Shown here one piece after another: positions 1-64,000 of a stretch of 64,000 bases of DNA (positions are counted from its first letter, which is position 1; each line of letters begins with the position of its first letter). Below the pieces are notes generated by a model. That model was not told the origin of the DNA. It made no database searches and was given only the letters and a program-made list of their open reading frames with translations. This DNA comes from Gemmatimonadaceae bacterium (GTDB lineage: Bacteria; Gemmatimonadota; Gemmatimonadetes; Gemmatimonadales; Gemmatimonadaceae): contig JAUSJA010000008.1 in the NCBI GenBank assembly GCA_030647905.1, positions 62,001 to 126,000 on the forward strand, given 5' to 3'. The position numbers and the translations under genes were made by a program.

Positions 1-2
1 TC

Positions 3-926
3 AGTCTCCGCGACATCGGCGACGGCGTCGGTCTCGAGCGGACTATTCCCAACTCCGACATCTCCAGTCCCGGGCTGGCTCTCGCCGGTTACATGGATCG
101 CTTCGTCGCCGAAAGGCTGCAGGTGCTGGGAGAGACGGAAATCACCTATATCGCGTCTCTCCCGAGGGCGGAGCGGAACAGGATTCTGGAGAGCTTCTTC
201 AGCTTCCAGATGCCGGCGGTGATCGTCACGAAGAACCAGGAGCCGCCGGATGGATTGCGCGCCGCGGCTGCGGCGGCCGGTATTCCGCTTCTGCTGACGC
301 GGCTCAAGACGGCCGAGTTCTACCGGCGCATCAAGCCGGTGCTCGAAGGAGAGTTCGCCGAGACGACGACGCTCCATGGCTCGCTCGCCGACGTCTTCGG
401 CGTGGGTCTCTTCTTCACCGGCCAGAGTGGAATCGGAAAATCCGAATGCGTCCTCGATCTCGTCGAGCGCGGCCACCGTCTCGTCGCCGACGATCTGGTG
501 ATCACAATCCGCCGCGGAAACGACGTTCTGATCGGAAAGGGACACGAGCTCCAGCGCCATCACATGGAGATCCGAGGCATCGGCCTCATTGATATCCCGT
601 CCATCTTCGGTGTACGGGCCGTCCGCCAGCAAAAGCGCATCGAGGTGGTAGTGCGCCTCGAAGAATGGGTCCAGAGTGCGGTCGTGGACCGCACCGGACT
701 CGACACCGAGACCACGACGATCCTCGGCGTCCAGATCCCGCTCATCACAGTTCTCCTCAATCCCGGCAAGAACATCACCGTCATTGCCGAGGTGATCGCG
801 CTCAACCATCTCCTGCGCTACTCGGGAATCAATCCCGCCGAGGCATTCAATCAGCGGCTGATCGGGCGCATGCAGCAGGCGGCGGCTGGAAACGTGCGGG
901 AATATCTGCAGGAAGATGACGAATAA
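3..926 (+). CDS. hprK: HPr kinase/phosphorylase, 5' end outside window
   Basis: HprK phosphorylates and dephosphorylates Ser46 of HPr and so sets PTS-linked carbon regulation in the cytoplasm. The reading frame is open from the first codon of the window, and the family motif PGLALAGY lies before the first internal ATG (93). The true start is therefore upstream and the gene is partial. The P-loop GQSGIGKSE is encoded at about 420-446, followed by GHRLVADDLV and the C-terminal GIGLIDI and RIEVVVRLEEW signatures. The stop overlaps the EIIA gene by 11 nt, and a matching HPr with an intact Ser46 is encoded in the same operon. Confidence 0.95.
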   Translation, partial: SLRDIGDGVGLERTIPNSDISSPGLALAGYMDRFVAERLQVLGETEITYIASLPRAERNRILESFFSFQMPAVIVTKNQEPPDGLRAAAAAAGIPLLLTRLKTAEFYRRIKPVLEGEFAETTTLHGSLADVFGVGLFFTGQSGIGKSECVLDLVERGHRLVADDLVITIRRGNDVLIGKGHELQRHHMEIRGIGLIDIPSIFGVRAVRQQKRIEVVVRLEEWVQSAVVDRTGLDTETTTILGVQIPLITVLLNPGKNITVIAEVIALNHLLRYSGINPAEAFNQRLIGRMQQAAAGNVREYLQEDDE

Positions 927-1338
927 CGCGGAGGGAATCGCCGCCGACTCATCGCCGCCGCGTCCGCGCGCCATAGTTGCCGGCCACGGCGATTTCGCCA
1001 CCGGGCTCATCAGTGCGGTCCAGCAGATCTCCGGCCTGGGCGACGTGTTTCTGCCCCTCTCCAACGCCGGCCTGAGCGCCGAGGACATCGAGAACAGGTA
1101 TCGCGAGGAGGCCTCCGCGTCCGGAGTCCACGTGTTCTTCACCGATCTGCCCGGCGGGAGCGCGACGCTCGCGGTGAGGCGCATCATGCGGGTGGACCCG
1201 GAGATGGTTCTGATAACCGGTGCGAACCTCGCGACGCTGCTCGAGTTCGTGTTTCAGCCCGACTCCGACCCGCGCGAGGCAGCATTGCGTGCGGCGGAAA
1301 AAGGAAAGGCCGCTCTCGCCGTATTCGGGGGGCCGTAA
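916..1338 (+). CDS. PTS mannose/fructose-family EIIA component
   Basis: Cytoplasmic EIIA domain of a mannose-type (ManX/SorF-like) phosphotransferase system; it carries phosphate from HPr to EIIB. The motif IVAGHGDFATG places the phosphorylated His at residue 24, and the 140-aa length is that of a stand-alone EIIA. The ATG overlaps the end of hprK, and the stop overlaps the EIIB start at 1338. The first 18 residues are a Ser/Pro-rich extension before the fold begins. The sugar substrate cannot be told from the sequence. Confidence 0.93.
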   Translation: MTNNAEGIAADSSPPRPRAIVAGHGDFATGLISAVQQISGLGDVFLPLSNAGLSAEDIENRYREEASASGVHVFFTDLPGGSATLAVRRIMRVDPEMVLITGANLATLLEFVFQPDSDPREAALRAAEKGKAALAVFGGP

Positions 1339-1841
1339 TGGCGATCGCGCTCTGTCGCATTGACGACCGCCTCATCCACGGACAGGTGGTCGTCGGATGG
1401 GGCCAGCCGCTCAACATCGGCTTCATCGTCCTGGTTGACGACAACGTCGCGACCTGCGACTGGGAGCAGGACCTCTACCGGATGGGCGTGCCGCCGGAGA
1501 TGGACATCATCTTCAACGATGTCGCCACGGCGGTCAGGAATCACGCCGCCTACGTCTCTGATCCCCGGCGAGGCATTCTCGTCACGCCGGACATCGCAAC
1601 GATGCAGCGACTCGCCTGGGCACTCCCCGGAATTCGCGAGGTGAATATCGGCGGAATCCATCACCGCGCGGGGAGAGTGCAGAAGCTGCGTTACGTCTTC
1701 CTCGCACCGGAGGAGGAAGCACAGTTGCGCGAGCTTGTCTCCGCCGGGCTTCGTATCACGGCGCAGGATGTCCCTGCTGCGCGGGCCGTTCCGGTGAGTG
1801 AGGTGCTCGCCGATCCGTCTTCGGGAGAGAAGTCGGCGTGA
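1338..1841 (+). CDS. PTS mannose/sorbose-family EIIB component
   Basis: EIIB transfers phosphate from EIIA to the incoming sugar. The family signature RIDDRLIHGQV is at the N-terminus with the active-site His at residue 14. The 167-aa length is normal for a stand-alone sorbose-type EIIB. The start overlaps the EIIA stop by one base, and the end overlaps EIIC by 4 nt, so the four EII polypeptides are probably translationally coupled. Confidence 0.94.
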   Translation: MAIALCRIDDRLIHGQVVVGWGQPLNIGFIVLVDDNVATCDWEQDLYRMGVPPEMDIIFNDVATAVRNHAAYVSDPRRGILVTPDIATMQRLAWALPGIREVNIGGIHHRAGRVQKLRYVFLAPEEEAQLRELVSAGLRITAQDVPAARAVPVSEVLADPSSGEKSA

Positions 1842-2521
1842 TTCTCATGGATCTTCTTCCTGTTGCAATCCTCGGCGGATTTCTCGGCATGGACGTCGTT
1901 ACGTTTCCACAGGCGATGATCTCACGGCCGATTGTCGCGGCCACGGTTGCCGGGGCGTTCATCGGAAACGCACCCGCGGGATTGATGATGGGCGTCGTGC
2001 TCGAGCTCCTCGCGCTCGAAATGCTGCCGTTCGGCGCATCACGGTATCCGGAGTGGGGCTCGGCAAGCGTCGTCGGCGGAGCTCTCTATGCGGCGTTTCC
2101 CGGCGATCCGGCGGGTGCCCTTGCCGCCACGCTGCTCGCGGCTCTGGTCACGGCGATGCTGAGCGGCAAGAGCATGGTATGGCTGAGACGCCTGAACGCA
2201 TCGCTCGCCATGCGAGAGAGAGACGCGCTCGACAGCGGATCGACCGACGCGGTGACAGGGTTGCAGCTCTTCGGTCTCACCGCCGACCTGATCCGCGGAT
2301 TTCTCGTTACGCTCGTCGCGATGGTGGCATTCAGCCCATTGATGCGCGCAATCGTCGGCACGTGGGGAACCGATGCGCGATACTCGCGCGGCGCTGTCGT
2401 GGCGATCGTCGCGGCGGTATCTGCGGGAGCGATCTGGAAGATTTTTCACAGCCTGCCGCTCGCGCGCCTGCTCTTCGTCGCGGGCCTCTCTCTGGGTGCG
2501 GTGATCCTGGTGACGCGATGA
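1838..2521 (+). CDS. PTS mannose/sorbose-family EIIC membrane component
   Basis: Integral membrane subunit that forms the sugar channel together with EIID. The N-terminus (LGGFLGMDVVTFPQAMISRP) followed by MGVVLELLALEMLPFGASRYPEWG is typical of ManY/SorA proteins. Several hydrophobic stretches are visible through the 227 residues. It overlaps EIIB and EIID by 4 nt each. Confidence 0.92.
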   Translation: MILMDLLPVAILGGFLGMDVVTFPQAMISRPIVAATVAGAFIGNAPAGLMMGVVLELLALEMLPFGASRYPEWGSASVVGGALYAAFPGDPAGALAATLLAALVTAMLSGKSMVWLRRLNASLAMRERDALDSGSTDAVTGLQLFGLTADLIRGFLVTLVAMVAFSPLMRAIVGTWGTDARYSRGAVVAIVAAVSAGAIWKIFHSLPLARLLFVAGLSLGAVILVTR

Positions 2522-3303
2522 CGGGCACGCTCCACACGGGACGGGGGAGCGAGGCGATCCGGATTCCTTTCGGAATCTGGATGCGCATGTATCTCCGGTT
2601 GTTCGCGGTCCAGGGATCGTGGAACTACGAGACGATGCTCGGCAACGGCATCGCGTTCTGCACGGAGCCGGCCCTCCGTCTTCTTCCAGGCGGCATGAAG
2701 GGAGCGCGCTATGCGGAAGCGCTTGGCAGGCAGGCGAAGTACTTCAACGCCCATCCGTATCTCGCCGGCGTCGCCGTCGGCGCGCTCGCTCGTGCGGAGC
2801 TCGACAGCGTTCCCGCGGCTCTCATCGAGCGGTTTCGCACGGCGCTCGCCGGCCCGCTGGGCAGTGTCGGCGACAGGCTCGTCTGGGCGAGCTGGCTTCC
2901 GCTGTGCTCTTTGATCGCGCTCGGCGCATATGGGCTCGGCGCGCGCCCGGTTCAGGTCGTCGCTATTTTTCTGGTGATCTACAATCTCGGTCATTTCATC
3001 CTCCGCGCCTGGGGACTGCGAGTAGGCTTTCAGCGGGGACTGCAAGTGGCGGATGCGCTGGGCCACCCCGTTTTGCGGAGAGGGCCGCAGTACGTCGGTA
3101 CCGCGGCGGCGTTGCTGGCCGGCATCGCCATTCCGCTCGCCGCGCGCGAGGTAATCGGTGGTAGTCGCTCTCTCTCGGCGGAGATCATTCTGCTCGCGAT
3201 CGGCGGTGGTTTGCTGCTCGCGCGGTTCGGAGAGCGGGTCGAGGGGTGGCGTCTGTCGCTCGCGGTGCTCGCGCTGTTCGTTCTCTTCTCGGTGACTCGT
3301 TGA
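2518..3303 (+). CDS. PTS mannose/sorbose-family EIID membrane component
   Basis: The EIID partner of EIIC, about 261 aa from the ATG at 2518, which overlaps the EIIC stop in an ATGA arrangement. The open frame extends upstream to about 1798, but that part only shadows EIIB/EIIC. Family features are FAVQGSWNYETMLGNGIAF near residue 30, a soluble helical middle with GPLGSVGDRLVW, and C-terminal membrane helices. HPr follows with a TGATG overlap. Confidence 0.93.
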   Translation: MTGTLHTGRGSEAIRIPFGIWMRMYLRLFAVQGSWNYETMLGNGIAFCTEPALRLLPGGMKGARYAEALGRQAKYFNAHPYLAGVAVGALARAELDSVPAALIERFRTALAGPLGSVGDRLVWASWLPLCSLIALGAYGLGARPVQVVAIFLVIYNLGHFILRAWGLRVGFQRGLQVADALGHPVLRRGPQYVGTAAALLAGIAIPLAAREVIGGSRSLSAEIILLAIGGGLLLARFGERVEGWRLSLAVLALFVLFSVTR

Positions 3304-3566
3304 TGGCTGAACGCAGCGTGCAGATCGTGAACAAACTCGGCATACACGCTCGGCCGGCGGCAGAGATCGTCAAGACGGCTTCGCGGTTTCGGAGCAGCAT
3401 CACGATCATCCGCGAGGATCTCGAGGTCAACGGGAAAAGCATCATGGGCGTGATGATGCTCGCTGCGGAGTGCGGCTCGGCGATCCTCATTCGTGCGGAC
3501 GGCGAGGACGCCGGCGCCGCGCTCGACGCTCTTGCCGCCGTCGTCGCTGACGGATTCGGGGAATAG
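3303..3566 (+). CDS. ptsH: Phosphocarrier protein HPr
   Basis: Small carrier (87 aa) that takes phosphate from enzyme I on His15 and passes it to EIIA. GIHARPAAE places the catalytic His exactly at position 15. GKSIMGVMML places the regulatory Ser at position 46, the target of the HPr kinase encoded at the start of the operon. Both sites are intact, so this HPr can act in transport and regulation. The ATG at 3303 overlaps the EIID stop; the longer upstream reading is a shadow. Confidence 0.96.
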   Translation: MAERSVQIVNKLGIHARPAAEIVKTASRFRSSITIIREDLEVNGKSIMGVMMLAAECGSAILIRADGEDAGAALDALAAVVADGFGE

Positions 3567-5389
3567 TGCGCGACCACTCATCTCCCGAAGGCAAACTGGT
3601 CGGGATGCCCGCGTCGCCGGGCATCGTGATCGGCCCGGTGCATCTGCTCCTCTGGGAAGTGCCGGAGGTGCCGAGCCGTATCGTCACCGACGAATCCATC
3701 CCGGACGAGATCGCCCGCCTGCATGGTGCCCTCGAACAGGCGAAGCAGCGGCTGATCCAGGTCAAGCACCGAGTCGAGAAGCATGCGGGTCCCGAGGAGG
3801 CCGCGATCTTTGACGTGCAGATCGCGATTCTCTCCGACGTCCAGCTCATAGACAGCGTCGAAACGCTGATCCGCCAGAATCTGGGCGCCGAGAAGGCCTT
3901 CGATCTCGTGTTGATCGAATGGCGCCAGAACTTCGCGCGGCACACGCAGCCGATGATTCGCGAGCGCGTAGGCGATCTGACGGACGTGCAGATTCGCGTC
4001 CTCTCCATCCTGCTTGGCCTCCCCGACCATGACCCGGTGGATGCGACGAAGGGAAGGAACGCCATCCTCGTCACGCACGATCTGACACCGAGCCTGACAG
4101 TGCAGCTCGACCGCGACGCGATCGCGGCGATCGCGACCGACGCGGGCACGCGGACATCACATGTCGCGATTCTCGCCAGATCGCTCGGGTTGCCCGCCGT
4201 GGTGGGACTTCGCGACGCGACGCTGCGGCTGCGCTCCGGCGAGGATGTAATTCTCGACGGCTCGTCGGGCGTCGTGATCGTCAATCCGTCGGCTGCTCAG
4301 ATCGCCGCGTACTCCGACCGCGCGACTCGCGAAGAAGCGGACACGGCCGAGCTGCAGGGACTCGTGGATGCCGAGCCGGTCACACTCGACGGAGTGCGGA
4401 TTACGCTCAGGGCGAATGTGGATCTGCCCGAGGAGGCGGAAGCGGCGGCGCGTTCGGGCGCGGAAGGAGTTGGGCTGATGCGCACCGAGTTTCTGGTCGT
4501 AGGTCGCGCGACGATGCCCGACGAAGAGGAGCAGTATCGCGCCTACAGGCGAGTCGTGGAGGCGTTCGGCGACAAGCCCGTGGTGATCCGGACATTCGAC
4601 ATCGGCGGCGACAAGCTGCCAGTAGGCGGCTATCCGACGGAGGCGAACCCGTTTCTCGGCTGGCGCGCGATCCGAATGTGCCTCGATGAGCCCGAGCTCT
4701 TCAAGACGCAACTGAGGGCGCTGTTGCGCGCGGCGATGCACGGCGATGTGCGAATCATGCTTCCGCTCGTCGTGACGGTGGATGAAGTGCGGCAGGCACG
4801 GCGGCTGCTCGAGGAAGCCGCCACCGAGCTCGACGCGCGCAGCGTGGATTACCGGCACGATCTGCCTCTCGGCGTGATGGTGGAGACGCCGGCGGCGGCG
4901 TTGGCCGCGGACACGCTCGTGAACGACGTGGCGTTCTTCAGCATCGGCACCAACGATCTGGTGCAGTACACTCTCGCGGTGGACCGGGGCAACGCGAACC
5001 TCGCGAGCCGTTTCACTCCGCTGCATCCGGCCGTGCTGAGGCTCATTCGGCGTACGGTCGAAGTGGGGCACGATGCCGGGCTCGAGGTGAGCGTGTGCGG
5101 AGAGATGGCGTCGCAGCCGATCATGGCGTTCGCCCTCATTGGGCTCGGCGTGCGGCAGCTGAGCGTCGCGGGGCGGTCAGTGCCTCTGGTCAAGCGCATC
5201 CTCCGCGGAGTGAGCGCGAGCATCGCGGCCGAGGCGGCGAATGCGGCGCTGGCGACTCAGACGGCGCGCGAAGCGGAGCGCGAGCTGCGCAGCCGCCTTC
5301 TCGCTGCGTTCGGTGACGCGGAGTTTCTGCGCGACGGGTTGCCTGAGTACGTGGACGGGAATACGTTTGAGGGATTCGGCGGACCTTAA
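3566..5389 (+). CDS. ptsI: PTS enzyme I (phosphoenolpyruvate-protein phosphotransferase)
   Basis: Enzyme I (607 aa) autophosphorylates from PEP and charges HPr. The GTG start at 3566 overlaps the HPr stop. Order of parts: N-terminal HPr-binding helices, the swivelling phosphohistidine domain with [21 protein letters not shown] (active His at residue 199), and the C-terminal TIM-barrel PEP-binding domain with [20 protein letters not shown] and [12 protein letters not shown]. It ends the PTS operon; no sugar-catabolic genes are attached. Confidence 0.96.
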
Positions 5390-5460
5390 GACCAATGCCG
5401 GCACGAATCGTACGGCGTGCCCGCAGTCCGCTTCTCCCTGTCCCAATCCTGAGGGATATC

Positions 5461-6633
5461 GTGCTCGATCGACATCTATTCACCTCTGAGTCAGTTACCG
5501 AGGGTCACCCCGACAAGGTAGCTGACCAGATCTCGGACGCCATTCTCGACGCCATCCTGGCGGACGATCCAGTCGCGCGCGTCGCGTGCGAGACGCTCGT
5601 GACAACCGGACTGGCCTGCATTGCCGGCGAGATCACGACAACGACCTACGTTCCTTTCTCCGACATCGTGCGCTCGACCATCGAGCGCATCGGCTATACG
5701 GATGCGACTTTCGGATTCGATTTCAAGACCTGCGCCGTGATCTCGACGATCGGACGGCAATCGCCCGACATCAAGCGGGGTGTGGATACCGGCGGAGCGG
5801 GGGATCAGGGGATGATGTTCGGCTACGCGTCGGATGAGACTCCCGAGCTGATGCCGATGCCGATCGTTCTCGCGCACGGGCTGACGAAGCGGCTGGCGGA
5901 TTGCCGTCGCAACGGCAGCGACTGGCTTCGCCCGGACGGCAAGTCGCAGGTGACCGTCGTGTACGAGGACGGCGTTCCCGTCGCCGTTGATACGGTCGTT
6001 ATTTCCACCCAGCACGACGACAAGATCAGCAACAAGAAGCTTTTTCAGGCGATCATAGCTGACGTCATCGAACCTGTTATCCCCAAAGAGCTTAGACCAA
6101 AGGACATAAAGTATCACATCAACCCAACCGGGCGATTCGTGATCGGCGGCCCGCAGGGCGACGCCGGACTCACCGGGCGCAAGATCATCGTGGACACGTA
6201 CGGTGGAATGGGGCGTCATGGCGGCGGCGCTTTCAGCGGAAAGGATCCGTCGAAGGTGGATCGCAGCGCGTGCTATGCGGCGCGCTGGGTGGCCAAGAAT
6301 ATCGTCGCGGCCAAGCTCGCGCGGCGCTGCGAGGTCCAGCTGGCATACGCGATCGGTGTTGCGCACCCGGTATCGGTGATGGTGGATACGTTCGGGACGA
6401 ATACCGTTCCCGAAGCGGCGATCATGCGGGCCGTCGGCGAAGTGTTCGACCTCACGCCGCGCGGCATCATGGCGGACCTCGAGCTTCGCAAGCCGATCTA
6501 CGAGAAGACCGCTGCATACGGCCACTTCGGGCGCGACCCGGAGAAGACCGGAAGCGGCAAGCGCGGGCGCACCTTCTTCACATGGGAGCGCACCGATCGT
6601 GTGAAGCAGCTCCAGAAGGCCGTGAAGCCGTAG
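5461..6633 (+). CDS. metK: S-adenosylmethionine synthetase
   Basis: Makes S-adenosylmethionine from methionine and ATP. The hallmark N-terminus [25 protein letters not shown] and the motif [16 protein letters not shown] are intact. I place the start at GTG 5461, because a GAGG ribosome-binding site sits just upstream at about 5452 and homology begins there; the frame also opens at ATG 5395. The product is then 390 aa, the usual length. Confidence 0.95.
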
Positions 6634-6711
6634 TCAACTTGCCGACTGAACGAGTGCCACAGCCGGGGAGGACGCCTTCAACGCCATCCGACGCGGCGTT
6701 ACATTCCGGAA

Positions 6712-7248
6712 ATGCAGCTTGTCGAAGTGGAAGTGATGCGCCTCGGACTCGACCGGTCCAACAACTCCTATGTCGTGATACTCAAGGAGAAGGGCGGCGA
6801 GCGGCTGCTCCCGATCTGGATTGGCCAGCCGGAAGCCGAATCCATCGTCATCGAGATGAGCAAGCTTCACCGCGACAGGCCGCTCACTCACGATCTCTGC
6901 AAGACGCTGATCACCGGACTTGGCGGGACACTTCGCAGAATCCAGATCACGAAGGTCGAGAATCGCACGTACTACGCCGAGCTCCAGATTCATCGCGAAG
7001 ACAAGATCATCAACATCGACGCGCGCCCGTCCGACAGCATCGCCATTGCGCTTCGCTTCACCGCTCCGATGTACGCGCAGGACTCCCTGCTGACGGCGTT
7101 CGTGTTTGACGGATCGTCCGAAGAAGGCGAATCCTACACGACGCCGGGCGCCACCGCCGCGCGTCCCGGCGACGAGATGACGGCCGACGAGCTCAAGAGC
7201 TATCTGGAGAATCTGCGTCCCGAAGACTTTGGGAAGTTCAACATCTAG
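6712..7248 (+). CDS. Bifunctional nuclease (BFN/DUF151) domain protein
   Basis: 178 aa. The N-terminal 140 residues carry the conserved BFN core (LPIWIGQPEAESI, then RPLTHDL and IDARPSDSIAIALR). Family members in plants are reported as nucleases; the bacterial role is poorly defined. The C-terminal 40 residues are a short acidic tail, and no UVR domain is present. Its last 20 nt overlap the next gene, which suggests co-transcription. Confidence 0.85.
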   Translation: MQLVEVEVMRLGLDRSNNSYVVILKEKGGERLLPIWIGQPEAESIVIEMSKLHRDRPLTHDLCKTLITGLGGTLRRIQITKVENRTYYAELQIHREDKIINIDARPSDSIAIALRFTAPMYAQDSLLTAFVFDGSSEEGESYTTPGATAARPGDEMTADELKSYLENLRPEDFGKFNI

Positions 7249-8224
7249 TCTCATCCTCCTGCTCGTTGCGCGCGTCGCGATGGCGCAGGATCCGGTGCTT
7301 CCCTCCGACACCGACGAGGTGCCGACGGGACCGCAGCGCGTCGTCGGCCAGGTTGTCAAGCCGGGCACGAGCAGTATGCTCCCGGTGCCGAACGTGTGGG
7401 TGACGCTTCACCGGGTCGGCTCCGACCGCTCCGCTCCGCTCGACTCGATGCGCGCCGACGGCCGCGGACGGTATCACTTCGACTTTACCAGAACTGGCGA
7501 CCGCCGCGCGATCTACTTCGTGTCGGCATCGTACGGGGGGGTCGCCTACTTCACTCCGACGCTCGCGCATCCGACAGTCAGCGGAGAAGAAGCGGAGATA
7601 GCCGTGTTCGATACGACGTCGGCGATGGTGCCGATCAGTGTTCGCGGTCATCATGTCGTCGTGTCCGCGGTGGACGCCAGCGGGCAACGGAACGTGACCG
7701 AAGTGTTCGAGCTCGCAAACGACAGCTCGGTCACGAGGGTCGTATCATCAGGCGCTGACGGCGCGACATGGTCGGCCGTTCTGCCGCCTCAGGCGTCTGG
7801 CTTCCATGTCTCGCACGGGGATGTTCCCGCCGCGGCCGTGAAATTCGAGGGTGGGCGCGCTCGCGTCTTCGCGCCGATCGCGCCGGGCCTCAGGCAGCTT
7901 GCCTTCAGCTACTCGATTGCGGCGAGCGCGTTTCCGCTTCGCATTCCGGTGACGCGCGAGACGCAGATACTCGAGGTGCTCGTCGAGGAGGAGAAGGGCA
8001 CCGTCTCCGGCGCGAAGCTCAAGGAACGCGCGCCCGTCGCACTCGAGCAACGGAGCTTTCGCCGGTTCCTCGCCGATGACGTCCCCGCAAACTCCGTCTC
8101 GGTGATCGATCTTCCCGCCGCAGCGCGGAACACGGCCATCGGTCCCAGGTACATGATTGCCCTCACCATCATTATCGGGGGCGCGATGACATTCGCGCTT
8201 GCCCGCGCACTCCGGCGGCGGTAA
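7229..8224 (+). CDS. Secreted/membrane-anchored protein with carboxypeptidase-regulatory-like domain
   Basis: 331 aa from a TTG at 7229 inside the previous gene. The N-terminus (SSLILLLVARVAMAQ) looks like a signal peptide. Residues about 35-110 resemble a carboxypeptidase-regulatory-like beta fold (VVGQVVKPGTS, then NVWVTLHRVG). A single C-terminal helix (MIALTIIIGGAMTFALA) followed by RRR suggests an anchor with most of the protein outside the cytoplasm. No enzymatic motif is seen and the specific role is unknown. It ends just before the cobalamin riboswitch. Confidence 0.7.
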   Translation: MGSSTSSLILLLVARVAMAQDPVLPSDTDEVPTGPQRVVGQVVKPGTSSMLPVPNVWVTLHRVGSDRSAPLDSMRADGRGRYHFDFTRTGDRRAIYFVSASYGGVAYFTPTLAHPTVSGEEAEIAVFDTTSAMVPISVRGHHVVVSAVDASGQRNVTEVFELANDSSVTRVVSSGADGATWSAVLPPQASGFHVSHGDVPAAAVKFEGGRARVFAPIAPGLRQLAFSYSIAASAFPLRIPVTRETQILEVLVEEEKGTVSGAKLKERAPVALEQRSFRRFLADDVPANSVSVIDLPAAARNTAIGPRYMIALTIIIGGAMTFALARALRRR

Positions 8225-8244
8225 GCTTCGGTACAATTGATTCG

Positions 8245-8382
8245 CGAACGGGAGCCACGGAAGCCGGTGAAATGCCGGCGCGGCCCCGCCACTGTATCGG
8301 GCATCACAACGCGCGCTCGTAGCACCACTGGCAAGACACAGCCGGGAAGGTGAGCGCCGCGGCCCGGAGCCAGGAGACGACT
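8245..8382 (+). promoter_or_regulatory. Cobalamin (AdoCbl) riboswitch
   Basis: The conserved blocks of a cobalamin riboswitch appear in order: GGAAGCCGGTGAAATGCCGG (8259-8278), GCCCCGCCACTGTA (8283-8296), a CACTGG segment near 8326, GGGAAGG at 8344, and the B12 box AGCCAGGAGACG at 8369-8380. It precedes btuF-btuC-btuD-btuB, so it should shut off B12 uptake when cobalamin is plentiful. The expression platform is the hairpin at 8465-8492. Confidence 0.93.
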
Positions 8383-8464
8383 TTCGTTCGCGCCACGTTT
8401 TCAGAACCTCGGGGGAGGTGCTGGTGGCGTTCGAGGCGTCCCCGGCGGACGCGTTGACGTTGCG

Positions 8465-8492
8465 GGCATTCTCCCAGGAGAATGCCTTTTTT
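8465..8492 (+). terminator. Riboswitch-linked intrinsic terminator overlapping the btuF start
   Basis: A perfect inverted repeat (GGCATTCTCC, CA, GGAGAATGCC) is followed directly by six T residues. This is a strong intrinsic terminator about 80 nt downstream of the B12 box. The 3' arm contains both the GGAG that could serve as ribosome-binding site and the ATG at 8482, so folding would block translation as well as transcription. Confidence 0.8.
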
Positions 8493-9369
8493 GCGCGCAT
8501 ACGCTTTCCTCGCCCTACCGCTTCTCGCGATCGCCGCGTGCCAGCGCGCTGACGTTCCTGCGCAAGCCAATACCGACGACTTCGGCGATCCGATAATCAG
8601 AAAGGCGGCTCCGCGGCGCGTCGTCTCTCTGAACCCGGCGACGACGGATCTCGTCTTTGCGCTTGGCGCCGGCGGTCGCCTCGTCGGCCGCACTCACTGG
8701 GATCTGTATCCCGAAGAGGCCAGGGCCGTCCCTGACCTCGGCTCCGGCCTCCGGCCAAACGTCGAAGCAGTGCTCGGCGCGCGGCCCGATCTCGTCATCC
8801 TCTATGCGAGCAATGACAACCGCGCTGCCGCGACCGAGCTTCGCGCCTCCGGCGTCAACACTGTCTCGCTCAAGATAGATCACATCGCCGATTTCGATCG
8901 TGCGGTGCGGCTGATCGCCATCCTGCTTGGCGACAGCGCCCGTGGCCCCGCGGTGGCCGATTCCGTCATGCGGACACTCCGCCGGGTCGGCGAGGCGACG
9001 GCTTCGCTTCCAAAGCCCACCGTGTTCTGGCACATCTGGGACGCACCGCTGATCACGATCGCGAGCGGCAGCTACATGAACGAGCTGATAGACATCGCCG
9101 GTGGCCGCAACATCTATCGTGAGTTACCTGACGCGTCACCGGCCGTGTCCATCGAGGACGTACTCAAGCACGACCCGCAGTACATCATCACTGGCCCTGA
9201 AGGGGCGGCGAAGATTGCGCGTGATCCGCGCTGGTCGCAGTCATCGGCAGTGAAGCGGCGGCGCATTCTCGTCGTGGACACGGCGATCGTCGGCCGCCCA
9301 TCGGTGCGCCTGGGCGAGGCCGCGCTGTCGCTCGCCCAGCTGCTTCATCCGGGCGCAGTCCGCCGATGA
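8482..9369 (+). CDS. btuF: Vitamin B12 ABC transporter, periplasmic-binding lipoprotein
   Basis: Captures cobalamin and delivers it to BtuCD. It has a short signal peptide with lipobox LAIAAC and a typical BtuF/FhuD fold beginning RRVVSLNPATTDLVFALGAG. The length is 295 aa from ATG 8482. That ATG lies inside the terminator stem only one base from the GGAG; the in-frame TTG at 8491 has a better spacing and still keeps the signal peptide. The last 4 nt overlap btuC. Regulation is by the cobalamin riboswitch. Confidence 0.9.
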   Translation: MPFLRAYAFLALPLLAIAACQRADVPAQANTDDFGDPIIRKAAPRRVVSLNPATTDLVFALGAGGRLVGRTHWDLYPEEARAVPDLGSGLRPNVEAVLGARPDLVILYASNDNRAAATELRASGVNTVSLKIDHIADFDRAVRLIAILLGDSARGPAVADSVMRTLRRVGEATASLPKPTVFWHIWDAPLITIASGSYMNELIDIAGGRNIYRELPDASPAVSIEDVLKHDPQYIITGPEGAAKIARDPRWSQSSAVKRRRILVVDTAIVGRPSVRLGEAALSLAQLLHPGAVRR

Positions 9370-10352
9370 CCCATCGCACATGGCACTGGGTCGCCATGTC
9401 AGGCGTGCTCGTCGCGCTGTGCGTGGTCGCGGTCGGCACTGGCGCGATTCACATCCCCGCGGATCAGATCGTGGATGCAATCCGCGGCTCGGGTGAGCCG
9501 GCCGTCATCTCCATCGTGCGCAATCTGCGGCTCCCGCGGATTCTGCTCGGCGCTCTGGTTGGCGCGGGACTCGGGATGAGTGGTGGTGCATTGCAGGGGA
9601 CCCTCCGAAACTCACTCGCCGAGCCGTATCTGCTTGGCGTCTCGGGGGGAGCGGCGGTCGGTGCCGTGATTGCGCTTGCGATGCATGCCTCCGGTGACGG
9701 ACTGATCGGTATCGCGGCTTTCGCGGGAGCGTCGGGTGCCGTGCTGCTCGCGCTACTCGTCGCGCGTGCGGCGGGAAGCGCGGGGCGTGGAGATCCGCGC
9801 ACGCTTCTCATGGCCGGCGTCGTCATCGGTGCGTTCGCCAACGCGGTCATCATGATCGCTCTCGCCAACGCGCCGCCGAACACTATTCGCGGCGCTCTCT
9901 GGTGGATGATGGGATCCGTCTCCGACGCTTCGTGGAGCGGAGTCTCGTGGCTTGCATGCTACGTCGCCATCGGTGGCAGCGCGCTCGTCTACTGGGCGCG
10001 CGAGATTGACGTGCTCTCGCTCGGCGACGAGGCTGCGGCGGCGCTCGGCGTAAATGTAGAGGTCGCTGCGCGTCGCATGTACCTCCTGGGAGCGCTCCTG
10101 GCAGCCGCGACCGTCGCGGCGGCAGGACTGATCGGATTCGTCGGGCTGATCGTCCCGCATATCGTGCGAGCATCGGGCATTCGGCGCCACCGGCCGCTTC
10201 TCGTCGCGGCAGGAATCATCGGCGCGACACTTGTTGTAGCTGCCGACCTTGTCGCGCGAACCGTACGGCCTCCGGGCGAGTTGCCGCTCGGCGCGGTCAC
10301 AGCTATCCTCGGCGTGCCGTTCTTCCTCGCTCAGCTGCGGAAGGCGCGATGA
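9366..10352 (+). CDS. btuC: Vitamin B12 ABC transporter permease (FecCD family)
   Basis: Inner-membrane permease of 328 aa with many hydrophobic helices. FecCD signatures are visible: LRLPRILLGALVGAGLGMSGGALQGTLRNSLAEPYLLGVS near the N-terminus, LGDEAAAALGV, and GLIGFVGLIVPHIVR. It overlaps btuF and btuD by 4 nt at each end. FecCD permeases also import siderophores, but the B12 riboswitch upstream makes cobalamin the natural substrate. Confidence 0.92.
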   Translation: MTHRTWHWVAMSGVLVALCVVAVGTGAIHIPADQIVDAIRGSGEPAVISIVRNLRLPRILLGALVGAGLGMSGGALQGTLRNSLAEPYLLGVSGGAAVGAVIALAMHASGDGLIGIAAFAGASGAVLLALLVARAAGSAGRGDPRTLLMAGVVIGAFANAVIMIALANAPPNTIRGALWWMMGSVSDASWSGVSWLACYVAIGGSALVYWAREIDVLSLGDEAAAALGVNVEVAARRMYLLGALLAAATVAAAGLIGFVGLIVPHIVRASGIRRHRPLLVAAGIIGATLVVAADLVARTVRPPGELPLGAVTAILGVPFFLAQLRKAR

Positions 10353-11140
10353 TCCGGTTCAAAGGTGTCTCCGTCCGGTACTCCGGCGCCGCGACGCGGG
10401 CGCTCGACGGCGTCAGTCTCGATGCCCGCGAAGGCAAAGTGACCGCCGTCGCCGGGCCGAACGGGAGCGGCAAGTCCACTCTCGTGCGCGCGCTTCTGCG
10501 CCGGCAACCGCTCGAGGGCGGATCCATCAGCATTGATGGAGCCGATCTCACGGCCCTTTCCACGCGCGAGGTCGCGCTTCGCGTCGCTGTGGCGCCGCAG
10601 CGTGAAGAGCCCGCGTTCCCGACGCGCGTGTCGGAATACGTGGCGCTCGGACGCTATCCGAGGCTCGGCCTGTGGAGAAGCGCGGCGACTCCCGACGATT
10701 CGGCCGTCGCTGCGGCAATGCAGAGAGCAGGCGTCACCGAGCTCGCCGCGCGCAACACCGACACGCTGTCTGGCGGAGAGTGGCAGCGCGCGCGCATCGC
10801 GCGTGCCCTGGCCCAGGAGGCCCGCGCCCTGGTGCTCGACGAGCCGACGACGTTCCTCGATCTCGCTCACGAGATGGCTCTCTTCGAGCTGCTGCGCTCA
10901 CTCGCCGCCGATGGCATGGCAGTTCTTCTCGTGAGTCATCAGCTCAACCTCGTCGCCCGCTTCGCGGACTCCATCGTGCTTCTTCATCACGGTCGAGTCG
11001 TCGCCTCCGGCGCGCCGGAGGAAGTCATGCAGGCAAAACTCCTCGAGCAGGTCTACGAGTGGCCGCTGGTGATCACTCGCGACCCCGCAGTCGGCGCACT
11101 ATCGCTGGTACCTCTTCGCAAGCGTCAGTCATTTCAATGA
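10349..11140 (+). CDS. btuD: Vitamin B12 ABC transporter ATPase
   Basis: Cytoplasmic ATP-binding subunit of 263 aa that powers BtuC. Walker A is GPNGSGKST, the signature is LSGGEWQRARIARAL, Walker B is ALVLDEPTT, and the switch His is in LLVSHQ. It overlaps btuC by 4 nt and touches btuB through an ATGA overlap at 11137-11140. Confidence 0.93.
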   Translation: MIRFKGVSVRYSGAATRALDGVSLDAREGKVTAVAGPNGSGKSTLVRALLRRQPLEGGSISIDGADLTALSTREVALRVAVAPQREEPAFPTRVSEYVALGRYPRLGLWRSAATPDDSAVAAAMQRAGVTELAARNTDTLSGGEWQRARIARALAQEARALVLDEPTTFLDLAHEMALFELLRSLAADGMAVLLVSHQLNLVARFADSIVLLHHGRVVASGAPEEVMQAKLLEQVYEWPLVITRDPAVGALSLVPLRKRQSFQ

Positions 11141-13164
11141 ACTGGCATCCTCTTCAACCAACCATTCCAGCAACCGCAATGTCATCAGCCACCACCAGAG
11201 CTTTCGCCTTCGTCCTGTCTGCCGCTCTTTCAACCGCCACATCGGGTGCGCGCCCGCTGAACGCGCAGGCGCCCGACACCGCCATGCTCACGGCCGTAAT
11301 CATCTCGGCGACAAAAACGCCGGCGTTACGCTCATCGCTCACTCAGGCTGTGACGGTGATTTCTGGCGATGAGCTTCGGGTGCGCGGAATTTCGCGAGTC
11401 TCCGACGCGCTGCGAGGCGTGCCCGGCGCGGCCATCGTGCAGAACGGATCCACTGGTTCGGTGACCACGCTGTTTCTGCGGGGCGGAGAAAGCCGTTACA
11501 CGAAAGTGCTGATAGATGGCGTGGCAGTGAACGCTCCGGGCGGATTCTTCGATTTCAGCCATCTCACGACGGACAACATCGAGCGGATCGAGATCGTGCG
11601 CGGGCCAGCCAGTGTCCTCTACGGCGCCGACGCCGTCTCCGGCATCGTACAGATATTCACTCGCCAGGGACGCGGGCCGATGACCTTTGTCGCCGACGGC
11701 CGGGCCGGGACATACGGCACGCGTGAAGGCTCGCTCGACGCCAACGGCGCGTCCGGGCGCGCCCGGTATTCGATCGGTGGCGGAGTGCACTCGACTGACG
11801 GAGTGCTTTCCTTCAACAATCAGTATTACAACGGAACCCTCAGCGGCTCGGCGGGCTTCACGCTGGCGACCGGCTCGGATGCGCTTCTCTCCGCGCGCTA
11901 CACCACCGCCGAATTCCACTATCCGACTGACTTCACCGGAGCTCCGGTGGATTCCAACGCCTATCGCGTACAGCATCGCTTCACAGTGGGCCTCGACGCC
12001 TCGACGCAGCTCGCCGAGACTGTGACGGGAAGGCTGCGGGTTGGCTCGAACGAAGTCTCCGATCTCACCGAGGACATTGCAGTGCCGTTCGGAGCGACCG
12101 CTCGGCGCCACTCCGCGCTGCTCTCTCGCAACAAGCGGCGCGCGGCGGAAGCAGGTCTGGTAATTCGCCTCCCCGGCACGAGCACGTTGAACGCTGGCGG
12201 GGAATACGTTGACGAGCGCGAGACGAGCACGAACGGCGAAGGGGCCGTCGGCGCGCCCACCACGCCGACATCGAGATTCTCGGCGCACCGCGACAACAAA
12301 GCGGTGTATTCCGAGCTAATTGCATTGACCGCGTCGGGAGCCTCGTACACGGTCGCGGCCCGGCGCGACGACAATTCCGACTACGACCCGTTCACCACCT
12401 ATCGAGTCGGCGCCAGCCTGCCTATCGGCGCGTCGTCGAGGTTGCGCGGTTCGCTCAGCACGGCTTTCAATGCGCCTGCGTTCAACCAGCTCCGCCCGAC
12501 GCTGTACACCACGGGCAGCCCGAACCTCGATCCCGAGCACACGCGGTCGTGGGACATCGGGGTCGAGCAGAGTCTCATCGATGGAGTGCTGCGATTGTCG
12601 GCGGGCTACTTCAACCAGCGCTTCAGCGATCTGATCCAGTACGTCTCCGGCGGCCCGCCGAGCTATCTTGGCAGCTACGCGAACCTGACTGAGGCGGAGT
12701 CGAACGGGTACGAAGTAGAATTGAACCTCACGCCAGTCGGCCAATGGTCGGCGGTGGCGGGCTTCACGCAGGCGACTCCGCGGGTGACGAAGGTCTCCAG
12801 CGCATACACCGGCGGTCAGAAGGAAGGCCAGGCGCTCATCCGGCGGCCGACGCATTCCGGCAACGCCGCCGTCACATGGTCACGCAGCCGCTCCGGGTCG
12901 TTTTCGGCCATCGCGAGCTATGTCGGAAAACGTCCGGACGTGGACTTCGCCGAATTCCCGTCACCGGTGATCACACTGCCCGCCTACGTAAAGCTGGATC
13001 TCTCGGCGAGCGTCGAGGTGCTTCACGGCGCTTCCGGCAAGTCTGCGCTCTCATTGACGGCGCGCGTGGAGAACGCGCTCGACAGGAAGTACGAAGACGT
13101 ACTGCGTTTCCCCGCGCCGCGCAGGACGCTCCTCCTCGGCGCGCGCTATTCGGGAGGATTGTAG
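11137..13164 (+). CDS. btuB: TonB-dependent outer-membrane receptor, probably for cobalamin
   Basis: About 675 aa. A signal-like N-terminus ends near LNAQ, followed by a plug domain (QAVTVISGDELR, GSTGSVTTLFLRGGESRYTKVLIDGV, RIEIVRGPASVLYG) and a long beta-barrel ending in LLLGARYSGGL. I chose ATG 11137 because it overlaps the btuD stop; ATG 11179 is an alternative that leaves a more ordinary signal peptide. The open frame continues upstream inside btuD, but that part is a shadow. As the last gene of the riboswitch operon it most likely imports B12. Confidence 0.88.
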   Translation: MNWHPLQPTIPATAMSSATTRAFAFVLSAALSTATSGARPLNAQAPDTAMLTAVIISATKTPALRSSLTQAVTVISGDELRVRGISRVSDALRGVPGAAIVQNGSTGSVTTLFLRGGESRYTKVLIDGVAVNAPGGFFDFSHLTTDNIERIEIVRGPASVLYGADAVSGIVQIFTRQGRGPMTFVADGRAGTYGTREGSLDANGASGRARYSIGGGVHSTDGVLSFNNQYYNGTLSGSAGFTLATGSDALLSARYTTAEFHYPTDFTGAPVDSNAYRVQHRFTVGLDASTQLAETVTGRLRVGSNEVSDLTEDIAVPFGATARRHSALLSRNKRRAAEAGLVIRLPGTSTLNAGGEYVDERETSTNGEGAVGAPTTPTSRFSAHRDNKAVYSELIALTASGASYTVAARRDDNSDYDPFTTYRVGASLPIGASSRLRGSLSTAFNAPAFNQLRPTLYTTGSPNLDPEHTRSWDIGVEQSLIDGVLRLSAGYFNQRFSDLIQYVSGGPPSYLGSYANLTEAESNGYEVELNLTPVGQWSAVAGFTQATPRVTKVSSAYTGGQKEGQALIRRPTHSGNAAVTWSRSRSGSFSAIASYVGKRPDVDFAEFPSPVITLPAYVKLDLSASVEVLHGASGKSALSLTARVENALDRKYEDVLRFPAPRRTLLLGARYSGGL

Positions 13165-13173
13165 ATTGCGCGG

Positions 13174-13935
13174 ATGGGCACGCTCGTCACCGAAGCGATA
13201 GTACTGCACGCCTTCGATTATCTCGAGACGTCCCGCATCATTCGTCTCATGACGCGGGACGCCGGGATCCAGTCGGTGCTCGCGCGGGGCGCGCGCAACT
13301 CGCGTAAGAGGTTCGGGAGTGCTGTGGATCTTTTTGCGCAGGGTACGGCGGAGATAGACGTGCGTCCCAATCGAGAGCTGCAGGCGCTGGCTTCTCTCGA
13401 CGTGACGCGCGCGCGCGCCGGACTGGCCATGGATGTCGGCCGCTTCACCGCTGGCTCGATGATCGCCGAGCTGGCGATGAGGTCGACGAGTGACGAGCCG
13501 GCGCCCGGTCTCTTCGACGTGATCGAGCTTGCCCTCGACAAGCTAGCCGTCGCCGAGCCTGACGACACGGTGAACGCGGCGCTCTCCGGCGCCTGGAACA
13601 TCATCTCCACCATCGGATTCAACCCGGCGCTCGATGTCTGCGCCAATTGCCACGCGTCGCTGGACCCTGCGGCCAGCGTCGCTTTCTCGCACTCCGCGGG
13701 CGGTGCGCTTTGCGCGCGATGCGGCGCGATCGCCACCGGCAGTCGCGTAATCCCACCAGCCGCGCGCAATGCGATTCGCGAATGGAGCAGCGGCGGACGC
13801 GCTCCTGACCTGAGCGCTGCTGAGGCACGAGCCCATCAGCGCCTGCTCCGCGAGTTCTTCCAGGAGCATCTCGGCGGCGACCGTGAGCTGCGCGCGTACC
13901 GCGTGTGGGAGCAGGGAGCGTGGAGCGCCGCGTGA
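13174..13935 (+). CDS. recO: DNA repair protein RecO
   Basis: RecO loads RecA on SSB-coated single-stranded DNA together with RecR. The 253-aa product starts with the OB-fold sequence [26 protein letters not shown] and carries a CxxC...CxxC zinc site (CANC and CARC at about 155-185). It starts 9 nt after btuB and overlaps selB by 4 nt, so it may share the B12-regulated transcript unless an internal promoter exists. Confidence 0.9.
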
Positions 13936-15800
13936 TACTTGGCACTGCCGGACACATTGACCATGGCAAGACCGCACTCGTTCGCGCTCTTACGGGAATA
14001 GATACGGATCGCCTGCCCGAGGAGAAGCGTCGGGGCATCACGATCGATCTCGGATTCGCACCGCTGACGCTGGACGGGGTCGGCACTATCGGCATCGTGG
14101 ACGTCCCCGGGCACGAAGCGTTCGTCCGGACGATGCTTGCCGGCGCGAGTGGAATCGACGTGGCGCTTCTCGTGGTTGCGGCCGATGAAGGCATCATGCC
14201 GCAGACGCGCGAGCATCTCGAGATACTGTCATTGCTCAAGATCCCACGGGGCGTAGTGGCGCTGACGAAATGCGATCTCGTGGAGCCAGACTGGATCGAG
14301 CTCGTCACAGAGGAAATCGGCGTTCTCGTCGAGGGCACGCCGCTCGCTGGTGCCGAGGTTGTGCCGGTATCCACAATATCAGGCGAAGGCATCGGCGAGC
14401 TGAAGAGCGCGATAGCGCGTGCCGCTCTCCAGTCCGGGCGACCACTGCGCGACGAAGATCTGTTCAGAATGCCGGTGGATCGCGCATTCACCGTTCGCGG
14501 CACAGGGACCGTTGTTACGGGCACCGTCTGGAGCGGCGAGGTACGACGGGACATGACGCTCATCATCCAACCCGCCGGGCGGAAGTCTCGTGTGCGAGCG
14601 ATTCAATCGCACGGCACGGCGGTCGACGCGGCCAGCCCTGGCCATCGAGCCGCGATTGCGCTGATGGATTGCGATGTATCCGACGTCGGACGTGGGAGTG
14701 TGCTCGTCACCGAGCCGGCGTGGGCACCGACGCGCGAGATGGACGCCAGTCTCTCATTCATGGACGCCGGCTTCAGCCCTTCGCCCAGAACGCGCGTGCG
14801 CATCCACCTCGGAACGAGTGATACCGGTGCGCGGTTCGGCGGTCTGCGCGCGGCGGAATCGGGCGAGGTGCTCGCGCGTGTCATTCTGGACGACCCGGTA
14901 CTCGCCCGCGGTGGCGACCGCTTCGTGATCCGGCTTCCTTCGCCGGCGCGCACGATCGGCGGTGGCCAGGTCCTCGACCCGTATCCGCTGCCGGGAAGGC
15001 AACGGCTCGCGTCCATGCGGCATTCGGAACCATCCGGCCGTTCGAAATACGACGGCGCCGGAAACGGTCTGGCGAAAATGCTCGAATTGTCCGGAGCCAC
15101 CGGAATCGCGCTGGATGTCATTCCGATACGGACGGGACTCGCGCCATCGGCAGTGCATTCGATGCTCGCCGAGCTCGACGCTGAGGTGGCGGCCGCACGT
15201 GCGTGGTGCTCCGGCACCATCACTCAGATAGAGAGCGCCGTGGAAATGGCGATCGCTGTCGGCATGGCAAACCATCCGCTCGAGGCAGGTGTCTCATTGC
15301 AGACAATAAGGTCCTCCGTCACGGCACCGGCGGAGGTTATGGAGCTGGCCCTGAATCGTCTTGCAGAGAGGCGGCGAATCGAGCTTGTCGGCTCGCTCGC
15401 GCGTCCTTTTGGATGGGTGTCTCAGCTGGGCGAGCGCGAGCAGGCGCTGAGCGACGCGATCTTGCATGAGATTTGCATTCACCCTGCTGAGCCGCCGAGC
15501 GTCGGGGAGCTTTCCGCGAAATTTGGCGGATCGGCTCCGGCGATGCTTCGAAGGCTTGAACGGGAAGGACAGCTGGAGCGCGTTTCGGACGATCGCTTCT
15601 ATTCGCGTGACGCCGTGGCGGGAATGATCGAAAAGATGAGAGCCACACTCGAAGCCGGGCGAATCTACGCGCCGGCGGAGCTTCGGGACGTTCTCGGGGT
15701 TTCAAGGAAGTATCTGATCCCATTTCTGGAGTTCTGTGACCGAAAGGGCATCACGGAACGACGGGACGAGGGCAGGGTTGTAAGGGGGGCGGTAAGCTGA
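13932..15800 (+). CDS. selB: Selenocysteine-specific elongation factor SelB
   Basis: GTPase that brings Sec-tRNA to UGA codons marked by a SECIS hairpin. I place the start at GTG 13932: it overlaps the recO stop (GTGA), has GGAG six bases upstream, and gives the family N-terminus (M)[16 protein letters not shown] 13905 is the longest frame. G motifs are [14 protein letters not shown] and TKCD. EF-Tu-like domains 2-3 follow, then winged-helix repeats ending [18 protein letters not shown], the SECIS-binding end. The length is 622 aa. No selA, selC or selD is in the window. Confidence 0.93.
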
Positions 15801-15950
15801 TGGCGGTGGGAATGGAACGGGTTCCGGACACGTCCCGACCGTGCTTGACGTTCTGTCAGTATGACCGTAGGTTGGCCGAAGCGAACATCCGTACAACCAG
15901 TATTCCAAGGGGCATTCTCTAACACTTTCTTTGTCAGCAGTGGAGCGAAA

Positions 15951-16409
15951 ATGAAACACCTGTGGGTGGCACTAGTAGTGCTTGCCCTCAGCGCGTTCAT
16001 GCCAGGCAAACTGTCGGCTCAGGGAGTAATACCCCAATCCGGCAAGGCGCATGGCGCCGGGTTGGAGCTCGGACAGAACTATCCGAACCCTTTCAATCCG
16101 GAGACGAGGATCCCGTTCAGCATCGGTGACGGTGCGGGATGTACGGATCCAAGCCGGTTGTACCGCGTCAGCTTGCGGATCTACAATGTGTTGGCGCAGC
16201 CAGTGGCTGTGCCGGTCCTGCAAGGCGGAACGGGGAATGTTGCTGGGGGGGAACCGATCGACCGCTTGTTGCTGACCTGTAACCAGTACACGGCGTACTG
16301 GGACGGTAAGGACGCCAGGACGCAGCAGGAAGTCGCGTCGGGAGTCTATCTCTATCGTCTCGAGGTCGATGGCAAGGCAGTCGTCAAGAAAATGCTCGTG
16401 TCGAAATAG
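15951..16409 (+). CDS. Small secreted protein consisting of a FlgD-like/type IX sorting domain
   Basis: 152 aa from ATG 15951, which has a GGAG upstream. A clear signal peptide ends near KLSAQ. The rest matches the C-terminal sorting/FlgD-Ig-like fold: QNYPNPFNPETRIPFSI, then LRIYNVLAQPVA, YWDGKDA, GVYLYRLEVDGK and a terminal KKMLVSK. No catalytic or binding domain precedes the sorting domain, which is odd because such domains normally end large proteins. It is a single-gene unit closed by a strong terminator; its function is unknown. Confidence 0.8.
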   Translation: MKHLWVALVVLALSAFMPGKLSAQGVIPQSGKAHGAGLELGQNYPNPFNPETRIPFSIGDGAGCTDPSRLYRVSLRIYNVLAQPVAVPVLQGGTGNVAGGEPIDRLLLTCNQYTAYWDGKDARTQQEVASGVYLYRLEVDGKAVVKKMLVSK

Positions 16410-16436
16410 CATTACGACGCAGGAATCGGCAGTTTG

Positions 16437-16469
16437 AACGCGCCCCGGGAACGGGGCGCGTTTCTTTTT
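16437..16469 (+). terminator. Intrinsic terminator after the sorting-domain gene
   Basis: A 10-bp GC-rich stem (AACGCGCCCC/GGGGCGCGTT) with a six-base loop is followed by TCTTTTT. It lies 28 nt after the stop of the secreted protein gene and separates it from clpB. Confidence 0.88.
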
Positions 16470-16530
16470 GCGTGGCGGGTCGGCCACAGTGGCAGGCTTT
16501 CCGGGCACTCACATTGCACCACGTGACGGC

Positions 16531-19200
16531 ATGATCAATCCCGACAGGCTTACCGTAAAGTCCGGCGAAGCCCTCAACGAGGCCGTCTCGCTCGCGCGCC
16601 GCGCGGGCAATCCAGTCATTTACGATCTGCATCTCCTTCTTGCGTTGCTCGCGCAGGATGAGGGCATCGTCGTACCGGTTCTTCAGAAACTTGGCGTGAG
16701 CGTGGCGTCGCTCCGCGAGCAGGCAGAGCGCGAGGCCGCGCGGTATCCAAAGCAGAGCGACGCGCAGCCGAATGTTTCGCGCGAGCTCAACCAGGTCTTC
16801 GACAGAGCGGAAAAGGAAGCGAAGGACCTCGGAGACGATTTCGTTTCTACCGAGCATCTCCTCCTCGCGCTCGCCGATGTCAAAGGCACCGACTCGAAGC
16901 GACTGCTCAATGACGCGGGCGCAGCGCACGACGATCTGCTGCAGGCGCTCGAGCAGGTGCGGGGAAGTCATCGCGTATCCGACCAGAATCCGGAGAATCA
17001 GTATCAGGCGCTGCAGCGTTACACGCGCGACCTCACCGACGCGGCGAGAAAGGGAAAGCTCGATCCCGTAATCGGACGCGATGAAGAAATCCGCCGCGTC
17101 ATTCAGGTGTTGTCCCGGCGGACCAAGAACAATCCGGTTCTCATCGGCGAGCCCGGTGTCGGAAAGACGGCGATTGCCGAAGGACTTGCGCAGCGCATCA
17201 CCAACGGAGACGTCCCCGAAAGCCTCCGCAACAAGCGGCTGCTGTCACTCGATCTCGGCTCCCTGATCGCGGGCGCGAAGTTTCGCGGTGAGTTCGAGGA
17301 ACGGCTCAAGGCGGTTCTGAAGGAGATCACCGAAGGCGAAGGCCGCTTCGTGATCTTCATTGACGAGATGCACACAATTGTCGGTGCCGGCAAAGCCGAA
17401 GGCTCGATGGATGCCGGTAACATGCTCAAGCCAATGCTCGCGCGCGGAGAGCTGCGTGTGGTCGGCGCGACGACCCTCGACGAATACCGCAAGCATATCG
17501 AAAAAGACGCGGCCCTCGAGCGCCGATTCCAGCCGGTGTATGTCGGAGAGCCGAGCGTGGAGAACACCATCGCGATCCTCCGCGGTCTCAAGGAGCGATA
17601 CGAGGTACACCACGGTGTCCGCATCACCGACGGCGCAGTCGTCGCCGCCGCGACTCTCTCGAACCGGTACATCGGCGGCCGATTCCTGCCGGACAAGGCG
17701 ATAGACCTGATCGACGAGGCCGCATCGCGTCTCCGCATCGAGATTGACTCGATGCCGCAGGAGATTGACGAGGTCGAGCGCCGCATCACTCAGCTCGAGA
17801 TCGAGCGCCAGGCGCTGCAGAAGGAGAAGGACAAGGCGTCCGTCGAGCGCCGCGAGGCGCTCGAGCGCGAGCTTGCCGAGCTGCGCGAGAAATCGAACGC
17901 GATGAAGTCCCAGTGGCAGAACGAGAAGGAGACGCTCGGCAGCGTCGGAAAGATCAAGCAGCAGATGGAGGAGGCGCGAATCCAGGCGGAGCAGGCGACC
18001 CGCGCCGGTGACCTCGGCAAGGCAGCCGAGATCACTTACGGAACCCTCCCTCAGCTCGAACAGCAGCTCCGCAACACTGAGAGCCAGCTGGCAAGCAAGC
18101 AGGGTTCGGGGCGCCAGTTCCTGAAGGAAGAGGTGACGGCGGACGACGTCGCCGACATCGTCGCGAAGTGGACGGGCATTCCCGTCTCGCGGATGATGGA
18201 GGGAGAGCGCGAGCGCCTCACGCGTCTCGAGTCACTGCTCGCCGAGCGTGTCGTTGGCCAGGGCGAGGCGGTGCGCGCCGTATCCAACGCCGTGCGTCGC
18301 TCGCGCGCCGGGCTGCAGGATCCAAATCGCCCGATCGGATCGTTCATCTTTCTCGGCCCCACGGGGGTAGGGAAGACGGAAACCGCGCGTGCTCTCGCCG
18401 AGTTCCTCTTCGACGACGAGCATGCGATGGTGCGCATCGACATGTCGGAGTACATGGAGAAGCACGCGGTGGCGCGTCTCATCGGCGCGCCTCCAGGGTA
18501 TGTCGGCTACGAGGAAGGCGGGCAGCTCACCGAAGCTGTGCGACGGCGTCCGTACGCGGTGATTCTGTTCGACGAGATCGAGAAGGCGCACTCCGATGTC
18601 TTCAACATCCTTCTTCAGATTCTTGACGACGGACGTCTCACTGACTCGCAGGGCCGCACGGTGAATTTCAGGAACGCCGTGATAATCATGACGTCCAACA
18701 TCGGAGGCGCTTTCATTCTCGAGCATGGAACCGATGACTGGGCGCTGGTCGAGACGCAGGTGACCGCCGCGCTGCGCCAGCACTTCCGCCCCGAATTTCT
18801 GAACCGGGTTGACGACATCATCGTCTTCCGCCCTCTTGGCGAGGCGGAGATCGAGCACATAATCGGGCTTCAGCTCAGGCGTCTGGAGAATCTGCTCGCC
18901 GAGAAGAAGCTCTCCATTCACCTGACACCGGCAGCGCGGCATCACCTCGCAACCGAAGGATACGATCAGGCCTTCGGCGCTCGGCCGCTGAAGCGGGCGA
19001 TACAGCGGCTCATTCAGAATCCGCTCGCGCTCGCCGTGCTGGAGGGACGCTTCCTGGAAGGCGATCGGATCACGGTGGATGTTGGACCGGATGGTCAGCT
19101 GACGTTCACGAATATCCCGGGAGCCCCCGAAGGAGAGCCAAGCTCGGGCTCGGAGATCGAATCCGACGTGAAGGGCGCGACCGCCGGCGCCGCATCATGA
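16531..19200 (+). CDS. clpB: Chaperone ClpB (protein disaggregase)
   Basis: Hexameric AAA+ disaggregase working with DnaK. From ATG 16531 it is 889 aa. Clp N-domain repeats come first, then AAA-1 (Walker [16 protein letters not shown], Walker B FIDEMH). The coiled-coil middle domain (about residues 405-520) distinguishes ClpB from ClpA/ClpC. AAA-2 has GPTGVGKTE and LFDEIEKAH. The frame is open upstream to 16468, but homology begins at 16531. No HrcA/CIRCE-type operator was recognised upstream. Confidence 0.95.
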
Positions 19201-19203
19201 CGC

Positions 19204-19707
19204 TTGCCTGATTCGCGCGCCGTGGCGGACGGAGGCATCACGCGATTCGCGATAGACGAGCAGTTCATGCGCAACGCGATGGCGATTGCGCGCGACGCCA
19301 CGCGCCAGAACGAGGTGCCTGTAGGCGCGCTGGTGGTGCAGGGCACGACGATCATTGCCGGCGCGAACAATCGCACGGTGCGCGACCAGGATGCCACCGC
19401 GCATGCTGAAATGCTGGCGATTCGCGAAGCGTGCGCTGTGCTCGACCGGTGGCGGCTTGACGACTGCACGCTTTATGTGACTATCGAGCCCTGCGCGATG
19501 TGCGCGGGGGCGATAGTTCTCGCGCGCATGGAGCGCGTGGTATTCGGCGCATGGGATCCGAAAGCCGGAATGGCGGGCTCGATCGCCGATCTCCTGCGGC
19601 ATCCCCGATTGAACCACTCACCGCAGGTCCAGGGTGGTCTTCTGGAGGATGAGTGCGCGTTGATGTTGTCGGATTTTTTCGAATCACGCAGGGATTCCGC
19701 GCCGTAA
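19204..19707 (+). CDS. tadA: tRNA-specific adenosine deaminase
   Basis: Converts A34 to inosine in tRNA-Arg(ACG). The zinc site is complete: TAHAEMLAIREA (HAE, with the catalytic Glu) and EPCAMCAGA (PCxxC). The reading starts at TTG 19204, 3 nt after clpB; GTG 19222 is an alternative, and homology is firm only from about FAIDEQFM. No clear ribosome-binding site is seen. It is the last chromosomal protein gene before the two serine tRNAs and the island. Confidence 0.88.
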   Translation: MPDSRAVADGGITRFAIDEQFMRNAMAIARDATRQNEVPVGALVVQGTTIIAGANNRTVRDQDATAHAEMLAIREACAVLDRWRLDDCTLYVTIEPCAMCAGAIVLARMERVVFGAWDPKAGMAGSIADLLRHPRLNHSPQVQGGLLEDECALMLSDFFESRRDSAP

Positions 19708-19767
19708 TGGCCGCCGTAATGGGCGGATTGATTCGACCCCTTCATCCGGATAACTTTCAAGGCTGTT

Positions 19768-19854
19768 GGACAGGTGGCCGAGTGGTTGAAGGCACCGGTC
19801 TCGAAAACCGGCGTACCTGCAAGGGTATCGAGAGTTCGTATCTCTCCCTGTCCG
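19768..19854 (+). tRNA. tRNA-Ser(CGA)
   Basis: 87 nt with acceptor GGACAGG/CCTGTCC, the D-arm motif GTGGCCGAGTGG, anticodon loop CTCGAAA (anticodon CGA, codon UCG), a long variable arm and a TTCG-type T loop. No CCA is encoded. It lies 68 nt before a second serine tRNA. Confidence 0.95.
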
Positions 19855-19922
19855 TAATATCCAAGCGATGGGCCTGAGCCAGCTCGGGCCCTTTTGGTTC
19901 TTGAAGCGTCAAATCGATGTTG

Positions 19923-20010
19923 GGACGGGTGGCCGAGTGGTTTAAGGCGCACGCCTGGAAAGTGTGTGTACGTTTATAGCGTACCGTGGGTTCGAATCCC
20001 ACCCTGTCCG
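19923..20010 (+). tRNA. tRNA-Ser(GGA), integration target
   Basis: 88 nt with acceptor GGACGGG/CCTGTCC (one G-U pair), GTGGCCGAGTGG, anticodon loop CTGGAAA (GGA), a long variable arm and GGTTCGAATCC in the T arm. Everything from the anticodon loop onward is repeated at 35801 and 50335. This is therefore the intact, regenerated copy at the left end of the island. Confidence 0.96.
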
Positions 20011-20016
20011 TAGTAA
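19955..20016 (+). repeat. Attachment site copy A (attL) in tRNA-Ser(GGA)
   Basis: A 62-nt segment starts at the anticodon loop (CTGGAAAGTG) and ends six bases beyond the tRNA (GTAGTAA). It is identical to 50335-50396 and has two differences from 35801-35862. Tyrosine integrases commonly cross over in the anticodon loop of tRNA genes, so this is the left attachment site. Confidence 0.9.
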
Positions 20017-20020
20017 CGAG

Positions 20021-20063
20021 AAGCCCCGCAACAGCTTACAACGCTGAGCGGGGCTTTCCTTTT
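20021..20063 (+). terminator. Terminator downstream of tRNA-Ser(GGA)
   Basis: AAGCCCCGC and GCGGGGCTT form a 9-bp stem followed by TCCTTTT. It begins five bases after the att repeat, so it belongs to element 1 and probably terminates the tRNA transcript. Element 2 has an equivalent hairpin at the same place. Confidence 0.8.
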
Positions 20064-20090
20064 CGTCCGGTTCTTCCGTCGGTTTGCCGA

Positions 20091-20120
20091 TTGTGCCCTT
20101 TTTGTGCCCTAAAATGCCCT
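20091..20120 (+). repeat. Left arm-like repeats of element 1 (TTGTGCCC)
   Basis: Two copies of TTGTGCCC at 20091 and 20102 (11-bp step) are followed by a partial TGCCC at 20115. A nearly identical pair with the same 11-bp step lies at 35675-35694, just inside the right end of the element. Placement inside both ends suggests integrase arm-binding sites; this is inference. Confidence 0.5.
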
Positions 20121-20262
20121 AGGAATGGCGAGCGGTATTGGGTTGGCCCGTCGTAGGATCAGGCCTAGATCGTGGCGCAGAAGCGATCCTGGTGCGACTG
20201 TTTGGTGCCAGCGATGTCAGTCCTTCAGGTGAAATTGGTTCCCCTCTCAATCGAGGCCAAGC

Positions 20263-20637
20263 ATGAAGATCCACCGCATGTTGTTAGTCGGAGTGATCGC
20301 ACTTGCGGCCTGCAGTAGTGAGAAAGTGACCGAGCCAAAACTGACGGTCGCAGGCAACTGGAGCGGGACATTTACGCCGGGTGCATCGAGCGTGAGTCTT
20401 TCGCTACTCCTCACGGAGAATGCGGGGCAGGTGACCGGCAATGGGACAATCAGCGGGGAAACAAGCACAGCGCTAACGGTAACCGGAACCTTCGTAGCTC
20501 CGAATGTTTCCCTTACGCTAAGCCCGCCCGGCTTCGAACCGATGAATTATGCCGCATTCGTTAAGGAGGCGTCGATGTCCGGCGCACTAAACGGGTCAGG
20601 CTTCTTTAATCAGGGCGTGACGCTCTCCAGGCACTAG
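20263..20637 (+). CDS. Small lipoprotein of unknown function
   Basis: 124 aa with a signal peptide and lipobox IALAAC, followed by a Ser/Thr/Gly-rich beta-type sequence (AGNWSGTFTPG, then GQVTGNGTISG). No enzymatic motif is visible. It sits between the left att site and the integrase, pointing toward it, and is the only rightward gene there. It could be cargo (moron) expressed from the lysogenic or integrated state. Confidence 0.65.
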   Translation: MKIHRMLLVGVIALAACSSEKVTEPKLTVAGNWSGTFTPGASSVSLSLLLTENAGQVTGNGTISGETSTALTVTGTFVAPNVSLTLSPPGFEPMNYAAFVKEASMSGALNGSGFFNQGVTLSRH

Positions 20638-20646
20638 CAACACCAA

Positions 20647-21867
20647 TCACGTGCCGTTCATAACCGCTGCGAGAACGGCAGCCGGGTCCGACTGCTGATA
20701 GATGCTGAGCGTCTTAGTGCTCTTCCATCCACCGGCCCGTGCAACATCCACGTCGGCCAAGTGACGCCGCTCGCTCGCCCATAGCCGCCGGTAAGGGTGG
20801 AACGTCCCGCCCGTCAGCTTCGCCACTTCGGCGAGCACTTCCGCTTTCAGTAGCCAACGCGCGGCAACGACTCGCGAGATAGGAAGCGCGCCGTCCTTGG
20901 GCCCAGGGAAGAGAGGGACGTCGCCGAGTCGCGGATTGAGTAACAGATAGCGCTCGATCTCAGTCTTAGTCGCCGCGGAGATTGGAGTGATGTGAAGGAC
21001 GCCCTGCTTGTCCGATTCTGCACTCCACCGGATCGCGCCGTAGGGCATGTGCTCCGCGAGCCGTTCGTCCATTCCGGCGGTTGCAAGCGCCTTTGCAATC
21101 CGCTCAGTCGAGAGCATCACGTCCGATGCTCGGAGATGGATGATCGCGCTCTCACGTCTGCCGGTGTATCGAGCGAGAGAGAGGATCAGGCGCAGTCGCC
21201 CCTGCGGATCCACTTCGCCGGCTTTGGCAATGGTGCGGACATAGCGATCGTGTGAAGCGATCGGCCGGCGCACGTTCTTCTCCTTTGGCCAATCGCAGTC
21301 ATGGAGAGGGTTGTGGTCGAGCAGTCGCCTACCCGATGCAAGCTTGTGCTTTCTCGCCCAATTGAAGACGCTCGAGAGCCAACTGAAATCCGAGTCGAGC
21401 GCTCCGTCACGCAATGGACGGGGCTTCTGTTTGTTGGTCAGGCGTCCCGTCGCTGCCCTTGGCCCGACTCGGCCGTCACGACGTGCGACACAGTATGAAT
21501 CAACCGATGACTGAGAGATCTGAGCGACGGGGAAGCCATCACCCCAGGCATCTTTGAAAAGACGGGAGCGGGTTTCGGCTCCACGTTTCCATTGAGCCTT
21601 TAGCGTTTGTCCTTTGTGCTCGTGATACGCGGTGAAGAGTTGAGCGACCGTGAGGGTATCAGGTGTGACGCCGAGTAGTTGCTGTGTCGCGATCTCGCGC
21701 GCCAGGGTGAGCGCATTCGCTTCCGCAATGTTGCGCTCACCCGTCTCAGCGCTGACCCGCGTTCTCTTTTCTCCGTGGCGCACGTCGAAATAGTAGCGAT
21801 CGCCACGGCGGAAGATGCGCACGCGCACGCCGGACGCTTCGACGGTCGCACTCTTCTTACGCTTCAT
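20647..21867 (-). CDS. int: Tyrosine recombinase/integrase of element 1
   Basis: 406 aa from ATG 21867, preceded by an AGGTGG ribosome-binding site; a longer upstream frame exists but lacks support. The catalytic parts are visible in the C-terminal half: Arg in ARYTGRRESAI, the HxxR box in FHPYRRLWASER, GGWKS, and the nucleophilic Tyr in LSIYQQ. It points toward the left att site, the usual place for an integrase acting on that site. It is only distantly similar to the integrase of element 2. Confidence 0.93.
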   Translation of the reverse strand: MKRKKSATVEASGVRVRIFRRGDRYYFDVRHGEKRTRVSAETGERNIAEANALTLAREIATQQLLGVTPDTLTVAQLFTAYHEHKGQTLKAQWKRGAETRSRLFKDAWGDGFPVAQISQSSVDSYCVARRDGRVGPRAATGRLTNKQKPRPLRDGALDSDFSWLSSVFNWARKHKLASGRRLLDHNPLHDCDWPKEKNVRRPIASHDRYVRTIAKAGEVDPQGRLRLILSLARYTGRRESAIIHLRASDVMLSTERIAKALATAGMDERLAEHMPYGAIRWSAESDKQGVLHITPISAATKTEIERYLLLNPRLGDVPLFPGPKDGALPISRVVAARWLLKAEVLAEVAKLTGGTFHPYRRLWASERRHLADVDVARAGGWKSTKTLSIYQQSDPAAVLAAVMNGT

Positions 21868-21877
21868 GATGTCCACC

Positions 21878-22657
21878 TCATGACTTCCTCCGTTTCGTGG
21901 GTTTGTTCTTTCGTCGGCTCTTCCTCGCCGGCGCGGGCGATCCTGCACCCTGCGTGGAGCTGACCGGCTGCCACGAGAGGACCTTCCAGGCGGGCCTTGG
22001 CGCGGTGGCGAAACGTGCCAGGATCGCACTCGCGCGTTCAAGCCTGGCCTTATCCTCAGTCAGTTTCGCGCGGTTCAAGCGTATGGCGGTGACCCCGAGT
22101 GCCGCGCGGGCTCCCAATATCGCGTGCATTTCACTGTAGTACGCGGCATTATCGCGGAGGAAGTGCGCGAGCGTATCTACACAGAGCTGTAGAAGAGTCT
22201 CGCCGGAGATCATAGACTTGACTTTCTCACCCAAGTTGAGACCGACGCCGGCCGGCTCGGTCAGCTTCACGCCTGCCTTCTTGATCGCTACAGGCCAGAC
22301 GTAGGCGGCCAAGTCGGCGGCGAGCTTGGCCTCTGTGCGCGTGACGCCCTCGCGCTCGGGGAGCTCGCCGAAGAGCAGCCACGCCGGGCGCCTCTGGAAT
22401 GCCGCGGCCACGGTAAGTACTTCCGTCGGATGAATGCCCGACAGACCGTTGACCCATTTTGAAACCTTCGACTTGTTGACATCGGCATCGTCGCTCGGCC
22501 ACACCTTCCGGCAGAAGGCCTTCTGCTCACCGGCCTCCTTTACCAGCAGCGACAGCCGTCCCTTAACCCCCTGTAGCCAGGCCTGATATTCTTTTGTTGT
22601 TGCCAAAGGGAAACTCCGCGTTGCTGGAAAGTGTATTTCCGTTTGAGGGGGATTCAT
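21878..22657 (-). CDS. Cro/CI-like helix-turn-helix regulator next to integrase
   Basis: 259 aa. Residues about 25-110 look like a lambda-repressor-type HTH region (VNKSKVSKWVNGLSGIHPTEVLTVAAAF) followed by WLLFGELPER, a phrase common in phage regulators. The C-terminus is very basic (KSRRKNKPTKRRKS). It lies 10 nt upstream of the integrase on the same strand, so the two are probably co-transcribed. A lysogeny repressor or integration regulator role is inferred. Confidence 0.7.
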   Translation of the reverse strand: MNPPQTEIHFPATRSFPLATTKEYQAWLQGVKGRLSLLVKEAGEQKAFCRKVWPSDDADVNKSKVSKWVNGLSGIHPTEVLTVAAAFQRRPAWLLFGELPEREGVTRTEAKLAADLAAYVWPVAIKKAGVKLTEPAGVGLNLGEKVKSMISGETLLQLCVDTLAHFLRDNAAYYSEMHAILGARAALGVTAIRLNRAKLTEDKARLERASAILARFATAPRPAWKVLSWQPVSSTQGAGSPAPARKSRRKNKPTKRRKS

Positions 22658-22683
22658 TGCGCCCCCCGCTGCCGTTAATTACC

Positions 22684-22700
22684 GTCAACTTATGGTTGAC
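22684..22700. promoter_or_regulatory. Inverted repeat at the divergent start region
   Basis: GTCAAC and GTTGAC flank a five-base spacer in the 34-nt gap between the leftward regulator gene and the rightward small gene. The second arm overlaps the rightward ATG at 22692. It is a plausible operator for the neighbouring HTH protein; binding is not demonstrated. Confidence 0.4.
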
Positions 22701-22892
22701 TTCAAGAATCTGCTTGCTTCGCGTGGCGATTGCAAGTCCGAGGTACTGGGATCGCGCGTCTCGGCCAGCGAAAGGCGCGTTATCGAGGCAGCCGCAGCCG
22801 GAGTCCACGCCACCGTGAGTGACTTCATCCGGGCGGCGAGCGTGGCGATTGCTCGCGACTATCTCGCGGGCGATTCGGGGGCGGCGCGATGA
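22692..22892 (+). CDS. Small protein, possibly ribbon-helix-helix type
   Basis: 66 aa, first gene of the rightward operon of element 1. The segment RVSASERRVIEAAAAGVHATVSDFIRAASVAIA resembles MobC/DUF1778-type ribbon-helix-helix proteins, in which a short strand is followed by two helices. That suggests DNA binding. The assignment rests on overall pattern only. Confidence 0.55.
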   Translation: MVDFKNLLASRGDCKSEVLGSRVSASERRVIEAAAAGVHATVSDFIRAASVAIARDYLAGDSGAAR

Positions 22893-22923
22893 TGCCCGTC
22901 CGCTCAGTCGGTGCACTCAGGGA

Positions 22924-23151
22924 ATGACGCGCATGCTCTTCGATTATTGCAGGCGCAAGCCGGATCGCGCTGCTGCATGTCGCCAGATCCTCCGCGAGAT
23001 CGAGGTGGAACGTGAAGTTCGTTGTGTGCAGCTCACGCTCAATTTGCCTCGCGATCGCTCCGAACCACGGCCACTTGTACCGATGCCGAAGTCCGCGCGC
23101 CCCGAATGCCAGCAGGTTCGGCCGCGTCACCTTTTCATGCGCCGCCGGTGA
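22924..23151 (+). CDS. Small hypothetical protein upstream of the helicase
   Basis: 75 aa, Arg- and Cys-containing (DYCRRKPDRAAACRQILREIEVEREVRC). The ATG at 22933 has a better-spaced ribosome-binding site. Support comes from its end, which overlaps a GTG start for the helicase in a GTGA arrangement, as with the other genes of this operon. No recognisable domain; it may not be real. Confidence 0.4.
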   Translation: MTRMLFDYCRRKPDRAAACRQILREIEVEREVRCVQLTLNLPRDRSEPRPLVPMPKSARPECQQVRPRHLFMRRR

Positions 23152-24773
23152 CTGCACCGAAGTTGCACCGCGATGACGCGGAGGTGGCTCCTCCTTACTC
23201 CGAGGACGCCGAGCAGGCGGTCCTGTCAGCGATGCTGATGGATGCGGAAGCCGTGCTCAAGGCAATGAAGCACGTCGATGAGTCCGCCTTCTATCGCGAG
23301 CCACACAAGCGAATCTTCCGTGCGATAGCGTCACTGTCGGAGCGCGGCGATGCAATCGATCCGATAACCCTCGCGGAAGAGCTGACGCGCGCGGGCGAAC
23401 TCGGTGCGGCTGGCGGCAAGGACTACATCGGATTCCTCGAGATTGCGGTCCCGACCTCAGCCAACGTCGAATATCACGCCAAGATCGTTCGCAAAAAGGC
23501 GCTGCGACGCGAAGCCATTCGTCGCGCACGCCAGCTCATTGCTGAGGCAGAGGCAACCGGGGGAGATCCAGCGGCGGCCCTTCAGCGACTCCGTGAGTTG
23601 TCATTGGACGATTCGGCGCGGGAAGATGACGTCCCAGTCATAGTCTCGTTGGCGGTGCTGGTCCAACAGCCCGAGCTACTCTTGCCGCCGCCATGCATCG
23701 TGCCGCGCCTCGCTCACAGGGGAAGGGCAACCCTCATTGTCGCGCCTGATAAAGCGGGCAAGTCTACTATGGCGGCGCACGCCGTCGCCGCGATTTCAAG
23801 GCGCGGATACTTCCTCGGCGAGCCCGTCGCAGCCGCCAGTGCGAGATCTCTGTGGGCCGGCATCGAGGAAGCAACAGGCGACGCCGTTCGGCGATTCTCG
23901 GAGATGGATGCTGTTCCCGAAAATATCGATATTGTCGTTATTCAGCGGCCTGACCTCTTCGCGCAAATCCGAGCGAGGCTATCAGAGCACGCCTTCGATG
24001 TCCTCGTTGTTGACTCGCTCACGGAGTACGCGCGCGTCGTACAGGGCAAGGTCCCCGAGGAGGGAGATTCGAGCGGATGGAACGCGGTAGTCCGGCCTCT
24101 CGTCGCGCTCACCCGCGAGTTTCCGAGTCTCTGCTTGCTGATGTTGCATCACCCCCGGAGAAGCGACGGCCAGTTCCGTGGGTCCGGGGAGATTGCAGCT
24201 GCATTCGATTGCCTTCTGGAAATGCGCGGGCCAAAGGACGGTGAGGATCCGACTATCCGTCACATCACCGGGCGAGCTCGGTGGCAGGTGCCACCGTTCG
24301 ACGTCCGTTTTCGAAACGGCAGATACGAATTGGCCAGCGGCCTTGAGCTTTCGCTCGATGCCCGCGTCCTGATCCAAATCGAGCAAAACCGCGGCGTGAG
24401 CCTGGCTGTCCTTCGGGCAAAGGTGGGCGGGCGCGGAAAGGTCGTTGACGATGCTGTGACCGAGCTGCTTCACCGCGGGGCGATCGTCGATCTTGGTGTC
24501 AACGGCAAGCATGCGTACCATCCCGCGGGGCCCCAGCGGTCGGTGTTTGACATCGCGGCTGGCTCTCCAAAACAGCTTGTCCCGAAGCTTGTCCCGGCCT
24601 CTTCTGCGACAGCTTGTCCCAGCGACGCGGCCCGGGCTTGTCCCACCCTGTCCGGTGCCTGTCCGGTGCCTGTCCCACAGCACAACTCCGAAGCCTGTCC
24701 CGTTCCCCCACCCCACGTAGTGGGGGGGGACGGACGGACAGACAGCCAGCCGACGAGAGGTCTGGTGCTTTAA
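23148..24773 (+). CDS. Replicative helicase-like protein: DnaB N-domain fused to RepA/AAA_25 ATPase
   Basis: 541 aa from GTG 23148 (the frame is open from TTG 23022 and ATG 23106). Residues about 15-125 are a DnaB N-terminal domain (PPYSEDAEQAVLSAML, then AFYREPHKRIFRAI). The middle is not a DnaB RecA core but a RepA/AAA_25 ATPase with Walker A APDKAGKST, Walker B VLVVDSLTEY and LLMLHHPRRSDGQFRGSGEIAAAFD. A winged-helix-like tail follows. It may unwind an element origin and load host primase. The last 70 codons overlie iteron-like repeats. Confidence 0.85.
   Translation: MTAPKLHRDDAEVAPPYSEDAEQAVLSAMLMDAEAVLKAMKHVDESAFYREPHKRIFRAIASLSERGDAIDPITLAEELTRAGELGAAGGKDYIGFLEIAVPTSANVEYHAKIVRKKALRREAIRRARQLIAEAEATGGDPAAALQRLRELSLDDSAREDDVPVIVSLAVLVQQPELLLPPPCIVPRLAHRGRATLIVAPDKAGKSTMAAHAVAAISRRGYFLGEPVAAASARSLWAGIEEATGDAVRRFSEMDAVPENIDIVVIQRPDLFAQIRARLSEHAFDVLVVDSLTEYARVVQGKVPEEGDSSGWNAVVRPLVALTREFPSLCLLMLHHPRRSDGQFRGSGEIAAAFDCLLEMRGPKDGEDPTIRHITGRARWQVPPFDVRFRNGRYELASGLELSLDARVLIQIEQNRGVSLAVLRAKVGGRGKVVDDAVTELLHRGAIVDLGVNGKHAYHPAGPQRSVFDIAAGSPKQLVPKLVPASSATACPSDAARACPTLSGACPVPVPQHNSEACPVPPPHVVGGDGRTDSQPTRGLVL
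24575..24701 (+). repeat. Iteron-like repeats in the 3' end of the helicase gene
   Basis: Eight copies of a GCTTGTCCC/GCCTGTCC-type unit begin at 24575, 24587, 24612, 24636, 24646, 24657, 24668 and 24693. Steps are 10-12 or 24-25 nt, close to one or two helical turns. Several steps are not multiples of three, so the repeats are not a protein repeat. An origin bound by an element protein is the simplest reading, but it is untested. Confidence 0.5.
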
Positions 24774-24967
24774 TGACGATCCCCGACATGCTTCTCTGGC
24801 TTGATGTGATGTACGAGGTCCGCGTCGCGCTGGCGCCTGATGGGGAACACCTGTTAGTCACCGGGAACGCGGACGCCATCAGGTGCGCGGCGCCCAAGCT
24901 ATCGCAAATGAAGCCGGCCATCCTCGATCACCTGCGTGCCGTCTCCCGCTCTCCGAGGACCGCGTGA
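24773..24967 (+). CDS. Small protein resembling TubC N-terminal docking domain
   Basis: 64 aa; the ATG at 24773 overlaps the helicase stop. The pattern of a short helix, VRVALAPDGEHLLVTG, then PKLSQMKPAILDHLRA is like the TubC-N/docking-domain family often found beside phage or plasmid helicases and primases. The resemblance is by eye only. The end overlaps the next gene through GTGA. Confidence 0.6.
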   Translation: MTIPDMLLWLDVMYEVRVALAPDGEHLLVTGNADAIRCAAPKLSQMKPAILDHLRAVSRSPRTA

Positions 24968-25308
24968 CGCCGAACGAACTTGCCAAACACTGGCGGCAGG
25001 ACGCCGAGACGCTGGAGCGCTACGACTCCCAGCTCGCCGGCGTCTGTCGGGGCCATGCGGACGAACTGGACGCGGCGCTCCGCTCCGTTGCTGACGATGC
25101 GCTGGACCTCGCAACGGCGGCACACGAGTCGGGTTACTCCAGAGACCGGCTTCGCCACATGCTGGCCGAGGGCGCGATACCCAACGCCGGCCGGAAGGGC
25201 TCACCCCGCATCCGTCGCGGAGACTTGCCATCGAAGAGTCGGGCGAACATGGGCGGCTTCGATGCCGTCGCGGCGGCTCGCGGTGTTCTCCGGAGTGGCC
25301 ATGCGTGA
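24964..25308 (+). CDS. HTH protein shared with element 2
   Basis: 114 aa from GTG 24964. The central segment AAHESGYSRDRLRHMLAEG followed by IPNAGRKGSPRIRRGDLPSKS reads like a MerR/excisionase-type helix-turn-helix with wing. The same segment (AAHESGYS, GRIQNFGRGGAPKLRRGDLP) occurs in the protein at 37179-37592 of element 2. A role in excision or gene control of these elements is inferred. Confidence 0.65.
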   Translation: MTPNELAKHWRQDAETLERYDSQLAGVCRGHADELDAALRSVADDALDLATAAHESGYSRDRLRHMLAEGAIPNAGRKGSPRIRRGDLPSKSRANMGGFDAVAAARGVLRSGHA

Positions 25309-25525
25309 GCGCGACATACCCGCCACCTGTCGCCACCGTCGCCAGCGGGTAGTCGCTCAGCCGGACGGTTCCCGGAGGCAGTGCTGCCTCGATTGCGGGG
25401 CAACGATCGCCAAGCTCGCTCCCGCGCTCCCGCGTCTGCGGACTGACGACGAACTCCGCGTCGAAGCCGAACGCCGACAGCGCCGGCGAGAGATCGGGTT
25501 ACCCCTCAATGCGGAGACTCCATGA
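25301..25525 (+). CDS. Small putative zinc-ribbon protein
   Basis: 74 aa, start overlapping the previous gene by 8 nt. A possible metal site is formed by CRH near the N-terminus and CCLDCG in the middle, and the C-terminus is rich in Arg (AERRQRRREIG). Its real status is supported by overlaps on both sides (ATGATG at 25522). Confidence 0.5.
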   Translation: MRERDIPATCRHRRQRVVAQPDGSRRQCCLDCGATIAKLAPALPRLRTDDELRVEAERRQRRREIGLPLNAETP

Positions 25526-25824
25526 TGATTGATGACCGAGAGGTAGCCCGGCGTGAGCAAGAGGCTGCATTCGACGCCCGGCAACTGGTCGAGGAGATCG
25601 GGATCGTAACCACGACGGGCAGGCTCCCCGTCGAGACGATGCTGGCTGCGATCAGGCGGGTCCGGGGCTTACCCGAGGTTCAGCCGCAACAGCGGGGCGC
25701 GGGGATACCCCCCTCCGGGGGCGGATCGGATCTCCACGCGAACGCAAAGTCCCCGACCACTCGCAACCTATTCGCGCACAAAAAGGTACCCGGTTCAACG
25801 AGAATTGAGGCTATGAGAGGATGA
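25522..25824 (+). CDS. Hypothetical protein
   Basis: 100 aa. The N-terminal half is acidic and helical (REVARREQEAAFDARQLVEEIG); the C-terminal half is Gly/Pro-rich and looks unstructured. Both ends overlap neighbours by 4 nt (ATGA). No family recognised. Confidence 0.5.
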   Translation: MMIDDREVARREQEAAFDARQLVEEIGIVTTTGRLPVETMLAAIRRVRGLPEVQPQQRGAGIPPSGGGSDLHANAKSPTTRNLFAHKKVPGSTRIEAMRG

Positions 25825-26177
25825 AGAAGCCAAACCTACCGACTCCCCCGCGTCACCTACGGGCCGAAACTCGGCGATGGTGGTCCTCAGTGGTCGCGGA
25901 TTTCGAGCTTGAACCCCATCACCGCCGGCTGCTAACCCTCGCCGGCGAGGCGTGGGATAGGACGCAACAGGCACGCGAGGCGCTCGCGAAGTTCGGAGTT
26001 ATCTACTTGGACCGCTTCGGCTCACCGAAGGCGCGCCCCGAGGTAGCGATCGAGAGGGACAGCAGGACCTCATTCGCGCGGCTCCTTCGGGAGCTAGCGC
26101 TTGATGTTGACCCGCCCGCCGAGTCCCGGCCGCCGAGCGTTGCCGGCGTCGATCACCTACGTAAAATGGAGAGATAA
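25821..26177 (+). CDS. Phage terminase small subunit, P27 family
   Basis: 118 aa. The pattern HLRAETRRWWSSVVADFELEPHHRRLLTLAGEAWDR, then a variable Arg/Glu helix and RPEVAIERDSRTSFARLLRELALD, is that of P27-type small terminases. These recognise phage DNA and hand it to the large terminase. No large terminase gene follows; the next genes are of unknown function. It therefore could redirect a helper phage's packaging motor to this element. Confidence 0.85.
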   Translation: MKKPNLPTPPRHLRAETRRWWSSVVADFELEPHHRRLLTLAGEAWDRTQQAREALAKFGVIYLDRFGSPKARPEVAIERDSRTSFARLLRELALDVDPPAESRPPSVAGVDHLRKMER

Positions 26178-26755
26178 TGCCAAGACCGCGAAGAGCCGCC
26201 CGAGACCGTCGGCCGGAGATAACAACTTTTGAAAGGCGCTGGGCCTTCGGTGAGCCGCTCGGCGAGTACGCGATTCAGGAGTTTTTCACGTCGCCCGCGC
26301 GCCTTCGTGCGGTTTGGGAGGAGTTGCGCGACGAGGCGGTTGCCGCGTGGGCGGAGGCGCGCCCGGGCACGAGGCAACCGAACTGGTGGGACTATGATGC
26401 ACCTGAGCCGCGCCGCCGGCTGGGCGGAATCGGCGACGAGCTGTCCGCGGTGCTCGCACATGTTGAATCGTGGAACTGCGGCATCCCGAGCGCCTTTTAC
26501 ACCGAAGAAGACTCGTCGGACTACCCGGGCGAGGCGCTGTGGAACCACGCGCAGGAGCGACCAGCCGTCGCGCTGGACCCGTGCGATCCGCCGCGATACG
26601 AGTCTCAGGCCGCGTACCTGGATTGGCACGCCCTCCTGACAGCCGGCGAGCGGTCCCGGCTCGAGCGCGACGGCTGGCCGGGCGACGAAATCATCGAGTA
26701 CGACGAGGACCCCGAGACCGTAACAACCGAACCCCCAACCATGAGGACCGACTGA
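26177..26755 (+). CDS. Phage-type hypothetical protein
   Basis: 192 aa, one-base overlap with the small terminase gene. Trp- and acid-rich, with WNCGIPSAFYTEEDSSDYPGEALW and a C-terminal AYLDWHALLTAGERSRLERDGWPGD. No nuclease or ATPase motif, so it is not a large terminase. It occupies the position where that gene would be expected. Function unknown. Confidence 0.55.
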   Translation: MPRPRRAARDRRPEITTFERRWAFGEPLGEYAIQEFFTSPARLRAVWEELRDEAVAAWAEARPGTRQPNWWDYDAPEPRRRLGGIGDELSAVLAHVESWNCGIPSAFYTEEDSSDYPGEALWNHAQERPAVALDPCDPPRYESQAAYLDWHALLTAGERSRLERDGWPGDEIIEYDEDPETVTTEPPTMRTD

Positions 26756-26756
26756 C

Positions 26757-27341
26757 ATGTTCACCAAGCCAAAACCCGCGCAAACCCTGACGGACTACCC
26801 CGCATACATCGAGGCCACCGACAAGCTAGACTCAGTAAAGCACAAATTGTCCCGCGTCGAAGCAAAGATCGAAGCGTGGCGCGTGTCGCGCACACCAGCG
26901 GCGACACAGGTCGCAGAGCAGGCCCGCGCGCTCTTGAGTCAGGGTAGCGTTGCCGTGGCAGACGCGCCGACCACCGAGACAATCGACGAGTTGCAGGACC
27001 AGCGCCGCGTACTGTGCGAGGCTGTCCAGCAACAGGTGCGGGAAGTCGAGACGACGCGCGCCGCGATTTGCCGCGAGATCGCGCGGGCGGCGCTCCCCGA
27101 ATACCAGAGCATCGTGCGCGAGATGGTGGAAACCTTCGCGCCCTTCGGCGCCGCGTGCGAGAAGGAAGCTGCATTCCGCGACCGATTCACCGAGCAAGGG
27201 ATTTCGTTTGCGTCCATCGCGCCACCCGTGCCGCTCAACGGAACGCGACTCAGCGTCTACGCAAGCGACGTGAATCGCTGGCTCGATCAGGTCGAAAAGG
27301 ATTATGGCGTGATCGTGAAAAACCGCCGGAGGCAGCCATGA
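26757..27341 (+). CDS. Hypothetical coiled-coil protein
   Basis: 194 aa with long helical, charged segments (DKLDSVKHKLSRVEAKIEAW, then DELQDQRRVLCEAVQQQVREVETTRAAICREIAR) that suggest a coiled coil. It occupies the slot of a portal gene but is far too short for one and lacks portal features. A scaffolding or size-determining role is conceivable but unproven. It overlaps the protease gene by 4 nt. Confidence 0.55.
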   Translation: MFTKPKPAQTLTDYPAYIEATDKLDSVKHKLSRVEAKIEAWRVSRTPAATQVAEQARALLSQGSVAVADAPTTETIDELQDQRRVLCEAVQQQVREVETTRAAICREIARAALPEYQSIVREMVETFAPFGAACEKEAAFRDRFTEQGISFASIAPPVPLNGTRLSVYASDVNRWLDQVEKDYGVIVKNRRRQP

Positions 27342-28489
27342 GCGCGCCACAGATCGAGCGGCGCATTTCGGCGTCCCCGGTCCCGCTCCGCTCGGAGGGC
27401 CGGGCTGGTGCAGCAGCGGATGGGCGCCGACTGATCGGCTACGCGGCCGTGTTCAACTCGCTGAGCGAGAATCTCGGCGGCGGAATGCGGGAGATCATCG
27501 AACCGGGGGCGTTCACCAAGGCACTCCGCACCAGTGACGTTCGGGCGTTACTGAACCACAACCCAAACTACGTGCTCGGCCGCACCAAGAGCGGCACGCT
27601 CCGACTGAACGAGGACGCGACCGGACTCCGCGCCGAGATCGACGTTCCCAAGACTGCGACAGGTGACGGCGTGCTCGAGTCCGTGCGCCGCGGCGACATT
27701 AGCCAGATGAGCTTTGCGTTTCGCGTCGAGCCGGGCATCGGCGATCGCTTCTCGACCGGGAAAGATGGCGTAACCGTCCGGCGCATTGTCGAGATTCAAG
27801 AACTCATAGACGTGTCCCCGGTAGCATTCGCCGCCTATAGTGAAACCGTCGTCTCAGTCCGCGCGCTTCAGCTCGCTACGGAAACGGCGAAGGCACGCCC
27901 GCCTCGCGACTTGGCGGCCGAGCGCCGCCGAAACGACGCAGAGATTGCGCGCTGCGAGGAACAGGAGCGCCGCGCCCGCACTCGCCGCATCCTTAACGAG
28001 GCCATCGGCCGCGATGTCTCGCGATCATGGGTAGCACGAGTCTGCGACCACGAGAGCGGCCACGCCGTGATGTATTGGGCAACGGGTGCGGGAGTAGACG
28101 CGGTAGGGTTGGTCGTGGACGAGGATCGCGACCGGGTGCGGGTTAGTGGGAGCGCTCATGCCAAGCGGCAAAAGGACCCGTACTCAGACGCGCAAGCGAG
28201 TCTTGGAGGCATCGCTTGCGAACGGCTCGCCGGATATGACGCGCCCGGACCCACCGAGTGGCCGATGAACTCGGACGTAAATCGTGCCCGCAAATCGCTG
28301 GCGGCATCCGGCCGTTCCTCGGGCTACGACGACATCGAGCACGAGATCGCGCGAGTTGAAGGCGTATTGCGACAGCACTGGCCGGCCGTTGTTGCCCTTT
28401 CTCGGGAAATCTGGAGCAAAACGGCGCTGACCGGCGAAGAAGCCGAGGCGATCATCCAGAAGGCGCTATTTGCCAAGAGGGTTGCCTGA
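27338..28489 (+). CDS. HK97-type prohead protease fused to an M41-like zinc metallopeptidase
   Basis: 383 aa. Residues about 15-170 are a U35 prohead protease: LIGYAAVFNSLSENLGG, His74 in LLNHNPNYVLGRTKSGTLRL and Ser125 in ISQMSFAFRV. After a charged linker, residues 230-380 look like the FtsH/M41 fold: HESGH at 238-242, GGIACERLAGYD, an Asp in NSDVNRAR matching the third zinc ligand, and a helical end with LTGEEAEAII. No AAA ATPase accompanies it. Both active sites look intact. The protease normally matures the capsid, yet no capsid gene is present. Confidence 0.85.
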   Translation: MSAPQIERRISASPVPLRSEGRAGAAADGRRLIGYAAVFNSLSENLGGGMREIIEPGAFTKALRTSDVRALLNHNPNYVLGRTKSGTLRLNEDATGLRAEIDVPKTATGDGVLESVRRGDISQMSFAFRVEPGIGDRFSTGKDGVTVRRIVEIQELIDVSPVAFAAYSETVVSVRALQLATETAKARPPRDLAAERRRNDAEIARCEEQERRARTRRILNEAIGRDVSRSWVARVCDHESGHAVMYWATGAGVDAVGLVVDEDRDRVRVSGSAHAKRQKDPYSDAQASLGGIACERLAGYDAPGPTEWPMNSDVNRARKSLAASGRSSGYDDIEHEIARVEGVLRQHWPAVVALSREIWSKTALTGEEAEAIIQKALFAKRVA

Positions 28490-28491
28490 CC

Positions 28492-28860
28492 ATGTACGCT
28501 GAACGCCATGTGGTCGCACTGACCACCGCAGCAGACGGGTCGGCAACCGGCTACACGCCGGTAGTTACCGGCCCGATCCGCACGATTCGCTATGTAAAGA
28601 CGGACTTTGCCGATGGCGTGGACTTCACCGTCACGCTGGAAGGAACCGGGGAAACGGTCTGGGCGGAGGACAACGTCAACGCGAGCGCCACGCGCTCACC
28701 GCGACAGGCCACGCATTCCACGGCAGGAGTCGCTGCGCTCTACGCGGCCGGAGGTACGGCGGTCGCTGACCTCATCGTTGCCGTGCGCGACCGGGTGAAG
28801 GTCGTCGTCGCGGCCGGCGGCAATGCGACGACCGGCGCCATTCATGTCGTCGTCGGATAA
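28492..28860 (+). CDS. Phage structural-type hypothetical protein
   Basis: 122 aa, 2 nt after the protease gene. The pattern ERHVVALTTAADGSATGYTPVVTG, RQATHSTAGVAALYAAGG and a final VVVAAGGNATTGAIHVVVG matches a small beta-rich protein common in tailed-phage structural operons. Its exact role in virions is not established. Confidence 0.65.
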   Translation: MYAERHVVALTTAADGSATGYTPVVTGPIRTIRYVKTDFADGVDFTVTLEGTGETVWAEDNVNASATRSPRQATHSTAGVAALYAAGGTAVADLIVAVRDRVKVVVAAGGNATTGAIHVVVG

Positions 28861-28956
28861 ACACTTTTCTTAAACGGTGAACTGTTGCCAGATATTCGGA
28901 TGAAGCTCTCGGCGGTTGCGCAGCAGTTGGCGGGCCGACGTGCGGGGACAAAAAAC

Positions 28957-28997
28957 ACTGGCGCCCGCGCCATATCGGCATATACTGCCAGTATGGC
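28957..28997. promoter_or_regulatory. Nested inverted repeats before the next structural gene
   Basis: ACTGGC (28957) pairs with GCCAGT (28987), and GCCATA (28969) pairs with TATGGC (28992). The region is locally AT-rich and ends at the ATG at 28993, inside an otherwise tightly packed operon. It may be an internal promoter/operator or an RNA hairpin controlling late genes; no proof. Confidence 0.35.
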
Positions 28998-29442
28998 CGA
29001 CTGGATGGAGCTAAGGCCGAGCGCATCATCGCCCGGTCAATCAGAGCTTCACATGCTGCCTGACCGTCACGCTGGGAAGGAAGCGAGGGAGGGGGCTTTC
29101 GAGAAGCTTCCGCGACTGCTCCGTCGCGAGATCAAGAAAGCGGGTGCCGAGGAAGCAGCACGCGCTGAGATCTCGGCCGCAATCGAGGAAGGCGCGCTCG
29201 AGCTTGAGCCGTTACTCGGACCGGAAAACGCCGAGGCGGTGGCGAGCGCCTTTCTCCCTCGCCTGATCGCCGGCGGCGTTCTCCTCAAGGCTTACATCAG
29301 TGAGATCGAGACAACGCGGAGGTCTCTGCGCGAGGCGATCGCCACGCCGCTACCAGACGACGCGGCGCCAGAAACGCGGCTGCTTGTTCGGCTAGCCCGG
29401 AGCCGCGTCGACACGCTCACACAATATCCGAGGGAATTCTAA
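28993..29442 (+). CDS. Hypothetical protein preceding tape measure
   Basis: 149 aa from ATG 28993; the frame is open from TTG 28885 and ATG 28900. I prefer 28993 because the upstream segment carries the inverted repeats. Mostly helical and acidic (EIKKAGAEEAARAEISAAIEEGALELEPLLG). Position just before the tape measure gene fits a tail assembly chaperone, but there is no sequence support. It overlaps the next gene by one base. Confidence 0.5.
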   Translation: MADWMELRPSASSPGQSELHMLPDRHAGKEAREGAFEKLPRLLRREIKKAGAEEAARAEISAAIEEGALELEPLLGPENAEAVASAFLPRLIAGGVLLKAYISEIETTRRSLREAIATPLPDDAAPETRLLVRLARSRVDTLTQYPREF

Positions 29443-31697
29443 TGAGTCTCGCATCTCTAGTCGTTCACATCGGCGCCGACACGAGCGGGCTCAATAAAGC
29501 CTTAACTCAGTCCCAGAAGGACATTCAGAAGGCAGGACGGCAATTCTCCAATCTCGGCGCGTCCTTAACCAAGAATCTGGTTATTCCCATCGTCGGAGTT
29601 GGGGCCGCGCTCGCGGCGTCTGCCGTGAAGGTTGGGACGTTCGCTGATGAGCTGCTTGACCTGGTAGACATGACCGGGCTTACCGCGCGCACGTTGCAGG
29701 AATTCCGCCACGTTGCATCGGTCGCTGGCGTGGAGTCCGACACGCTGGCCAACGCAGCAATCAAGCTCACGGCCGCGATGTCCTCCGGCGACGAGCAGGG
29801 CAAGAAGTTGGGGGATGCGCTCGGACTGCTCGGCATCAAGGCCAACGATGCGTCAGGCAAGCTGGTCTCGATGGACGTCCTGCTGCCTCAGATCATCACC
29901 GGTCTGCAGGGCATGACCGACATCACGAGCCGGAACGCGCTCGCCGCCGATATTTTCGGGAAATCATGGTCTGAGTTGGCCCCGATCCTGTCGATGACGA
30001 GTGGGGAAATGACGGCGGCGCGCGACGAAGCGCAGCGGCTCGGTCTCGTTATGTCCGATGAGGCGCTCAAGTCCGCCGACGCCTTCAGAAAGGCGCTGGG
30101 CACACTCACCCAGACCGCGGGCGCGATCACCCGCGAGATCGGCGTTGGCATGATCCCTGTTATGACGAGTCTGGCCAAATTCCTCCAGGAGAGTGTCGTG
30201 CCCGCCGTGCGCGCCGTCGTCGGATGGTTTGGCGACCTCTCGACAGGAACGAAAATAACGATCGGCGTGGTCGCCGGACTGGCCGTCGCGCTTACCGGGG
30301 CGGTAATAATCTTCGGGACGATTCTTAAGTTCATGCCGCTGCTCACGTCGGGATTCACTGCTTTAACCGGACCGATTGGTCTCACCATCCTCGCGATCGG
30401 CGCGCTCACCGCAGCCGGTATCCAGATGGTGAAGCATTGGGACGCCGTGAAGCTGCAGTTTGTGCTGGCCTGGACGGCCATGAAGGACGCCGCGTTCACC
30501 TCGGTCGGCTTTATCCTGGACATGCTCGTCGCGCTGACGGTGAGGATACCAGTACTCGCCGGCAAGATCATGGGGCTGCGCTCAGCGTTCGACCTGATCG
30601 CAGAAAAGTCGATGGCCTCGAGCGGGCGCGCGATAGGTGCGCTCGAGCTCAAGCTTCTGGATGCTGGCACGGCTGCAGAGATGACCGATAGCAAGGTCAG
30701 AAAGCTCGTCAGTACGCTGAACACCCTTGGCTCTGGCGGTGCCAGTAAGCTCCTCGGCCGGCTCGCTGAACAGCTCGGCGGGCTAGGGACGAGTGTGACG
30801 CCGGCATTCGCGGGCGCAGGTGGAAGCAATCCCCTTAGCGGGCCCAAGATCGCCGAGATGACCGGGAATATCGTCTCGCCGTCGGCGGGAGGGAGGCCAT
30901 ACGGTTTTCAAGAGGGCGACAGTTTCGGAATGAAGATCGGCCGGGTGATTCAGGCGGGCGCTGGCAATAGCGAGATGGGACAGATGATTCAGGCGACCGC
31001 GGAGTTCGGCAAGTTCGCTATCCTGCTTCCCATTATCAGCGGGGCGATGGAGACGCTTGCGCCAGCGTTCTCCGCGCTTTTGGAGCCGCTGAAAATGGTG
31101 GGCCGTGTCATCGGTGACATGCTGGTGCCGCCGATAAAGATGGTGGCCGATCTCTTATCGGCGGCTCTCGCCCCCGCGCTGAAAATTCTTGCCGGGGTCG
31201 TCCGCGTCATTTCGGTCGCGTTCAGCTTCGTCAGTGAGGCAATCGGTTGGATGATCCTCGGTATCGGCAAGCTGATTGACTCGCTCCCGTTCGTCAGTGC
31301 GAAGGGCATGATCAACATGGGCCAGAGCATGATTGACGCGGCCCGTGCGGCGCGGCGCAACACGGACGCGACCGACGACGCGACGGATGCTGTCACCAAG
31401 TTCGCCAGTGCACTCAGCAACATCCCGCGCGTGCTGAACATCAACGCGCTCCGGCACATGGTCACGGGCGCAGGTGGCGGAGATAGTGGAAGTGGCGGCG
31501 GCGGGAGTGTCGGGGGTAGCGGAGGTGGTGGCGGCGGTGGGAAAGGCGACCAGATTTTGTACAGCTACGACACCATCAACATCACCGTGCCGGGCGCGGG
31601 CGATCCGGAACGAGTGGCGGAGGCGGTAGGTCGTGTCATCGAGCGCAAGCGCGCGCGGGGGGGCATGTCCCGCCTCGCGTTAGCGGTGGCAACTTGA
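29442..31697 (+). CDS. Phage tail tape measure protein
   Basis: 751 aa. The N-terminus (VVHIGADTSGLNKALTQSQKDIQKAG) is the classic tape-measure start. A TP901-like core follows (VGTFADELLDLVDMTGLTARTLQEFRH), then several hydrophobic helices (VGAALAA, GVVAGLAVALTGAVIIFGTIL, TILAIGALTAAGIQM). A long Gly/Ser-rich stretch stands near residues 680-705. Tape measures set tail length and enter the host. It is the last gene of the rightward structural operon; no tail tube, baseplate or fibre genes follow. Confidence 0.88.
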   Translation: MSLASLVVHIGADTSGLNKALTQSQKDIQKAGRQFSNLGASLTKNLVIPIVGVGAALAASAVKVGTFADELLDLVDMTGLTARTLQEFRHVASVAGVESDTLANAAIKLTAAMSSGDEQGKKLGDALGLLGIKANDASGKLVSMDVLLPQIITGLQGMTDITSRNALAADIFGKSWSELAPILSMTSGEMTAARDEAQRLGLVMSDEALKSADAFRKALGTLTQTAGAITREIGVGMIPVMTSLAKFLQESVVPAVRAVVGWFGDLSTGTKITIGVVAGLAVALTGAVIIFGTILKFMPLLTSGFTALTGPIGLTILAIGALTAAGIQMVKHWDAVKLQFVLAWTAMKDAAFTSVGFILDMLVALTVRIPVLAGKIMGLRSAFDLIAEKSMASSGRAIGALELKLLDAGTAAEMTDSKVRKLVSTLNTLGSGGASKLLGRLAEQLGGLGTSVTPAFAGAGGSNPLSGPKIAEMTGNIVSPSAGGRPYGFQEGDSFGMKIGRVIQAGAGNSEMGQMIQATAEFGKFAILLPIISGAMETLAPAFSALLEPLKMVGRVIGDMLVPPIKMVADLLSAALAPALKILAGVVRVISVAFSFVSEAIGWMILGIGKLIDSLPFVSAKGMINMGQSMIDAARAARRNTDATDDATDAVTKFASALSNIPRVLNINALRHMVTGAGGGDSGSGGGGSVGGSGGGGGGGKGDQILYSYDTINITVPGAGDPERVAEAVGRVIERKRARGGMSRLALAVAT

Positions 31698-31811
31698 GAA
31701 CCGTCGGCGGAGGAAACGCCGCATGGTAATTAGAACAGTGTTCACGTCGGATGGCGCATTCCTTGAGCTCTCGGCATATATTCGGCTCCGCGCCGCGCGG
31801 GAGTATCGAGT

Positions 31812-32564
31812 ATGAGTACCGGAATAGAATGGACGAATGAGACGTGGAATCCGATGACGGGTTGCACGAAAATCTCCTCGGGCTGCGACAACTGTTACGC
31901 CTACACGCTGGCCCACACGAAAGTCCGGGAACACTACCTCCGGCAACTCCCGGTGAAGGACACCGAACAGAACCGCGCAGATCCGTTCGCCCCCCGCTTC
32001 TGGGAGGAGCGGCTGATGAAGCCCTTCAGCTGGCGCGAGCCGAAACGAGTCTTCGTCAACAGCATGTCGGACGTTTTCCACGCGCACTTTTCCCTTGAGC
32101 AGATACAAAAAGTGTTCGACGTGATGAATGCCTGCCCTCAACATCAGTTCCAAGTTCTGACGAAGCGTCCTGAGCGGGCCGCGCGTCTCGCAGAGCACCT
32201 CGTGTGGACTCACAATATTTGGATGGGCACTTCGATCGAATCGATGGATGTCGCACGACGAGCCGACGCACTACGCCAGGTCCCGGCGGCTGTGCGGTTC
32301 ATCTCTGCAGAGCCGCTGCTAGCTCCCCTCGATGGTCTAAATCTCGACGACATCCACTGGGTAATCGGCGGCGGCGAAAGTGGGATCGGCTACCGTCCCT
32401 GCAAAGAGGAATGGGCAATCGGACTACGCGATCTCTGCCTCGAGCGCGACGTTTCGTTTTTCTGGAAACAGTGGGGCGGACGGACCCCAAAGTCGAAGGG
32501 ACGCGTACTCGAAGGCCGCGAATGGAACGAATATCCAGAGAAGCTCGGCGAAGCAGTCGCGTGA
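31812..32564 (+). CDS. Phage protein Gp37/Gp68 family (DUF5131), three-Cys motif
   Basis: 250 aa with an N-terminal IEWTNETWNPMTGCTKISSGCDNCYA. The Cx6Cx2C spacing resembles the Fe-S site of radical SAM enzymes. Other family marks are VFVNSMSDVFH, FQVLTKRPERA, WMGTSIES and WVIGGGESG. The biochemical role is not established. It is convergent with the tcmP gene, the stops being only 2 nt apart; these families are known partners. A 114-nt gap separates it from the tape measure gene, so it may have its own promoter. Confidence 0.88.
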   Translation: MSTGIEWTNETWNPMTGCTKISSGCDNCYAYTLAHTKVREHYLRQLPVKDTEQNRADPFAPRFWEERLMKPFSWREPKRVFVNSMSDVFHAHFSLEQIQKVFDVMNACPQHQFQVLTKRPERAARLAEHLVWTHNIWMGTSIESMDVARRADALRQVPAAVRFISAEPLLAPLDGLNLDDIHWVIGGGESGIGYRPCKEEWAIGLRDLCLERDVSFFWKQWGGRTPKSKGRVLEGREWNEYPEKLGEAVA

Positions 32565-32566
32565 AG

Positions 32567-33463
32567 TCAGGTGAAGTCGAACTCGAGCGGTGGCGGATCA
32601 CCAGCCCCCTCTTCCCACTTCACCAGTTTGGCCGCGACCGCGTTGTTTGACGCGAATAGCATCTTGTAGAGGCATTTGTCCCCCACCTCGTACACGGTTC
32701 GGACAATGCGAGCGTGGTTCCAGCGAGTTTTCAGCCGTCGAAGGTAGACCGCTTCGAGGCAAAGAAGAAACGCCTTCGTATGTGAGTTCGTGATTCGTGC
32801 TGGAAGGCACTCCCGCCACTCCTCAGATCCGAAGAATGCGTCGAATCGCGGCGCGTACCGCTCGAGATACTCCAGCTTGAACGACATCAACCTCTGAAAC
32901 GCCTGCCGGATCGGGAAGAGCATATAAAGGTCCACGCTCTGGTGACCGAGTGCCTTCAGATTCTCGACCGATCTCCACGGCCACTCCTTTATGCCCTCGA
33001 TGTCCGCGAATGTGAACACGTAGTCGAAGCGTGGAATACTGTCCATGATTGCCGGCAGCGCCTCGTTCGCATCGGCGTGAACGAGGCGGATTCGATTGAG
33101 TGGTATTCGGCACTCACCGGAAGCGACGAGCCGCGCAACACGCTCGGTCAACGCCTCGTGATCGGGGAGCACCCTGTTCACCAGAATAGCATCAGTGAAG
33201 CAGACGTCGGGGTTGCCGGGCGCGTGCATTTTGAGAGCTCTGAGCGGCGACCCGTCGAATTCCTCTCCCCCGCCATCGCGCGCCACGTTGAGCCCCGGCC
33301 CCGCGAAGAGATCCAAGTAGACTCGCTGTCGCTTTGATTTCGTGACGTTGAGCGCGGGAGGACCGAAGCGATCGATGAACTCAAGCTTCTGCTTACCCCA
33401 TGCGCCACTCTCGCGAGCACGTAGGCCGTCTTTCGCTATTACGACTGGCCGCTTACGTGACAA
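32567..33463 (-). CDS. tcmP: Three-Cys-motif partner protein TcmP
   Basis: 298 aa from a TTG start directly after the stop of the small gene at 33464. It has the family core ESGAWGKQKLEFIDRFG and VYLDLFAGPGLN, the latter like motif I of SAM-dependent methyltransferases; TcmP proteins are named for occurring beside three-Cys-motif genes. The partner Gp37/68 gene faces it. A joint enzymatic activity on nucleic acid or protein is inferred; defence or superinfection exclusion is possible. Confidence 0.88.
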   Translation of the reverse strand: MSRKRPVVIAKDGLRARESGAWGKQKLEFIDRFGPPALNVTKSKRQRVYLDLFAGPGLNVARDGGGEEFDGSPLRALKMHAPGNPDVCFTDAILVNRVLPDHEALTERVARLVASGECRIPLNRIRLVHADANEALPAIMDSIPRFDYVFTFADIEGIKEWPWRSVENLKALGHQSVDLYMLFPIRQAFQRLMSFKLEYLERYAPRFDAFFGSEEWRECLPARITNSHTKAFLLCLEAVYLRRLKTRWNHARIVRTVYEVGDKCLYKMLFASNNAVAAKLVKWEEGAGDPPPLEFDFT

Positions 33464-33628
33464 TCAGGTTCGGGCGGTGAGGGTTCCGTTGGCTCTTGGT
33501 CGCTGGACCAGCGCACCCAATTCGGCAGGAGAATGAAGGCGAGCATACTCCTCAATCTCTTCTGCCGTCATGCTCTTGAGAATCCTCTGGCGTAGCTCGA
33601 GAGCCCGCCCGCGGTGGTCGTATATCAT
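33464..33628 (-). CDS. Small protein between MuF-like gene and tcmP
   Basis: 54 aa, start ATG at 33628 overlapping the upstream gene's stop (ATGA), stop touching the tcmP start. The sequence is helical and charged (HRGRALELRQRILKSMTAEEIEEYARLHSP). Tight spacing on both sides supports it. It may be needed for translational coupling of tcmP; no family recognised. Confidence 0.6.
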   Translation of the reverse strand: MIYDHRGRALELRQRILKSMTAEEIEEYARLHSPAELGALVQRPRANGTLTART

Positions 33629-34221
33629 CGGCTAATGCGTATCAGGCAGCGACAGCCATCTGAGGAGGTGCATTCTGGATGTGGAAGCTCTGGCGTGGAG
33701 CCAGGCGGGAAGACTCGGCCTGTAAGCGCAGCACATGAAAGGCACGTCCGCGGATCGCCAACGACTGAAACGGCGGTGGGCATTAGCCGGTTGTACGCGA
33801 ATGGCCCGAGATACTCCTCCAGTTGCGCGCGATTCCTCGCAAAAAACACGAACATTCTAGCTGCTGCATCTGCGTTTATGTGAATGCCCGTAGAAAGCTC
33901 CCTCGGCAGCCAGCGACGTTTGGATTCACCCCATAATAATTGCATTGCGGCTGCAAAGCGAAGTTGTGCGATCGCCTCGCTCCGCACGTTGCGCAGAATG
34001 CCGGGAACGACGGAGTAGATCACCGAGAGCATGCGAACATCCATGCGTGCATCGTAGTTCTGCCAGTCGACGCCGATTCCGCGCGGTGACGGCTGTTTCT
34101 TCTCGTAGTCCCCAACGATGCGAGCTGCGCGCTCAAAATCGCGGGCGGCAATAGCCGTTCCGACTTGTCTCTCCGCCTCAGCTCGCGCCGGAGACGGCGG
34201 CTTCAGCGCACGAGGCGTCAC
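33625..34221 (-). CDS. MuF-like minor head protein
   Basis: 198 aa from GTG 34221 (the frame is open from 34296). The C-terminus has CLSCAALTGRVFPPGS and a final HPECTSSDGCRCLIRI, the cysteine/histidine pattern of Mu gpF-type head proteins (CxxC...HPxCRC). The N-terminal half is helical. In phages MuF proteins follow the portal gene and enter the head, and some carry toxins. Here it is in a separate leftward operon with tcmP, which is unusual. Confidence 0.65.
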   Translation of the reverse strand: MTPRALKPPSPARAEAERQVGTAIAARDFERAARIVGDYEKKQPSPRGIGVDWQNYDARMDVRMLSVIYSVVPGILRNVRSEAIAQLRFAAAMQLLWGESKRRWLPRELSTGIHINADAAARMFVFFARNRAQLEEYLGPFAYNRLMPTAVSVVGDPRTCLSCAALTGRVFPPGSTPELPHPECTSSDGCRCLIRISR

Positions 34222-34273
34222 AGTCCCGCCGCCCCTTCGGGCTCCCGCTCGAGGAGATTGCCCGCAGGCGACC

Positions 34274-34483
34274 TCAAGCGGCGAGCAGCTCGGCAAGTCC
34301 TCGAATCTCCGCTGCGATGTGAATCACCTCTCCCTGAATCTCGCCGGTCATGGCGTAGCGATTCGGTAGCGCCTCCATGAAGGCGGCCGTCGCGCAGAGT
34401 TGTTCCAGCAGGCCGCCCGGCAATCTCTCCTCGAGCGCACATACGAAGCAGGGCCGAGGCTGGAAGTGGACGGGGCAGATCAC
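34274..34483 (-). CDS. Small putative zinc-binding protein
   Basis: 69 aa if it starts at GTG 34483; GTG 34531 gives 85 aa. CPVH and CFVC near the N-terminus could bind zinc, followed by a helical region. A short upstream reading (34548-34483) ends in overlap with the 34483 GTG. No family recognised. Confidence 0.4.
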   Translation of the reverse strand: MICPVHFQPRPCFVCALEERLPGGLLEQLCATAAFMEALPNRYAMTGEIQGEVIHIAAEIRGLAELLAA

Positions 34484-34577
34484 TTCGCCTTGCGTTTCTT
34501 TTCCCGCTTTGTGGCGGGCTCGTCTACCCACTCGAGGAGCTCTCTCATTCGCGGTCGAACGTCACCAGCACTGGGGT

Positions 34578-34760
34578 TCAGAGTCCCCACTGGGCGCCTG
34601 TGAAAACCTGCGCCTCTCCGGTGATACGGTTGATTCGTATAAGCCAGTCTCCCGTGCCATTGCCGATTGCGCCATGCTCATATCGGTACATGGTCGGCCA
34701 GACGAACGCAGCAAGTGCAAGGGCCAGTAGGCCTAAACCGATCCGAAGTGCGCGCTTCAC
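34578..34760 (-). CDS. Small single-pass membrane protein
   Basis: 60 aa. A basic N-terminus is followed by a hydrophobic helix (IGLGLLALALAAFVW) and a short external part ending RINRITGEAQVFTGAQWG. The final motif recurs in small phage/prophage proteins. The ATG overlaps the stop of the repressor gene, so the two are coupled. Confidence 0.6.
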   Translation of the reverse strand: MKRALRIGLGLLALALAAFVWPTMYRYEHGAIGNGTGDWLIRINRITGEAQVFTGAQWGL

Positions 34761-34978
34761 TTCCGCCGGCCCTTCGGCTCCCGCTGAATCAGATCCCCGA
34801 CTTCGACATTCAGGGCGCTGGCGAGCTTATCGAGAGTCGCGAGCGATACCTGGGCCGTGACGTTCCGGCACATTCGGCTGATCGTGGCGAAGCTCACGCC
34901 TGAGTCTCTCGAAAGCTGACTCTGACTTGTTCCCTTCGCGTCGATAACCTCCTGCAGCCTGAATCGGGCGGGGCTCAT
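34757..34978 (-). CDS. XRE-family repressor of element 1
   Basis: 73 aa from ATG 34978; the frame extends to 35026. A standard XRE helix-turn-helix covers residues 1-65: LQEVIDAKGTSQSQLSRDSGVSFATISRMCR, then SLATLDKLASALNVEVGDLI. Two direct repeats and a good divergent promoter lie just upstream, so it probably represses itself and the rightward gene at 35099. Confidence 0.85.
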   Translation of the reverse strand: MSPARFRLQEVIDAKGTSQSQLSRDSGVSFATISRMCRNVTAQVSLATLDKLASALNVEVGDLIQREPKGRRK

Positions 34979-35008
34979 AATGGAAAAATTACCACCTCCT
35001 GGCTTAAC

Positions 35009-35063
35009 GCACAAGTGATATGTCACAAGCGGCTTGACAGCACCCTAGCACAAGTGATATAGT
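35009..35063 (+). promoter_or_regulatory. Promoter with two operator-like direct repeats
   Basis: TTGACA (35034-35039) and TATAGT (35058-35063) with an 18-nt spacer form a near-consensus sigma-70 promoter for the gene at 35099. The 13-mer GCACAAGTGATAT occurs at 35009 and 35048; the second copy overlaps the -10 box. The adjacent XRE gene is the likely binder. Confidence 0.7.
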
Positions 35064-35098
35064 ACGCCGTAGACCAAACCCCAACAGGAGAAGCCACG

Positions 35099-35593
35099 AT
35101 GCCCGCCAAGAAAAGGAAGGCAGCACCAGAAACCGCAACAGCCCTGAAACTCAGACACAGCCGCCCGCAGGGTTGGCGCGGCTCCATGGTCACCGACGAA
35201 ATGACGAGCGGCTCGGTCTCAGTGAAGGCGATCGTAGCCGACGATTCCTTCCTACCTGCGGACTCGCCAATTCTGTGGAGCGTTGGCGTGACCATTCACC
35301 ACGATCGAGCGGCGCAATCGCTCTATCTCCCGACCACGACAGGGCAGTACGCGAACCCGAGGGATCACGTACTTATCAACGTTGACATCGCGCACCCGCG
35401 CGGCGCCGAGGACGGTCGATCTCGCGGCACGACGATCGAATGCGAGCTGGCGCATCTCGATACGCTCGTAGAGGCGCTTTCTGCGGCGCTCTTGATCGGG
35501 CGTCGCGACGGGACGCTCCCGGTCGCGAAGGGCATCAAGCCCTGGCCTCACCGGGAGCAGCCGAAGGGGTTCCTGCGAACGGAGCCGAGGTAA
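35099..35593 (+). CDS. Hypothetical protein divergent from the XRE repressor
   Basis: 164 aa with a good AGGAG ribosome-binding site. The N-terminus is basic (PAKKRKAAPETATALKLRHSR), and the middle is beta-rich with LPTTTGQYANPRDHVLINVDIAHP. It is driven by the strong promoter at 35034-35063, so it is a good candidate for a regulated accessory function. No family recognised. Confidence 0.65.
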   Translation: MPAKKRKAAPETATALKLRHSRPQGWRGSMVTDEMTSGSVSVKAIVADDSFLPADSPILWSVGVTIHHDRAAQSLYLPTTTGQYANPRDHVLINVDIAHPRGAEDGRSRGTTIECELAHLDTLVEALSAALLIGRRDGTLPVAKGIKPWPHREQPKGFLRTEPR

Positions 35594-35620
35594 GGCGGAG
35601 CACGCAAATGAAGTCGTTCA

Positions 35621-35653
35621 GCACATCCACCATCGCGGCGATGGTGGATGTGC
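35621..35653. repeat. 33-bp near-perfect palindrome
   Basis: Two 16-nt arms (GCACATCCACCATCGC and its complement) are separated by a single G. It lies 28 nt after the stop of the gene at 35099. There is no T-run directly after it, so it is not a typical intrinsic terminator. It could be a protein-binding or cruciform-forming site near the element end. Confidence 0.6.
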
Positions 35654-35674
35654 CTTAGGCGCGGCTCCCTGAGA

Positions 35675-35694
35675 CTGTGCCTTTTTTGTGCCCT
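35675..35694 (+). repeat. Right arm-like repeats of element 1
   Basis: The 20-mer CTGTGCCTTTTTTGTGCCCT matches the left-end 20-mer at 20091 in 18 of 20 positions, with the same 11-bp internal step. Next to it (35700-35790) are further inverted segments such as CGGCTATTTCGGC and GCCGAAATGGC. Likely integrase or accessory-protein sites near attR; inferred. Confidence 0.5.
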
Positions 35695-35800
35695 TTTCAG
35701 CGGCTAAACTCGGCTATTTCGGCGTAAAGGTCGGCTCACCGACAACGCCAAGTGTTGACGAGCGGCTAACTTAGCCGAAATGGCTTAGATTCAGGCAGTC

Positions 35801-35862
35801 CTGGAAAGTGTGTGTACGTTTATAGCGTACCGTGGGTTCGAATCCCACCCCGTCCGTTGTAA
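35801..35862 (+). repeat. Attachment site copy B (element 1/element 2 junction)
   Basis: 62-nt copy of the 3' half of tRNA-Ser(GGA), with two differences from copies A and C near its end (CCCCGTCCGTTG instead of CCCTGTCCGTAG). It lacks the 5' half of the tRNA and so cannot encode one. It is the right end of element 1 and the left end of element 2. Confidence 0.9.
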
Positions 35863-35868
35863 CTCGTT

Positions 35869-35907
35869 ATCCCGTTTGCTGTTTCTGAGTAAGCGGGATT
35901 TTCGTTT
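35869..35907 (+). terminator. Terminator just inside element 2
   Basis: ATCCCGTTT (35869-35877) pairs with AAGCGGGAT (35891-35899, one G-T pair) and is followed by TTTCGTTT. It sits a few bases after att copy B, in the same place as the element 1 terminator. On integration it would supply a terminator for the rebuilt tRNA gene. Confidence 0.65.
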
Positions 35908-35949
35908 CACGATGAGCAATCGTTCTGCTGTCCATTCCTGCTGTCCATT

Positions 35950-37167
35950 TCACGCTCCACCGGCGATCGATCGCTTCGCTCGTCCCTTGAGCGCTTCCCG
36001 CATGACGGCCAGCTCGGGCTGCTGGTAGACGGTGAGCACTGTTTGGGGTGATTTCCATCCACCTAAACCGCATAAGTCACGGAGGTTGGTGGTTTTCAAG
36101 TCATTGGCGAAGCGCCTGCGGAGACTGTGGTAACCCAATCCAGGCACATGCTCGATCTTCGCGAGCTTCTCCCCTTGAGTCCACCACTTGAGGAGTGTGC
36201 GGCGGTGGCAGGGCGCCTCTCCATCGGTCGGGGCAGGGAATACCCATCCATCCCCGATCGTCGCGCGCTGCCGGCGTGCCCGCTCCAGTAAACTTGCCGC
36301 TACATCGCTCAACGGGGTCGTGTGGTCGAGCCCGATCTTGTCGCTCTCGGGCCGCCAACGCACTGACCGCTCGCCGAAGTTGATATCCGCCCAGCGAAGA
36401 AGACGGATACTTCCGATCCGATGGCCCGTTTCGTAGCCAAGCATGAGAGCGAGCGCAAACTGCTCACTTACCTGCGGGGCCGCAACTAATAGAGAGCGAT
36501 ACTCAGCCTCCGTCATCATCGGCCGACGCGGGTTCTCTTCCCGAGGTAGCGGACTTCCACGGAGTGGATTGTGATCGAGTAGCGGCGCGTCTGACGCATC
36601 GTGTACCATGGTCGCCCAGTTAAGACACGCAAGCAGGAACTGTAAGTCGTATCGGATTTGCTGATCGCGCACTGGCCGAGGTCGTGTCGACCGCTCTCTC
36701 TCTCCGTTGGTCCTCATCAAACCCGGCGGGCGGAGCGTGCCCCGCCGCCGCTCCTTGATAAACCGATCCCAATCTCGCCGATTGAGCGTCTTGGGATGCC
36801 GCTTCTCGCCGAAGCACCGACGGAATAGCTCCGTGCAGGCACGGTCGTGGCGCTGCTTGCCAGCACTTTTCTCTGGCGTTACTTCACGTACATAGTTGTC
36901 AAACAACGACGCCAAGGTTAGCGTGGCGCGCGCAGGTGATGCAGTGAAGCGGAGTTCGAGTGCTAGCGTGTCAGCCTGCGTTTTCGCGCGCTCGCGATCC
37001 GAATGACCGGTCGATACGCGTTTCTTGATACCGCGGCCATCTCTATGCCGCTCGCAGAACTCAAGGAAGATGACGCGACGCGTCAAGTCCTCGAAAGCGC
37101 GGACGCGATTGCGTCCTCGCTCACCGCACAAGTAACTCCATGCCTTTCGTGTTCTCGCGTGTCCCAT
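35950..37167 (-). CDS. int: Tyrosine recombinase/integrase of element 2
   Basis: 405 aa. Catalytic residues: Arg in YETGHRIGSIRLL, HxxR in YHSLRRRFAND, GLGGWKS, and Tyr in LTVYQQPELA. It points at att copy B. The N-terminal part (GIKKRVSTGHSDRERAKTQADTLA) is the arm-binding/SAM-like region. It differs from the element 1 integrase, but its last 45 codons are closely matched by the remnant at 39301-39425. Confidence 0.93.
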   Translation of the reverse strand: MGHARTRKAWSYLCGERGRNRVRAFEDLTRRVIFLEFCERHRDGRGIKKRVSTGHSDRERAKTQADTLALELRFTASPARATLTLASLFDNYVREVTPEKSAGKQRHDRACTELFRRCFGEKRHPKTLNRRDWDRFIKERRRGTLRPPGLMRTNGERERSTRPRPVRDQQIRYDLQFLLACLNWATMVHDASDAPLLDHNPLRGSPLPREENPRRPMMTEAEYRSLLVAAPQVSEQFALALMLGYETGHRIGSIRLLRWADINFGERSVRWRPESDKIGLDHTTPLSDVAASLLERARRQRATIGDGWVFPAPTDGEAPCHRRTLLKWWTQGEKLAKIEHVPGLGYHSLRRRFANDLKTTNLRDLCGLGGWKSPQTVLTVYQQPELAVMREALKGRAKRSIAGGA

Positions 37168-37178
37168 CGGAAACCTCT

Positions 37179-37592
37179 TTAGCTGAGGGTGACGACGGAC
37201 CGCGCGATCTGCGTTGCAGTGCCAACAATGGCTGGTTGCGGGCGCGGAGACAAGTGACCGGGTTTTCTTGGCAGATCGCCTCGACGGAGCTTAGGAGCGC
37301 CGCCGCGGCCAAAATTTTGAATGCGTCCCGCGCGCACATCGCGAGATAACTGTCGAGTTGAATACCCCGATTCGTGGGCCGCCTGTGTAATTGACAGCAG
37401 ATCGTCCAGCCCACTCTTCGCTATCGCCTCAAGGTCCGCCAGCACCTCGTCGCAGATCCTCGCACCATCAACCGACGCCTGGAGTTTCTTGAATTCGTCC
37501 CTGCGTAGGCGCCAGCGTTTAAGGATCTCTGCGCATCGCCCCAGTTGGCTGTCGCGACCGCGAGCGTGAGGTGATAAATTGGACAGATCCAT
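37179..37592 (-). CDS. HTH protein upstream of integrase, shared with element 1
   Basis: 137 aa, stop 11 nt before the integrase start. The C-terminal half has AAHESGYSTRQLSRDVRAGRI followed by QNFGRGGAPKLRRGDLPRKPG, the same helix-turn-helix-plus-wing block as the element 1 protein at 24964. In this element it sits where an excisionase or integration regulator would be. The N-terminal helical half differs between the two. Confidence 0.65.
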   Translation of the reverse strand: MDLSNLSPHARGRDSQLGRCAEILKRWRLRRDEFKKLQASVDGARICDEVLADLEAIAKSGLDDLLSITQAAHESGYSTRQLSRDVRAGRIQNFGRGGAPKLRRGDLPRKPGHLSPRPQPAIVGTATQIARSVVTLS

Positions 37593-37620
37593 GTTCGTAA
37601 CCTATTAATAGAACACCCCT

Positions 37621-38421
37621 ATGTCCAGACGGGTCGACACGAGGAAGAGCAGCCAGTCTCTGATCGGTGAGCGAATAGAATGGCTCGTTAACCAGTTTTC
37701 TGGCGGTAGCGTGCGTGCTGCCTCCCGAGAATGGGGAGTAACTCGGCCGACGTTGATCCGCTTGATCGACGGAGTGGTCAAGTCGCCGCGGAATAGGGCG
37801 TTCGAGAATATCGCTAATGCGTGTGGGGCCTCTCTCGGGTGGCTGCTCCGGGGTGAGGGGCAGGCCCCCATCCCGCCGCCGCCGACGCTTCCATCCGCGA
37901 CGCCGGCTTTAGCGAGGTGGGAGTCCGTCGTCGGGAGCCTTCGGCTGAGCGAGGATTGTCACACGTCCTTGCTCGCTGTCCCGCGGACAATCCGGCTGGC
38001 GTATAACGCCCTGGTTATAGAAGGGTTGAGCCTCAGCGACCTGTCAGCGGGCGGTCACGAGTTGAGAGCCAAGGCCGAGGAGCTCGAGCTTCGGGCGTGG
38101 TATACCCTATTGGAAGGGCTCATCAACGAGAATGGGGGAGACGCCGTGCGGAGGAAGCTCGAGTCAGAGTCGCTGGTGACCATGCAGTTCAGCCCGGTCG
38201 CAATGTCTCTCTTCATCCATCCATCGACAAAGCCTAAGTCAGCCGCGGATCTGGAAGCATGGAAGGAGGCGATGCAGGTGGCGGCTCAGGGGTGGCGGTA
38301 CCCGCCACATCTTAAAGGGCAGAGGCAAGAGCCACCGCTCGGGGCCTCGCCCAAGATCGGCTCCAAACTGCCGCGCGATAAAGCGCGAGAATCGCGGAAG
38401 AGAAGAAGGGGGGATGAGTAA
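37621..38421 (+). CDS. HTH transcriptional regulator of element 2
   Basis: 266 aa, divergent from the HTH/integrase pair with a 28-nt gap. An XRE/Cro-like region lies at residues about 20-80 (GGSVRAASREWGVTRPTLIRLIDGVVKSPRNRAFENIANACG, then WLLRGEGQAP). This resembles the element 1 regulator at 21878, including the WLL(F/R)GE phrase. The C-terminal domain is of unknown fold with a basic tail. Probably the maintenance repressor of the element. Confidence 0.7.
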   Translation: MSRRVDTRKSSQSLIGERIEWLVNQFSGGSVRAASREWGVTRPTLIRLIDGVVKSPRNRAFENIANACGASLGWLLRGEGQAPIPPPPTLPSATPALARWESVVGSLRLSEDCHTSLLAVPRTIRLAYNALVIEGLSLSDLSAGGHELRAKAEELELRAWYTLLEGLINENGGDAVRRKLESESLVTMQFSPVAMSLFIHPSTKPKSAADLEAWKEAMQVAAQGWRYPPHLKGQRQEPPLGASPKIGSKLPRDKARESRKRRRGDE

Positions 38422-39300
38422 CTCTCCCCCTAGAAGGTCCCGCCTCGGGGCCGTCACACGGACATCATCAGATTCGCTATTGGAATGATGGTTCACATGA
38501 GAGACCGCGTCTCGGGTTGGCCTCAGGATCGATAACGTCGGCTTCCCCCAGGACTCACTGGCTCTGCTCCGGTTATCTTTGGGTTCTCGCCTCAATTCTC
38601 CCTTCAATTGTTCCTTCAGTTTTCTGCGAAGCAATGGCTGTAGTGGGCCCGCCGTTTTCGCAGAGTTCGAGGTTCTGAGTCGTCTTTGAGAGCGATTTGT
38701 TTTGTTCTCAGCATCGAGAAATCAGCAGTAAGTCAGTTGCTGCACGAGCTTTGACGAAGGAACCCAGATGAACGCGATGCCGTGATGCGAAGCGGCGTGC
38801 CGCTTTTTATTCACGTCGGGAAGTTGAGGCATCAGGACTTGGCGGCAAGCTTTGTCTTGCTAGCGCCACGCCTCATAAGGTTTCGCGAGAAGCACAGGCC
38901 ACCGTTCATAGCAAAGGTCTATCGTCCGGAAAGGAAATCGCCTTTTCGCACAGTGCCAGGCGCGATCAAGATGGTTCTTACGCTGGATACGTGGAGCGCC
39001 GAGTAGAGCGCCGCGCACGGCGCCGGCGATACCCGAGCAACAAAACCACCGACAGGGCCAAGGGCAGTTGAGCAAGAAACGAAGGCTCACTTCAGGGCGG
39101 GGTCATTGAGAGCGCGGGTTACTTCCGCCTGCCCGCCGGCGTTGACAGATTTTTTCTCTGTCCGTATCAACCAACACGTGCCCTTTCATGTGGACCGGCA
39201 CCGCCGACTCCATCATCGCCAAGCTCGAACGACGGGTGAGTAGGCGAGATTTTCGTTTCAGGACGAGCGATTTTTCTGCTGTCCACTCCTGCTGGCCATT
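38422..39300. other. Gene-poor, apparently decayed stretch
   Basis: About 880 nt with no convincing gene. A 74-codon rightward frame (38782-39006) has a weak ribosome-binding region and no recognised domain. A small hairpin (AGCGGC/GCCGCT plus T-run) lies near 38791. From about 39240 the sequence becomes a diverged copy of 35885-36080, the left end of element 2. The stretch looks like the scar between two insertions. Confidence 0.5.
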
Positions 39301-39425
39301 TCACGTTCCACCGGCGATCGATCGCTTCGCTTGTCCATTCAACGCTTCCCGCATGACGGCCAGCTCGGGCTGCTGGTAAACGTGAGCACTGTCTGCGGTG
39401 ATTTCCATCCACCTAAACCGCATGA
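39301..39425 (-). pseudogene. Integrase C-terminal remnant
   Basis: The sequence matches the last 45 or so codons of the element 2 integrase: GGWKSPQTVLT in one frame and VYQQPELAVMREAL, then AKRSIAGGT in another. A single-base deletion just before the catalytic Tyr codon breaks the frame, and everything upstream of about 39425 is missing. No att copy is visible at its left. It marks a former third integrative element. Confidence 0.85.
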
Positions 39426-39530
39426 GTCGCGATCGTAGTGCGAGATGAGCATGATGGGCGTTTCGCGTTGAAATGCCTGACAACCGGTTGCGCGACACCC
39501 GCCTGACCGGTTACCATTTGAGATAGTGGC

Positions 39531-39614
39531 ACGGGGTGCCTGCGCACGAGTCGACAAGCGCGGGCTGAGATCACACCCGTCGAACCTGATCTGGGTCATT
39601 CCAGCGAAGGGAGC
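39531..39614 (+). promoter_or_regulatory. TPP (thiamine pyrophosphate) riboswitch
   Basis: All THI-box blocks are present in order: GGGGTGCC (39533), GGGCTGAGAT (39562), ACACCCGTCGAACCTGATCTGGGT (39573-39596, the pyrophosphate and pyrimidine sensor core) and CCAGCGAAGGGAG. The last block contains AAGGGAG about 12 nt before the ATG at 39626, so ligand binding could hide the ribosome-binding site. It controls a TonB receptor, a PnuC-type permease and a kinase. Confidence 0.94.
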
Positions 39615-39625
39615 GTCACTGGTGC

Positions 39626-41821
39626 ATGCGCGTCGCGAGCCGCCGAAGCCCGAGTCTTCGTCCCTCGCCTCTTCCGCCGGCCCCGCTCCCATCGCGACAT
39701 ACGCGACATTCCGGAGCGCTCGTGCTGGCACTCGCACTCATCCTCGCCCTTCAGGCGGCCTCTCCCGCCGACACCACCCACGCGCGCACCGACTCGCTCG
39801 CCGCCGACTCGCTGCGCGCCCGCCGCGCGCAGCGGCTGGAGTCGGTTCAGGTCACCGCGATTCGCGGCGGCTCCGCGCTGATCTCCGAGAAGACGCTGGA
39901 ACGCGCCGACATTCAGCGCCGCTACGCGGGACAGGAGACGCCGATTCTCCTGCAGGCCGCGCCCGGCATCACCGCCTACTCGGAGAGCGGGTCGGCATCC
40001 AACTACTCGTACATGCGACTGCGCGGGATCGACCAGACGCGCATCAACATCACGCTCGACGGCGTTCCGCTGAACGAGCCGGAGGACCAGGGACTCTTCT
40101 TCTCCAACTTCCCCGACTTCGCGAACAGCATCGCATCGGTGCAAATTCAGCGCGGTGTCGGCTCGAGCACGCATGGCGTCGCCTCGTACGCCGGATCGGT
40201 GAACTTTCAGTCCGTGCCGGTCGCGAGCGTCGCGCCCGGCGGCGAGCTGCAGCTCACCCGGGGTGCCTATGGCACTTCCCGGCTCAGTGCCACCCTGCAG
40301 TCGGGGCTCACGCCGAGTGGCTTCGCTGGATATGTGCGTGCCTCGGGCCAGCGGACGGACGGCTATCGCTTCAACTCCGGCAACCGCTCGCGCAGTACGT
40401 TCGCGAGCGGCGGATGGTTCGGCGCGCGCGACATCGTGAAGGCCACGGTGCTCGCCGGAATCTCGTCCAACGAGCAGGCCTACCTCGCGTCGCCGCTCTC
40501 GGTGCTGCGCCAGAACCAGCGCGACAACCCATACGGCAACAGCCCGGCGAGCGCGGTCGGCGATCGCTTTCACCAGGATCTCGCCAGCGTGGCGTGGACG
40601 CACGCGCTGTCGGCGTCGCTCAGCCTCGCCACTACCGCCTACGGGTTCGACGCCGGCGGCTGGTACGACGTTCCCGGCATCACCGGTCTCGGCGACGCGT
40701 ACAACTACAATCTCCACTCGCGCTGGGGGGGCATCATCAGTGCGCTTGACTGGACCGGCGAGGCGGCCACCGCGTCGTTCGGCCTTCACCTCGCGCGCTA
40801 TCACCGCGAGCACTGGCTGTACACGCGTCCCGGTCTCGAGACCCGTCTGTACAGCAACGTCGGCTACAAGGGCGAGCAGAGCGCCTTTGCCAAGGGCTCG
40901 GTCACCCGCGGACGGACGACGCTGTTCGGCGACCTGCAGCTGCGTCTCTCGCAATTCCGCTACCAGCCGACGGAGAGCTCGGGTGTCTCGCCGGCGTCGG
41001 TGCGGTGGTCGTTTCTCAATCCGAAGGCGGGGGTGAGCGTGCGCGTCAGCGATCGGCTCGTCGCGTACGCCAGCGCGGGCATCAACGGGCGGGAGCCGAC
41101 GCGCGCCGACATGTTTGCCGGTGCCGACGACGTGGACAGCGTCACCGCGCGCTCGGTGCTGCCGTTGACCCGCGTGCATCCGGAATCGGTGCGCGACGTC
41201 GAGACCGGTGTCACCTGGCAGGGAGGCAGGCTGCAGGCGCAGGCCAACCTCTTCCTGATGCAGTTCCGCGACGAGATCGCGCCGATCGGCGAGATCAACG
41301 AGATCGGCTACGTCCTGCGCAAGAACGTCGCGCGGAGCGTGCGCCGCGGCATGGAAGGCGATCTGACCTGGCGGGCGATGCCGCGCCTCACCGTCCTGGC
41401 GACCGCGTCCCTCACAGACGCGCGCATCCAGGACTATCGCGACGAGGCGACGGGCGAGCTGTTCCACGACGTCACCGCGCTGCTCACGCCGAAATTCACC
41501 AGTGGCCACGGCATTCGCAGCGACCTCGCCTCGTGGCTCTCGCTCGACGTTGATGGGCGCTATTCATCCCGCATGATGCTCACCAACACGAACGACGCGC
41601 GGTTCGTGGTGCCGGCGAGCTGGTACGCCGACGCCGGCATCACGCTCCGCCTCGCGCGGCATTCGGTGCTCGTGCAGCTCCGCAACGTGTTGGACCGGCG
41701 CGTCTACACCGGCGGCTATCCCGGACCCGCCATGGACGGCGCCGACCGGTCGGCGATGGAGCCGTACTACTACACGCTCGCGCCGAGAAATCTGACGGTC
41801 AACGCCCGGCTCGTGTTCTAA
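39626..41821 (+). CDS. TonB-dependent outer-membrane receptor, probably for thiamine
   Basis: 731 aa. A long basic leader and hydrophobic segment (ALVLALALILALQAASPA) form the signal region. The plug has VQVTAIRGG, APGITAYSESGSASNYSYMRLRGIDQTRINITLDGVPLN and QIQRGVGSSTHG. The 22-strand-type barrel ends in LTVNARLVF. Substrate is inferred from the TPP riboswitch directly upstream and the PnuC-type permease directly downstream. The opposite strand carries a long but spurious open frame caused by high GC. Confidence 0.9.
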   Translation: MRVASRRSPSLRPSPLPPAPLPSRHTRHSGALVLALALILALQAASPADTTHARTDSLAADSLRARRAQRLESVQVTAIRGGSALISEKTLERADIQRRYAGQETPILLQAAPGITAYSESGSASNYSYMRLRGIDQTRINITLDGVPLNEPEDQGLFFSNFPDFANSIASVQIQRGVGSSTHGVASYAGSVNFQSVPVASVAPGGELQLTRGAYGTSRLSATLQSGLTPSGFAGYVRASGQRTDGYRFNSGNRSRSTFASGGWFGARDIVKATVLAGISSNEQAYLASPLSVLRQNQRDNPYGNSPASAVGDRFHQDLASVAWTHALSASLSLATTAYGFDAGGWYDVPGITGLGDAYNYNLHSRWGGIISALDWTGEAATASFGLHLARYHREHWLYTRPGLETRLYSNVGYKGEQSAFAKGSVTRGRTTLFGDLQLRLSQFRYQPTESSGVSPASVRWSFLNPKAGVSVRVSDRLVAYASAGINGREPTRADMFAGADDVDSVTARSVLPLTRVHPESVRDVETGVTWQGGRLQAQANLFLMQFRDEIAPIGEINEIGYVLRKNVARSVRRGMEGDLTWRAMPRLTVLATASLTDARIQDYRDEATGELFHDVTALLTPKFTSGHGIRSDLASWLSLDVDGRYSSRMMLTNTNDARFVVPASWYADAGITLRLARHSVLVQLRNVLDRRVYTGGYPGPAMDGADRSAMEPYYYTLAPRNLTVNARLVF

Positions 41822-41822
41822 C

Positions 41823-42407
41823 CTGAGTCCGCTCGAGCTCTTCGCCGCGGCGATTGGCGCCATCAGTGTCTGGCTCAGCATCCGGCAGGTCATCTGGAGC
41901 TGGCCGACCGCCATCGTGAACGTCGTGCTGTACGCGATCGTCTTCTACGAGGCGAAGCTCTACGCCGACATGGGGCTGCAGGTGGTCTACGCGGCGCTGT
42001 CGGTCTACGGCTGGTACGAGTGGCTCCATGGCGGGGAGAACCGTACGGAGCTTCACGTCACGCGCACGGGCCCGCGGCTCGGTGCCCTGCTCGCGCTCAT
42101 CGCTGTGGCCGGATCGGTGCTGCTCGGCACCCTGCTGCACCGGGCGACCGACGCGTCGCTCCCGTTCATGGACTCGGCTCTCTCGAGCACCAGCCTCGTC
42201 GGGCAGTGGATGATGACGAGGAAGAAGCTGGAGAACTGGCTCGTCTGGAGCGTTGTGGATGTGCTGTACGTCGGGATGTTCATCTACAAGGGGTTGTACC
42301 TCACCTCTGCCCTCTACGCAGTGTTTCTCGCGCTCGCGGTGCGTGGCTACGGCGAGTGGCGCCGCTCGATGACCGTCGCGTCGGCCGCCGCCCGAGCGGC
42401 GGCCTGA
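41823..42407 (+). CDS. pnuT: PnuC/PnuT-family vitamin transporter, probable thiamine permease
   Basis: Inner-membrane facilitator of 194 aa. Homology (SPLELFAAAIGAISVWLSIRQ, then WSWPTAIVNVVLYAIVFYEAKLYADMGLQ) begins at a CTG at 41823, one base after the TonB receptor stop. No ATG, GTG or TTG is available before the first helix, and GTG 41916 would remove it. WLVWSVVDVLYVGMFIYKGLYLTSALY is the typical C-terminal region. PnuC carries nicotinamide riboside; PnuT homologues under TPP riboswitches are assigned to thiamine. Confidence 0.85.
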   Translation: MSPLELFAAAIGAISVWLSIRQVIWSWPTAIVNVVLYAIVFYEAKLYADMGLQVVYAALSVYGWYEWLHGGENRTELHVTRTGPRLGALLALIAVAGSVLLGTLLHRATDASLPFMDSALSSTSLVGQWMMTRKKLENWLVWSVVDVLYVGMFIYKGLYLTSALYAVFLALAVRGYGEWRRSMTVASAAARAAA

Positions 42408-42413
42408 CGCGGC

Positions 42414-42971
42414 GTGCTGCACCCTCTCGTTCTTGTCTGCGTCACCGGCCCGGAGTCGACAGGCAAGACGACGCTCGCGCGGCGTCTCGCCGAGTGGCTG
42501 GACACCGAATGGGTGCCGGAGGCGTCGCGCCGGTACGCCGTACGAAAGGGAAGTGAGCTGCTCGCCTCGGATGTGTCGCCCATCGCGCGCGAGCACATCG
42601 AGCTCGCCGACGGTGCGGTCGAGCGGGTGCGCGCGCGCGGGGCGACGGTGCTCGTGCTCGATACGGACCTGATCAGCACCGTCGTCTACGCGCGCCACTA
42701 TTACGGCGCGGTGCCCGCCTGGATCGTGCGCGCTCAGCGTGAACGGCGTGCTGACCTCTATCTGCTCTGCGACGTCGACGTCCCCTGGGTGCCGGATGGC
42801 GCGCGTGACCGGCCGGAAAACCGCGCGGCGATGTTCGACCTGTTCCGACGCGCGCTGGCCGCACAGGATGCCAGGAGGGCGATCATCCGCGGCGATTGGG
42901 CGACTCGCTGGGAGCGCGCTCGCGATGCCGTCGCCTTGCTCGGCGTCGGCCGGACGCCGAGCGAGGCGTGA
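42414..42971 (+). CDS. NadR-like ATPase/kinase, probable thiamine kinase
   Basis: 185 aa from GTG 42414, 6 nt after the permease. P-loop CVTGPESTGKTTLARRLAEWL, then VPEASRRYA and LDTDLISTVVYARHYYG match the ribosylnicotinamide kinase domain of NadR. The substrate is likely what the permease brings in. Because the operon is under a TPP riboswitch, phosphorylation of thiamine to trap it is plausible. No NMN adenylyltransferase domain is attached. The 230 nt that follow hold nothing recognisable. Confidence 0.8.
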   Translation: MLHPLVLVCVTGPESTGKTTLARRLAEWLDTEWVPEASRRYAVRKGSELLASDVSPIAREHIELADGAVERVRARGATVLVLDTDLISTVVYARHYYGAVPAWIVRAQRERRADLYLLCDVDVPWVPDGARDRPENRAAMFDLFRRALAAQDARRAIIRGDWATRWERARDAVALLGVGRTPSEA

Positions 42972-43201
42972 GGCGTCACCCCACCCGAGGCCACCGGCCG
43001 ATCGTGAATGGAGCGCTGGCGCTCACCGTCGCCCACTCGATGCGGAGCGCCTGTCCGCCCGGCATCCGGTGGCGGTCTCACGCGGCATCGGCACAGCTCG
43101 GGCGAACGCCAGAACGCGCGCGGGCTGGTACATCCTGTGCGCCGTCTCCAGGTTTAGAGGTCAAAGCCGACCCGGCATCTCGGACCGAAACTGCTGGCAA
43201 A

Positions 43202-44563
43202 TCACTTTGTTCTACCATCGAGCCAAGAGCCCTTGTCCACGGCCCTTTCCGCCGGTACTGAGCCGGCGGTCAACGCTTCCCGGCCCGTCTGGAGCGGTTC
43301 CACTTTCAGCTCGACGATGTCTGGCGGGAAGAGAAGGTCGAGGGTCCAATCGAAGGCCACACGGAAGCGTCGTTCCCAAAGTGGGAGCATAAACAAGTAG
43401 TAGGTCCGCCAGGCAAACCAGGCAAGAAACCCTGTCAGCGTGACGCCGAAGACTCGGCCCACTCCCCGGTGGCGCCCCAGAGTCGCGAGCATCCCGACGC
43501 CGCGATAATGGTGGGGCTCCAGCTTTCGTTCCGTGAGTGCCGCCACGAGGTTGCGAGCCACATGCCGGCCCTGACGCACCGCATGCTGCGCCGTGGGCGG
43601 CTGATAGCCTCCGCTCGGATCCGGAATCAGGGCACAGTCCCCGACGGCCCACAGCGTCTCGTACCCCCGCACTTGAAGATACTCGTTCACGGGGAGCCGG
43701 TGGTCGGTGCGCTCCGGGTGCGACAATTCGACTGCGCGGATGAGAGGCGATGGCCGGACACCGGCCGTCCAGATGAGCGTACCGGCGTTCAGCTCTCGCC
43801 CGTCGTGAACGCGGACGCGGCCGAACTGGTACCCCGTGACGCGCGCCCCAAGCCAGACCTCGATGCCCCGGGACTCGAGGTCCCGCTGCGCGTAAGTGCT
43901 GACCTCAGAGGGCAGCTCCTGCGCGAGCCGATCGCTCATCTCGATCAGGACCATGCGGATCTCCCCGGGGTCGAGCGCTGGATAGTCCTCGAGCGCCTTG
44001 AGAACGAAGTCGTGGAGTTCGCCCACGATCTCGGTCCCGTTCAACCCCCCGCCCACCGCGACGAAAGTCAGGAGCGCCCGGCGCTCCTCTTTTGAGAGAA
44101 GCGCGGCCCGCTCCAGCAGGTCGATAATGCGATTCCGAATGCGAATGGCGTCCCCCAGGGTCTTCAGGGTCAACGCGTTTTCCGCGAGCCCCGGGATCCC
44201 GAAGAACTCCGTGACGCTGCCAGAGGCGAGCACACAATGTTGGTAGGAGAGCAGCCGAGAATGGTCGTTCTGGTCGACGAAGCCTACAGTTCGCCGCACC
44301 GGATCCACTGTCTGGACCGTGCCCTCGATGAACCGAACCCGGCTCAGCATGCGGCGGATCGGGCTCACGGCGTGTCGAGACTCCACGAGGGAGGCCGCGA
44401 CCTCCGCGAGCAGAGGGGTAAAGAGAAAGAAATTGCTGCGGCTGATGAGGGTGACCTCGATCTTGAGGCCCCGTCTGAGTCGGAGATCCAGGGCCATGGC
44501 GGCATTCATCCCGCCGAAGCCGCCGCCGATGATGACGATGTCGGCGCGCGCAAAAGGGTCCAT
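43202..44563 (-). CDS. ndh: Type II NADH dehydrogenase (NDH-2)
   Basis: 453 aa flavoprotein that passes electrons from NADH to quinone without pumping protons. The FAD-binding IVIIGGGFGGMNAA is at the N-terminus, the NAD-binding FVAVGGGLNGTEIVGEL is near residue 170, and LWAVGDCALIPDP is the second FAD site. The C-terminal part has a hydrophobic/amphipathic segment (AWFAWRTYYLFMLPLWERRF) for membrane attachment. It is the third gene of a leftward operon after mrp and nfu. Confidence 0.92.
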   Translation of the reverse strand: MDPFARADIVIIGGGFGGMNAAMALDLRLRRGLKIEVTLISRSNFFLFTPLLAEVAASLVESRHAVSPIRRMLSRVRFIEGTVQTVDPVRRTVGFVDQNDHSRLLSYQHCVLASGSVTEFFGIPGLAENALTLKTLGDAIRIRNRIIDLLERAALLSKEERRALLTFVAVGGGLNGTEIVGELHDFVLKALEDYPALDPGEIRMVLIEMSDRLAQELPSEVSTYAQRDLESRGIEVWLGARVTGYQFGRVRVHDGRELNAGTLIWTAGVRPSPLIRAVELSHPERTDHRLPVNEYLQVRGYETLWAVGDCALIPDPSGGYQPPTAQHAVRQGRHVARNLVAALTERKLEPHHYRGVGMLATLGRHRGVGRVFGVTLTGFLAWFAWRTYYLFMLPLWERRFRVAFDWTLDLLFPPDIVELKVEPLQTGREALTAGSVPAERAVDKGSWLDGRTK

Positions 44564-44589
44564 GACGTCCTCTATGATCTATGCCTCCA

Positions 44590-45216
44590 TCAGCCGGTGT
44601 TTTGGTAGAAGGGTTTCTTCCCGGCCTCGTGGTCCGTCATGTCGACGATGTCCACGATCTCCGGTGCAACCCTGCGCACCTTAACCTCGAACCCGCGTCG
44701 CAGCGTGAGTTGCGAGGCCGCGCATCCCTGGCACCCGCCACTCATGGTGACAAAGAGGTTGCCGTCCTTCACGTCGACAATGGAAATTTTCCCGCCGTGG
44801 GCCGCGATGGCACGGTTGACTTGCAGGTCCAGGAGTTCCTGAATAACCGTGCGAACCTCGGCGTCGGTGCGCCCCGACGCACCTGCGGTGCGAGGGGCCG
44901 CGAGGATGGCCGGTACGTCTGTGAGGAGCTGCGCTCGGATGACCGTTCCGATTGCCGATTTCAGTGCGGACCACGAGGCGACTGAGTCCTTCCCGACCGT
45001 CACGACGTTCTCGGTAATGAGCACGTTGGCGACGCCGGGAAGCGCGAACAACTGTTCGGCGAGGGGTGAACTAGCGGCCAATTCCTTGGCGTGGAAGAAG
45101 AAGGGACCGCCCGGTTGTACCATCTGGCTTACAGTGAACTTGCACGTGTCGGGATCGGCGACGGAAGATATGGCGCGGATCGTGATCGTCGGGTCGAGAG
45201 GCAGGACATCAAACAT
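44590..45216 (-). CDS. nfuA: Nfu-type iron-sulfur cluster carrier
   Basis: 208 aa with two domains: an Nfu N-terminal domain (residues about 8-90, with GPFFFHAKELAASSPLAEQLFALPGVANVLI) and a NifU C-terminal domain (about 115-190). The cluster-binding CxxC is in MSGGCQGCAAS. It accepts [4Fe-4S] clusters and delivers them to enzymes such as aconitase, which is encoded nearby. The start overlaps the mrp stop by 8 nt. Confidence 0.9.
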   Translation of the reverse strand: MFDVLPLDPTITIRAISSVADPDTCKFTVSQMVQPGGPFFFHAKELAASSPLAEQLFALPGVANVLITENVVTVGKDSVASWSALKSAIGTVIRAQLLTDVPAILAAPRTAGASGRTDAEVRTVIQELLDLQVNRAIAAHGGKISIVDVKDGNLFVTMSGGCQGCAASQLTLRRGFEVKVRRVAPEIVDIVDMTDHEAGKKPFYQNTG

Positions 45217-46459
45217 CTTCCACCACCTTGGCTGCGAAGCGCTCAGCCAGGGCCCGCAGGTGCTTCAGCGAGTAGATCCCGGTACTGTGGCCGTCGTTCC
45301 AGCGGAATATGATGGCGTAATTGCCTGCGCTGGTGATCGCATGCGGGGCCACGTCCGGCATTACGCTCTTTGGATTGAGGAGCGGCCGTCCGCTCATTTC
45401 CTCGACGCAGAGGGCGCACGGGCATGCCAGTCGAAGGTCGCGGACGTCGAAGTCGTCACTGCGCCCGTCCTCCCAGAGCACAGACAACGTGCGCGGATCT
45501 CGCCGACGGAAACCGACGGGGGTGGTTGCAGATCCCATCGGCCGGACCGAGCGGTCCATCCAGGCCGGCTCACCCTCGTTCGTTTCCCAGTTCCAGACGA
45601 ATGCTCCAAGCGCCGTCGTTGGAAGCGCCTCGAGTCGACTGGCAAGCTCCGTCGCGATCGCGACATAAGCCTTGGCTGCGACCGAGCTCGCCTTGTTGGC
45701 CACGATCGGATGCCCCTCGTCCCCACCCGTGACGATGTCGGCATCGAGCGGAATGGCACCCAGAAATGGGACGCCGAGCTCGCTACTCATCCGCTCGCCG
45801 CCGCCACGCCGGAAGATGTCCGTGTCCTGTCCACAGTGCGGGCAGGTGAAGGTGCTCATGTTCTCGATGATGCCGAGGATGGCGACATTCAGGGTCTCGA
45901 ACGCACGCAGCCCGCGGCGGGCGATCTTGAGGCTCACATCCTGCGGCGTCGTCACGACGATCGCGCCGGACAGCGGAACGCTCTGGGCCAAAGTCAGTTG
46001 CGTGTCACCAGTCCCGGGCGGGAAGTCGAAAATCAAATAGTCCAGCTGTCCCCACTGCACGGAGCCGATGAACATTTTCAGGTACTTGCCCACCATCGGT
46101 CCGCGCAAGATGGCCGGGCTGTCGTCCCCGGTGAGCATGCCCATCGATATCACCTTCAGGCCGTATCGTTGCGCGGGGACGATCTTCTGGTCCGCGGTCG
46201 TCTCGGGCTGCTCGCCGGTGGGAAGTCCCAGCATGACGGGGATGCTCGGGCCCAGGATGTCCGCGTCAAGCAGCCCGACGCGATAGCCGGCTTGTTGGAG
46301 CGCGAGGGCGAGATTGACGCTGACAGTGGACTTGCCTACGCCGCCCTTGCCGCTGGCCACCGCGATGATGTGCTTGATGCCCGGCAACTTTTCACGACCG
46401 GCGGAAGGCTGGGACGACGCGCTCGGCGCGGTGTCATGGTTCGGACCGGTGGACTGCAT
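45209..46459 (-). CDS. mrp: Mrp/ApbC Fe-S carrier ATPase with C-terminal DUF971 domain
   Basis: 416 aa, first gene of the leftward operon, with GGAG upstream of the ATG. Deviant Walker A VASGKGGVGKSTVSVNLA, DADILGPSIP, FDFPPGTGD and the cysteine pair CPHC identify Mrp/ApbC (residues about 25-290). Residues 300-416 form a DUF971/GBBH-like domain (LSVLWEDGRSDDFDVRDLRLACPCALCVEE). Such fusions occur in several phyla. Mrp assembles or transfers [4Fe-4S] clusters. Confidence 0.93.
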   Translation of the reverse strand: MQSTGPNHDTAPSASSQPSAGREKLPGIKHIIAVASGKGGVGKSTVSVNLALALQQAGYRVGLLDADILGPSIPVMLGLPTGEQPETTADQKIVPAQRYGLKVISMGMLTGDDSPAILRGPMVGKYLKMFIGSVQWGQLDYLIFDFPPGTGDTQLTLAQSVPLSGAIVVTTPQDVSLKIARRGLRAFETLNVAILGIIENMSTFTCPHCGQDTDIFRRGGGERMSSELGVPFLGAIPLDADIVTGGDEGHPIVANKASSVAAKAYVAIATELASRLEALPTTALGAFVWNWETNEGEPAWMDRSVRPMGSATTPVGFRRRDPRTLSVLWEDGRSDDFDVRDLRLACPCALCVEEMSGRPLLNPKSVMPDVAPHAITSAGNYAIIFRWNDGHSTGIYSLKHLRALAERFAAKVVEDV

Positions 46460-46518
46460 GGCTCAGCTCCAATTAACAGGGCGATTGCTCTGTTCAGAAA
46501 ATAGTCAGCTTACTTACT

Positions 46519-46545
46519 CTTTGTAAACTATATACTTTGTAAACT
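46519..46545. promoter_or_regulatory. Direct repeats in the SufR-like/mrp divergent promoter region
   Basis: CTTTGTAAACT occurs at 46519 and 46535, a 16-bp step, in an AT-rich island within otherwise GC-rich DNA. It lies between the leftward mrp start and the rightward regulator start, with TATACT at 46531. Likely operator of the SufR-like protein; the reported cyanobacterial SufR site is different (inverted), so binding must be shown. Confidence 0.6.
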
Positions 46546-46564
46546 TGCTAAAATGGAGACCCAC

Positions 46565-47353
46565 ATGCAGGTTGCCAGCATGAACCCTGAAACTCCCGGT
46601 TCCGGTCGGGACCGTGTCCTCTTCCAGCTTAAGACGCACGGGCCCCAGACCGCAGCGCGGGTGGGGAAACGGCTGGACGTTACGGCCATGGCTGTCCGCC
46701 AGCACCTCTCCGTCCTTCAAGGAGAGGGGTTGGTCGACTTCACGGATGAGCGGCGGAAGGTCGGTCGGCCCGCACGCGTATGGCAAGTCACGGCCAACGC
46801 CAACGATCGATTCCCGGACTCCCACGCGGAGCTCGCGGTCGACATGCTCGAGGCGATTCAGAGCACCTTCGGGGAAGAAGGCCTGGAACGCCTGACCGCC
46901 GAGAGGACGCGGAAGCAGGTGGAAAGCTATCGCGCGCGGATGCCCAGCCGGGACCGGCCGCTCGAGGAACGCGTGGCCGCCCTTGCGAGGATCCGACGCG
47001 AGGAAGGCTACATGGCCGAGTGCAGGCGCGTCCGGAATGGAGCGATCGAGCTCGTAGAAAACCACTGCGCGATCTCCAAGGCAGCGCAGTTCTGCCCGAA
47101 GCTCTGCGGCGGCGAGCTGACGCTCTTCCGTGAGGTCCTCGGTGACCGCGTCACCGTCGAGCGGATCGAGCACATGCTGAGTGGCGACCGCCGGTGCGCC
47201 TACCGAATAATCGTGGAGTCGGGCGAGGGCCGGAGGGAAGCAGAAGTTCATGAGCGAAGCGTTCAAGCCGAGAGTCGACGATGCGCGTCTGACCGAGTTC
47301 ACGCGAGGGTCTCTTCTGTTCACCCAAGGTCTACGTCGCAGGACGCTCCGTGA
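46565..47353 (+). CDS. sufR: SufR-like iron-sulfur transcriptional regulator
   Basis: 262 aa from ATG 46565, which has GGAG six bases upstream; ATG 46553 is in frame but lacks a ribosome-binding site. An N-terminal winged HTH (GPQTAARVGKRLDVTAMAVRQHLSVLQGEGLV) is followed by a sensor domain with Cys in ENHC, Cys 12 residues later in FCPKLC, and Cys in GDRRC, the SufR-type cluster ligands. The last 40 residues are Arg/Ser-rich and unlike the family, suggesting a shifted 3' end. Probably senses Fe-S status and controls the divergent mrp-nfu-ndh operon. Confidence 0.85.
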   Translation: MQVASMNPETPGSGRDRVLFQLKTHGPQTAARVGKRLDVTAMAVRQHLSVLQGEGLVDFTDERRKVGRPARVWQVTANANDRFPDSHAELAVDMLEAIQSTFGEEGLERLTAERTRKQVESYRARMPSRDRPLEERVAALARIRREEGYMAECRRVRNGAIELVENHCAISKAAQFCPKLCGGELTLFREVLGDRVTVERIEHMLSGDRRCAYRIIVESGEGRREAEVHERSVQAESRRCASDRVHARVSSVHPRSTSQDAP

Positions 47354-47390
47354 GAGCGGGGATATTCCGCAAGAGGGCGAGCGCGGTTAG
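47250..47390 (+). CDS. Short ORF overlapping the regulator's 3' end
   Basis: 46 codons from ATG 47250 to TAG 47388, overlapping the unusual tail of the SufR-like gene in another frame (starts SEAFKPRVDDARLTEFTRG). It may be a small protein or the stump of a gene truncated during island assembly. No ribosome-binding site is convincing. Confidence 0.25.
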   Translation: MSEAFKPRVDDARLTEFTRGSLLFTQGLRRRTLRESGDIPQEGERG

Positions 47391-47581
47391 CCATCGATGG
47401 GGCGAACTGATCAGGTCGCAGGACTGGGCGGGTCGTGGGCCCCCAGCGGGGCAGAGCGTGCCTGCGTACACGGTTGTTGTCCACGGCGACGACATCCAAG
47501 TTGACATCTTAGAGGGAGCTACCTAGTGCGAACCCGCCGGATCGAACCGGGAGCGGATTAGGCTGGCGCCATGGAGCAATA

Positions 47582-47854
47582 ATGACGTATATCATTGCCG
47601 AGTCCTGTATCGGCGTGAAGGATAGAGCGTGCGTGGATGTGTGTCCGGTGGACTGTATCTACGAAGGGCCGGACCAGCTCTACATTCACCCGGATGAGTG
47701 CATCGACTGCGGCGCGTGCGAGCCTGAGTGCCCGGTAACCGCGATCTTCCCTGAAGAAGATGTACCCGAGAAGTGGGCGAGCTACACACAAAAGAACTAT
47801 GCCTACTTTGAAGGCGGTGAAGCCCGGGAAGTGGGGCGGGGCGGCGGAGGGTAA
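47582..47854 (+). CDS. fdxA: Ferredoxin with two iron-sulfur clusters (7Fe/8Fe type)
   Basis: 90 aa. The first motif is Cx7Cx3CP with another Cys nearby ([18 protein letters not shown]), typical of the [3Fe-4S]/[4Fe-4S] FdxA class. The second is [12 protein letters not shown]. It is a soluble electron carrier. It stands alone between the regulator and aconitase. A weak hairpin (CTCCG/CGGAG followed by GTTTT) at 47881-47901 may end the transcript. Confidence 0.93.
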
Positions 47855-48097
47855 GCCCACGATTAACTAGCCCTGAAACGCTCCGCCTTTCCGGAGGTTT
47901 TCATCTGAGGCAACGAATCAACCCTCCCGCAGGTATTGATATCAGGCAACAGGCATCCGGTACAGAGGCTGTGTCTCCCAGGGAGTGTTTGTCCCAGCGC
48001 TATGAGTGGCTACGTTGAGGATGAGCGGAATGTCCCGGGGGGCGATTCGTCACGGGCGAAGGTGTGATCGCAGCGCTATCGACTAAGGAGACTCGCC

Positions 48098-50086
48098 GTG
48101 TCATTCAACGTCGCCCAGAAACTCATCGCCTCCCACTTGGTTGTGGGGCAGATGGTACCGGGGACAGAAATCGGCTTGCGCATTGACCAGACCCTGACCC
48201 AGGACGCGACCGGAACTCTTGTCATGCTCGAGCTGGAGGCGCTGGGACTCGATCGCGCACGCACGGAACTATCCGTGCAGTACGTCGACCACAACCTCTT
48301 GCAGGCCGACAGCAAGAACGCGGAGGACCATGACTTTCTCCGCTCAGCGTCCCGTCGGTTCGGTCTGTGGTTCTCGAAGGCCGGCAATGGGGTGTCGCAT
48401 CCGACGCACATGCAGCGGTTTGGTATTCCGGGCAAGACCATGGTTGGCTCGGACAGCCACACCCCGGCCGCGGGCTCGCTCGGGATGCTGGCCATCGGCG
48501 TGGGGGGCACAGAGGTGGCCCTGGCAATCGCCGGCGAACCGCTCTACATCAGGATGCCCGAAATTTGGGGCGTGCGGCTCACTGGGCAGTTGCCGCCCTG
48601 GACGAGCGCCAAGGATGTCATTCTCGAAATGCTGCGCCGCCACGGCGTCCACGGTGGCATGAATCGGATCATCGAGTACTACGGTCCTGGCCTCGCGACT
48701 CTCACCGCGATGGATCGGCATGTGATCGCCAATATGGGCGCGGAACTGGGAGCGACCACCACGGTTTTCCCGGCTGACGATCAGGTGCGAGCTTTCCTGC
48801 GCTCAGAACAGCGCGAAGGCGACTTCATCGAACTGCTCGCGGATGCGGATGCAGCGTACGATGTGACCGAGGAGATCGACCTCTCCACGATCGAGCCGCT
48901 CATCGCGCTCCCCAGTTCGCCAGGCAACGTCGTGCCGGTGCGAGAGGTCGCCGGCCGGCCGGTCGAGCAGGTCGTGATCGGGTCATCCGCGAATCCCGGG
49001 CTGCGCGACTTCGCGATTGTCGCCGCAATCACCAAGGGACGGCAGTCCCACCCCGGCCTGTCCTTCGACGTCAATCCAAGCACGCGTCAGATACTGCAGG
49101 ACCTGACTAAAATGGGCGCCACTTTCGATTTGATCGGCGCGGGCGCCCGGCTGCATCAATCTGGATGCATGGGCTGCATCGGCATGGGTCAGGCTCCGGC
49201 GAACGGACGCAACAGCCTGCGCACAATGCCGCGCAACTTTCCGGGTCGCTCGGGTACCAGGGAAGACTCGGTCTACCTGTGCTCGCCCGAGACGGCGGCG
49301 GCGGCCGCACTCACCGGAATGATCACCGACCCGCGAGACTTGCCGAAACTCCTTGGCCTGGAGTACCCGGAGCTCGAACTGCCCGCAGTGTCGAGCGTGA
49401 ACCTGACGATGCTCGAGGAGCCGCTGCCGCTGGAGGAGGCCTCCGAAGTGCAACTGGTTAAGGGCGAAAACATCTCCTCGGTGCCGGTCTTCGGGCCGCT
49501 CGCCGATCGCATCGAGGCACCGGTTGCCCTGGTCGTGGGCGACGACATTTCGACAGACGAGATCCTGCCGGCCGGTGCGCGCGTTTTGCCCTATCGCAGC
49601 AACATCCCGAAGCTCGCCGAATTCACCTTCGAGCAGATCGACGAAACCTACCCTGCTCGCGCCGCGGAAACCCGCGACACGTCGGGTCACATTGTGGTCG
49701 CCGGTGCCAACTATGGGCAGGGATCCTCGCGAGAGCACGCCGCGATCACCCCACGCTTCCTCGGATTGCGCGCGGTGCTGGCCGTGTCGTTCGCGCGAAT
49801 TCACTGGCAGAACCTGGCCAATTTCGGGGTGCTCGCGCTCGAGTTCGCGGATGCGGCCGATCACGATCGCATTCAGCAGGGCGACGTGCTTGTGCTGGCC
49901 GGCATCCGCGAGGCGCTCGTGGCCGGGACGGAGATCGCCGTGCGCAACGTGACCCGCGATGAGGTCTACGCCGTGCGGAACGGTCTCTCGACGCGGCAGG
50001 TCGACATGCTCCTTGTGGGTGGTCTCATTCCGTGGCTGCGCGAGCGGAGAGCGCGTGACGCCGGCGATCGTAAGGAAGTCAGGTAG
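48098..50086 (+). CDS. acn: Aconitate hydratase (aconitase), short mitochondrial-like class
   Basis: 662 aa. Isomerises citrate and isocitrate using a [4Fe-4S] cluster. Seen: VQYVDHNLLQ, VGSDSHTPAAGSLGMLAIGVGG, cluster Cys in SGCMGCIGMGQAP and LCSPETAAAAALTG, and the swivel domain with DDISTDEILPAG and GANYGQGSSREHAA. The short length matches the mitochondrial-like aconitase branch, not the 890-aa AcnA/IRP type. It carries its own ribosome-binding site (AAGGAG at about 48086). Its cluster would be served by the nearby Nfu and Mrp. Confidence 0.92.
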   Translation: MSFNVAQKLIASHLVVGQMVPGTEIGLRIDQTLTQDATGTLVMLELEALGLDRARTELSVQYVDHNLLQADSKNAEDHDFLRSASRRFGLWFSKAGNGVSHPTHMQRFGIPGKTMVGSDSHTPAAGSLGMLAIGVGGTEVALAIAGEPLYIRMPEIWGVRLTGQLPPWTSAKDVILEMLRRHGVHGGMNRIIEYYGPGLATLTAMDRHVIANMGAELGATTTVFPADDQVRAFLRSEQREGDFIELLADADAAYDVTEEIDLSTIEPLIALPSSPGNVVPVREVAGRPVEQVVIGSSANPGLRDFAIVAAITKGRQSHPGLSFDVNPSTRQILQDLTKMGATFDLIGAGARLHQSGCMGCIGMGQAPANGRNSLRTMPRNFPGRSGTREDSVYLCSPETAAAAALTGMITDPRDLPKLLGLEYPELELPAVSSVNLTMLEEPLPLEEASEVQLVKGENISSVPVFGPLADRIEAPVALVVGDDISTDEILPAGARVLPYRSNIPKLAEFTFEQIDETYPARAAETRDTSGHIVVAGANYGQGSSREHAAITPRFLGLRAVLAVSFARIHWQNLANFGVLALEFADAADHDRIQQGDVLVLAGIREALVAGTEIAVRNVTRDEVYAVRNGLSTRQVDMLLVGGLIPWLRERRARDAGDRKEVR

Positions 50087-50334
50087 GGCCCACGCGGATT
50101 TATTGTGCAGGAAGATTCGATCCTGTGACGGTTCAGTCGTCGGATTTGTGGGTATGTGGCTGTGCCATAGACTGCAACCGTGATCTGCCAAACACCATCA
50201 TATGGATTGAACCGGCGTTCCGCGCCGCTGCTCTTTACCCCAATTCGACGAGGCACTTTGGGAAGCGTAGTTTCACTTCTCGGAGGTCGCTGCTACGTTC
50301 TCAGATTGTCCGAATCCGTGGCCTTACTTTCAAG

Positions 50335-50396
50335 CTGGAAAGTGTGTGTACGTTTATAGCGTACCGTGGGTTCGAATCCCACCCTGTCCGTAGTAA
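50335..50396 (+). repeat. Attachment site copy C (right end of the island)
   Basis: 62 nt identical to the 3' half of tRNA-Ser(GGA) at 19955-20016, lacking the 5' half. It lies about 250 nt after aconitase, and chromosomal genes follow. The 250 nt before it hold no gene that I can support. Confidence 0.9.
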
Positions 50397-50486
50397 AGCA
50401 AAGAGGCGCAGGACGAGAGGCAATCAGACAACCCATGAGCCAAGAGCAACAAAAAAACCTTCTTGAAAATAGGAGCTGGTCACGAT

Positions 50487-51161
50487 ATGAAGATGTTCAT
50501 TCATGTATTGGTATTGTCAGCGTTAGCCGGCACCGGTGTGTCTGGGTGCCAGCCAGCCGGAAAGGACGCGGGCAATGATACCACAGAAAGCCAGATCAAG
50601 GCGCCGGCGGAGAGCGTGACTAAGTCCGTGGAACCAATTACCGAACCGGCAACTGCTGCAGAGCCTCAAGCAAAGCCAGGGCCGCAAGCGCCAATCAAGA
50701 AAGTGGATCAGCCGAAGAAAGAGGGTGGCCAAACCGTTCAGAGTAGTGCGGCAGCGGCGGCGGCAGCACGAGCAGATTCAATCAAACGGGCGCAGGCAAT
50801 GGCCGAGGCGATAAGAGTTGCCAGGCTGGACTCGTTGAAGCGAGCGGAGGCGGCAAGGGCTGCCAGGACTGAACCGATCACTCTGCCGGTCGCGACTGGC
50901 CAGGTAGCGCAAGGCAAGACTCTGTATGAGGCAGACTGCCGGAAATGCCACGGGGTACGGGGCGTTCCTCCCAAGTCAATGGCGGCGAAGTTCCCGAAGA
51001 TCGCGGCGTTCGATGCAGCGTTCTTCGCCAAGCGCTCCGTCGATTCGGTGGTGACAGTGCTGACGAACGGAAAATCCGAAGGAATGAAGTCGTTCAAGGA
51101 CAAGCTGTCGCACGACCAGATGGTCGCGGTGGCCGCCTACATCAGGTCGTTCGGCCAATAG
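50487..51161 (+). CDS. Class I cytochrome c lipoprotein
   Basis: 224 aa from ATG 50487. A signal peptide ends in lipobox GTGVSGC. Residues about 25-140 are a Pro/Ala/Lys-rich linker with repeated helical ARADSIKRAQ/ARLDSLKRAE segments. The C-terminal 80 residues are a cytochrome c domain with heme site CRKCH and a likely Met ligand in GMKSF. A periplasmic or outer-surface electron carrier tethered by lipid is inferred. First chromosomal gene right of the island. Confidence 0.85.
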   Translation: MKMFIHVLVLSALAGTGVSGCQPAGKDAGNDTTESQIKAPAESVTKSVEPITEPATAAEPQAKPGPQAPIKKVDQPKKEGGQTVQSSAAAAAAARADSIKRAQAMAEAIRVARLDSLKRAEAARAARTEPITLPVATGQVAQGKTLYEADCRKCHGVRGVPPKSMAAKFPKIAAFDAAFFAKRSVDSVVTVLTNGKSEGMKSFKDKLSHDQMVAVAAYIRSFGQ

Positions 51162-51191
51162 GAATAGCAGCGGAGCCGGCGGGGTTTGTCG

Positions 51192-52073
51192 TCAGTTGGC
51201 AGCCGGCGTGGAATCATCGAGCGCCGCCGAAAATTGTTCAGCGGACTGCCAGCGATGCTCCGGCACGAGCGCCATCGCTTTCGCGATCGCCCGCTCGACC
51301 GACTCCGGTACGTCCGCGCGCATTGCCCGCAGCGGCTGCGGTGGCGTCGTGAAGCGACTCGCCATCAGCAGATACGGAGTCGCCCCGCGGAATGGAGGCG
51401 CACCCGACAACATCTCGTAGAGCACGCAGCCGAGCGAGTAGATGTCGCTCCGCCGGTCGAGGGCGCGGTCGGCCCGCACCTGTTCCGGACTCATGTACGC
51501 CGGCGTGCCGACCGTGATGCCGGTGCGCGTGAGCGTATCATCCGCCGATCCGATGATCGCCCGCGCGACGCCGAAGTCGAGGATGTAGACTTCTCGACCG
51601 CTCAGCAGAATGTTCTCCGGCTTGATGTCGCGGTGGATGATTCCGCGCGCGTGTCCGTAGCTCAGCGGTATCGTGACCTCGCGGGCGATGCGCAGTGATT
51701 CGCCCACTTCCAGGGGCGGCTCGCGGTCGAGCCGCTGCCGCAGCGATTCTCCCTCCACGTATGTCATTGCGTAGAAAGGAAGCCCTTTTGAGACACCTGT
51801 CTCGAGGACCCGCGGAATGCGAGGATGCTCGAGCGCGGCGGCGAATCTGATCTCCCTGAAAAATCTCTCGCGTGTGATGACGTTTCCCAGCTTGGGCCGG
51901 AGAAGCTTGACGGCTGCGTGTTGCCCGGTTCGCAGATCGGTGCAGAGATACACGGTCGCCATGCCGCCCTGGCCCAGCTCGCGGTCTATGCGGTAGTACT
52001 CGCCCAGCATGTCTCGTTGCGGGACGGCTGCGTCCGAGGTCGCGCTCTGCTCTGCTGGATGTCGTGGGTTCAT
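51192..52073 (-). CDS. PknB-type serine/threonine protein kinase
   Basis: 293 aa, catalytic domain only. Gly loop LGQGGMATVYL, Lys in AAVKLL, catalytic HRDIKPENILL, DFGVA, activation segment GTPAYMSPEQ, and SDIYSLGCVLYEMLSG are all intact, so it should be active. No membrane helix or sensor domain follows, so it is probably cytoplasmic. Its input and targets are unknown. Confidence 0.92.
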   Translation of the reverse strand: MNPRHPAEQSATSDAAVPQRDMLGEYYRIDRELGQGGMATVYLCTDLRTGQHAAVKLLRPKLGNVITRERFFREIRFAAALEHPRIPRVLETGVSKGLPFYAMTYVEGESLRQRLDREPPLEVGESLRIAREVTIPLSYGHARGIIHRDIKPENILLSGREVYILDFGVARAIIGSADDTLTRTGITVGTPAYMSPEQVRADRALDRRSDIYSLGCVLYEMLSGAPPFRGATPYLLMASRFTTPPQPLRAMRADVPESVERAIAKAMALVPEHRWQSAEQFSAALDDSTPAAN

Positions 52074-52213
52074 TGATTCAGCGAAAGCGTAGGCTGGCGC
52101 GGCAGAGGTCCGCTATGGTCCCATATTACCGAACCCGCGGCCGGCCACGCAACCGCGTACCGGTTTCGGCGCGAAGGAGGGCAACGCACGCACCAGCGGC
52201 GTAGATTCCGCGC

Positions 52214-53146
52214 ATGGCAAGACTACCAGCGGACCGGATCCAGCCGGTGCGACATCAAGCCTCTGTGAGCGAATCCGGCTCACGGGTGATCAGGGCCGCG
52301 CAGATCGGCATGCTCGTCAACGCGGTGCTGGCGCTGGTGAAACTCGTCGCGGGCCTCGTCGGAAATACCTACGCGCTCGTCGCCGACGCGGTCGAGTCCA
52401 CTGGCGACATCTTCGCATCGCTGGTGGTTTGGGGCGGGCTTAGCGTCGCGACCCGTGATCCCGACGAAGACTATCCGTTCGGATATGGAAAGGCGGAGTC
52501 GGTCGCCGCAGCGTTCGTTGCGATCATGCTGCTTGCGGCCGCGGTGGGAATCGCGTTCGTGGCGGTTCGCGAGATCCGGACTCCGCACAAGACCCCCGCA
52601 CCGTGGACGCTCCTCGTTCTCGTCGCCGTGCTCCTCGTGAAGTACGTGCTGTTCAGGCGAGTGGCGGCTACGGGGGAAGAGGCGGGAAGTACTGCCGGCA
52701 AGGCCGACGCATGGCATCATCTCAGCGACGCGATCACCTCGGCGGCGGCTTTCGTCGGAATCTCGATCGCATTGTGGGGCGGCGCGGGCTGGGAGCAGGC
52801 CGATGACTGGGCGGCTCTGTTCGCGTCAGCGATCATCTTCTACAACGGCCTCCGTCTCGCCAGGCCGGCGGTGTACGATCTGATGGACCGCACACCGGGC
52901 GGCGAGATAATTGAGCCGGTGCGAAATGCCGCGGCCGCCGTGAGTGGCGTTCTCGCCGTGGAGAAGCTCTCCGCGCGAAAGGCAGGGCTGGTCTATTACG
53001 TGGACATCCATGTCCAGGCCAACCCGCAAATGTCGCTGCACGATGCGCACGGGCTGAGCGGGGCGGTGAAGAGCGCCATCCGTGCAAGCGTGCCGCGGGT
53101 GTTCGGCGTGCTCGTGCACATGGAGCCGTTCGATGGATCCGGCTAA
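52214..53146 (+). CDS. Cation diffusion facilitator (CDF) family transporter
   Basis: 310 aa. Metal-proton antiporter of the inner membrane with about six helices. Metal-site segments are LVADAVESTGD in helix 2 and DAWHHLSDAITS in helix 5. A cytoplasmic C-terminal domain (VSGVLAVEKLSARKAG, then YVDIHVQANP and HDAHGLSGAVKSAI) is typical of the family. The metal cannot be assigned from sequence. The end overlaps the convergent pntB stop by 4 nt. Confidence 0.9.
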   Translation: MARLPADRIQPVRHQASVSESGSRVIRAAQIGMLVNAVLALVKLVAGLVGNTYALVADAVESTGDIFASLVVWGGLSVATRDPDEDYPFGYGKAESVAAAFVAIMLLAAAVGIAFVAVREIRTPHKTPAPWTLLVLVAVLLVKYVLFRRVAATGEEAGSTAGKADAWHHLSDAITSAAAFVGISIALWGGAGWEQADDWAALFASAIIFYNGLRLARPAVYDLMDRTPGGEIIEPVRNAAAAVSGVLAVEKLSARKAGLVYYVDIHVQANPQMSLHDAHGLSGAVKSAIRASVPRVFGVLVHMEPFDGSG

Positions 53147-54543
53147 ACCGTCTTGAGCGCCTGACTCACCTGTGTCAACGACTGGCGCGCATCGCCGAAG
53201 AGCATGCGCGTTTTCTCGTGATAGAAGAGAGCGTTCTCGATGCCGGCGAAGCCGTGCCCCATGCTGCGCTTGAGAACGATGATGTTGCGCGCCTTGTCCA
53301 CGTCGAGAATCGGCATGCCGTAGATGGGGCTGGACGGATCGTCGCGTGCGGCGGGATTTACGACGTCGTTGGCGCCGACGACGAGCACGACGTCGGTCTG
53401 CGCGAACTCGCCGTTCACCTGGTCCATCTCCAGCAACTGATCGTAGGGTACGTTCGCTTCGGCCAGCAGGACATTCATGTGGCCGGGCATGCGGCCCGCG
53501 ACCGGATGGATTGCGTACTTCACGTCCACACCGCGCTTCTCGAGATCGGTTGCGAGCTCGCGAACGGTGTGCTGTGCTTCCGCGACAGCCAATCCGTAGC
53601 CGGGCACGATGACGACGGTTCGCGCATAGGCAAGGGCGATAGCCGTATCCTCGGCAGTGGTGGAACGGACCTGTCGCTGCGCCGTGTCGGCTGCCGCCGC
53701 TCCGGCCGCCGGCGCCGCTCCAAATGCTCCAAAGAGAACGTTCGCCACGGAACGATTCATCGCTCTGCTCATGAGAAGCGTGAGGAGCGTGCCCGACGCG
53801 CCGACGAGAACTCCCGCGACGACGAGCATCTGGTTGTGCAGAACGAATCCGGTGAGAGCCGCCGCGAGGCCCGTCAGCGAATTGAGAATCGAAATGACGA
53901 CCGGCATGTCTCCGCCGCCGATGGGCAGCACGAAGAGCGCTCCGAGAAGAAGCGCCAGGGCGAACAGTCCCCACAAGCCGGTGGCGCCGGACGTGCCAAG
54001 CACGATGGACACGCCGAGCGCGATCATCGCCAGCACCAGAAGACCGTTGAGCAGTCGCTGCAGCGGAAACTGCAGCGGCTTCCCCGACAGGAGCTCCTGC
54101 AGCTTCCCGAAGGCGATGAGACTTCCCGTGAACGATACGGCGCCGATGATCGTGCCAAGCACGATGGACGACGTCTCGCCCGAGCCTATCGGCTCGGCAT
54201 TTCCCGCCAGCCGGATGTACTCCGCGACCGAGACCAGCGCCGCCGTGGCGCCGCCCATTCCATTGAACAGCGCGACCATCTGCGGCATCGCGGTCATCTG
54301 AACGGTGCGGGCGAACCACGTGCCAATCGCGGCGCCGAGGAGGATGCCGGCACCGATGATCCAGAACGAAAGGATCTGCCGGTCGAGAAGCGTCACCGCA
54401 AGAGCGACCACCATTCCGAACGCGGCCAGCTGGTTTCCGGAGCGAGCCGTTGCCGGAGAGCTGAGCCGCTTCAGCCCGAAGATGAAGAACACGGCCGAGA
54501 CGATGTACGCCGCGGCGATGAGCGATTCGCGTACATCAAGCAT
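53143..54543 (-). CDS. pntB: NAD(P) transhydrogenase subunit beta
   Basis: 466 aa from ATG 54543. The many-helix domain II N-terminal part (FFIFGLKRLSSPATARSGN, FNGMGGATAALVS, SFTGSLIAFGKLQ, GGGDMPVVISILNSLTGLAAALTGF) is followed by NADP-binding domain III (VVIVPGYGLAVAEAQ, GRMPGHMNVLLAEANVPYD, VVGANDVVNPAA). Uses the proton gradient to reduce NADP with NADH. The longer upstream frame is a shadow of pntA2. The start overlaps pntA2 by 8 nt. Confidence 0.94.
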   Translation of the reverse strand: MLDVRESLIAAAYIVSAVFFIFGLKRLSSPATARSGNQLAAFGMVVALAVTLLDRQILSFWIIGAGILLGAAIGTWFARTVQMTAMPQMVALFNGMGGATAALVSVAEYIRLAGNAEPIGSGETSSIVLGTIIGAVSFTGSLIAFGKLQELLSGKPLQFPLQRLLNGLLVLAMIALGVSIVLGTSGATGLWGLFALALLLGALFVLPIGGGDMPVVISILNSLTGLAAALTGFVLHNQMLVVAGVLVGASGTLLTLLMSRAMNRSVANVLFGAFGAAPAAGAAAADTAQRQVRSTTAEDTAIALAYARTVVIVPGYGLAVAEAQHTVRELATDLEKRGVDVKYAIHPVAGRMPGHMNVLLAEANVPYDQLLEMDQVNGEFAQTDVVLVVGANDVVNPAARDDPSSPIYGMPILDVDKARNIIVLKRSMGHGFAGIENALFYHEKTRMLFGDARQSLTQVSQALKTV

Positions 54544-54838
54544 CGCGGCCGTCTCCGGGGCGTTTGCGGAACATCTCGAGCATCCGGTCGGTGACGACGA
54601 AACCGCCGAACACGTTCGCCGCGCCGAACACGACGGCGATGAAGCCGAGGGCCTTGAGCAGCGTCGTGTCCGCCGCACCGGCGACGAGCATTGCGCCGAG
54701 CAGCACGATTCCGTGAATCGCGTTGGTAGCCGACATCAGGGGTGTATGCAGCACGGAAGGCACCCGCGAGATCACCTCGAACCCCACGAACATCGCGAGA
54801 ATGAAGACGTAGACTCCGAGCACGAGTTCCATGCTCAT
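54536..54838 (-). CDS. pntA2: NAD(P) transhydrogenase subunit alpha part 2
   Basis: 100 aa, the membrane part of a split alpha subunit with three or four helices (LGVYVFILAMFVGFEVISRVPSVLHTPLMSATNAIHGIVLLGAML). It starts at ATG 54838, overlapping pntA1 by 4 nt. The longer frame upstream is a shadow of pntA1. Split alpha subunits are common in several phyla. Confidence 0.92.
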   Translation of the reverse strand: MSMELVLGVYVFILAMFVGFEVISRVPSVLHTPLMSATNAIHGIVLLGAMLVAGAADTTLLKALGFIAVVFGAANVFGGFVVTDRMLEMFRKRPGDGRDA

Positions 54839-55989
54839 TGTGCTGCCTCCTCGAGACGGCTGGCGATCGCCGCGTTGCGCACCTGTCCGTTCGCGGTCAC
54901 GCACACCGCTGAGATAATATCGTCGTTCATGTCGAGATTGAGATTTCCGTTGGTGGTCATCAGCGTGACGAGTGCGGCAACATTCTTCGCGTACATCTGG
55001 CTGGCGTGATAGGCGAGGTCGCTGGCGATGTGAAGCGGCGCGATGATCGTGACGCCATGTCGTTCGACCGTCTCTCCGGGCTCCGTCAGCTCGCAGTTGC
55101 CGCCCTGTTCGCCGGCGAGATCCACGATTACCGAGCCCGGCTTCATCGCCGCGACCGTCTCGGCGGTGACGAGCAGCGGCGCGCGCCTGCCGGGTACGAG
55201 CGCGGTCGTAATCACCACATCTGCATTGCGCGCGTGCTCGTGAATGAGCTCCTTCTCGCGCCGGATATGCTCTTCGGCGAGTTCCGTGGCGTATCCGCCC
55301 GCATCCTCTGCGTTCTGCGAGCCGAAGTTCAACTCGATAAACTTGGCGCCGAGGCTTTGCACCTGTTCCTTCACCACAGGGCGGGTGTCGAACGCCTCGA
55401 CGACCGCGCCGATGCGTCGCGCCGTGGCGATCGCCTGAAGCCCGGCGACGCCCGCTCCGATGACGAGAACGCGCGCGGGACGAACCGTACCCGCCGCGGT
55501 CATCAGCATCGGAAAGAATTTCTGGAGGGCATTCGCTGCCAGCAGCACCGCCTTGTATCCGGCGACCGTGCTTTGCGACGACAGTGCGTCCATCATCTGG
55601 GCGCGCGACGTTCGCGGGACGAGCTCCATGCTGCACGCGGTGACGCCAAGCCGCGCGAGACTCCCGAAGATGGAAGGGTCGCCGGATGGCTGAAGAAGTC
55701 CGATGAGAACGGATCCGCTCGACAGAAGATCGAGCTCGTTGCCGGAAGGCCCGATTGCCGGCCTCTGAACCTTGAGCAACATGTCGGCGCCGGAGTATGT
55801 GCTTCTGGCGTCCGCTTCGATCGTTGCGCCGGCCGCCGCATAGGCATCGTCCGTGAATCCCGCCCGGGTGCCGGCTCCGGACTGAATCGCCACCGTGTGA
55901 CCCAGCTTCAACAGTTGTGGAATTACTTCAGGAGCCAGCGCAACTCGCTTTTCGCCGGGGACGATCTCAGTTGGTACCGCTACACGCAT
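54835..55989 (-). CDS. pntA1: NAD(P) transhydrogenase subunit alpha part 1
   Basis: 384 aa, the soluble NAD-binding domain I, related to alanine dehydrogenase. N-terminus RVAVPTEIVPGEKRVALAPE, the nucleotide-binding VLVIGAGVAGLQAIATARRIGAVVEAFDTRP, and GSVIVDLAGEQGGNCELT are diagnostic. First gene of the three-gene leftward operon. Confidence 0.94.
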   Translation of the reverse strand: MRVAVPTEIVPGEKRVALAPEVIPQLLKLGHTVAIQSGAGTRAGFTDDAYAAAGATIEADARSTYSGADMLLKVQRPAIGPSGNELDLLSSGSVLIGLLQPSGDPSIFGSLARLGVTACSMELVPRTSRAQMMDALSSQSTVAGYKAVLLAANALQKFFPMLMTAAGTVRPARVLVIGAGVAGLQAIATARRIGAVVEAFDTRPVVKEQVQSLGAKFIELNFGSQNAEDAGGYATELAEEHIRREKELIHEHARNADVVITTALVPGRRAPLLVTAETVAAMKPGSVIVDLAGEQGGNCELTEPGETVERHGVTIIAPLHIASDLAYHASQMYAKNVAALVTLMTTNGNLNLDMNDDIISAVCVTANGQVRNAAIASRLEEAAQ

Positions 55990-56317
55990 TCATTATCTCG
56001 CTGTTCGATTCCGCGTTCAGTTCCAGCGGTGAAAAAGATACTTCGCGCAGGCGTTCCATGCGGCGCTGTGACCCGGCGCGTGCCTTAGTGCGGTCCGCAG
56101 GCGCTGGTCCCCCCGCCGGTGGAACCCTTCGTCGGCTTTTCGGGTAGCTGAGCCATTCCGTGTACAGATCTTTCTGTTGTGTCCCCGGTTCCGGGGTTAT
56201 GTTGCGCGTTCGTCCGTGTTTGGCCGGTATGTCGGCGTTGTGACCAGATCCAGGCTGAGTAGTCCATATGTTACACTCCCTTTTCCCGGCAGATACGCGT
56301 CGGGCACAATTGATATT

Positions 56318-56404
56318 CCGGCAAACCCGTCGAAAGGCGGCGACGCAAAGCCACGAGGCTAAAGCGGGATCTCTCTCCCGCCACGCTCGTCGGGCTACCG
56401 AAGA
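56318..56404 (+). promoter_or_regulatory. c-di-GMP-I (GEMM) riboswitch
   Basis: GGCAAACCCGTCGAAAGGCGG (56320-56340), GACGCAAAGCCACGAGGCTAA (56342-56362), a variable hairpin (GCGGGA/TCCCGC) and CGTCGGGCTACCGAAG reproduce the GEMM-I consensus: the GNRA-type tetraloop and its receptor, and the GCAAAGCC binding core. It ends 10 nt before the ATG of the M15-type peptidase gene, where folding could affect ribosome access. The rest of 55990-56317 holds a CCCCGG-TT-CCGGGG palindrome at 56183 but no gene I can support. Confidence 0.9.
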
Positions 56405-56413
56405 GGCCTGGAT

Positions 56414-57463
56414 ATGAAAGCTCTCGGTCGTCGCGGACGAAGAAGCGCCGCAATCATCTCACTCGTGGCAGTCGGCGCATCAGCTCCGGTTGCGGCATAC
56501 GCTCAGGTTTCAGTGAATCCTGACGTCGCCGCCCTGGCAAGGCTCGCTGTCGTGGACAGCACCAGTCTCCGGGCGGTCATCGGCAACCTCGCGGGGCAGA
56601 GCGGCAAGCTCCTGGCGCGTTTCGTGGCTCCGCCGCGCTCCCTGCAGATCCCTATTCTCGCCGGGAACCTCAATTACACGGCAAGAATATTACCTGGCAT
56701 TCAGGAGATCGCCGGCGCCAGCCATATCGGACGATTCTCGCTCATCACCATGAAGTCGTTCCGGGACAAGATCGCGGGATCGGTCGGAACGTATCGGGTC
56801 GGCTTCTGGCCGGAGGAAAAAGGCCGGCTGAGGTCGGAGGCCTACGAGAATCCGGAAGGATTCATCGAGGTCACGCAGGAGAATCAGGACACGCGAATCT
56901 CCGAGCACTTCCGCCTGCGCGATTTTCTCACACACGATCAGCACGAAGTCTGGCCCAAGTACCTCGTATTGCGCGAGTCGCTGATCGACAAGCTCGAGCT
57001 GGTCATCCAGGACCTCGAGGACCACGGGGTCCCCGCCCGCAACGTGGAGGTTCTCTCGGGTTTCCGCACCCCGCAGTACAACATGGCTCTCGGAGACGAG
57101 AGCGGCAGGGCGCGCGACAGCCGCCATCAGTTCGGCGACGCGGCGGACATCGTCATTGACAGCAATCACGACGGACGGATGGATGATCTCAACCGCGACG
57201 GCCGCGTCAACGTCCGCGATTCCCGCGTGATCCTCGCCGCAGTCGAGAGAGTCGAGAGCCGTTATCCAGACCTCCTGGGTGGAACGGGACTCTATCACTC
57301 CAACGGGTCACATGGGCCGTTTGCGCACATTGACGTTCGGGGATCGCGCGCTCGCTGGACCAACGGCGCACGCGTTGCATCGAGCCGCCGATCGGCGCGC
57401 CACTCCAGGAAGTCCACAGCGTCGCGGAAGAGCAGCAGGTCGAAGAAGCTCGCGTCGAAATAG
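56414..57463 (+). CDS. Secreted M15-family peptidase with calcium-loop insert, c-di-GMP-controlled
   Basis: 349 aa. A signal peptide ends near AAYAQ. The C-terminal domain has VLSGFRTPQYN, the zinc motif SRHQFGDAADIVID and a final HGPFAHIDVRG, matching M15/DUF882 D,D-carboxypeptidase-like folds. Between these motifs lies DSNHDGRMDDLNRDGRVNVRDS, two DxNxDGxxD-type calcium loops like dockerin. The last 40 residues are Ser/Arg/Lys-rich and may bind the wall or polyanions. A role in remodelling peptidoglycan when c-di-GMP changes is inferred. Confidence 0.82.
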   Translation: MKALGRRGRRSAAIISLVAVGASAPVAAYAQVSVNPDVAALARLAVVDSTSLRAVIGNLAGQSGKLLARFVAPPRSLQIPILAGNLNYTARILPGIQEIAGASHIGRFSLITMKSFRDKIAGSVGTYRVGFWPEEKGRLRSEAYENPEGFIEVTQENQDTRISEHFRLRDFLTHDQHEVWPKYLVLRESLIDKLELVIQDLEDHGVPARNVEVLSGFRTPQYNMALGDESGRARDSRHQFGDAADIVIDSNHDGRMDDLNRDGRVNVRDSRVILAAVERVESRYPDLLGGTGLYHSNGSHGPFAHIDVRGSRARWTNGARVASSRRSARHSRKSTASRKSSRSKKLASK

Positions 57464-57547
57464 GAGCGCGGCCGTGGCAACCATCCGGCTGCCGGACTTG
57501 TCGAAAAAAGCAGCGACGCTCCCTTTATTCTCCAGCGGCCTACTCCA

Positions 57548-57943
57548 ATGACCAGAACCCATCGCTCGATCCTCTTCTCCGGCATCGTCATCGCGTCCAT
57601 CTGGACGGGTGCCGCCACGACTGCCGCAGCTCAGCAAGCCCCGGCAGTGAAGTCGTCGGTGATCGCGAAGCCCGACAGTGGCATCGCAGGGGATTCGGTG
57701 ACGATAGCCGACGTGCAGAAAGCGGCCGACCAGCTTGCCATCGCCGTGCGGGAAGCAGTGAGAAAGGTGACTGAGGATCCCGCGGTCAGGGTCGCGGCTC
57801 TGAAGGTCGCGAAGAACGCCGTGACCGCGGCGCAGGTCGTGATCACCCAGCAGGCCGAAACGCTGCAGGCCGTTCTCGACGCGCTCGCGCGCGAGATCGC
57901 GCAGGCGACCGACAGGCAGCAGGGGAAAACGAAGAATCACTAG
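57548..57943 (+). CDS. Small exported helical protein
   Basis: 131 aa with a signal peptide ending near TAAAQ and an otherwise all-helical sequence (VQKAADQLAIAVREAVRKVTED, then KNAVTAAQVVITQQAETLQAVLDALAREI). No known domain. It follows the M15 peptidase gene by 84 nt and could share its transcript. Confidence 0.6.
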   Translation: MTRTHRSILFSGIVIASIWTGAATTAAAQQAPAVKSSVIAKPDSGIAGDSVTIADVQKAADQLAIAVREAVRKVTEDPAVRVAALKVAKNAVTAAQVVITQQAETLQAVLDALAREIAQATDRQQGKTKNH

Positions 57944-57976
57944 CGTTCTCTGGCGCGCCGCCTATCTTCGGCGCGC

Positions 57977-58798
57977 ATGGCAGCGCGCATGGCACACGAC
58001 GTCTTCCGCGACAACGTAACGGTCATCACCGGTGCCTCGGCAGGCATCGGGCTCGAGGTCGCGCGACAGCTGGCTGGACGTGGCGCCGCGCTCGTTCTTG
58101 CCGCCCGGAATCCGGCGCTGCTCGACGCTGCCGCCGAAAGCTGTCGCGCACTCGGCGCGCGGGCGATTGCCGTTCCCACCGACGTCGCCGACAAAGACCA
58201 GTGCCGTCACCTCATCGCTGCTGCTGTCACGCAATTCGGTCGGTTGGACACGCTGATTAACAACGCCGGCATCAGCATGCATGCCCGCTTCGATGAGCTG
58301 AGCGACATCGAAGCTGTCGAGCGCATCACGAGCATCAACTACTTCGGAAGCGTCTACTGCACCTGGTACGCGCTTCCGCATCTTAAGAAGTCGAAGGGTC
58401 GCCTCGTAGCGATCTCGAGTCTCACCGGCAGGAACGGAGTCCCGACGCGGACGCTGTACGCCGGTACGAAGCACGCCATGGCGGGATTCTTCGACTCGCT
58501 GCGAATCGAGCTCAAGCGTGACGGAGTCAGCGTCTCGGTCATCTACCCAGGATTCGTCGCCACCGACATCGCCAAGCGGGCGCTCGGTCCCGATGGCAAG
58601 TTGCTGGGCACGCGTCCGGTGGCAAAGCACGCAGTCATGAGTGTCGAGGAATGCGCGCGACAGATCATCGACGCGGCCGCAGCACGGCGCCGCGAGATCG
58701 TCATGACGCGGATGGCGCGCATCGGGCTCCTGCTGAAGGCGATAGCGCCCGGAAGAGTCGATCGAATGGCCGAGCGCGCGATCAAGCGCGGTCGTTAG
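57977..58798 (+). CDS. Short-chain dehydrogenase/reductase
   Basis: 273 aa classical SDR. Cofactor motif TGASAGIGLEVARQLAG, LINNAGIS, catalytic Ser in AISSLTG and YAGTK (the YxxxK pair), then YPGFVATDI. Arg/Asp pattern after the second strand (LAARNP) suggests NADP. Substrate unknown. The start at 57977 is uncertain; ATG 57989 is also possible. Confidence 0.9.
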   Translation: MAARMAHDVFRDNVTVITGASAGIGLEVARQLAGRGAALVLAARNPALLDAAAESCRALGARAIAVPTDVADKDQCRHLIAAAVTQFGRLDTLINNAGISMHARFDELSDIEAVERITSINYFGSVYCTWYALPHLKKSKGRLVAISSLTGRNGVPTRTLYAGTKHAMAGFFDSLRIELKRDGVSVSVIYPGFVATDIAKRALGPDGKLLGTRPVAKHAVMSVEECARQIIDAAAARRREIVMTRMARIGLLLKAIAPGRVDRMAERAIKRGR

Positions 58799-58810
58799 CA
58801 AGGCTCCCTG

Positions 58811-61300
58811 ATGCGGACCGGTATCGCCGTCGCATTGCTCGCTGCGCTGCTGTTCGTGGGATTCCGGTCCACCGGGTCGGTGCCCCCGCTCGGTCGGCTG
58901 CTGGATCCGGCGAACGGAGCGTGGGCTGGCGCGGCGGCAACGACCTTCCCCGCGAGACAGAGCGCATCCGTACCCGGACTCGCCGGACCGGTGCAGGTGT
59001 TATTCGATGATCGTGGCGTACCCCACATTTTCGCCGCGAGCGAGGTTGACGCGTACCGCGCTCTCGGATACGTGGTTGCGCGCGATCGCCTTTTCCAGAT
59101 GGAGGCGCAGACGCGTGCCACCGCCGGCAGGCTTACCGAGTGGGCTGGCCCGAAGGCGCTCGAGATTGACAGGGAGAGCCGCGCCCTTGGACTGGCGTGG
59201 GGAGCCGAGAAGAAATTCGCGAGTTATGACCGCTCGTCGCCCGGCTACCAGGCGCTCGAGGCTTATGCGGCCGGCGTGAACACGTGGATCGCGCAGATGC
59301 GGTCGCGCGATCTGCCGATTGAGTACCGGCTTCTCAATGCCCGGCCGATCAAGTGGGAGCCAATCCATTCGATGTACTTTCTGGCCCGCATGTCGCTCAC
59401 GCTGGCGATGAATGACGCGACGATGCGCAGGCTCCGCGCCCAGGCGCTCGTCGGGAAGACAGCCGCGGACGCGCTGTTTCCAGTGAACAGCGCTATCCAG
59501 GAGCCCGTTCAACCGAACGGGACGCGCGCACCGCGATTCGATTTCGCTGTGCTCCCGTCGCCTGGCGCTCCAGATCGAGCGGCGGCGTCTGCGGTGCAGG
59601 TGCGCGAGCAACTTCTCGTGGCACTCGGATTGGGAAAGCACACCGAAACTCAGGACGCGATTGGCAGCAACAACTGGGCGGTATCGCCTTCGCGCGCGTC
59701 CGCGGGGAATGCTTTGCTGGCAGGAGATCCACATCTCGATCTCACGCTGCCGTCGGTCTGGTATGAGATGCACATCGTGGTGCCCGGCAAGCTCGACGTT
59801 GCGGGCGTCGGATTTCCGGGAGTTCCCGGAGTCGTGATCGGATTCAACAGGAACGTTGCCTGGACCTTCACCAATACGGGATCCGATGTAAACGACTTCT
59901 ACATGGAAACGGTGGACGACACAACGCATCCGTCGCGCTACGAGGTGGACGGGCAATGGCGGCCGCTGGAGAAGAGAATCGAGCGATACCTCGACGCGAA
60001 AGGCGCTGCTCTCGCCACCGACACGCTCTACTTCACGCACCGCGGGCCGATGCGAAAGCAGATGGGGGAGTGGCTGTCAATGCGATGGACTGCATACGAG
60101 CCGTCGCATGAGCTCGACAACTTCCTTTCGCTCGGTTACGCCGGCACGGTGAGCGAATGGCTCTATTTCATGCGCGACTACGTGGTGCCCACGCAGAACG
60201 GCATGGTGGCGGATCGCGCCGGCAACATCGCGGTCCGGTCGTCGGGGACTTATCCCATTCGGCCTGGCGACGGGCGCGGCGACGTTATGCGCGACGGCTC
60301 GAAATCAGCAAGTGACTGGACCGGCTCGCTGCCGCTCGACAAGTATCCGTTCGCCATGAATCCGCCGCAGGGCTTTCTCGCTTCCGCGAACCAGCAGCCT
60401 GTGGATCCGCGACACAATCTCAGCTACATGGGATCGGATTGGTATTCGCCATGGCGGGCGATGCAGATCAATGCTCTGCTGCGCGCAGACAGCGCTGTCA
60501 CACCCGATGACATGCGCCGGTTCCAGACCAATCCTGGCAGCGCGCGCGCCGACGCTTTCGTTCCGCGCTTTCTCGCTGCCGCCGCGCGCGAAGACTCGGC
60601 CGGCAGAGCCGATGCCGATCTTCGCGAGGCCGCGCGGCTGCTCGGCGAGTGGAACCGGCTCTACGTCCGCGAGAGCCGCCGCGCCATTCTCTTCGAGGGG
60701 GCGATGCGGCAGCTTGCCGCACGCACGTGGGACGAGCTGACAGAGCCCGACATGAAGGAGAGGGGCAGCACTGGTGACAGCTTCGGCTTTCCGGAAGCGC
60801 AGATGCTGCTCGAGCTGATGCAGGACCCGGCCAATGCGTGGTGGGATGACCGGCGCACGCCGGCGCGGGAAGGTCGCGATGCGATTCTTGCGGCCAGCCT
60901 CCAAGCTGCGTACACAAAGATCAGGGATGAAAAGGGAGCGCCCGACTCGGATGGATGGCTCTGGTCGAACACGAGGCAGGCGAACATTCATCATCTGCTT
61001 CGTATTCCCGCATTTTCGGCGCTGAAAATTCCGGTGCAGGGTGGTCCAGGCACGTTGAGCCCCTCGGGAGGCGCGGGCACACAGGGCGCAAGCTGGAGAA
61101 TGGTCGTCGAGCTCGGTCCCGAAGTCCGCGCGTGGGCCGTCTATCCAGGCGGGCAGTCCGGATCTCCCGCCAGCCCTCGCTACACCGATCGCCTGTCGCG
61201 GTGGGCACTCGGCCAGCTCGATCCGGTTCTCTTCCCGAGGACTCCGGCGGAGCTTGACCGGAAGCGCGTAATCTCGACGCTCACTCTCACGCCGAGGTGA
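58811..61300 (+). CDS. Penicillin acylase family N-terminal nucleophile hydrolase
   Basis: 829 aa with an N-terminal membrane/signal helix (TGIAVALLAALLFVGF). Alpha chain: PVQVLFDDRGVPHIFAASEVDAYRALGYVVARDRLFQME. The autocatalytic cleavage site and Ser nucleophile are in IGSNNWAVSPSRA (about residue 284), then LLAGDPHLDLTLPSVWYEMHI and FTNTGSDVNDFY. Such enzymes cleave amides, including penicillin G, cephalosporins and acyl-homoserine lactones; substrate here is unknown. Periplasmic or secreted. A class A beta-lactamase-like gene lies 2.5 kb downstream. Confidence 0.92.
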   Translation: MRTGIAVALLAALLFVGFRSTGSVPPLGRLLDPANGAWAGAAATTFPARQSASVPGLAGPVQVLFDDRGVPHIFAASEVDAYRALGYVVARDRLFQMEAQTRATAGRLTEWAGPKALEIDRESRALGLAWGAEKKFASYDRSSPGYQALEAYAAGVNTWIAQMRSRDLPIEYRLLNARPIKWEPIHSMYFLARMSLTLAMNDATMRRLRAQALVGKTAADALFPVNSAIQEPVQPNGTRAPRFDFAVLPSPGAPDRAAASAVQVREQLLVALGLGKHTETQDAIGSNNWAVSPSRASAGNALLAGDPHLDLTLPSVWYEMHIVVPGKLDVAGVGFPGVPGVVIGFNRNVAWTFTNTGSDVNDFYMETVDDTTHPSRYEVDGQWRPLEKRIERYLDAKGAALATDTLYFTHRGPMRKQMGEWLSMRWTAYEPSHELDNFLSLGYAGTVSEWLYFMRDYVVPTQNGMVADRAGNIAVRSSGTYPIRPGDGRGDVMRDGSKSASDWTGSLPLDKYPFAMNPPQGFLASANQQPVDPRHNLSYMGSDWYSPWRAMQINALLRADSAVTPDDMRRFQTNPGSARADAFVPRFLAAAAREDSAGRADADLREAARLLGEWNRLYVRESRRAILFEGAMRQLAARTWDELTEPDMKERGSTGDSFGFPEAQMLLELMQDPANAWWDDRRTPAREGRDAILAASLQAAYTKIRDEKGAPDSDGWLWSNTRQANIHHLLRIPAFSALKIPVQGGPGTLSPSGGAGTQGASWRMVVELGPEVRAWAVYPGGQSGSPASPRYTDRLSRWALGQLDPVLFPRTPAELDRKRVISTLTLTPR

Positions 61301-61301
61301 C

Positions 61302-61640
61302 ATGCGCAATCTGGTGAAGGCTCTTCTGCTGGCCGAGGCGTTCGCCGTTACGACGTTCGGACTGGGGTGGTGGTCGGTTCCGATCGTCGCCGCTCTCTGG
61401 GCAGCGTTTTCCACCGATCCAGGCCGCGCGCGAATGGCCGCGCTCTGCGCCGCAGGTGGATGGGCGACGCTGCTTCTTCTGGACGCCGTACGGGGGCCGG
61501 TCGGACTCATGGCGTCGCAGCTCGGAGTAGTGATGCATGTACCGGCCGGGGTGCTTTACGTGCTGACTCTCGTGTTTCCCGCGCTGCTGGCCTGGAGCGC
61601 GGCGACCCTGGCTCCGCGATTTCGCGGGCGCGCCGTGTGA
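61302..61640 (+). CDS. Small membrane protein
   Basis: 112 aa with about four hydrophobic helices, no charged motif and no recognised family. It starts 1 nt after the acylase stop (TGACATG), so the two are co-transcribed. Confidence 0.65.
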   Translation: MRNLVKALLLAEAFAVTTFGLGWWSVPIVAALWAAFSTDPGRARMAALCAAGGWATLLLLDAVRGPVGLMASQLGVVMHVPAGVLYVLTLVFPALLAWSAATLAPRFRGRAV

Positions 61641-61661
61641 ACGATCGCTGACGGAGCTGCG

Positions 61662-62165
61662 CTACCGCGGAGGGTTGCCCGGCGTGAGCATCGTTCGCTC
61701 GGGCGTGCGCTCGGTGAGCATCTTCGTGGTGAATCTCTGTCCCTCCGAGATGCGCTCGACCTCGATCGCGATGGCATCCACCGACTGCGAGATCTGCTGC
61801 AGCTGATCCCGCACCTCAGGCGGCAGTGGCGCCGCCACCGGCGTGCCGCGCTCTATCCGCCGGGCGAAGGCGCGCATCAACGGCCAGCCAATGACGATCG
61901 CGGCGATCATGATGAAGAAGGCGATGGAGATCGACTCTACCTGCGGCGGTATGACGTTGTCGGGGTAGGAAGTAGCAATGGTACCCGGGATGCCGGGCGT
62001 TGGCGGCGCGGGGATGACCACGACCCCGTTCTGAGCGCGCGCGTTTGCGGCTTCTTTGGCCGCTTGTTCGGCAGCGATCTGCGCATCGCGAACGGTCTCC
62101 CGAATCTCCTGTCTCAGCTGGTCCCGCGATATGCCAGGATCCTGAAGCAGCATAGATTTGGACAT
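61662..62165 (-). CDS. Single-pass membrane protein with coiled-coil ends
   Basis: 167 aa: N-terminal charged helix (ISRDQLRQEIRETVRDAQIAAEQAAKEA), a Pro-rich linker (VVVIPAPPTPGIPG), one membrane helix (SISIAFFIMIAAIVIGWPLM), and a C-terminal helix with LQQISQSVDAIAIEVERISEGQRF. The pattern recurs in Gemmatimonadota-like genomes but has no assigned function. Its 5' end overlaps the divergent DUF218 gene. Confidence 0.65.
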   Translation of the reverse strand: MSKSMLLQDPGISRDQLRQEIRETVRDAQIAAEQAAKEAANARAQNGVVVIPAPPTPGIPGTIATSYPDNVIPPQVESISIAFFIMIAAIVIGWPLMRAFARRIERGTPVAAPLPPEVRDQLQQISQSVDAIAIEVERISEGQRFTTKMLTERTPERTMLTPGNPPR

Positions 62166-63033
62166 GGCAACATCCCCGACATTGAGTGAGAAACTGCGGG
62201 CAGATCCCGCCGCGTCAATTTACGAGGGGCAACATCCGCGGGCCAGCGTACTTGGGAGGGTGATCGTCCACGCAGCTACCGGCCTCGTGCTCGGCGCCGC
62301 GTGCTGGGACATCATCGCGCGTCTCGGCGCTCCGAACATTTTCGGCATCGGCACTTTTTCCGGACTGATACCTTCCGCGATTGCAGGAGCCGCACTTGGA
62401 TTGACGCGCTGGCGGCGTGCGCTGCTATGGCTTTCGGCCGGGCTCGTTGCAATCCTCGTCATCGTCGCATACACGGGACTGATCGGACCCTCGCGCCGTC
62501 TCATCCGCGCCGATCCGGTTCCGCGCACAGCGGACGCAGTCGTGGTGCTCTCGGCCGGCGTGACCGGTGACGGCTTTGTACCACAGCAGGGCACCGACCG
62601 ACTCCGTAAGGCGCTGGAGCTGGTGAGATCGGGGGTTGCCACGAATCTGGTGGTGACGCGCGAGGTCACGCGAATCGACGGTAAAGTCGTGACTTCTTCG
62701 GCCGATCAGGGCCGGCTGATCGCGATGGCTGGAGTGACCGAAGTGTACTCTGCGGGACTGGCCAGGAGCACACGCGACGAGGCGCTCGGTGTAGCGGCGC
62801 TCGCGCGTGCGCGCGGCTGGCGCCGCATGGTGGTCGTGACGTCGCCATATCATTCGCGCCGGGCCTGCGCCACGTTCGAGAAAGTCGGACTGATCGTGGC
62901 TTGCGTGCCCGCCGACTCGCGCGACATTGCCATTCGCACGTTGTCGTCGCCGGAGGACCGCGTGGATGCGTTCGCGATGTGGATCTACGAACTGGCCGGA
63001 ACGCTGCGATACCGGCTGTCGGGCTGGATGTGA
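62164..63033 (+). CDS. DUF218/YdcF-like membrane protein
   Basis: 289 aa from ATG 62164 (TTG 62158 also possible). Three or four N-terminal helices are followed by a DUF218 domain: ADAVVVLSAGVTGDGFVPQQGTDRLRKALELV, then RSTRDEALGVAALARARGWRRMVVVTSPYHSRRACATF. Relatives (YdcF, SanA, ElyC) act in envelope maintenance or SAM binding. The exact role is unknown. Confidence 0.85.
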   Translation: MATSPTLSEKLRADPAASIYEGQHPRASVLGRVIVHAATGLVLGAACWDIIARLGAPNIFGIGTFSGLIPSAIAGAALGLTRWRRALLWLSAGLVAILVIVAYTGLIGPSRRLIRADPVPRTADAVVVLSAGVTGDGFVPQQGTDRLRKALELVRSGVATNLVVTREVTRIDGKVVTSSADQGRLIAMAGVTEVYSAGLARSTRDEALGVAALARARGWRRMVVVTSPYHSRRACATFEKVGLIVACVPADSRDIAIRTLSSPEDRVDAFAMWIYELAGTLRYRLSGWM

Positions 63034-63091
63034 CCGGGCCGAAACCGCGCCGATCGGACGGACGTAGTGTGAATCTCGACGGGAGCTCCCG

Positions 63092-63691
63092 ATGAATTCA
63101 GTTACGACACTCGCACAATCGCTAGGTGTCGCGTTCGCCGCCGGAATCAATCTTCCGGCAACGGTCGCCGTGCTCGGTATCGCCGATCGCGCGGGATGGA
63201 TCGATCCGCTGCCCGGCGCGCTCCATGCTGTGAGCAGCGTCTGGGTAATCGGTATCGCGTCGGTACTCTACATGATGGAGTTCGTGGTCACTCTGGTGCC
63301 GGGAGTGACGAGCATCTGGGAGACCGTGCAGAGCCTGATTCGGCCACCCGCCGCCGCGCTGCTGGCCGTCGCAACGACGTACAACCTGAGTCCGCCTCTC
63401 GTGGTCGCGGCCGGACTTCTTGGTGGCGGACTGGCGCTCACCACGCACGGCACGAAGCTCGGGCTGCGATACGCGGTGGACACATCTCCGGAGCCGGTCA
63501 CCAACGGCCTCGCGAACGTAGCCGAGCTCGCGACGATATCGTCTATCGCGCTGTTCGTCTGGAGCCATCCCTTCGTGACGCTCTCAGTCGCGATCCTCGT
63601 CCTCATTCTGCTCATCCTCGTCGTACGCAGGATCATGAAGACGCTGCGCTCCCTGTTCCGCGGCGACTGGAAGCGGGGAATCCCGGCATAG
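63092..63691 (+). CDS. DUF4126 membrane protein
   Basis: 199 aa with several helices. SLGVAFAAGINLPATVAVLGIADRAG at the N-terminus and GGGLALTTHGTKLGLRYAVDTSPEPVTNGLANVAELA in the middle are typical of DUF4126. The C-terminus is a long helix with a basic tail. Function unknown. A hairpin (GTGCGCC/GGCGCAC, 63691-63716, then ATTT) follows the stop and may terminate transcription. Confidence 0.85.
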   Translation: MNSVTTLAQSLGVAFAAGINLPATVAVLGIADRAGWIDPLPGALHAVSSVWVIGIASVLYMMEFVVTLVPGVTSIWETVQSLIRPPAAALLAVATTYNLSPPLVVAAGLLGGGLALTTHGTKLGLRYAVDTSPEPVTNGLANVAELATISSIALFVWSHPFVTLSVAILVLILLILVVRRIMKTLRSLFRGDWKRGIPA

Positions 63692-63774
63692 TGCGCCGCG
63701 TCCTTCGAGGGCGCACATTTATGGCTCGCTGAGGGCGGGCCTGCCCTCGTGAATACTATGAGGGCATTCCTGAC

Positions 63775-64000
63775 GTGTTGACGCTCGCACTGCTCGTTGC
63801 GGCCGGTACCGGCCTCATGCACGACTCCGCCTCCCTGCGCGACTCCATTCAATCGCGTGTCGCGGCGTCTCTGGGCGCCACGGTGGCGGTGTCCTATCTC
63901 GACCTGGAGACCGGCGAATCGCTCGCGGTCAACGCGGACGCCGTGTTCCACGCCGCCAGCACGATGAAGATCCCCGTCATGATCGAGGTGCTGCGCCGCT
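63775..64000 (+). CDS. Class A beta-lactamase-like serine hydrolase, 3' end outside window
   Basis: The frame is open from GTG 63775 (TTG 63778 follows) to the window edge, at least 75 codons, with GAGGG upstream at 63760. A short hydrophobic leader precedes VAVSYLDLETGESLAVNADAVFHAASTMKIPVMIEVLRR. This contains the class A S-T-x-K motif. Most of the domain (SDN, KTG) is outside the window, so resistance function cannot be judged; a D,D-peptidase-like relative is possible. Confidence 0.8.
   Translation, partial: MLTLALLVAAGTGLMHDSASLRDSIQSRVAASLGATVAVSYLDLETGESLAVNADAVFHAASTMKIPVMIEVLRR

Follow-up and report, generated by a model that had tools for sequence, protein, structure and literature searches.

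Phage satellites, in the general sense of the term, are not phages themselves but encode means that favour their own packaging in phage-made particles (PMC11389934). The satellites in the literature bring no capsid-remodelling genes (PICMIs), scaffolding or packaging factors (P4, SaPI, PLE), or a whole head (cfPICIs and the Mulch/Flayer satellites). The cfPICIs carry genes for the major capsid protein, portal, connectors and large terminase (TerL), and take only tails (PMC10690885). The Streptomyces satellites MulchRoom and MiniFlayer possess TerL, portal and capsid and are missing replication genes (PMC10690885). Integrase, AlpA, primase and Fis define the PICMIs, and the study describing them found neither terS nor any other gene for redirecting packaging (PMC10803314). 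A literature search under the phylum name found no satellite described in Gemmatimonadota.

The window analysed here is a stretch of 64,000 nucleotides (positions 62,001 to 126,000 of contig JAUSJA010000008.1) from a Gemmatimonadaceae bacterium (GCA_030647905.1). It contains a complete mobile element of 15,846 bp (20018-35863) that is bounded by att repeats, lies within a tRNA-Ser(GGA) gene and exceeds the phage-like operon (24773-31697) that had first drawn attention (Table 1). Coding density is 78% for the whole element, the cargo side being less dense; the adjoining element (35864-39431) is visibly decayed. We consider the element a complete chimeric phage satellite, with a probability of roughly three in four, and infer from its genes that it depends on a helper, is packaged by it and affects its particles. 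It is integrated, has its own integrase and att sites, encodes a small terminase (TerS) that by homology would redirect packaging, and is devoid of the gene set for a full particle.

Table 1. Features of the element and of its integration site (positions in the window)
Feature	Coordinates	Strand	Evidence or remark
tRNA-Ser(GGA), integration target	19923..20010	+	ARAGORN
attL, 69-nt repeat	19949..20017	+	94% identical to attR, 51 nt exact
Tyrosine integrase	20647..21876	-	phrog_1 3.7e-29; 29% identical to G042-element integrase
Probable regulator	21878..22606	-	position and orientation only
Small ribbon-helix-helix-like protein	22692..22892	+	sequence read by eye
Replication protein, DnaB N-domain and AAA_25 (RepA-like) ATPase	23148..24773	+	PF00772 1.2e-28, PF13481 6.1e-11
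Eight iteron-like YTGTCCS repeats	24577..24701	+	inside 3' end of replication gene
Operon gene	24773-24967		
HTH/excisionase-like small protein	24964..25308	+	39% identical over 89 aa to 37179-37592 (neighbouring remnant)
Operon gene	25301-25525		
Operon gene	25522-25824		
TerS, P27 type	25821..26177	+	PF05119 25.2 bits (cut-off 24.7), phrog_83 1.5e-10
192-aa protein	26177..26755	+	PGxRxxxWWxYxAPxP-like stretch
Coiled-coil protein	26757..27341	+	relative in G423 element, E 1.3e-7
Prohead protease S78 (HK97-type) with C-terminal HESGH metallopeptidase-like domain	27338..28489	+	PF04586 1.4e-43
Small structural-type protein	28492..28860	+	44% identical to L007 gene between capsid and connector genes
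Protein without assigned role	28885..29442	+	start uncertain, perhaps 29053
Tape measure protein (TMP)	29442..31697	+	phrog_8462 1.6e-25
Stub of gene after TMP in donor phage	31693..31728	+	LRTVGGGNAAW* vs MRTVSGGNVAQ
DUF5131 protein, half of candidate defence pair PDC-M41	31812..32564	+	PF07505 5.6e-88; PADLOC 4e-93
Three-Cys-motif partner TcmP, other PDC-M41 half	32567..33463	-	TIGR04474 8e-24; PADLOC 8e-13
Possible C-terminal piece of minor head protein	33625..34296	-	weak: phrog_19480 0.074, TIGR01641 0.073
Cro/CI-type regulator	34757..34981	-	PF13443 1.1e-14; related to G243 and G103 element regulators
Protein without assigned role	35099..35593	+	divergent from the preceding regulator
attR	35795..35863	+	

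The element resembles the PICIs and SaPIs in its size range, att sites, integrase, regulators, TerS and accessory genes, and in having its own replication gene with repeats near the 3' end (PMC6092414). It differs from them in its prohead protease and TMP, which we did not find described for PICIs, and no PICI capsid-morphogenesis or interference gene is named among its general Pfam, PHROGs and NCBIfam matches. Like the cfPICIs, it has TerS and phage structural genes, among them one for a head maturation protease, but from the cfPICI set (capsid, portal, connectors, protease, TerS and TerL) only protease and TerS are present, the element bringing a tail gene, the TMP, where the cfPICIs bring the remainder of the head. 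MulchRoom and MiniFlayer likewise possess structural genes of their own; here the arrangement is reversed, with a replication gene present and TerL, portal and capsid absent. The PICMIs are also small integrated satellites, and AlpA-like regulators occur in relatives of the element; however, it encodes TerS, lies in tRNA-Ser rather than in fis and has no Fis match. General Pfam and PHROGs scans of the element's proteins gave no match to P4-like Sid, Psu or delta-type genes.

The first-pass annotation had described an intact, tightly packed operon with a gene order of TerS, two further genes, protease, two small genes and TMP, and this description is borne out: adjacent genes between 24773 and 28492 either overlap by 1-8 nt or are separated by 1-2 nt, and no frameshift or internal stop was found in these genes. 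The absence of TerL, portal and major capsid genes from the operon, also claimed there, was confirmed by profile scans and by an inventory of protein sizes. The only proteins of at least 300 aa in the element are the integrase, the DnaB-N/AAA_25 helicase, the protease and the TMP, so that no intact TerL or portal is hidden in it. The three genes expected of a prophage are missing from the element, and in the host genome, which is 98.6% complete, profile searches found no portal, no PF05065 capsid and no phage TerL; the sole TerL match (8e-7) is of a background type, falling on a profile segment that is also matched in nearly every genome searched. The element's own S78 prohead protease is the only one in the genome.

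The YTGTCCS repeats number eight in 150 nt against at most three in 300 shuffles and probably constitute the replication origin; they lie inside the gene end, and in PICIs the iteron origin lies by the 3' end of the replication gene. The replication gene of the G042 element likewise has repeats at its 3' end; at IMG/VR loci L011-L013, matches to the replication gene cover its DnaB-side part only. The G423 and G422 elements have small genes resembling the ribbon-helix-helix-like gene close to their integrase, and the match of the excisionase-like protein to the neighbouring remnant was seen as hits on L066/L058. On the cargo side, DUF5131 and TcmP are candidate defence cargo, and the stretch with the faint minor head protein match may be a gene remnant.

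The proposal that TerS redirects packaging is consistent with its distribution, its role being assigned by homology: none of the 50,697 records of the phage collection holds a phage relative, and it is 61% identical to a TerS adjoining a P4-type primase, a satellite-type enzyme, on the Methylobacterium plasmid pMNOD03. A possible short relative of the 26177 product lies near that TerS (tblastn, 49% over 35 aa, E 8e-4), and a stretch similar to its PGxRxxxWWxYxAPxP-like one was seen by eye in G243. It had been asked whether this product or that of 26757 could be a divergent TerL, portal or capsid protein. The former is small, at 192 aa, and its AF2 model, made without an alignment, was uninformative (pLDDT 45); the latter was modelled as a helical coiled coil of low confidence (mean pLDDT 63) with no PDB match found, which reveals no such protein, and no relative of the element was found with TerL, portal or capsid at this position. 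Since the G423 element holds relatives of both TerS and the 26757 gene while no tail or capsid gene was seen there, these two look like satellite backbone and not like genes of a phage donor.

The protease retains the His and Ser of the S78 catalytic set, the HESGH motif is supported by motif inspection and shuffles, and the protein has a 28% match to a stand-alone protein in G303. Three elements have an S78 protease that carries a HExxH metallopeptidase-like domain at its C-terminus; the fusion occurs in no phage of the collection, and for none of these three proteins does a phage match reach 80% coverage. Scans of viral contigs found no relatives of the window, G042 and G243 proteases, and scans of genome contigs with the protease and with the TMP alignment found none either.

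Protease, 28492 gene and TMP have a recognisable source. Over its full length the TMP shares 54% identity with that of L007, an ordinary siphophage in which protease, 28492 gene and TMP stand in the same order; neither TerL nor a related TerS was found in the L007 record, which may be a fragment. The 11-codon stub directly after the TMP, a remnant of the next phage gene, shows that these genes were cut from a phage of the L007 type. Part of the module therefore arose through deletion from a full phage, and a recent defective prophage would look alike. Such a prophage would descend from an L007-like temperate phage in tRNA-Ser that had lost TerL, portal, capsid, connectors, tail tube and all genes after the TMP, the remainder now vanishing or being kept by the host. 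The stub, the donor gene order and the decayed neighbour speak for this history, which we nonetheless regard as improbable: it requires several separate deletions, each leaving abutting intact genes, it sits poorly with the backbone-like TerS and 26757 gene, and other genera have independent, complete elements, at different sites, that lack the same genes. These recurring omissions, together with the two att repeats and the iteron-like replicon, support the initial suggestion of a satellite over a decayed prophage. A gene transfer agent was rejected because the element has att sites and a replicon of its own.

In the same phylum the comparison extends to three further att-bounded elements, of 9.0, 17.3 and 16.5 kb, and to several partial elements, in none of which was a portal, capsid or intact TerL found; TerS, regulator, protease and coiled-coil genes are shared among the elements, and two of the three att-bounded elements have an S78 protease and a TMP. 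Other candidates were set aside: L045 (G052), with DnaB and TMP 7 kb apart, reads as an ordinary contractile-tailed phage; several other S78 matches of the genome census look, from their gene calls, like ordinary prophages or non-phage loci; and an orphan TerS in G448, whose contig also has transposase-like and host-type genes, was left uncounted.

If the element is a satellite, a siphophage related to L007 would enter or be induced, and the element would excise and replicate; its TerS would divert the helper TerL onto satellite DNA, its protease would work in the helper assembly line, on procapsid or scaffold, and its TMP would serve as an alternative ruler and ejection protein, the outcome being particles that favour the satellite. 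Protease or TMP might also resize particles, as had first been suggested. No helper phage was found. Two variants of the satellite reading assign other roles to the module. Protease and TMP might instead enter and spoil helper procapsids or tail initiators and so protect the host; the candidate defence pair alongside, a second peptidase-like domain unusual for an assembly protease and a G042 TMP, perhaps truncated, whose matches to TMP profiles are all internal are in keeping with this, but the operon also encodes TerS, which suggests packaging, and the window TMP is full length against that of L007; we regard the idea as rather unlikely. In HK97-type phages the C-terminus of the TMP can determine the inner-membrane partner, and the element's TMP might change which cells a particle injects, head size being unaltered. 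A TMP kept without other tail genes in the window element and G042, and with a neck-type gene in G243, would fit; this variant leaves the protease unexplained and appears less likely still.

The occurrence of other elements on the same plan in related bacteria makes this look like a new sort of phage parasite and not a decayed phage. It is possible, at somewhat less than even odds, that it represents a widespread, undescribed satellite class. The hallmarks of this class would be a TerS from a separate branch and a prohead protease, in many cases joined to a metallopeptidase-like domain, and in many cases a TMP as well; such satellites would seize the helper at head maturation and tail length without a capsid. 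Prophage finders may label such elements incomplete prophages. With the element it becomes possible to test whether tail length, or the range of cells that a particle injects, can be set by a satellite, and whether a second peptidase-like domain on a head protease changes capsid assembly; if recurrent, a set of protease and tape measure without capsid would constitute a distinct strategy for exploiting phages.

The element is bounded by a 69-nt repeat (94%, 51 nt exact) of the 3' half of tRNA-Ser(GGA), and since this repeat joins the tRNA gene to the copy at the right end, its limits enclose 15,846 bp, with the integrase adjoining the tRNA. The YTGTCCS motif occurs eight times in a 150-nt span at the 3' end of the replication gene (at most three in shuffled sequence, n=300), as expected of a putative iteron origin; in a study of PICIs the origin was placed adjoining the 3' end of the replication gene (PMC6092414). 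The right part harbors a Cro/CI-type regulator and a DUF5131-TcmP pair, jointly matching the PADLOC candidate defence system PDC-M41. A nearby protein has a Cys-rich end motif resembling, weakly, the SPP1 gp7/Mu F minor head proteins.

Features of the element and its flanks (window positions)
Feature	Position	Support or remark
tRNA-Ser(GGA) 3' half, left repeat	19949-20017
Element	20018-35863
TerS	25821-26177	Pfam, PHROGs, NCBIfam (NCBIfam below cut-off)
26177 gene	26177-26755
26757 gene	26757-27341
S78 prohead protease	27338-28489	Pfam, PHROGs, NCBIfam
Small head-region gene	28492-28860
TMP	29442-31697	Pfam (below cut-off), PHROGs
DUF5131 + TcmP	31812-33463	convergent
Cys-rich end motif protein	33625-34296 (-)
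Right repeat (attR)	35795-35863
Decayed second element	35864-39431	tandem, adjoining attR
Second integrase	35950-37167	then HTH gene and regulator
Displaced copy of its C-terminal end	39237-39431
Third tRNA-Ser 3' end	50335-50392	exact, 58 nt

In sister species, other DNA is inserted at this tRNA-Ser, with about 6.4 kb between the repeats in L116 (G004:C12) and about 2.1 kb in L117 (G111:C122), which marks the gene as a hot spot for integration within the genus. The genes between attR and the third copy are housekeeping-like (Mrp-like ATPase, ferredoxin and aconitase, named by eye), odd content for a mobile element.

The first-pass annotation had described an intact, compact operon lacking the large terminase (TerL), portal and capsid, and both points hold. 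Between 24773 and 28489, neighbouring genes always overlap by 1-8 nt or are separated by 1-2 nt, and a gene-by-gene check found no broken frame. No TerL, portal or capsid gene was found in the element, whose only proteins of at least 300 aa are the integrase, the DnaB-N/AAA_25 replication protein (RepA), the protease and the tape measure protein (TMP). Genome-wide searches of the host found neither portal nor PF05065 capsid, and for TerL a single background match, to a profile segment (about 200-400) matched in almost all genomes searched; that genome encodes no S78 protease besides the element's.

The IMG/VR contig L007 encodes portal, protease, capsid (confirmed by further search), connectors, tube genes and TMP, a gene content that we read as an ordinary siphophage region. 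Along their whole length, its TMP and that of the element are 54% identical; the two proteases are 44% identical, and the 28492-28860 product is 44% identical to that of a gene between the L007 capsid and connector genes, the three standing in identical order. Right after the TMP stop, the element encodes LRTVGGGNAAW*, which corresponds to MRTVSGGNVAQ at the beginning of the following L007 gene; this part of the element was thus excised from an L007-like phage.

The phylum was searched for relatives with a concatenated TerS/26177/26757 query (395 genomes), followed by a profile census, with TerS found in 11 and S78 in 17 of 385 genomes, and by gene calling, which outside the window relied on our own simple caller. 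Three further elements have both att sites and, although contigs of draft genomes were used, all four lie each within a single contig. That of G042 (9,014 bp, 36-nt exact repeat of the rpsG end) carries integrase, RepA, TMP, S78 protease, an AlpA-like gene and a regulator; that of G243 (17,331 bp, 44-nt tRNA-like repeat) TerS (53% identical), S78 protease, a neck-type protein and TMP; and that of G423 (16,505 bp, 50-nt repeat of tRNA-Gly) TerS, a coiled-coil relative of 26757 and a stand-alone HEAGH protein. None of the three has TerL, portal or PF05065 capsid. Also found were an incomplete locus in G422 (integrase, RepA, S78 protease, coiled coil, TerS-like protein) and loci in G103 (TerS, RepA, integrase, regulator) and G303 (TerS, HESAH protein, coiled coil); a broken TerL lies some 11 kb from the G303 locus. 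An all-against-all comparison links these elements through common TerS, regulator, S78, peptidase-like and coiled-coil genes. Another related genome holds an apparently ordinary contractile-tailed prophage (L045, G052:C189).

The stretch following the S78 domain carries HESGH, HELAH and HEAAH in the window, G243 and G042 proteins (chance by shuffling 0.009, 0.047 and 0.019, respectively), all three keeping the S78 histidine and serine; none of the 510, 30 and 18 phage records matching them, respectively, reached 80% query coverage. The motif is absent from the G422 S78 protein. G303 and G423 encode a stand-alone protein in the same region, with weak M50B/M41 matches, that of G303 sharing 28% identity with the C-terminal region of the protease in the window.

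TerS had no match at E 0.01 among 50,697 phage records and has relatives on 15 plasmids, the best (61% identity) on pMNOD03 of Methylobacterium nodulans (NC_011893.1), where a P4-family primase and small genes stand next to it and nothing else phage-like is annotated nearby; this set is probably a satellite that either resides on a plasmid or is itself one. A 35-aa stretch is common to the 26177 product and that of a gene three places downstream of the pMNOD03 TerS. Together these observations make TerS look like a satellite gene, and 26177 perhaps another, occurring in a second phylum too.

A decayed prophage would account for the stub after the TMP, but it leaves unexplained why independent, compact elements recur with the same omissions. 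A satellite, as the first-pass annotation had suggested, is for that reason the best account, at a probability of roughly three in four; the confidences of the rival readings overlap, and two of them are sub-readings of the satellite. The open-access literature yielded no satellite with a TMP, or with a prohead protease and no capsid, which falls short of proving that none is on record. As a satellite, the element would be chimeric: to a backbone of integrase, replicon, TerS, 26177 and 26757, a siphophage would have contributed the protease, the small head-region gene and the TMP. Judging by homology, its TerS would redirect packaging, and the protease and TMP might, each role being rated less likely than not, serve in remodelling of helper particles, in interference, or in altering the range of cells that the particle injects.

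Follow-up and report, generated by a model that had tools for sequence, protein, structure and literature searches.

PnuT thiamine facilitators are permeases of the PF04973 family that are linked to TPP riboswitches and to a thiamine-phosphorylating partner, and the thiamine kinases of the ThiK family are of the aminoglycoside-phosphotransferase type. According to work on gut Bacteroidetes, the TPP riboswitch, OMthi, pnuT and tnr3 form a single operon in most of the members studied (PMC5613172). Here we describe a locus from a Gemmatimonadaceae bacterium, located in a window of 64,000 nucleotides (the whole stretch of DNA analysed, contig JAUSJA010000008.1). Comparative sequence analysis makes it very probable, in our judgement, that this locus is a TPP-repressed thiamine scavenging cassette whose kinase makes TMP, which then passes to ThiL.

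Results

The cassette and its island

The cassette starts with a TPP riboswitch, which is followed by genes for a TonB receptor, for a permease of the PnuC family and for a stand-alone kinase of NadR fold; it sits on an island flanked by tRNA-Ser sequences. The original prediction of a TPP riboswitch ahead of a TonB receptor, a PnuC-type permease and a NadR-related kinase was confirmed by RF00059, Pfam and fold comparison, and its placement of the cassette on an island was borne out by tRNA-Ser 3′ end repeats and a tyrosine integrase. An intact tRNA-Ser(GGA) (19923-20010, +) serves as anchor of the island or islands, and its 56-nt 3′ end is present in three copies, starting at 19955, 35801 and 50335, the latter two forming att-like repeats to the left (35801-35856, +) and right (50335-50390, +) of the cassette unit. 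The integrase (35950-37167, −; PF00589, 60.7 bits) adjoins the island end. A cassette with 96.6% DNA identity adjoins the same tRNA-Ser pair in another genus. The genome from which the window derives also encodes ThiC, ThiE and ThiL, and there the cassette is an acquired addition and not an essential route.

The aptamer (THI element; 39522-39630, +) scores 61.8 bits with RF00059 against a gathering score of 54.3, is matched over model positions 1-105, which is the entire aptamer, and in an alignment with 23 further TPP aptamers from Gemmatimonadota its core columns are conserved. Since most Gemmatimonadota genomes have just one TPP riboswitch, its occurrence at the cassette is far beyond chance. 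No terminator was found in the leader that separates the aptamer from the probable start of the receptor (39631-39721, +), and the folding of this RNA is not better than that of shuffles (z +0.84), so that the leader fits transcriptional or translational control alike.

Both the plug and the barrel domain are matched in the TonB-dependent outer membrane receptor (OMR; 39722-41821, +; PF07715, 44.6 bits; PF00593, 70.6 bits). Its longest open reading frame begins at ATG 39626, a start that we rejected. GTG 39722 is more likely, because the frame upstream of ~39720 is not conserved in the 96.6%-identical relative and a start codon occurs at this point in L064 and L065.

For the permease (PNU; 41823-42407, +; PF04973, 164.3 bits), the listed reading frame begins at GTG 41916. 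Family homology is present already from CTG 41823, one base past the receptor stop, and with this codon as the start, homologues align from residue 1 onward; we infer that CTG 41823 is the start codon. The protein is similar to PnuC (PDB 4qtn, E 6.7e-7) and is named PnuC by NCBIfam, with 80.5 bits for TIGR01528 against a cut-off of 42.45, and thus its sequence by itself does not say thiamine. Under the criterion used, no alignment columns separated 45 rows of TPP-linked permeases from PnuC, for which there were only 5 rows. The PF04973 match is combined with a position under or beside a TPP riboswitch, as in PnuT; the permease is probably a PnuT, with thiamine as its cargo.

A stand-alone kinase related to NadR

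The last gene encodes a stand-alone NadR-like P-loop kinase (KIN; 42414-42971, +) of 185 amino acids that consists of the kinase domain alone and matches AAA_28 (PF13521) with 124 bits against a gathering score of 27. Its AlphaFold2 model (pLDDT 93.7) aligns with the kinase part of NadR 6gyf at Z 23.0, placing it with the NadR kinase domain by fold as well as by sequence. The P-loop GPESTGKT (42447-42470, +) was located from sequence and alignment, and an ExxR motif, EASR (residues 36-39; 42519-42530, +), takes the place of E[Y/F]GR in NadR-type kinases. E36 and R39 are conserved in all 135 aligned rows, whereas residue 38 is glycine in 12/12 NadR-type rows and in 0/54 TPP-linked rows. The NadR family cut-offs are missed (TIGR01526, 92.6 of 341 bits; NF005988, 55.1 of 201 bits) and the NMN adenylyltransferase domain of NadR is lacking. 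At E 0.001, the NCBIfam matches of the kinase did not include the ThiK models TIGR02721 and NF007620, and its Pfam matches did not include PF04263, the catalytic domain of TPK, ThiN and Tnr3. A tblastn search of viral contigs returned no relatives of the kinase.

With NadR and PnuC as the nearest solved relatives and the TIGR01528 cut-off exceeded, the permease and kinase could instead handle nicotinamide riboside (NR), as PnuC and an NR kinase, with the connection to thiamine limited to the receptor or to the regulation. We regard this as improbable given what the relatives of the kinase reveal. An NMNAT motif lies in frame upstream in 10/11 NadR-type loci of Gemmatimonadota vs 1/149 loci of the stand-alone class (duplicates included). 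A case that weighs against the thiamine reading is L175, where NMNAT and kinase are fused and the E[Y/F]GR motif has A instead of G. In four genomes (G122, G212, G241 and G352), a distinct NadR-type kinase gene co-occurs with the stand-alone one, a further point against an NR function of the latter. An Rfam scan of the 11 NadR-type loci gave no match, hence no NAD riboswitch. In a phylogeny of the kinase, which the original prediction had suggested as a check, NadR-type kinases are set apart with only 89% SH-aLRT. As the tree has no independent root, it gives no direction for the proposed shift between NR and thiamine.

Genomic neighborhoods of the kinase

Neighborhoods were taken from 80 regions (L063-L142) drawn from the kinase matches, with many weaker or partial matches left out, and from the best 80 of 550 kinase relatives in a search of genome contigs; the riboswitch model applied to the loci was trained on 24 TPP aptamers, including that of the window. 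Directly upstream of 105 of the 122 distinct stand-alone kinases is a PnuC-family gene. A TPP riboswitch is present in the examined stretch for 53/122 of these kinases vs 0/11 NadR-type kinases, and the Rfam model upheld 23/23 TPP matches when loci not labelled Gemmatimonadota were re-tested. Excluding the window, 18 of the 53 TPP-bearing loci have the same-strand order TPP-OMR-PNU-KIN and two have TPP-PNU-KIN, an arrangement that argues against NR as the shared substrate. The hosts of the 18 are Gemmatimonadota, Acidobacteriota, a Methylococcaceae MAG and an unlabelled bacterium. Split versions exist as well: in 22/22 kinase-bearing genomes (19 + 3) whose one TPP riboswitch is away from the kinase, the riboswitch directly precedes an OMR homologue.

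The many PNU-KIN pairs without a nearby TPP riboswitch speak for NR; for 62/122 stand-alone kinases, a PnuC-family gene is just ahead and the examined stretch has no riboswitch. For five such loci (L070, L074, L081, L084 and L106) and for L104, we checked ten neighboring genes, which encode peptidases, glucose/sorbosone dehydrogenase, AdoHcy hydrolase, a histidine kinase, a penicillin-binding protein and unassigned products; no NAD salvage genes were found among them. Two genomes run counter to the thiamine reading: G144 and G080 encode neither the kinase nor ThiC, and in G144 TPP-OMR neighbors a PNU gene to which no kinase adjoins.

In five Pseudomonadota loci, the kinase is located just upstream of a TPP riboswitch, which does not control the kinase since it lies downstream of the kinase gene. 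The genes that follow were scanned in two of these loci (L158 and L206), where ThiB and ThiP exceed their cut-offs and ThiQ is over its cut-off in L158 and slightly under in L206; the kinase gene thus stands ahead of a TPP-riboswitch thiBPQ operon. A kinase adjoining ThiBPQ is again at odds with an NR substrate.

The step from thiamine to TMP

We selected 64 Gemmatimonadota genomes by hand for completeness and spread, 51 with the kinase and 13 without. ThiL was matched in all 64 (60 over cut-off), NadA in 59, ThiC in 19 and ThiE (any match) in 32. NR is not required given NadA in 59/64 genomes, which weakens the NR explanation further. ThiC is lacking in 43/51 kinase-bearing vs 2/13 kinase-less genomes (Fisher p 5.9e-6, not a true probability as the genomes are hand-picked and related). 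Both ThiC and ThiE are absent from 32 of the 51 kinase-bearing genomes, among which ThiL is over cut-off in 31 and NadA is present in 30; ThiE is absent from 0/13 kinase-less genomes. ThiK over cut-off was found in 0/76 genomes (55 of the 64 Gemmatimonadota plus 21 others). In 21 genomes reached via loci of Acidobacteriota, Pseudomonadota and Bacteroidota, ThiL is over cut-off in 20 and ThiE has any match in 7.

As ThiC and ThiE, TPK and over-cut-off ThiK are absent while ThiL is kept, thiamine to TMP appears to be the missing step in the ThiC/ThiE-less genomes, with the NadR-like kinase as the obvious candidate; an NR kinase would leave the 32 genomes without a known route for this step.

Two other substrates or products deserve consideration. 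The kinase could act on another thiamine-related compound (HMP, hydroxyethylthiazole or a degradation product) delivered by the same permease, and in this direction point the retention of ThiE in some kinase-bearing genomes and, in four (L251-L254), a TPP riboswitch before a putative ThiM gene. Against it, 32 kinase-bearing genomes have no ThiE match and so would be unable to join phosphorylated HMP or thiazole into TMP, and we give this possibility the least credence of all. Slightly less remote, and still very doubtful, is a kinase resembling thiamine pyrophosphokinase that makes TPP directly as a functional stand-in for the Tnr3/TPK of the Bacteroides cassette. TPK is absent from 64/64 and 21/21 genomes, and the kinase occupies the tnr3 slot of the OMthi-pnuT-tnr3 operons (PMC5613172). 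Against this, 31 of the 32 ThiC/ThiE-less kinase-bearing genomes keep ThiL over cut-off, an enzyme that would be left without a substrate if no TMP were formed, and the nearest folds are those of kinases that presumably transfer one phosphate.

Discussion

The original prediction that thiamine is both cargo and kinase substrate gains support from comparative genomics: TPP riboswitches are linked to the cassette genes in four phyla, the kinase also occurs beside the unrelated thiamine importer ThiBPQ, genomes that retain ThiL miss an enzyme for thiamine to TMP, and the NMNAT-fused NadR kinases of Gemmatimonadota form a group apart. Under TPP shortage, the riboswitch would permit expression of the TonB receptor together with the genes that run in the same direction, with one transcript presumably controlling all three. 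Thiamine would cross the outer membrane via the receptor and be equilibrated across the inner membrane by the PnuT-type permease. We infer that the kinase takes thiamine as its substrate, and with ATP it would form TMP, trapping the vitamin inside the cell, where chromosomal ThiL would convert TMP to TPP.

The stand-alone, NMNAT-free branch of NadR kinases is likely an unrecognized class of thiamine kinases, which current annotation would misread as NAD metabolism. It would be the only thiamine-to-TMP candidate in much of the Gemmatimonadaceae and many Acidobacteriota. Further members are present in Pseudomonadota and Bacteroidota, and the branch is mobile on islands and pairs with PnuT or ThiBPQ, two importers unrelated to each other. 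If true, this names the enzyme for a missing vitamin B1 salvage step in soil and freshwater bacteria unable to make B1, and puts right an annotation that suggests a role in NAD metabolism. It would also provide a clean example of substrate change inside a single small kinase fold, testable through its motif (E[Y/F]GR vs ExxR), and dependence on B1 would become predictable from genomes that lack ThiC and ThiE but have ThiL and the NadR-like kinase. The TPP-OMR-PnuT cassette would then have at least two unrelated enzymes in its kinase position. A title and abstract search found no paper assigning a NadR-type kinase to thiamine, although most subscription papers were outside its reach and an earlier mention is possible.

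The kinase shares its whole-chain fold, P-loop, and ExxR and DT motifs with the kinase domain of NadR (PDB 6gyf, 8x7f, 1lw7). Unlike NadR, it stands alone without NMNAT, lacks the glycine of E[Y/F]GR and is far under the NadR cut-offs, and it has a conserved STVVYxxHYY stretch and a TPP context. The reaction proposed here, thiamine to TMP followed by ThiL, is that of E. coli ThiK (YcfN), although the kinase belongs to a different family. Compared with the known PnuT thiamine facilitators, the partner kinase here is of NadR kinase type. The cassette resembles the Bacteroides operon in having a TPP riboswitch, a TonB receptor, a PnuC-family permease and, by our reading, a thiamine-phosphorylating enzyme, but the last slot there holds Tnr3, a thiamine pyrophosphokinase, and here a NadR-like kinase with a separate ThiL (PMC5613172). 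PnuT cassettes with a thiamine pyrophosphokinase in the kinase slot are already known; what is new is the NadR-like kinase in that place.

Results

On the forward strand, a TPP riboswitch aptamer at 39522-39630 (RF00059, 61.8 bits against a gathering score of 54.3, all 105 positions) is followed by genes for a TonB-dependent receptor (OMR), a PnuC-family permease (PNU) and a small P-loop kinase (KIN, 42414-42971). The original prediction of this arrangement, with a NadR-like kinase at its end, stands. Homology of PNU begins at CTG 41823, one base past the OMR stop, and KIN starts six bases beyond the PNU stop. GTG 39722 is the probable start codon of OMR, since the nearest relative has a broken frame upstream of it and two other loci (L064, L065) have ATG at the corresponding position. 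A one-base indel between aptamer and OMR gene in locus L063 (5798-5999, against 39600-39799 of the window) shifts the frame of the long N-terminal extension, in favor of the later start. Elsewhere in the genome, another TPP riboswitch lies 5′ of thiC, and a kinase homologue search of the genome found no second match to KIN. The window also contains a cobalamin riboswitch (8235-8399) and a c-di-GMP-I riboswitch (56310-56402).

KIN matches AAA_28 (PF13521), and NadR models match it far below their curated cut-offs. Its predicted model (mean pLDDT 93.7) aligns over 183 residues to the NadR kinase portion of 6gyf at Z 23.0 and rmsd 2.6, compared with Z 17.4 for the best thymidylate kinase; the modeled fold is thus that of the NadR kinase. 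Unlike NadR, which has an NMN adenylyltransferase (NMNAT) domain, KIN is without one. Among 80 regions around Gemmatimonadota kinase matches and 80 loci from all phyla, 11 kinases carry the glycine of E[Y/F]GR, as in E. coli NadR, and since an in-frame NMNAT motif precedes 10 of these, this class is NadR. The remaining kinases have a motif of E, any residue, non-glycine, R, and only one of the 149 loci of this stand-alone class (duplicates between the two sets counted) has the NMNAT motif. That locus, L175, encodes a Pseudomonadota NMNAT-kinase fusion (6289-6846, + strand) with EFAR instead of E[Y/F]GR, which points to an exception to the motif rule or to a different substrate for the fused kinase. 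Position 38 is G in 12/12 glycine-class rows, by class definition, and V, A, S or C in 54/54 TPP-linked rows. When kinase phylogeny is set against riboswitch context in a tree of 135 rows, the glycine class splits off on one side of one branch (support 89), but TPP-linked and unlinked stand-alone kinases are not separated; they interleave (18 to 19 changes) and hence look like one family. The tree is unrooted, and the substrate shift proposed within the NadR kinase family could have gone either way.

Of 122 distinct stand-alone kinases (window excluded), 105 have a PnuC-family gene directly 5′ and 53 a TPP riboswitch within the fetched stretch, compared with 0/11 NadR-type loci. The 53 comprise 18 with riboswitch, receptor, permease and kinase on one strand, two with riboswitch, permease and kinase without a receptor match, 25 with riboswitch and receptor on the opposite strand, three (Hymenobacter) with these further on, and five in which the kinase gene comes before the riboswitch. 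Riboswitches in fetched loci were found with a purpose-built model, and the Rfam model confirmed 23/23 of those re-tested in loci not labelled Gemmatimonadota; as a background scale, a TPP match is present in 123/150 genomes of the phylum, in most cases a single one. Five Pseudomonadota loci (L158, L161, L186, L206 and L222, with L158 and L161 nearly identical to each other) have a TPP riboswitch beginning 9 to 70 bases past the end of the kinase gene. Two of these loci were scanned downstream and gave ThiB (390 and 383 bits, cut-off 317), ThiP (427 and 402 bits, cut-off 395) and ThiQ (246.1 and 236.7, cut-off 245); downstream ORFs in the other three have the same look, judged by eye. At these loci the riboswitch controls the importer rather than the kinase, yet the neighborhood ties the kinase to thiamine independently of any PnuC-family gene.

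PNU and KIN might instead act on nicotinamide riboside: PNU scores above the cut-off of the NCBIfam PnuC model, an alignment comparison found no permease columns separating PNU from PnuC, and 62 stand-alone kinases come after a PnuC-family gene but have no riboswitch within range. However, a split arrangement accounts for those riboswitch-less pairs that were followed further. In all 22 kinase-bearing genomes whose single TPP riboswitch lies away from the kinase and whose riboswitch region was fetched, it is directly 5′ of a homologue of the window OMR (41 to 49% identical). Four kinase-less genomes with thiC (G046, G032, G107, G010) have it 5′ of thiC instead, as do the kinase-bearing, ThiC-positive G126, G118 and G122. 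We consider it very unlikely that PNU and KIN serve nicotinamide riboside in place of thiamine; KIN may show some promiscuity towards it. Counting against a thiamine assignment, genome G144, which lacks ThiC, has riboswitch and receptor next to a PnuC-family gene but no kinase at that place (L245, L246; the next gene encodes an AhpC/TSA protein); a second TPP riboswitch of this genome precedes a gene we take to be ThiM-like. Genome G080 has neither kinase nor ThiC. In two riboswitch-less pairs, M20-family peptidase genes (L074:395-2272 and L084:3302-5074) lie directly 5′ of the permease gene.

Among 64 hand-picked Gemmatimonadota genomes, ThiC was found in 19, ThiL in all (60 over cut-off), NadA in 59 and ThiE in 32 (23 over cut-off). 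TPK was found in none of the 64 by a search that was positive in control genomes, and ThiK over cut-off in none of 76 genomes (55 of the 64 plus 21 others), with weak partial matches in 36. ThiC is lacking in 43/51 genomes with a stand-alone kinase versus 2/13 kinase-less ones (Fisher p 5.9e-6, ignoring relatedness), and ThiE is present in all 13 of the latter. Neither ThiC nor ThiE is matched in 32 kinase-bearing genomes, 31 of which have ThiL over cut-off and 30 NadA. Since ThiL needs TMP, TMP must come from thiamine, or import, where ThiE is absent, and this missing source makes the stand-alone kinase the obvious candidate for a thiamine kinase. A second census of 21 genomes, reached via Acidobacteriota, Pseudomonadota and Bacteroidota loci, gave ThiL over cut-off in 20, any ThiE match in seven and TPK in none. 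A published survey describes thiamine synthesis as much rarer in Gemmatimonadales than in Palauibacterales (PMC10469786).

The cassette lies in a region (19923-50390) of two tandem units between three copies of the tRNA-Ser(GGA) 3′ end (19955, 35801, 50335). The first (20.0-35.8 kb), with an integrase-like ORF (20647-22041), a DnaB-like helicase (23022) and a tail-protein-like ORF (29442), looks like a prophage or a relative of one. The second (35801-50335) holds an integrase, the thiamine cassette, an oxidoreductase, an Nfu-like protein, an Mrp-like ATPase, a regulator and aconitase. In G112, a genome of another genus, the cassette has 96.6% DNA identity and lies beside a tRNA-Ser pair with the same two anticodons, with an att copy beyond aconitase. 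Proteins of the two cassettes are 98% (OMR), 94% (PNU) and 91% (KIN) identical, compared with 83% for the ThiC proteins of the window's genome and of G046, from the genus of G112. The simplest interpretation is a recent lateral transfer. Among the other listed genomes in the window's genus, 11 gave no match to the kinase, and in G126 the match is distant (53% identical). The Nfu-like protein, Mrp/ApbC-like ATPase, helix-turn-helix regulator and aconitase (44590-50086) accompany the cassette both here and in G112. A direct repeat of ~195 nt (35886-36081 and 39237-39431) places a copy of the integrase gene end just 5′ of the riboswitch, as if it were the remnant of an older, decayed integrase; G112 has a single copy.

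Discussion

That thiamine is the cargo and the substrate of KIN, as originally predicted, is well supported at the level of sequence by the riboswitch linkage, the ThiBPQ neighborhood and the missing step. Taking observation and interpretation jointly, we think it quite probable that this is a known kind of cassette in a new version, with what is probably a new class of thiamine kinase. OMR would take thiamine in, PNU would permit facilitated diffusion, and KIN would trap it by phosphorylation, yielding TMP, the substrate of ThiL. Receptor, facilitated diffusion and trapping by phosphorylation are the established scheme for PnuT and its partner enzyme; here the trapping enzyme would be a NadR-like kinase.
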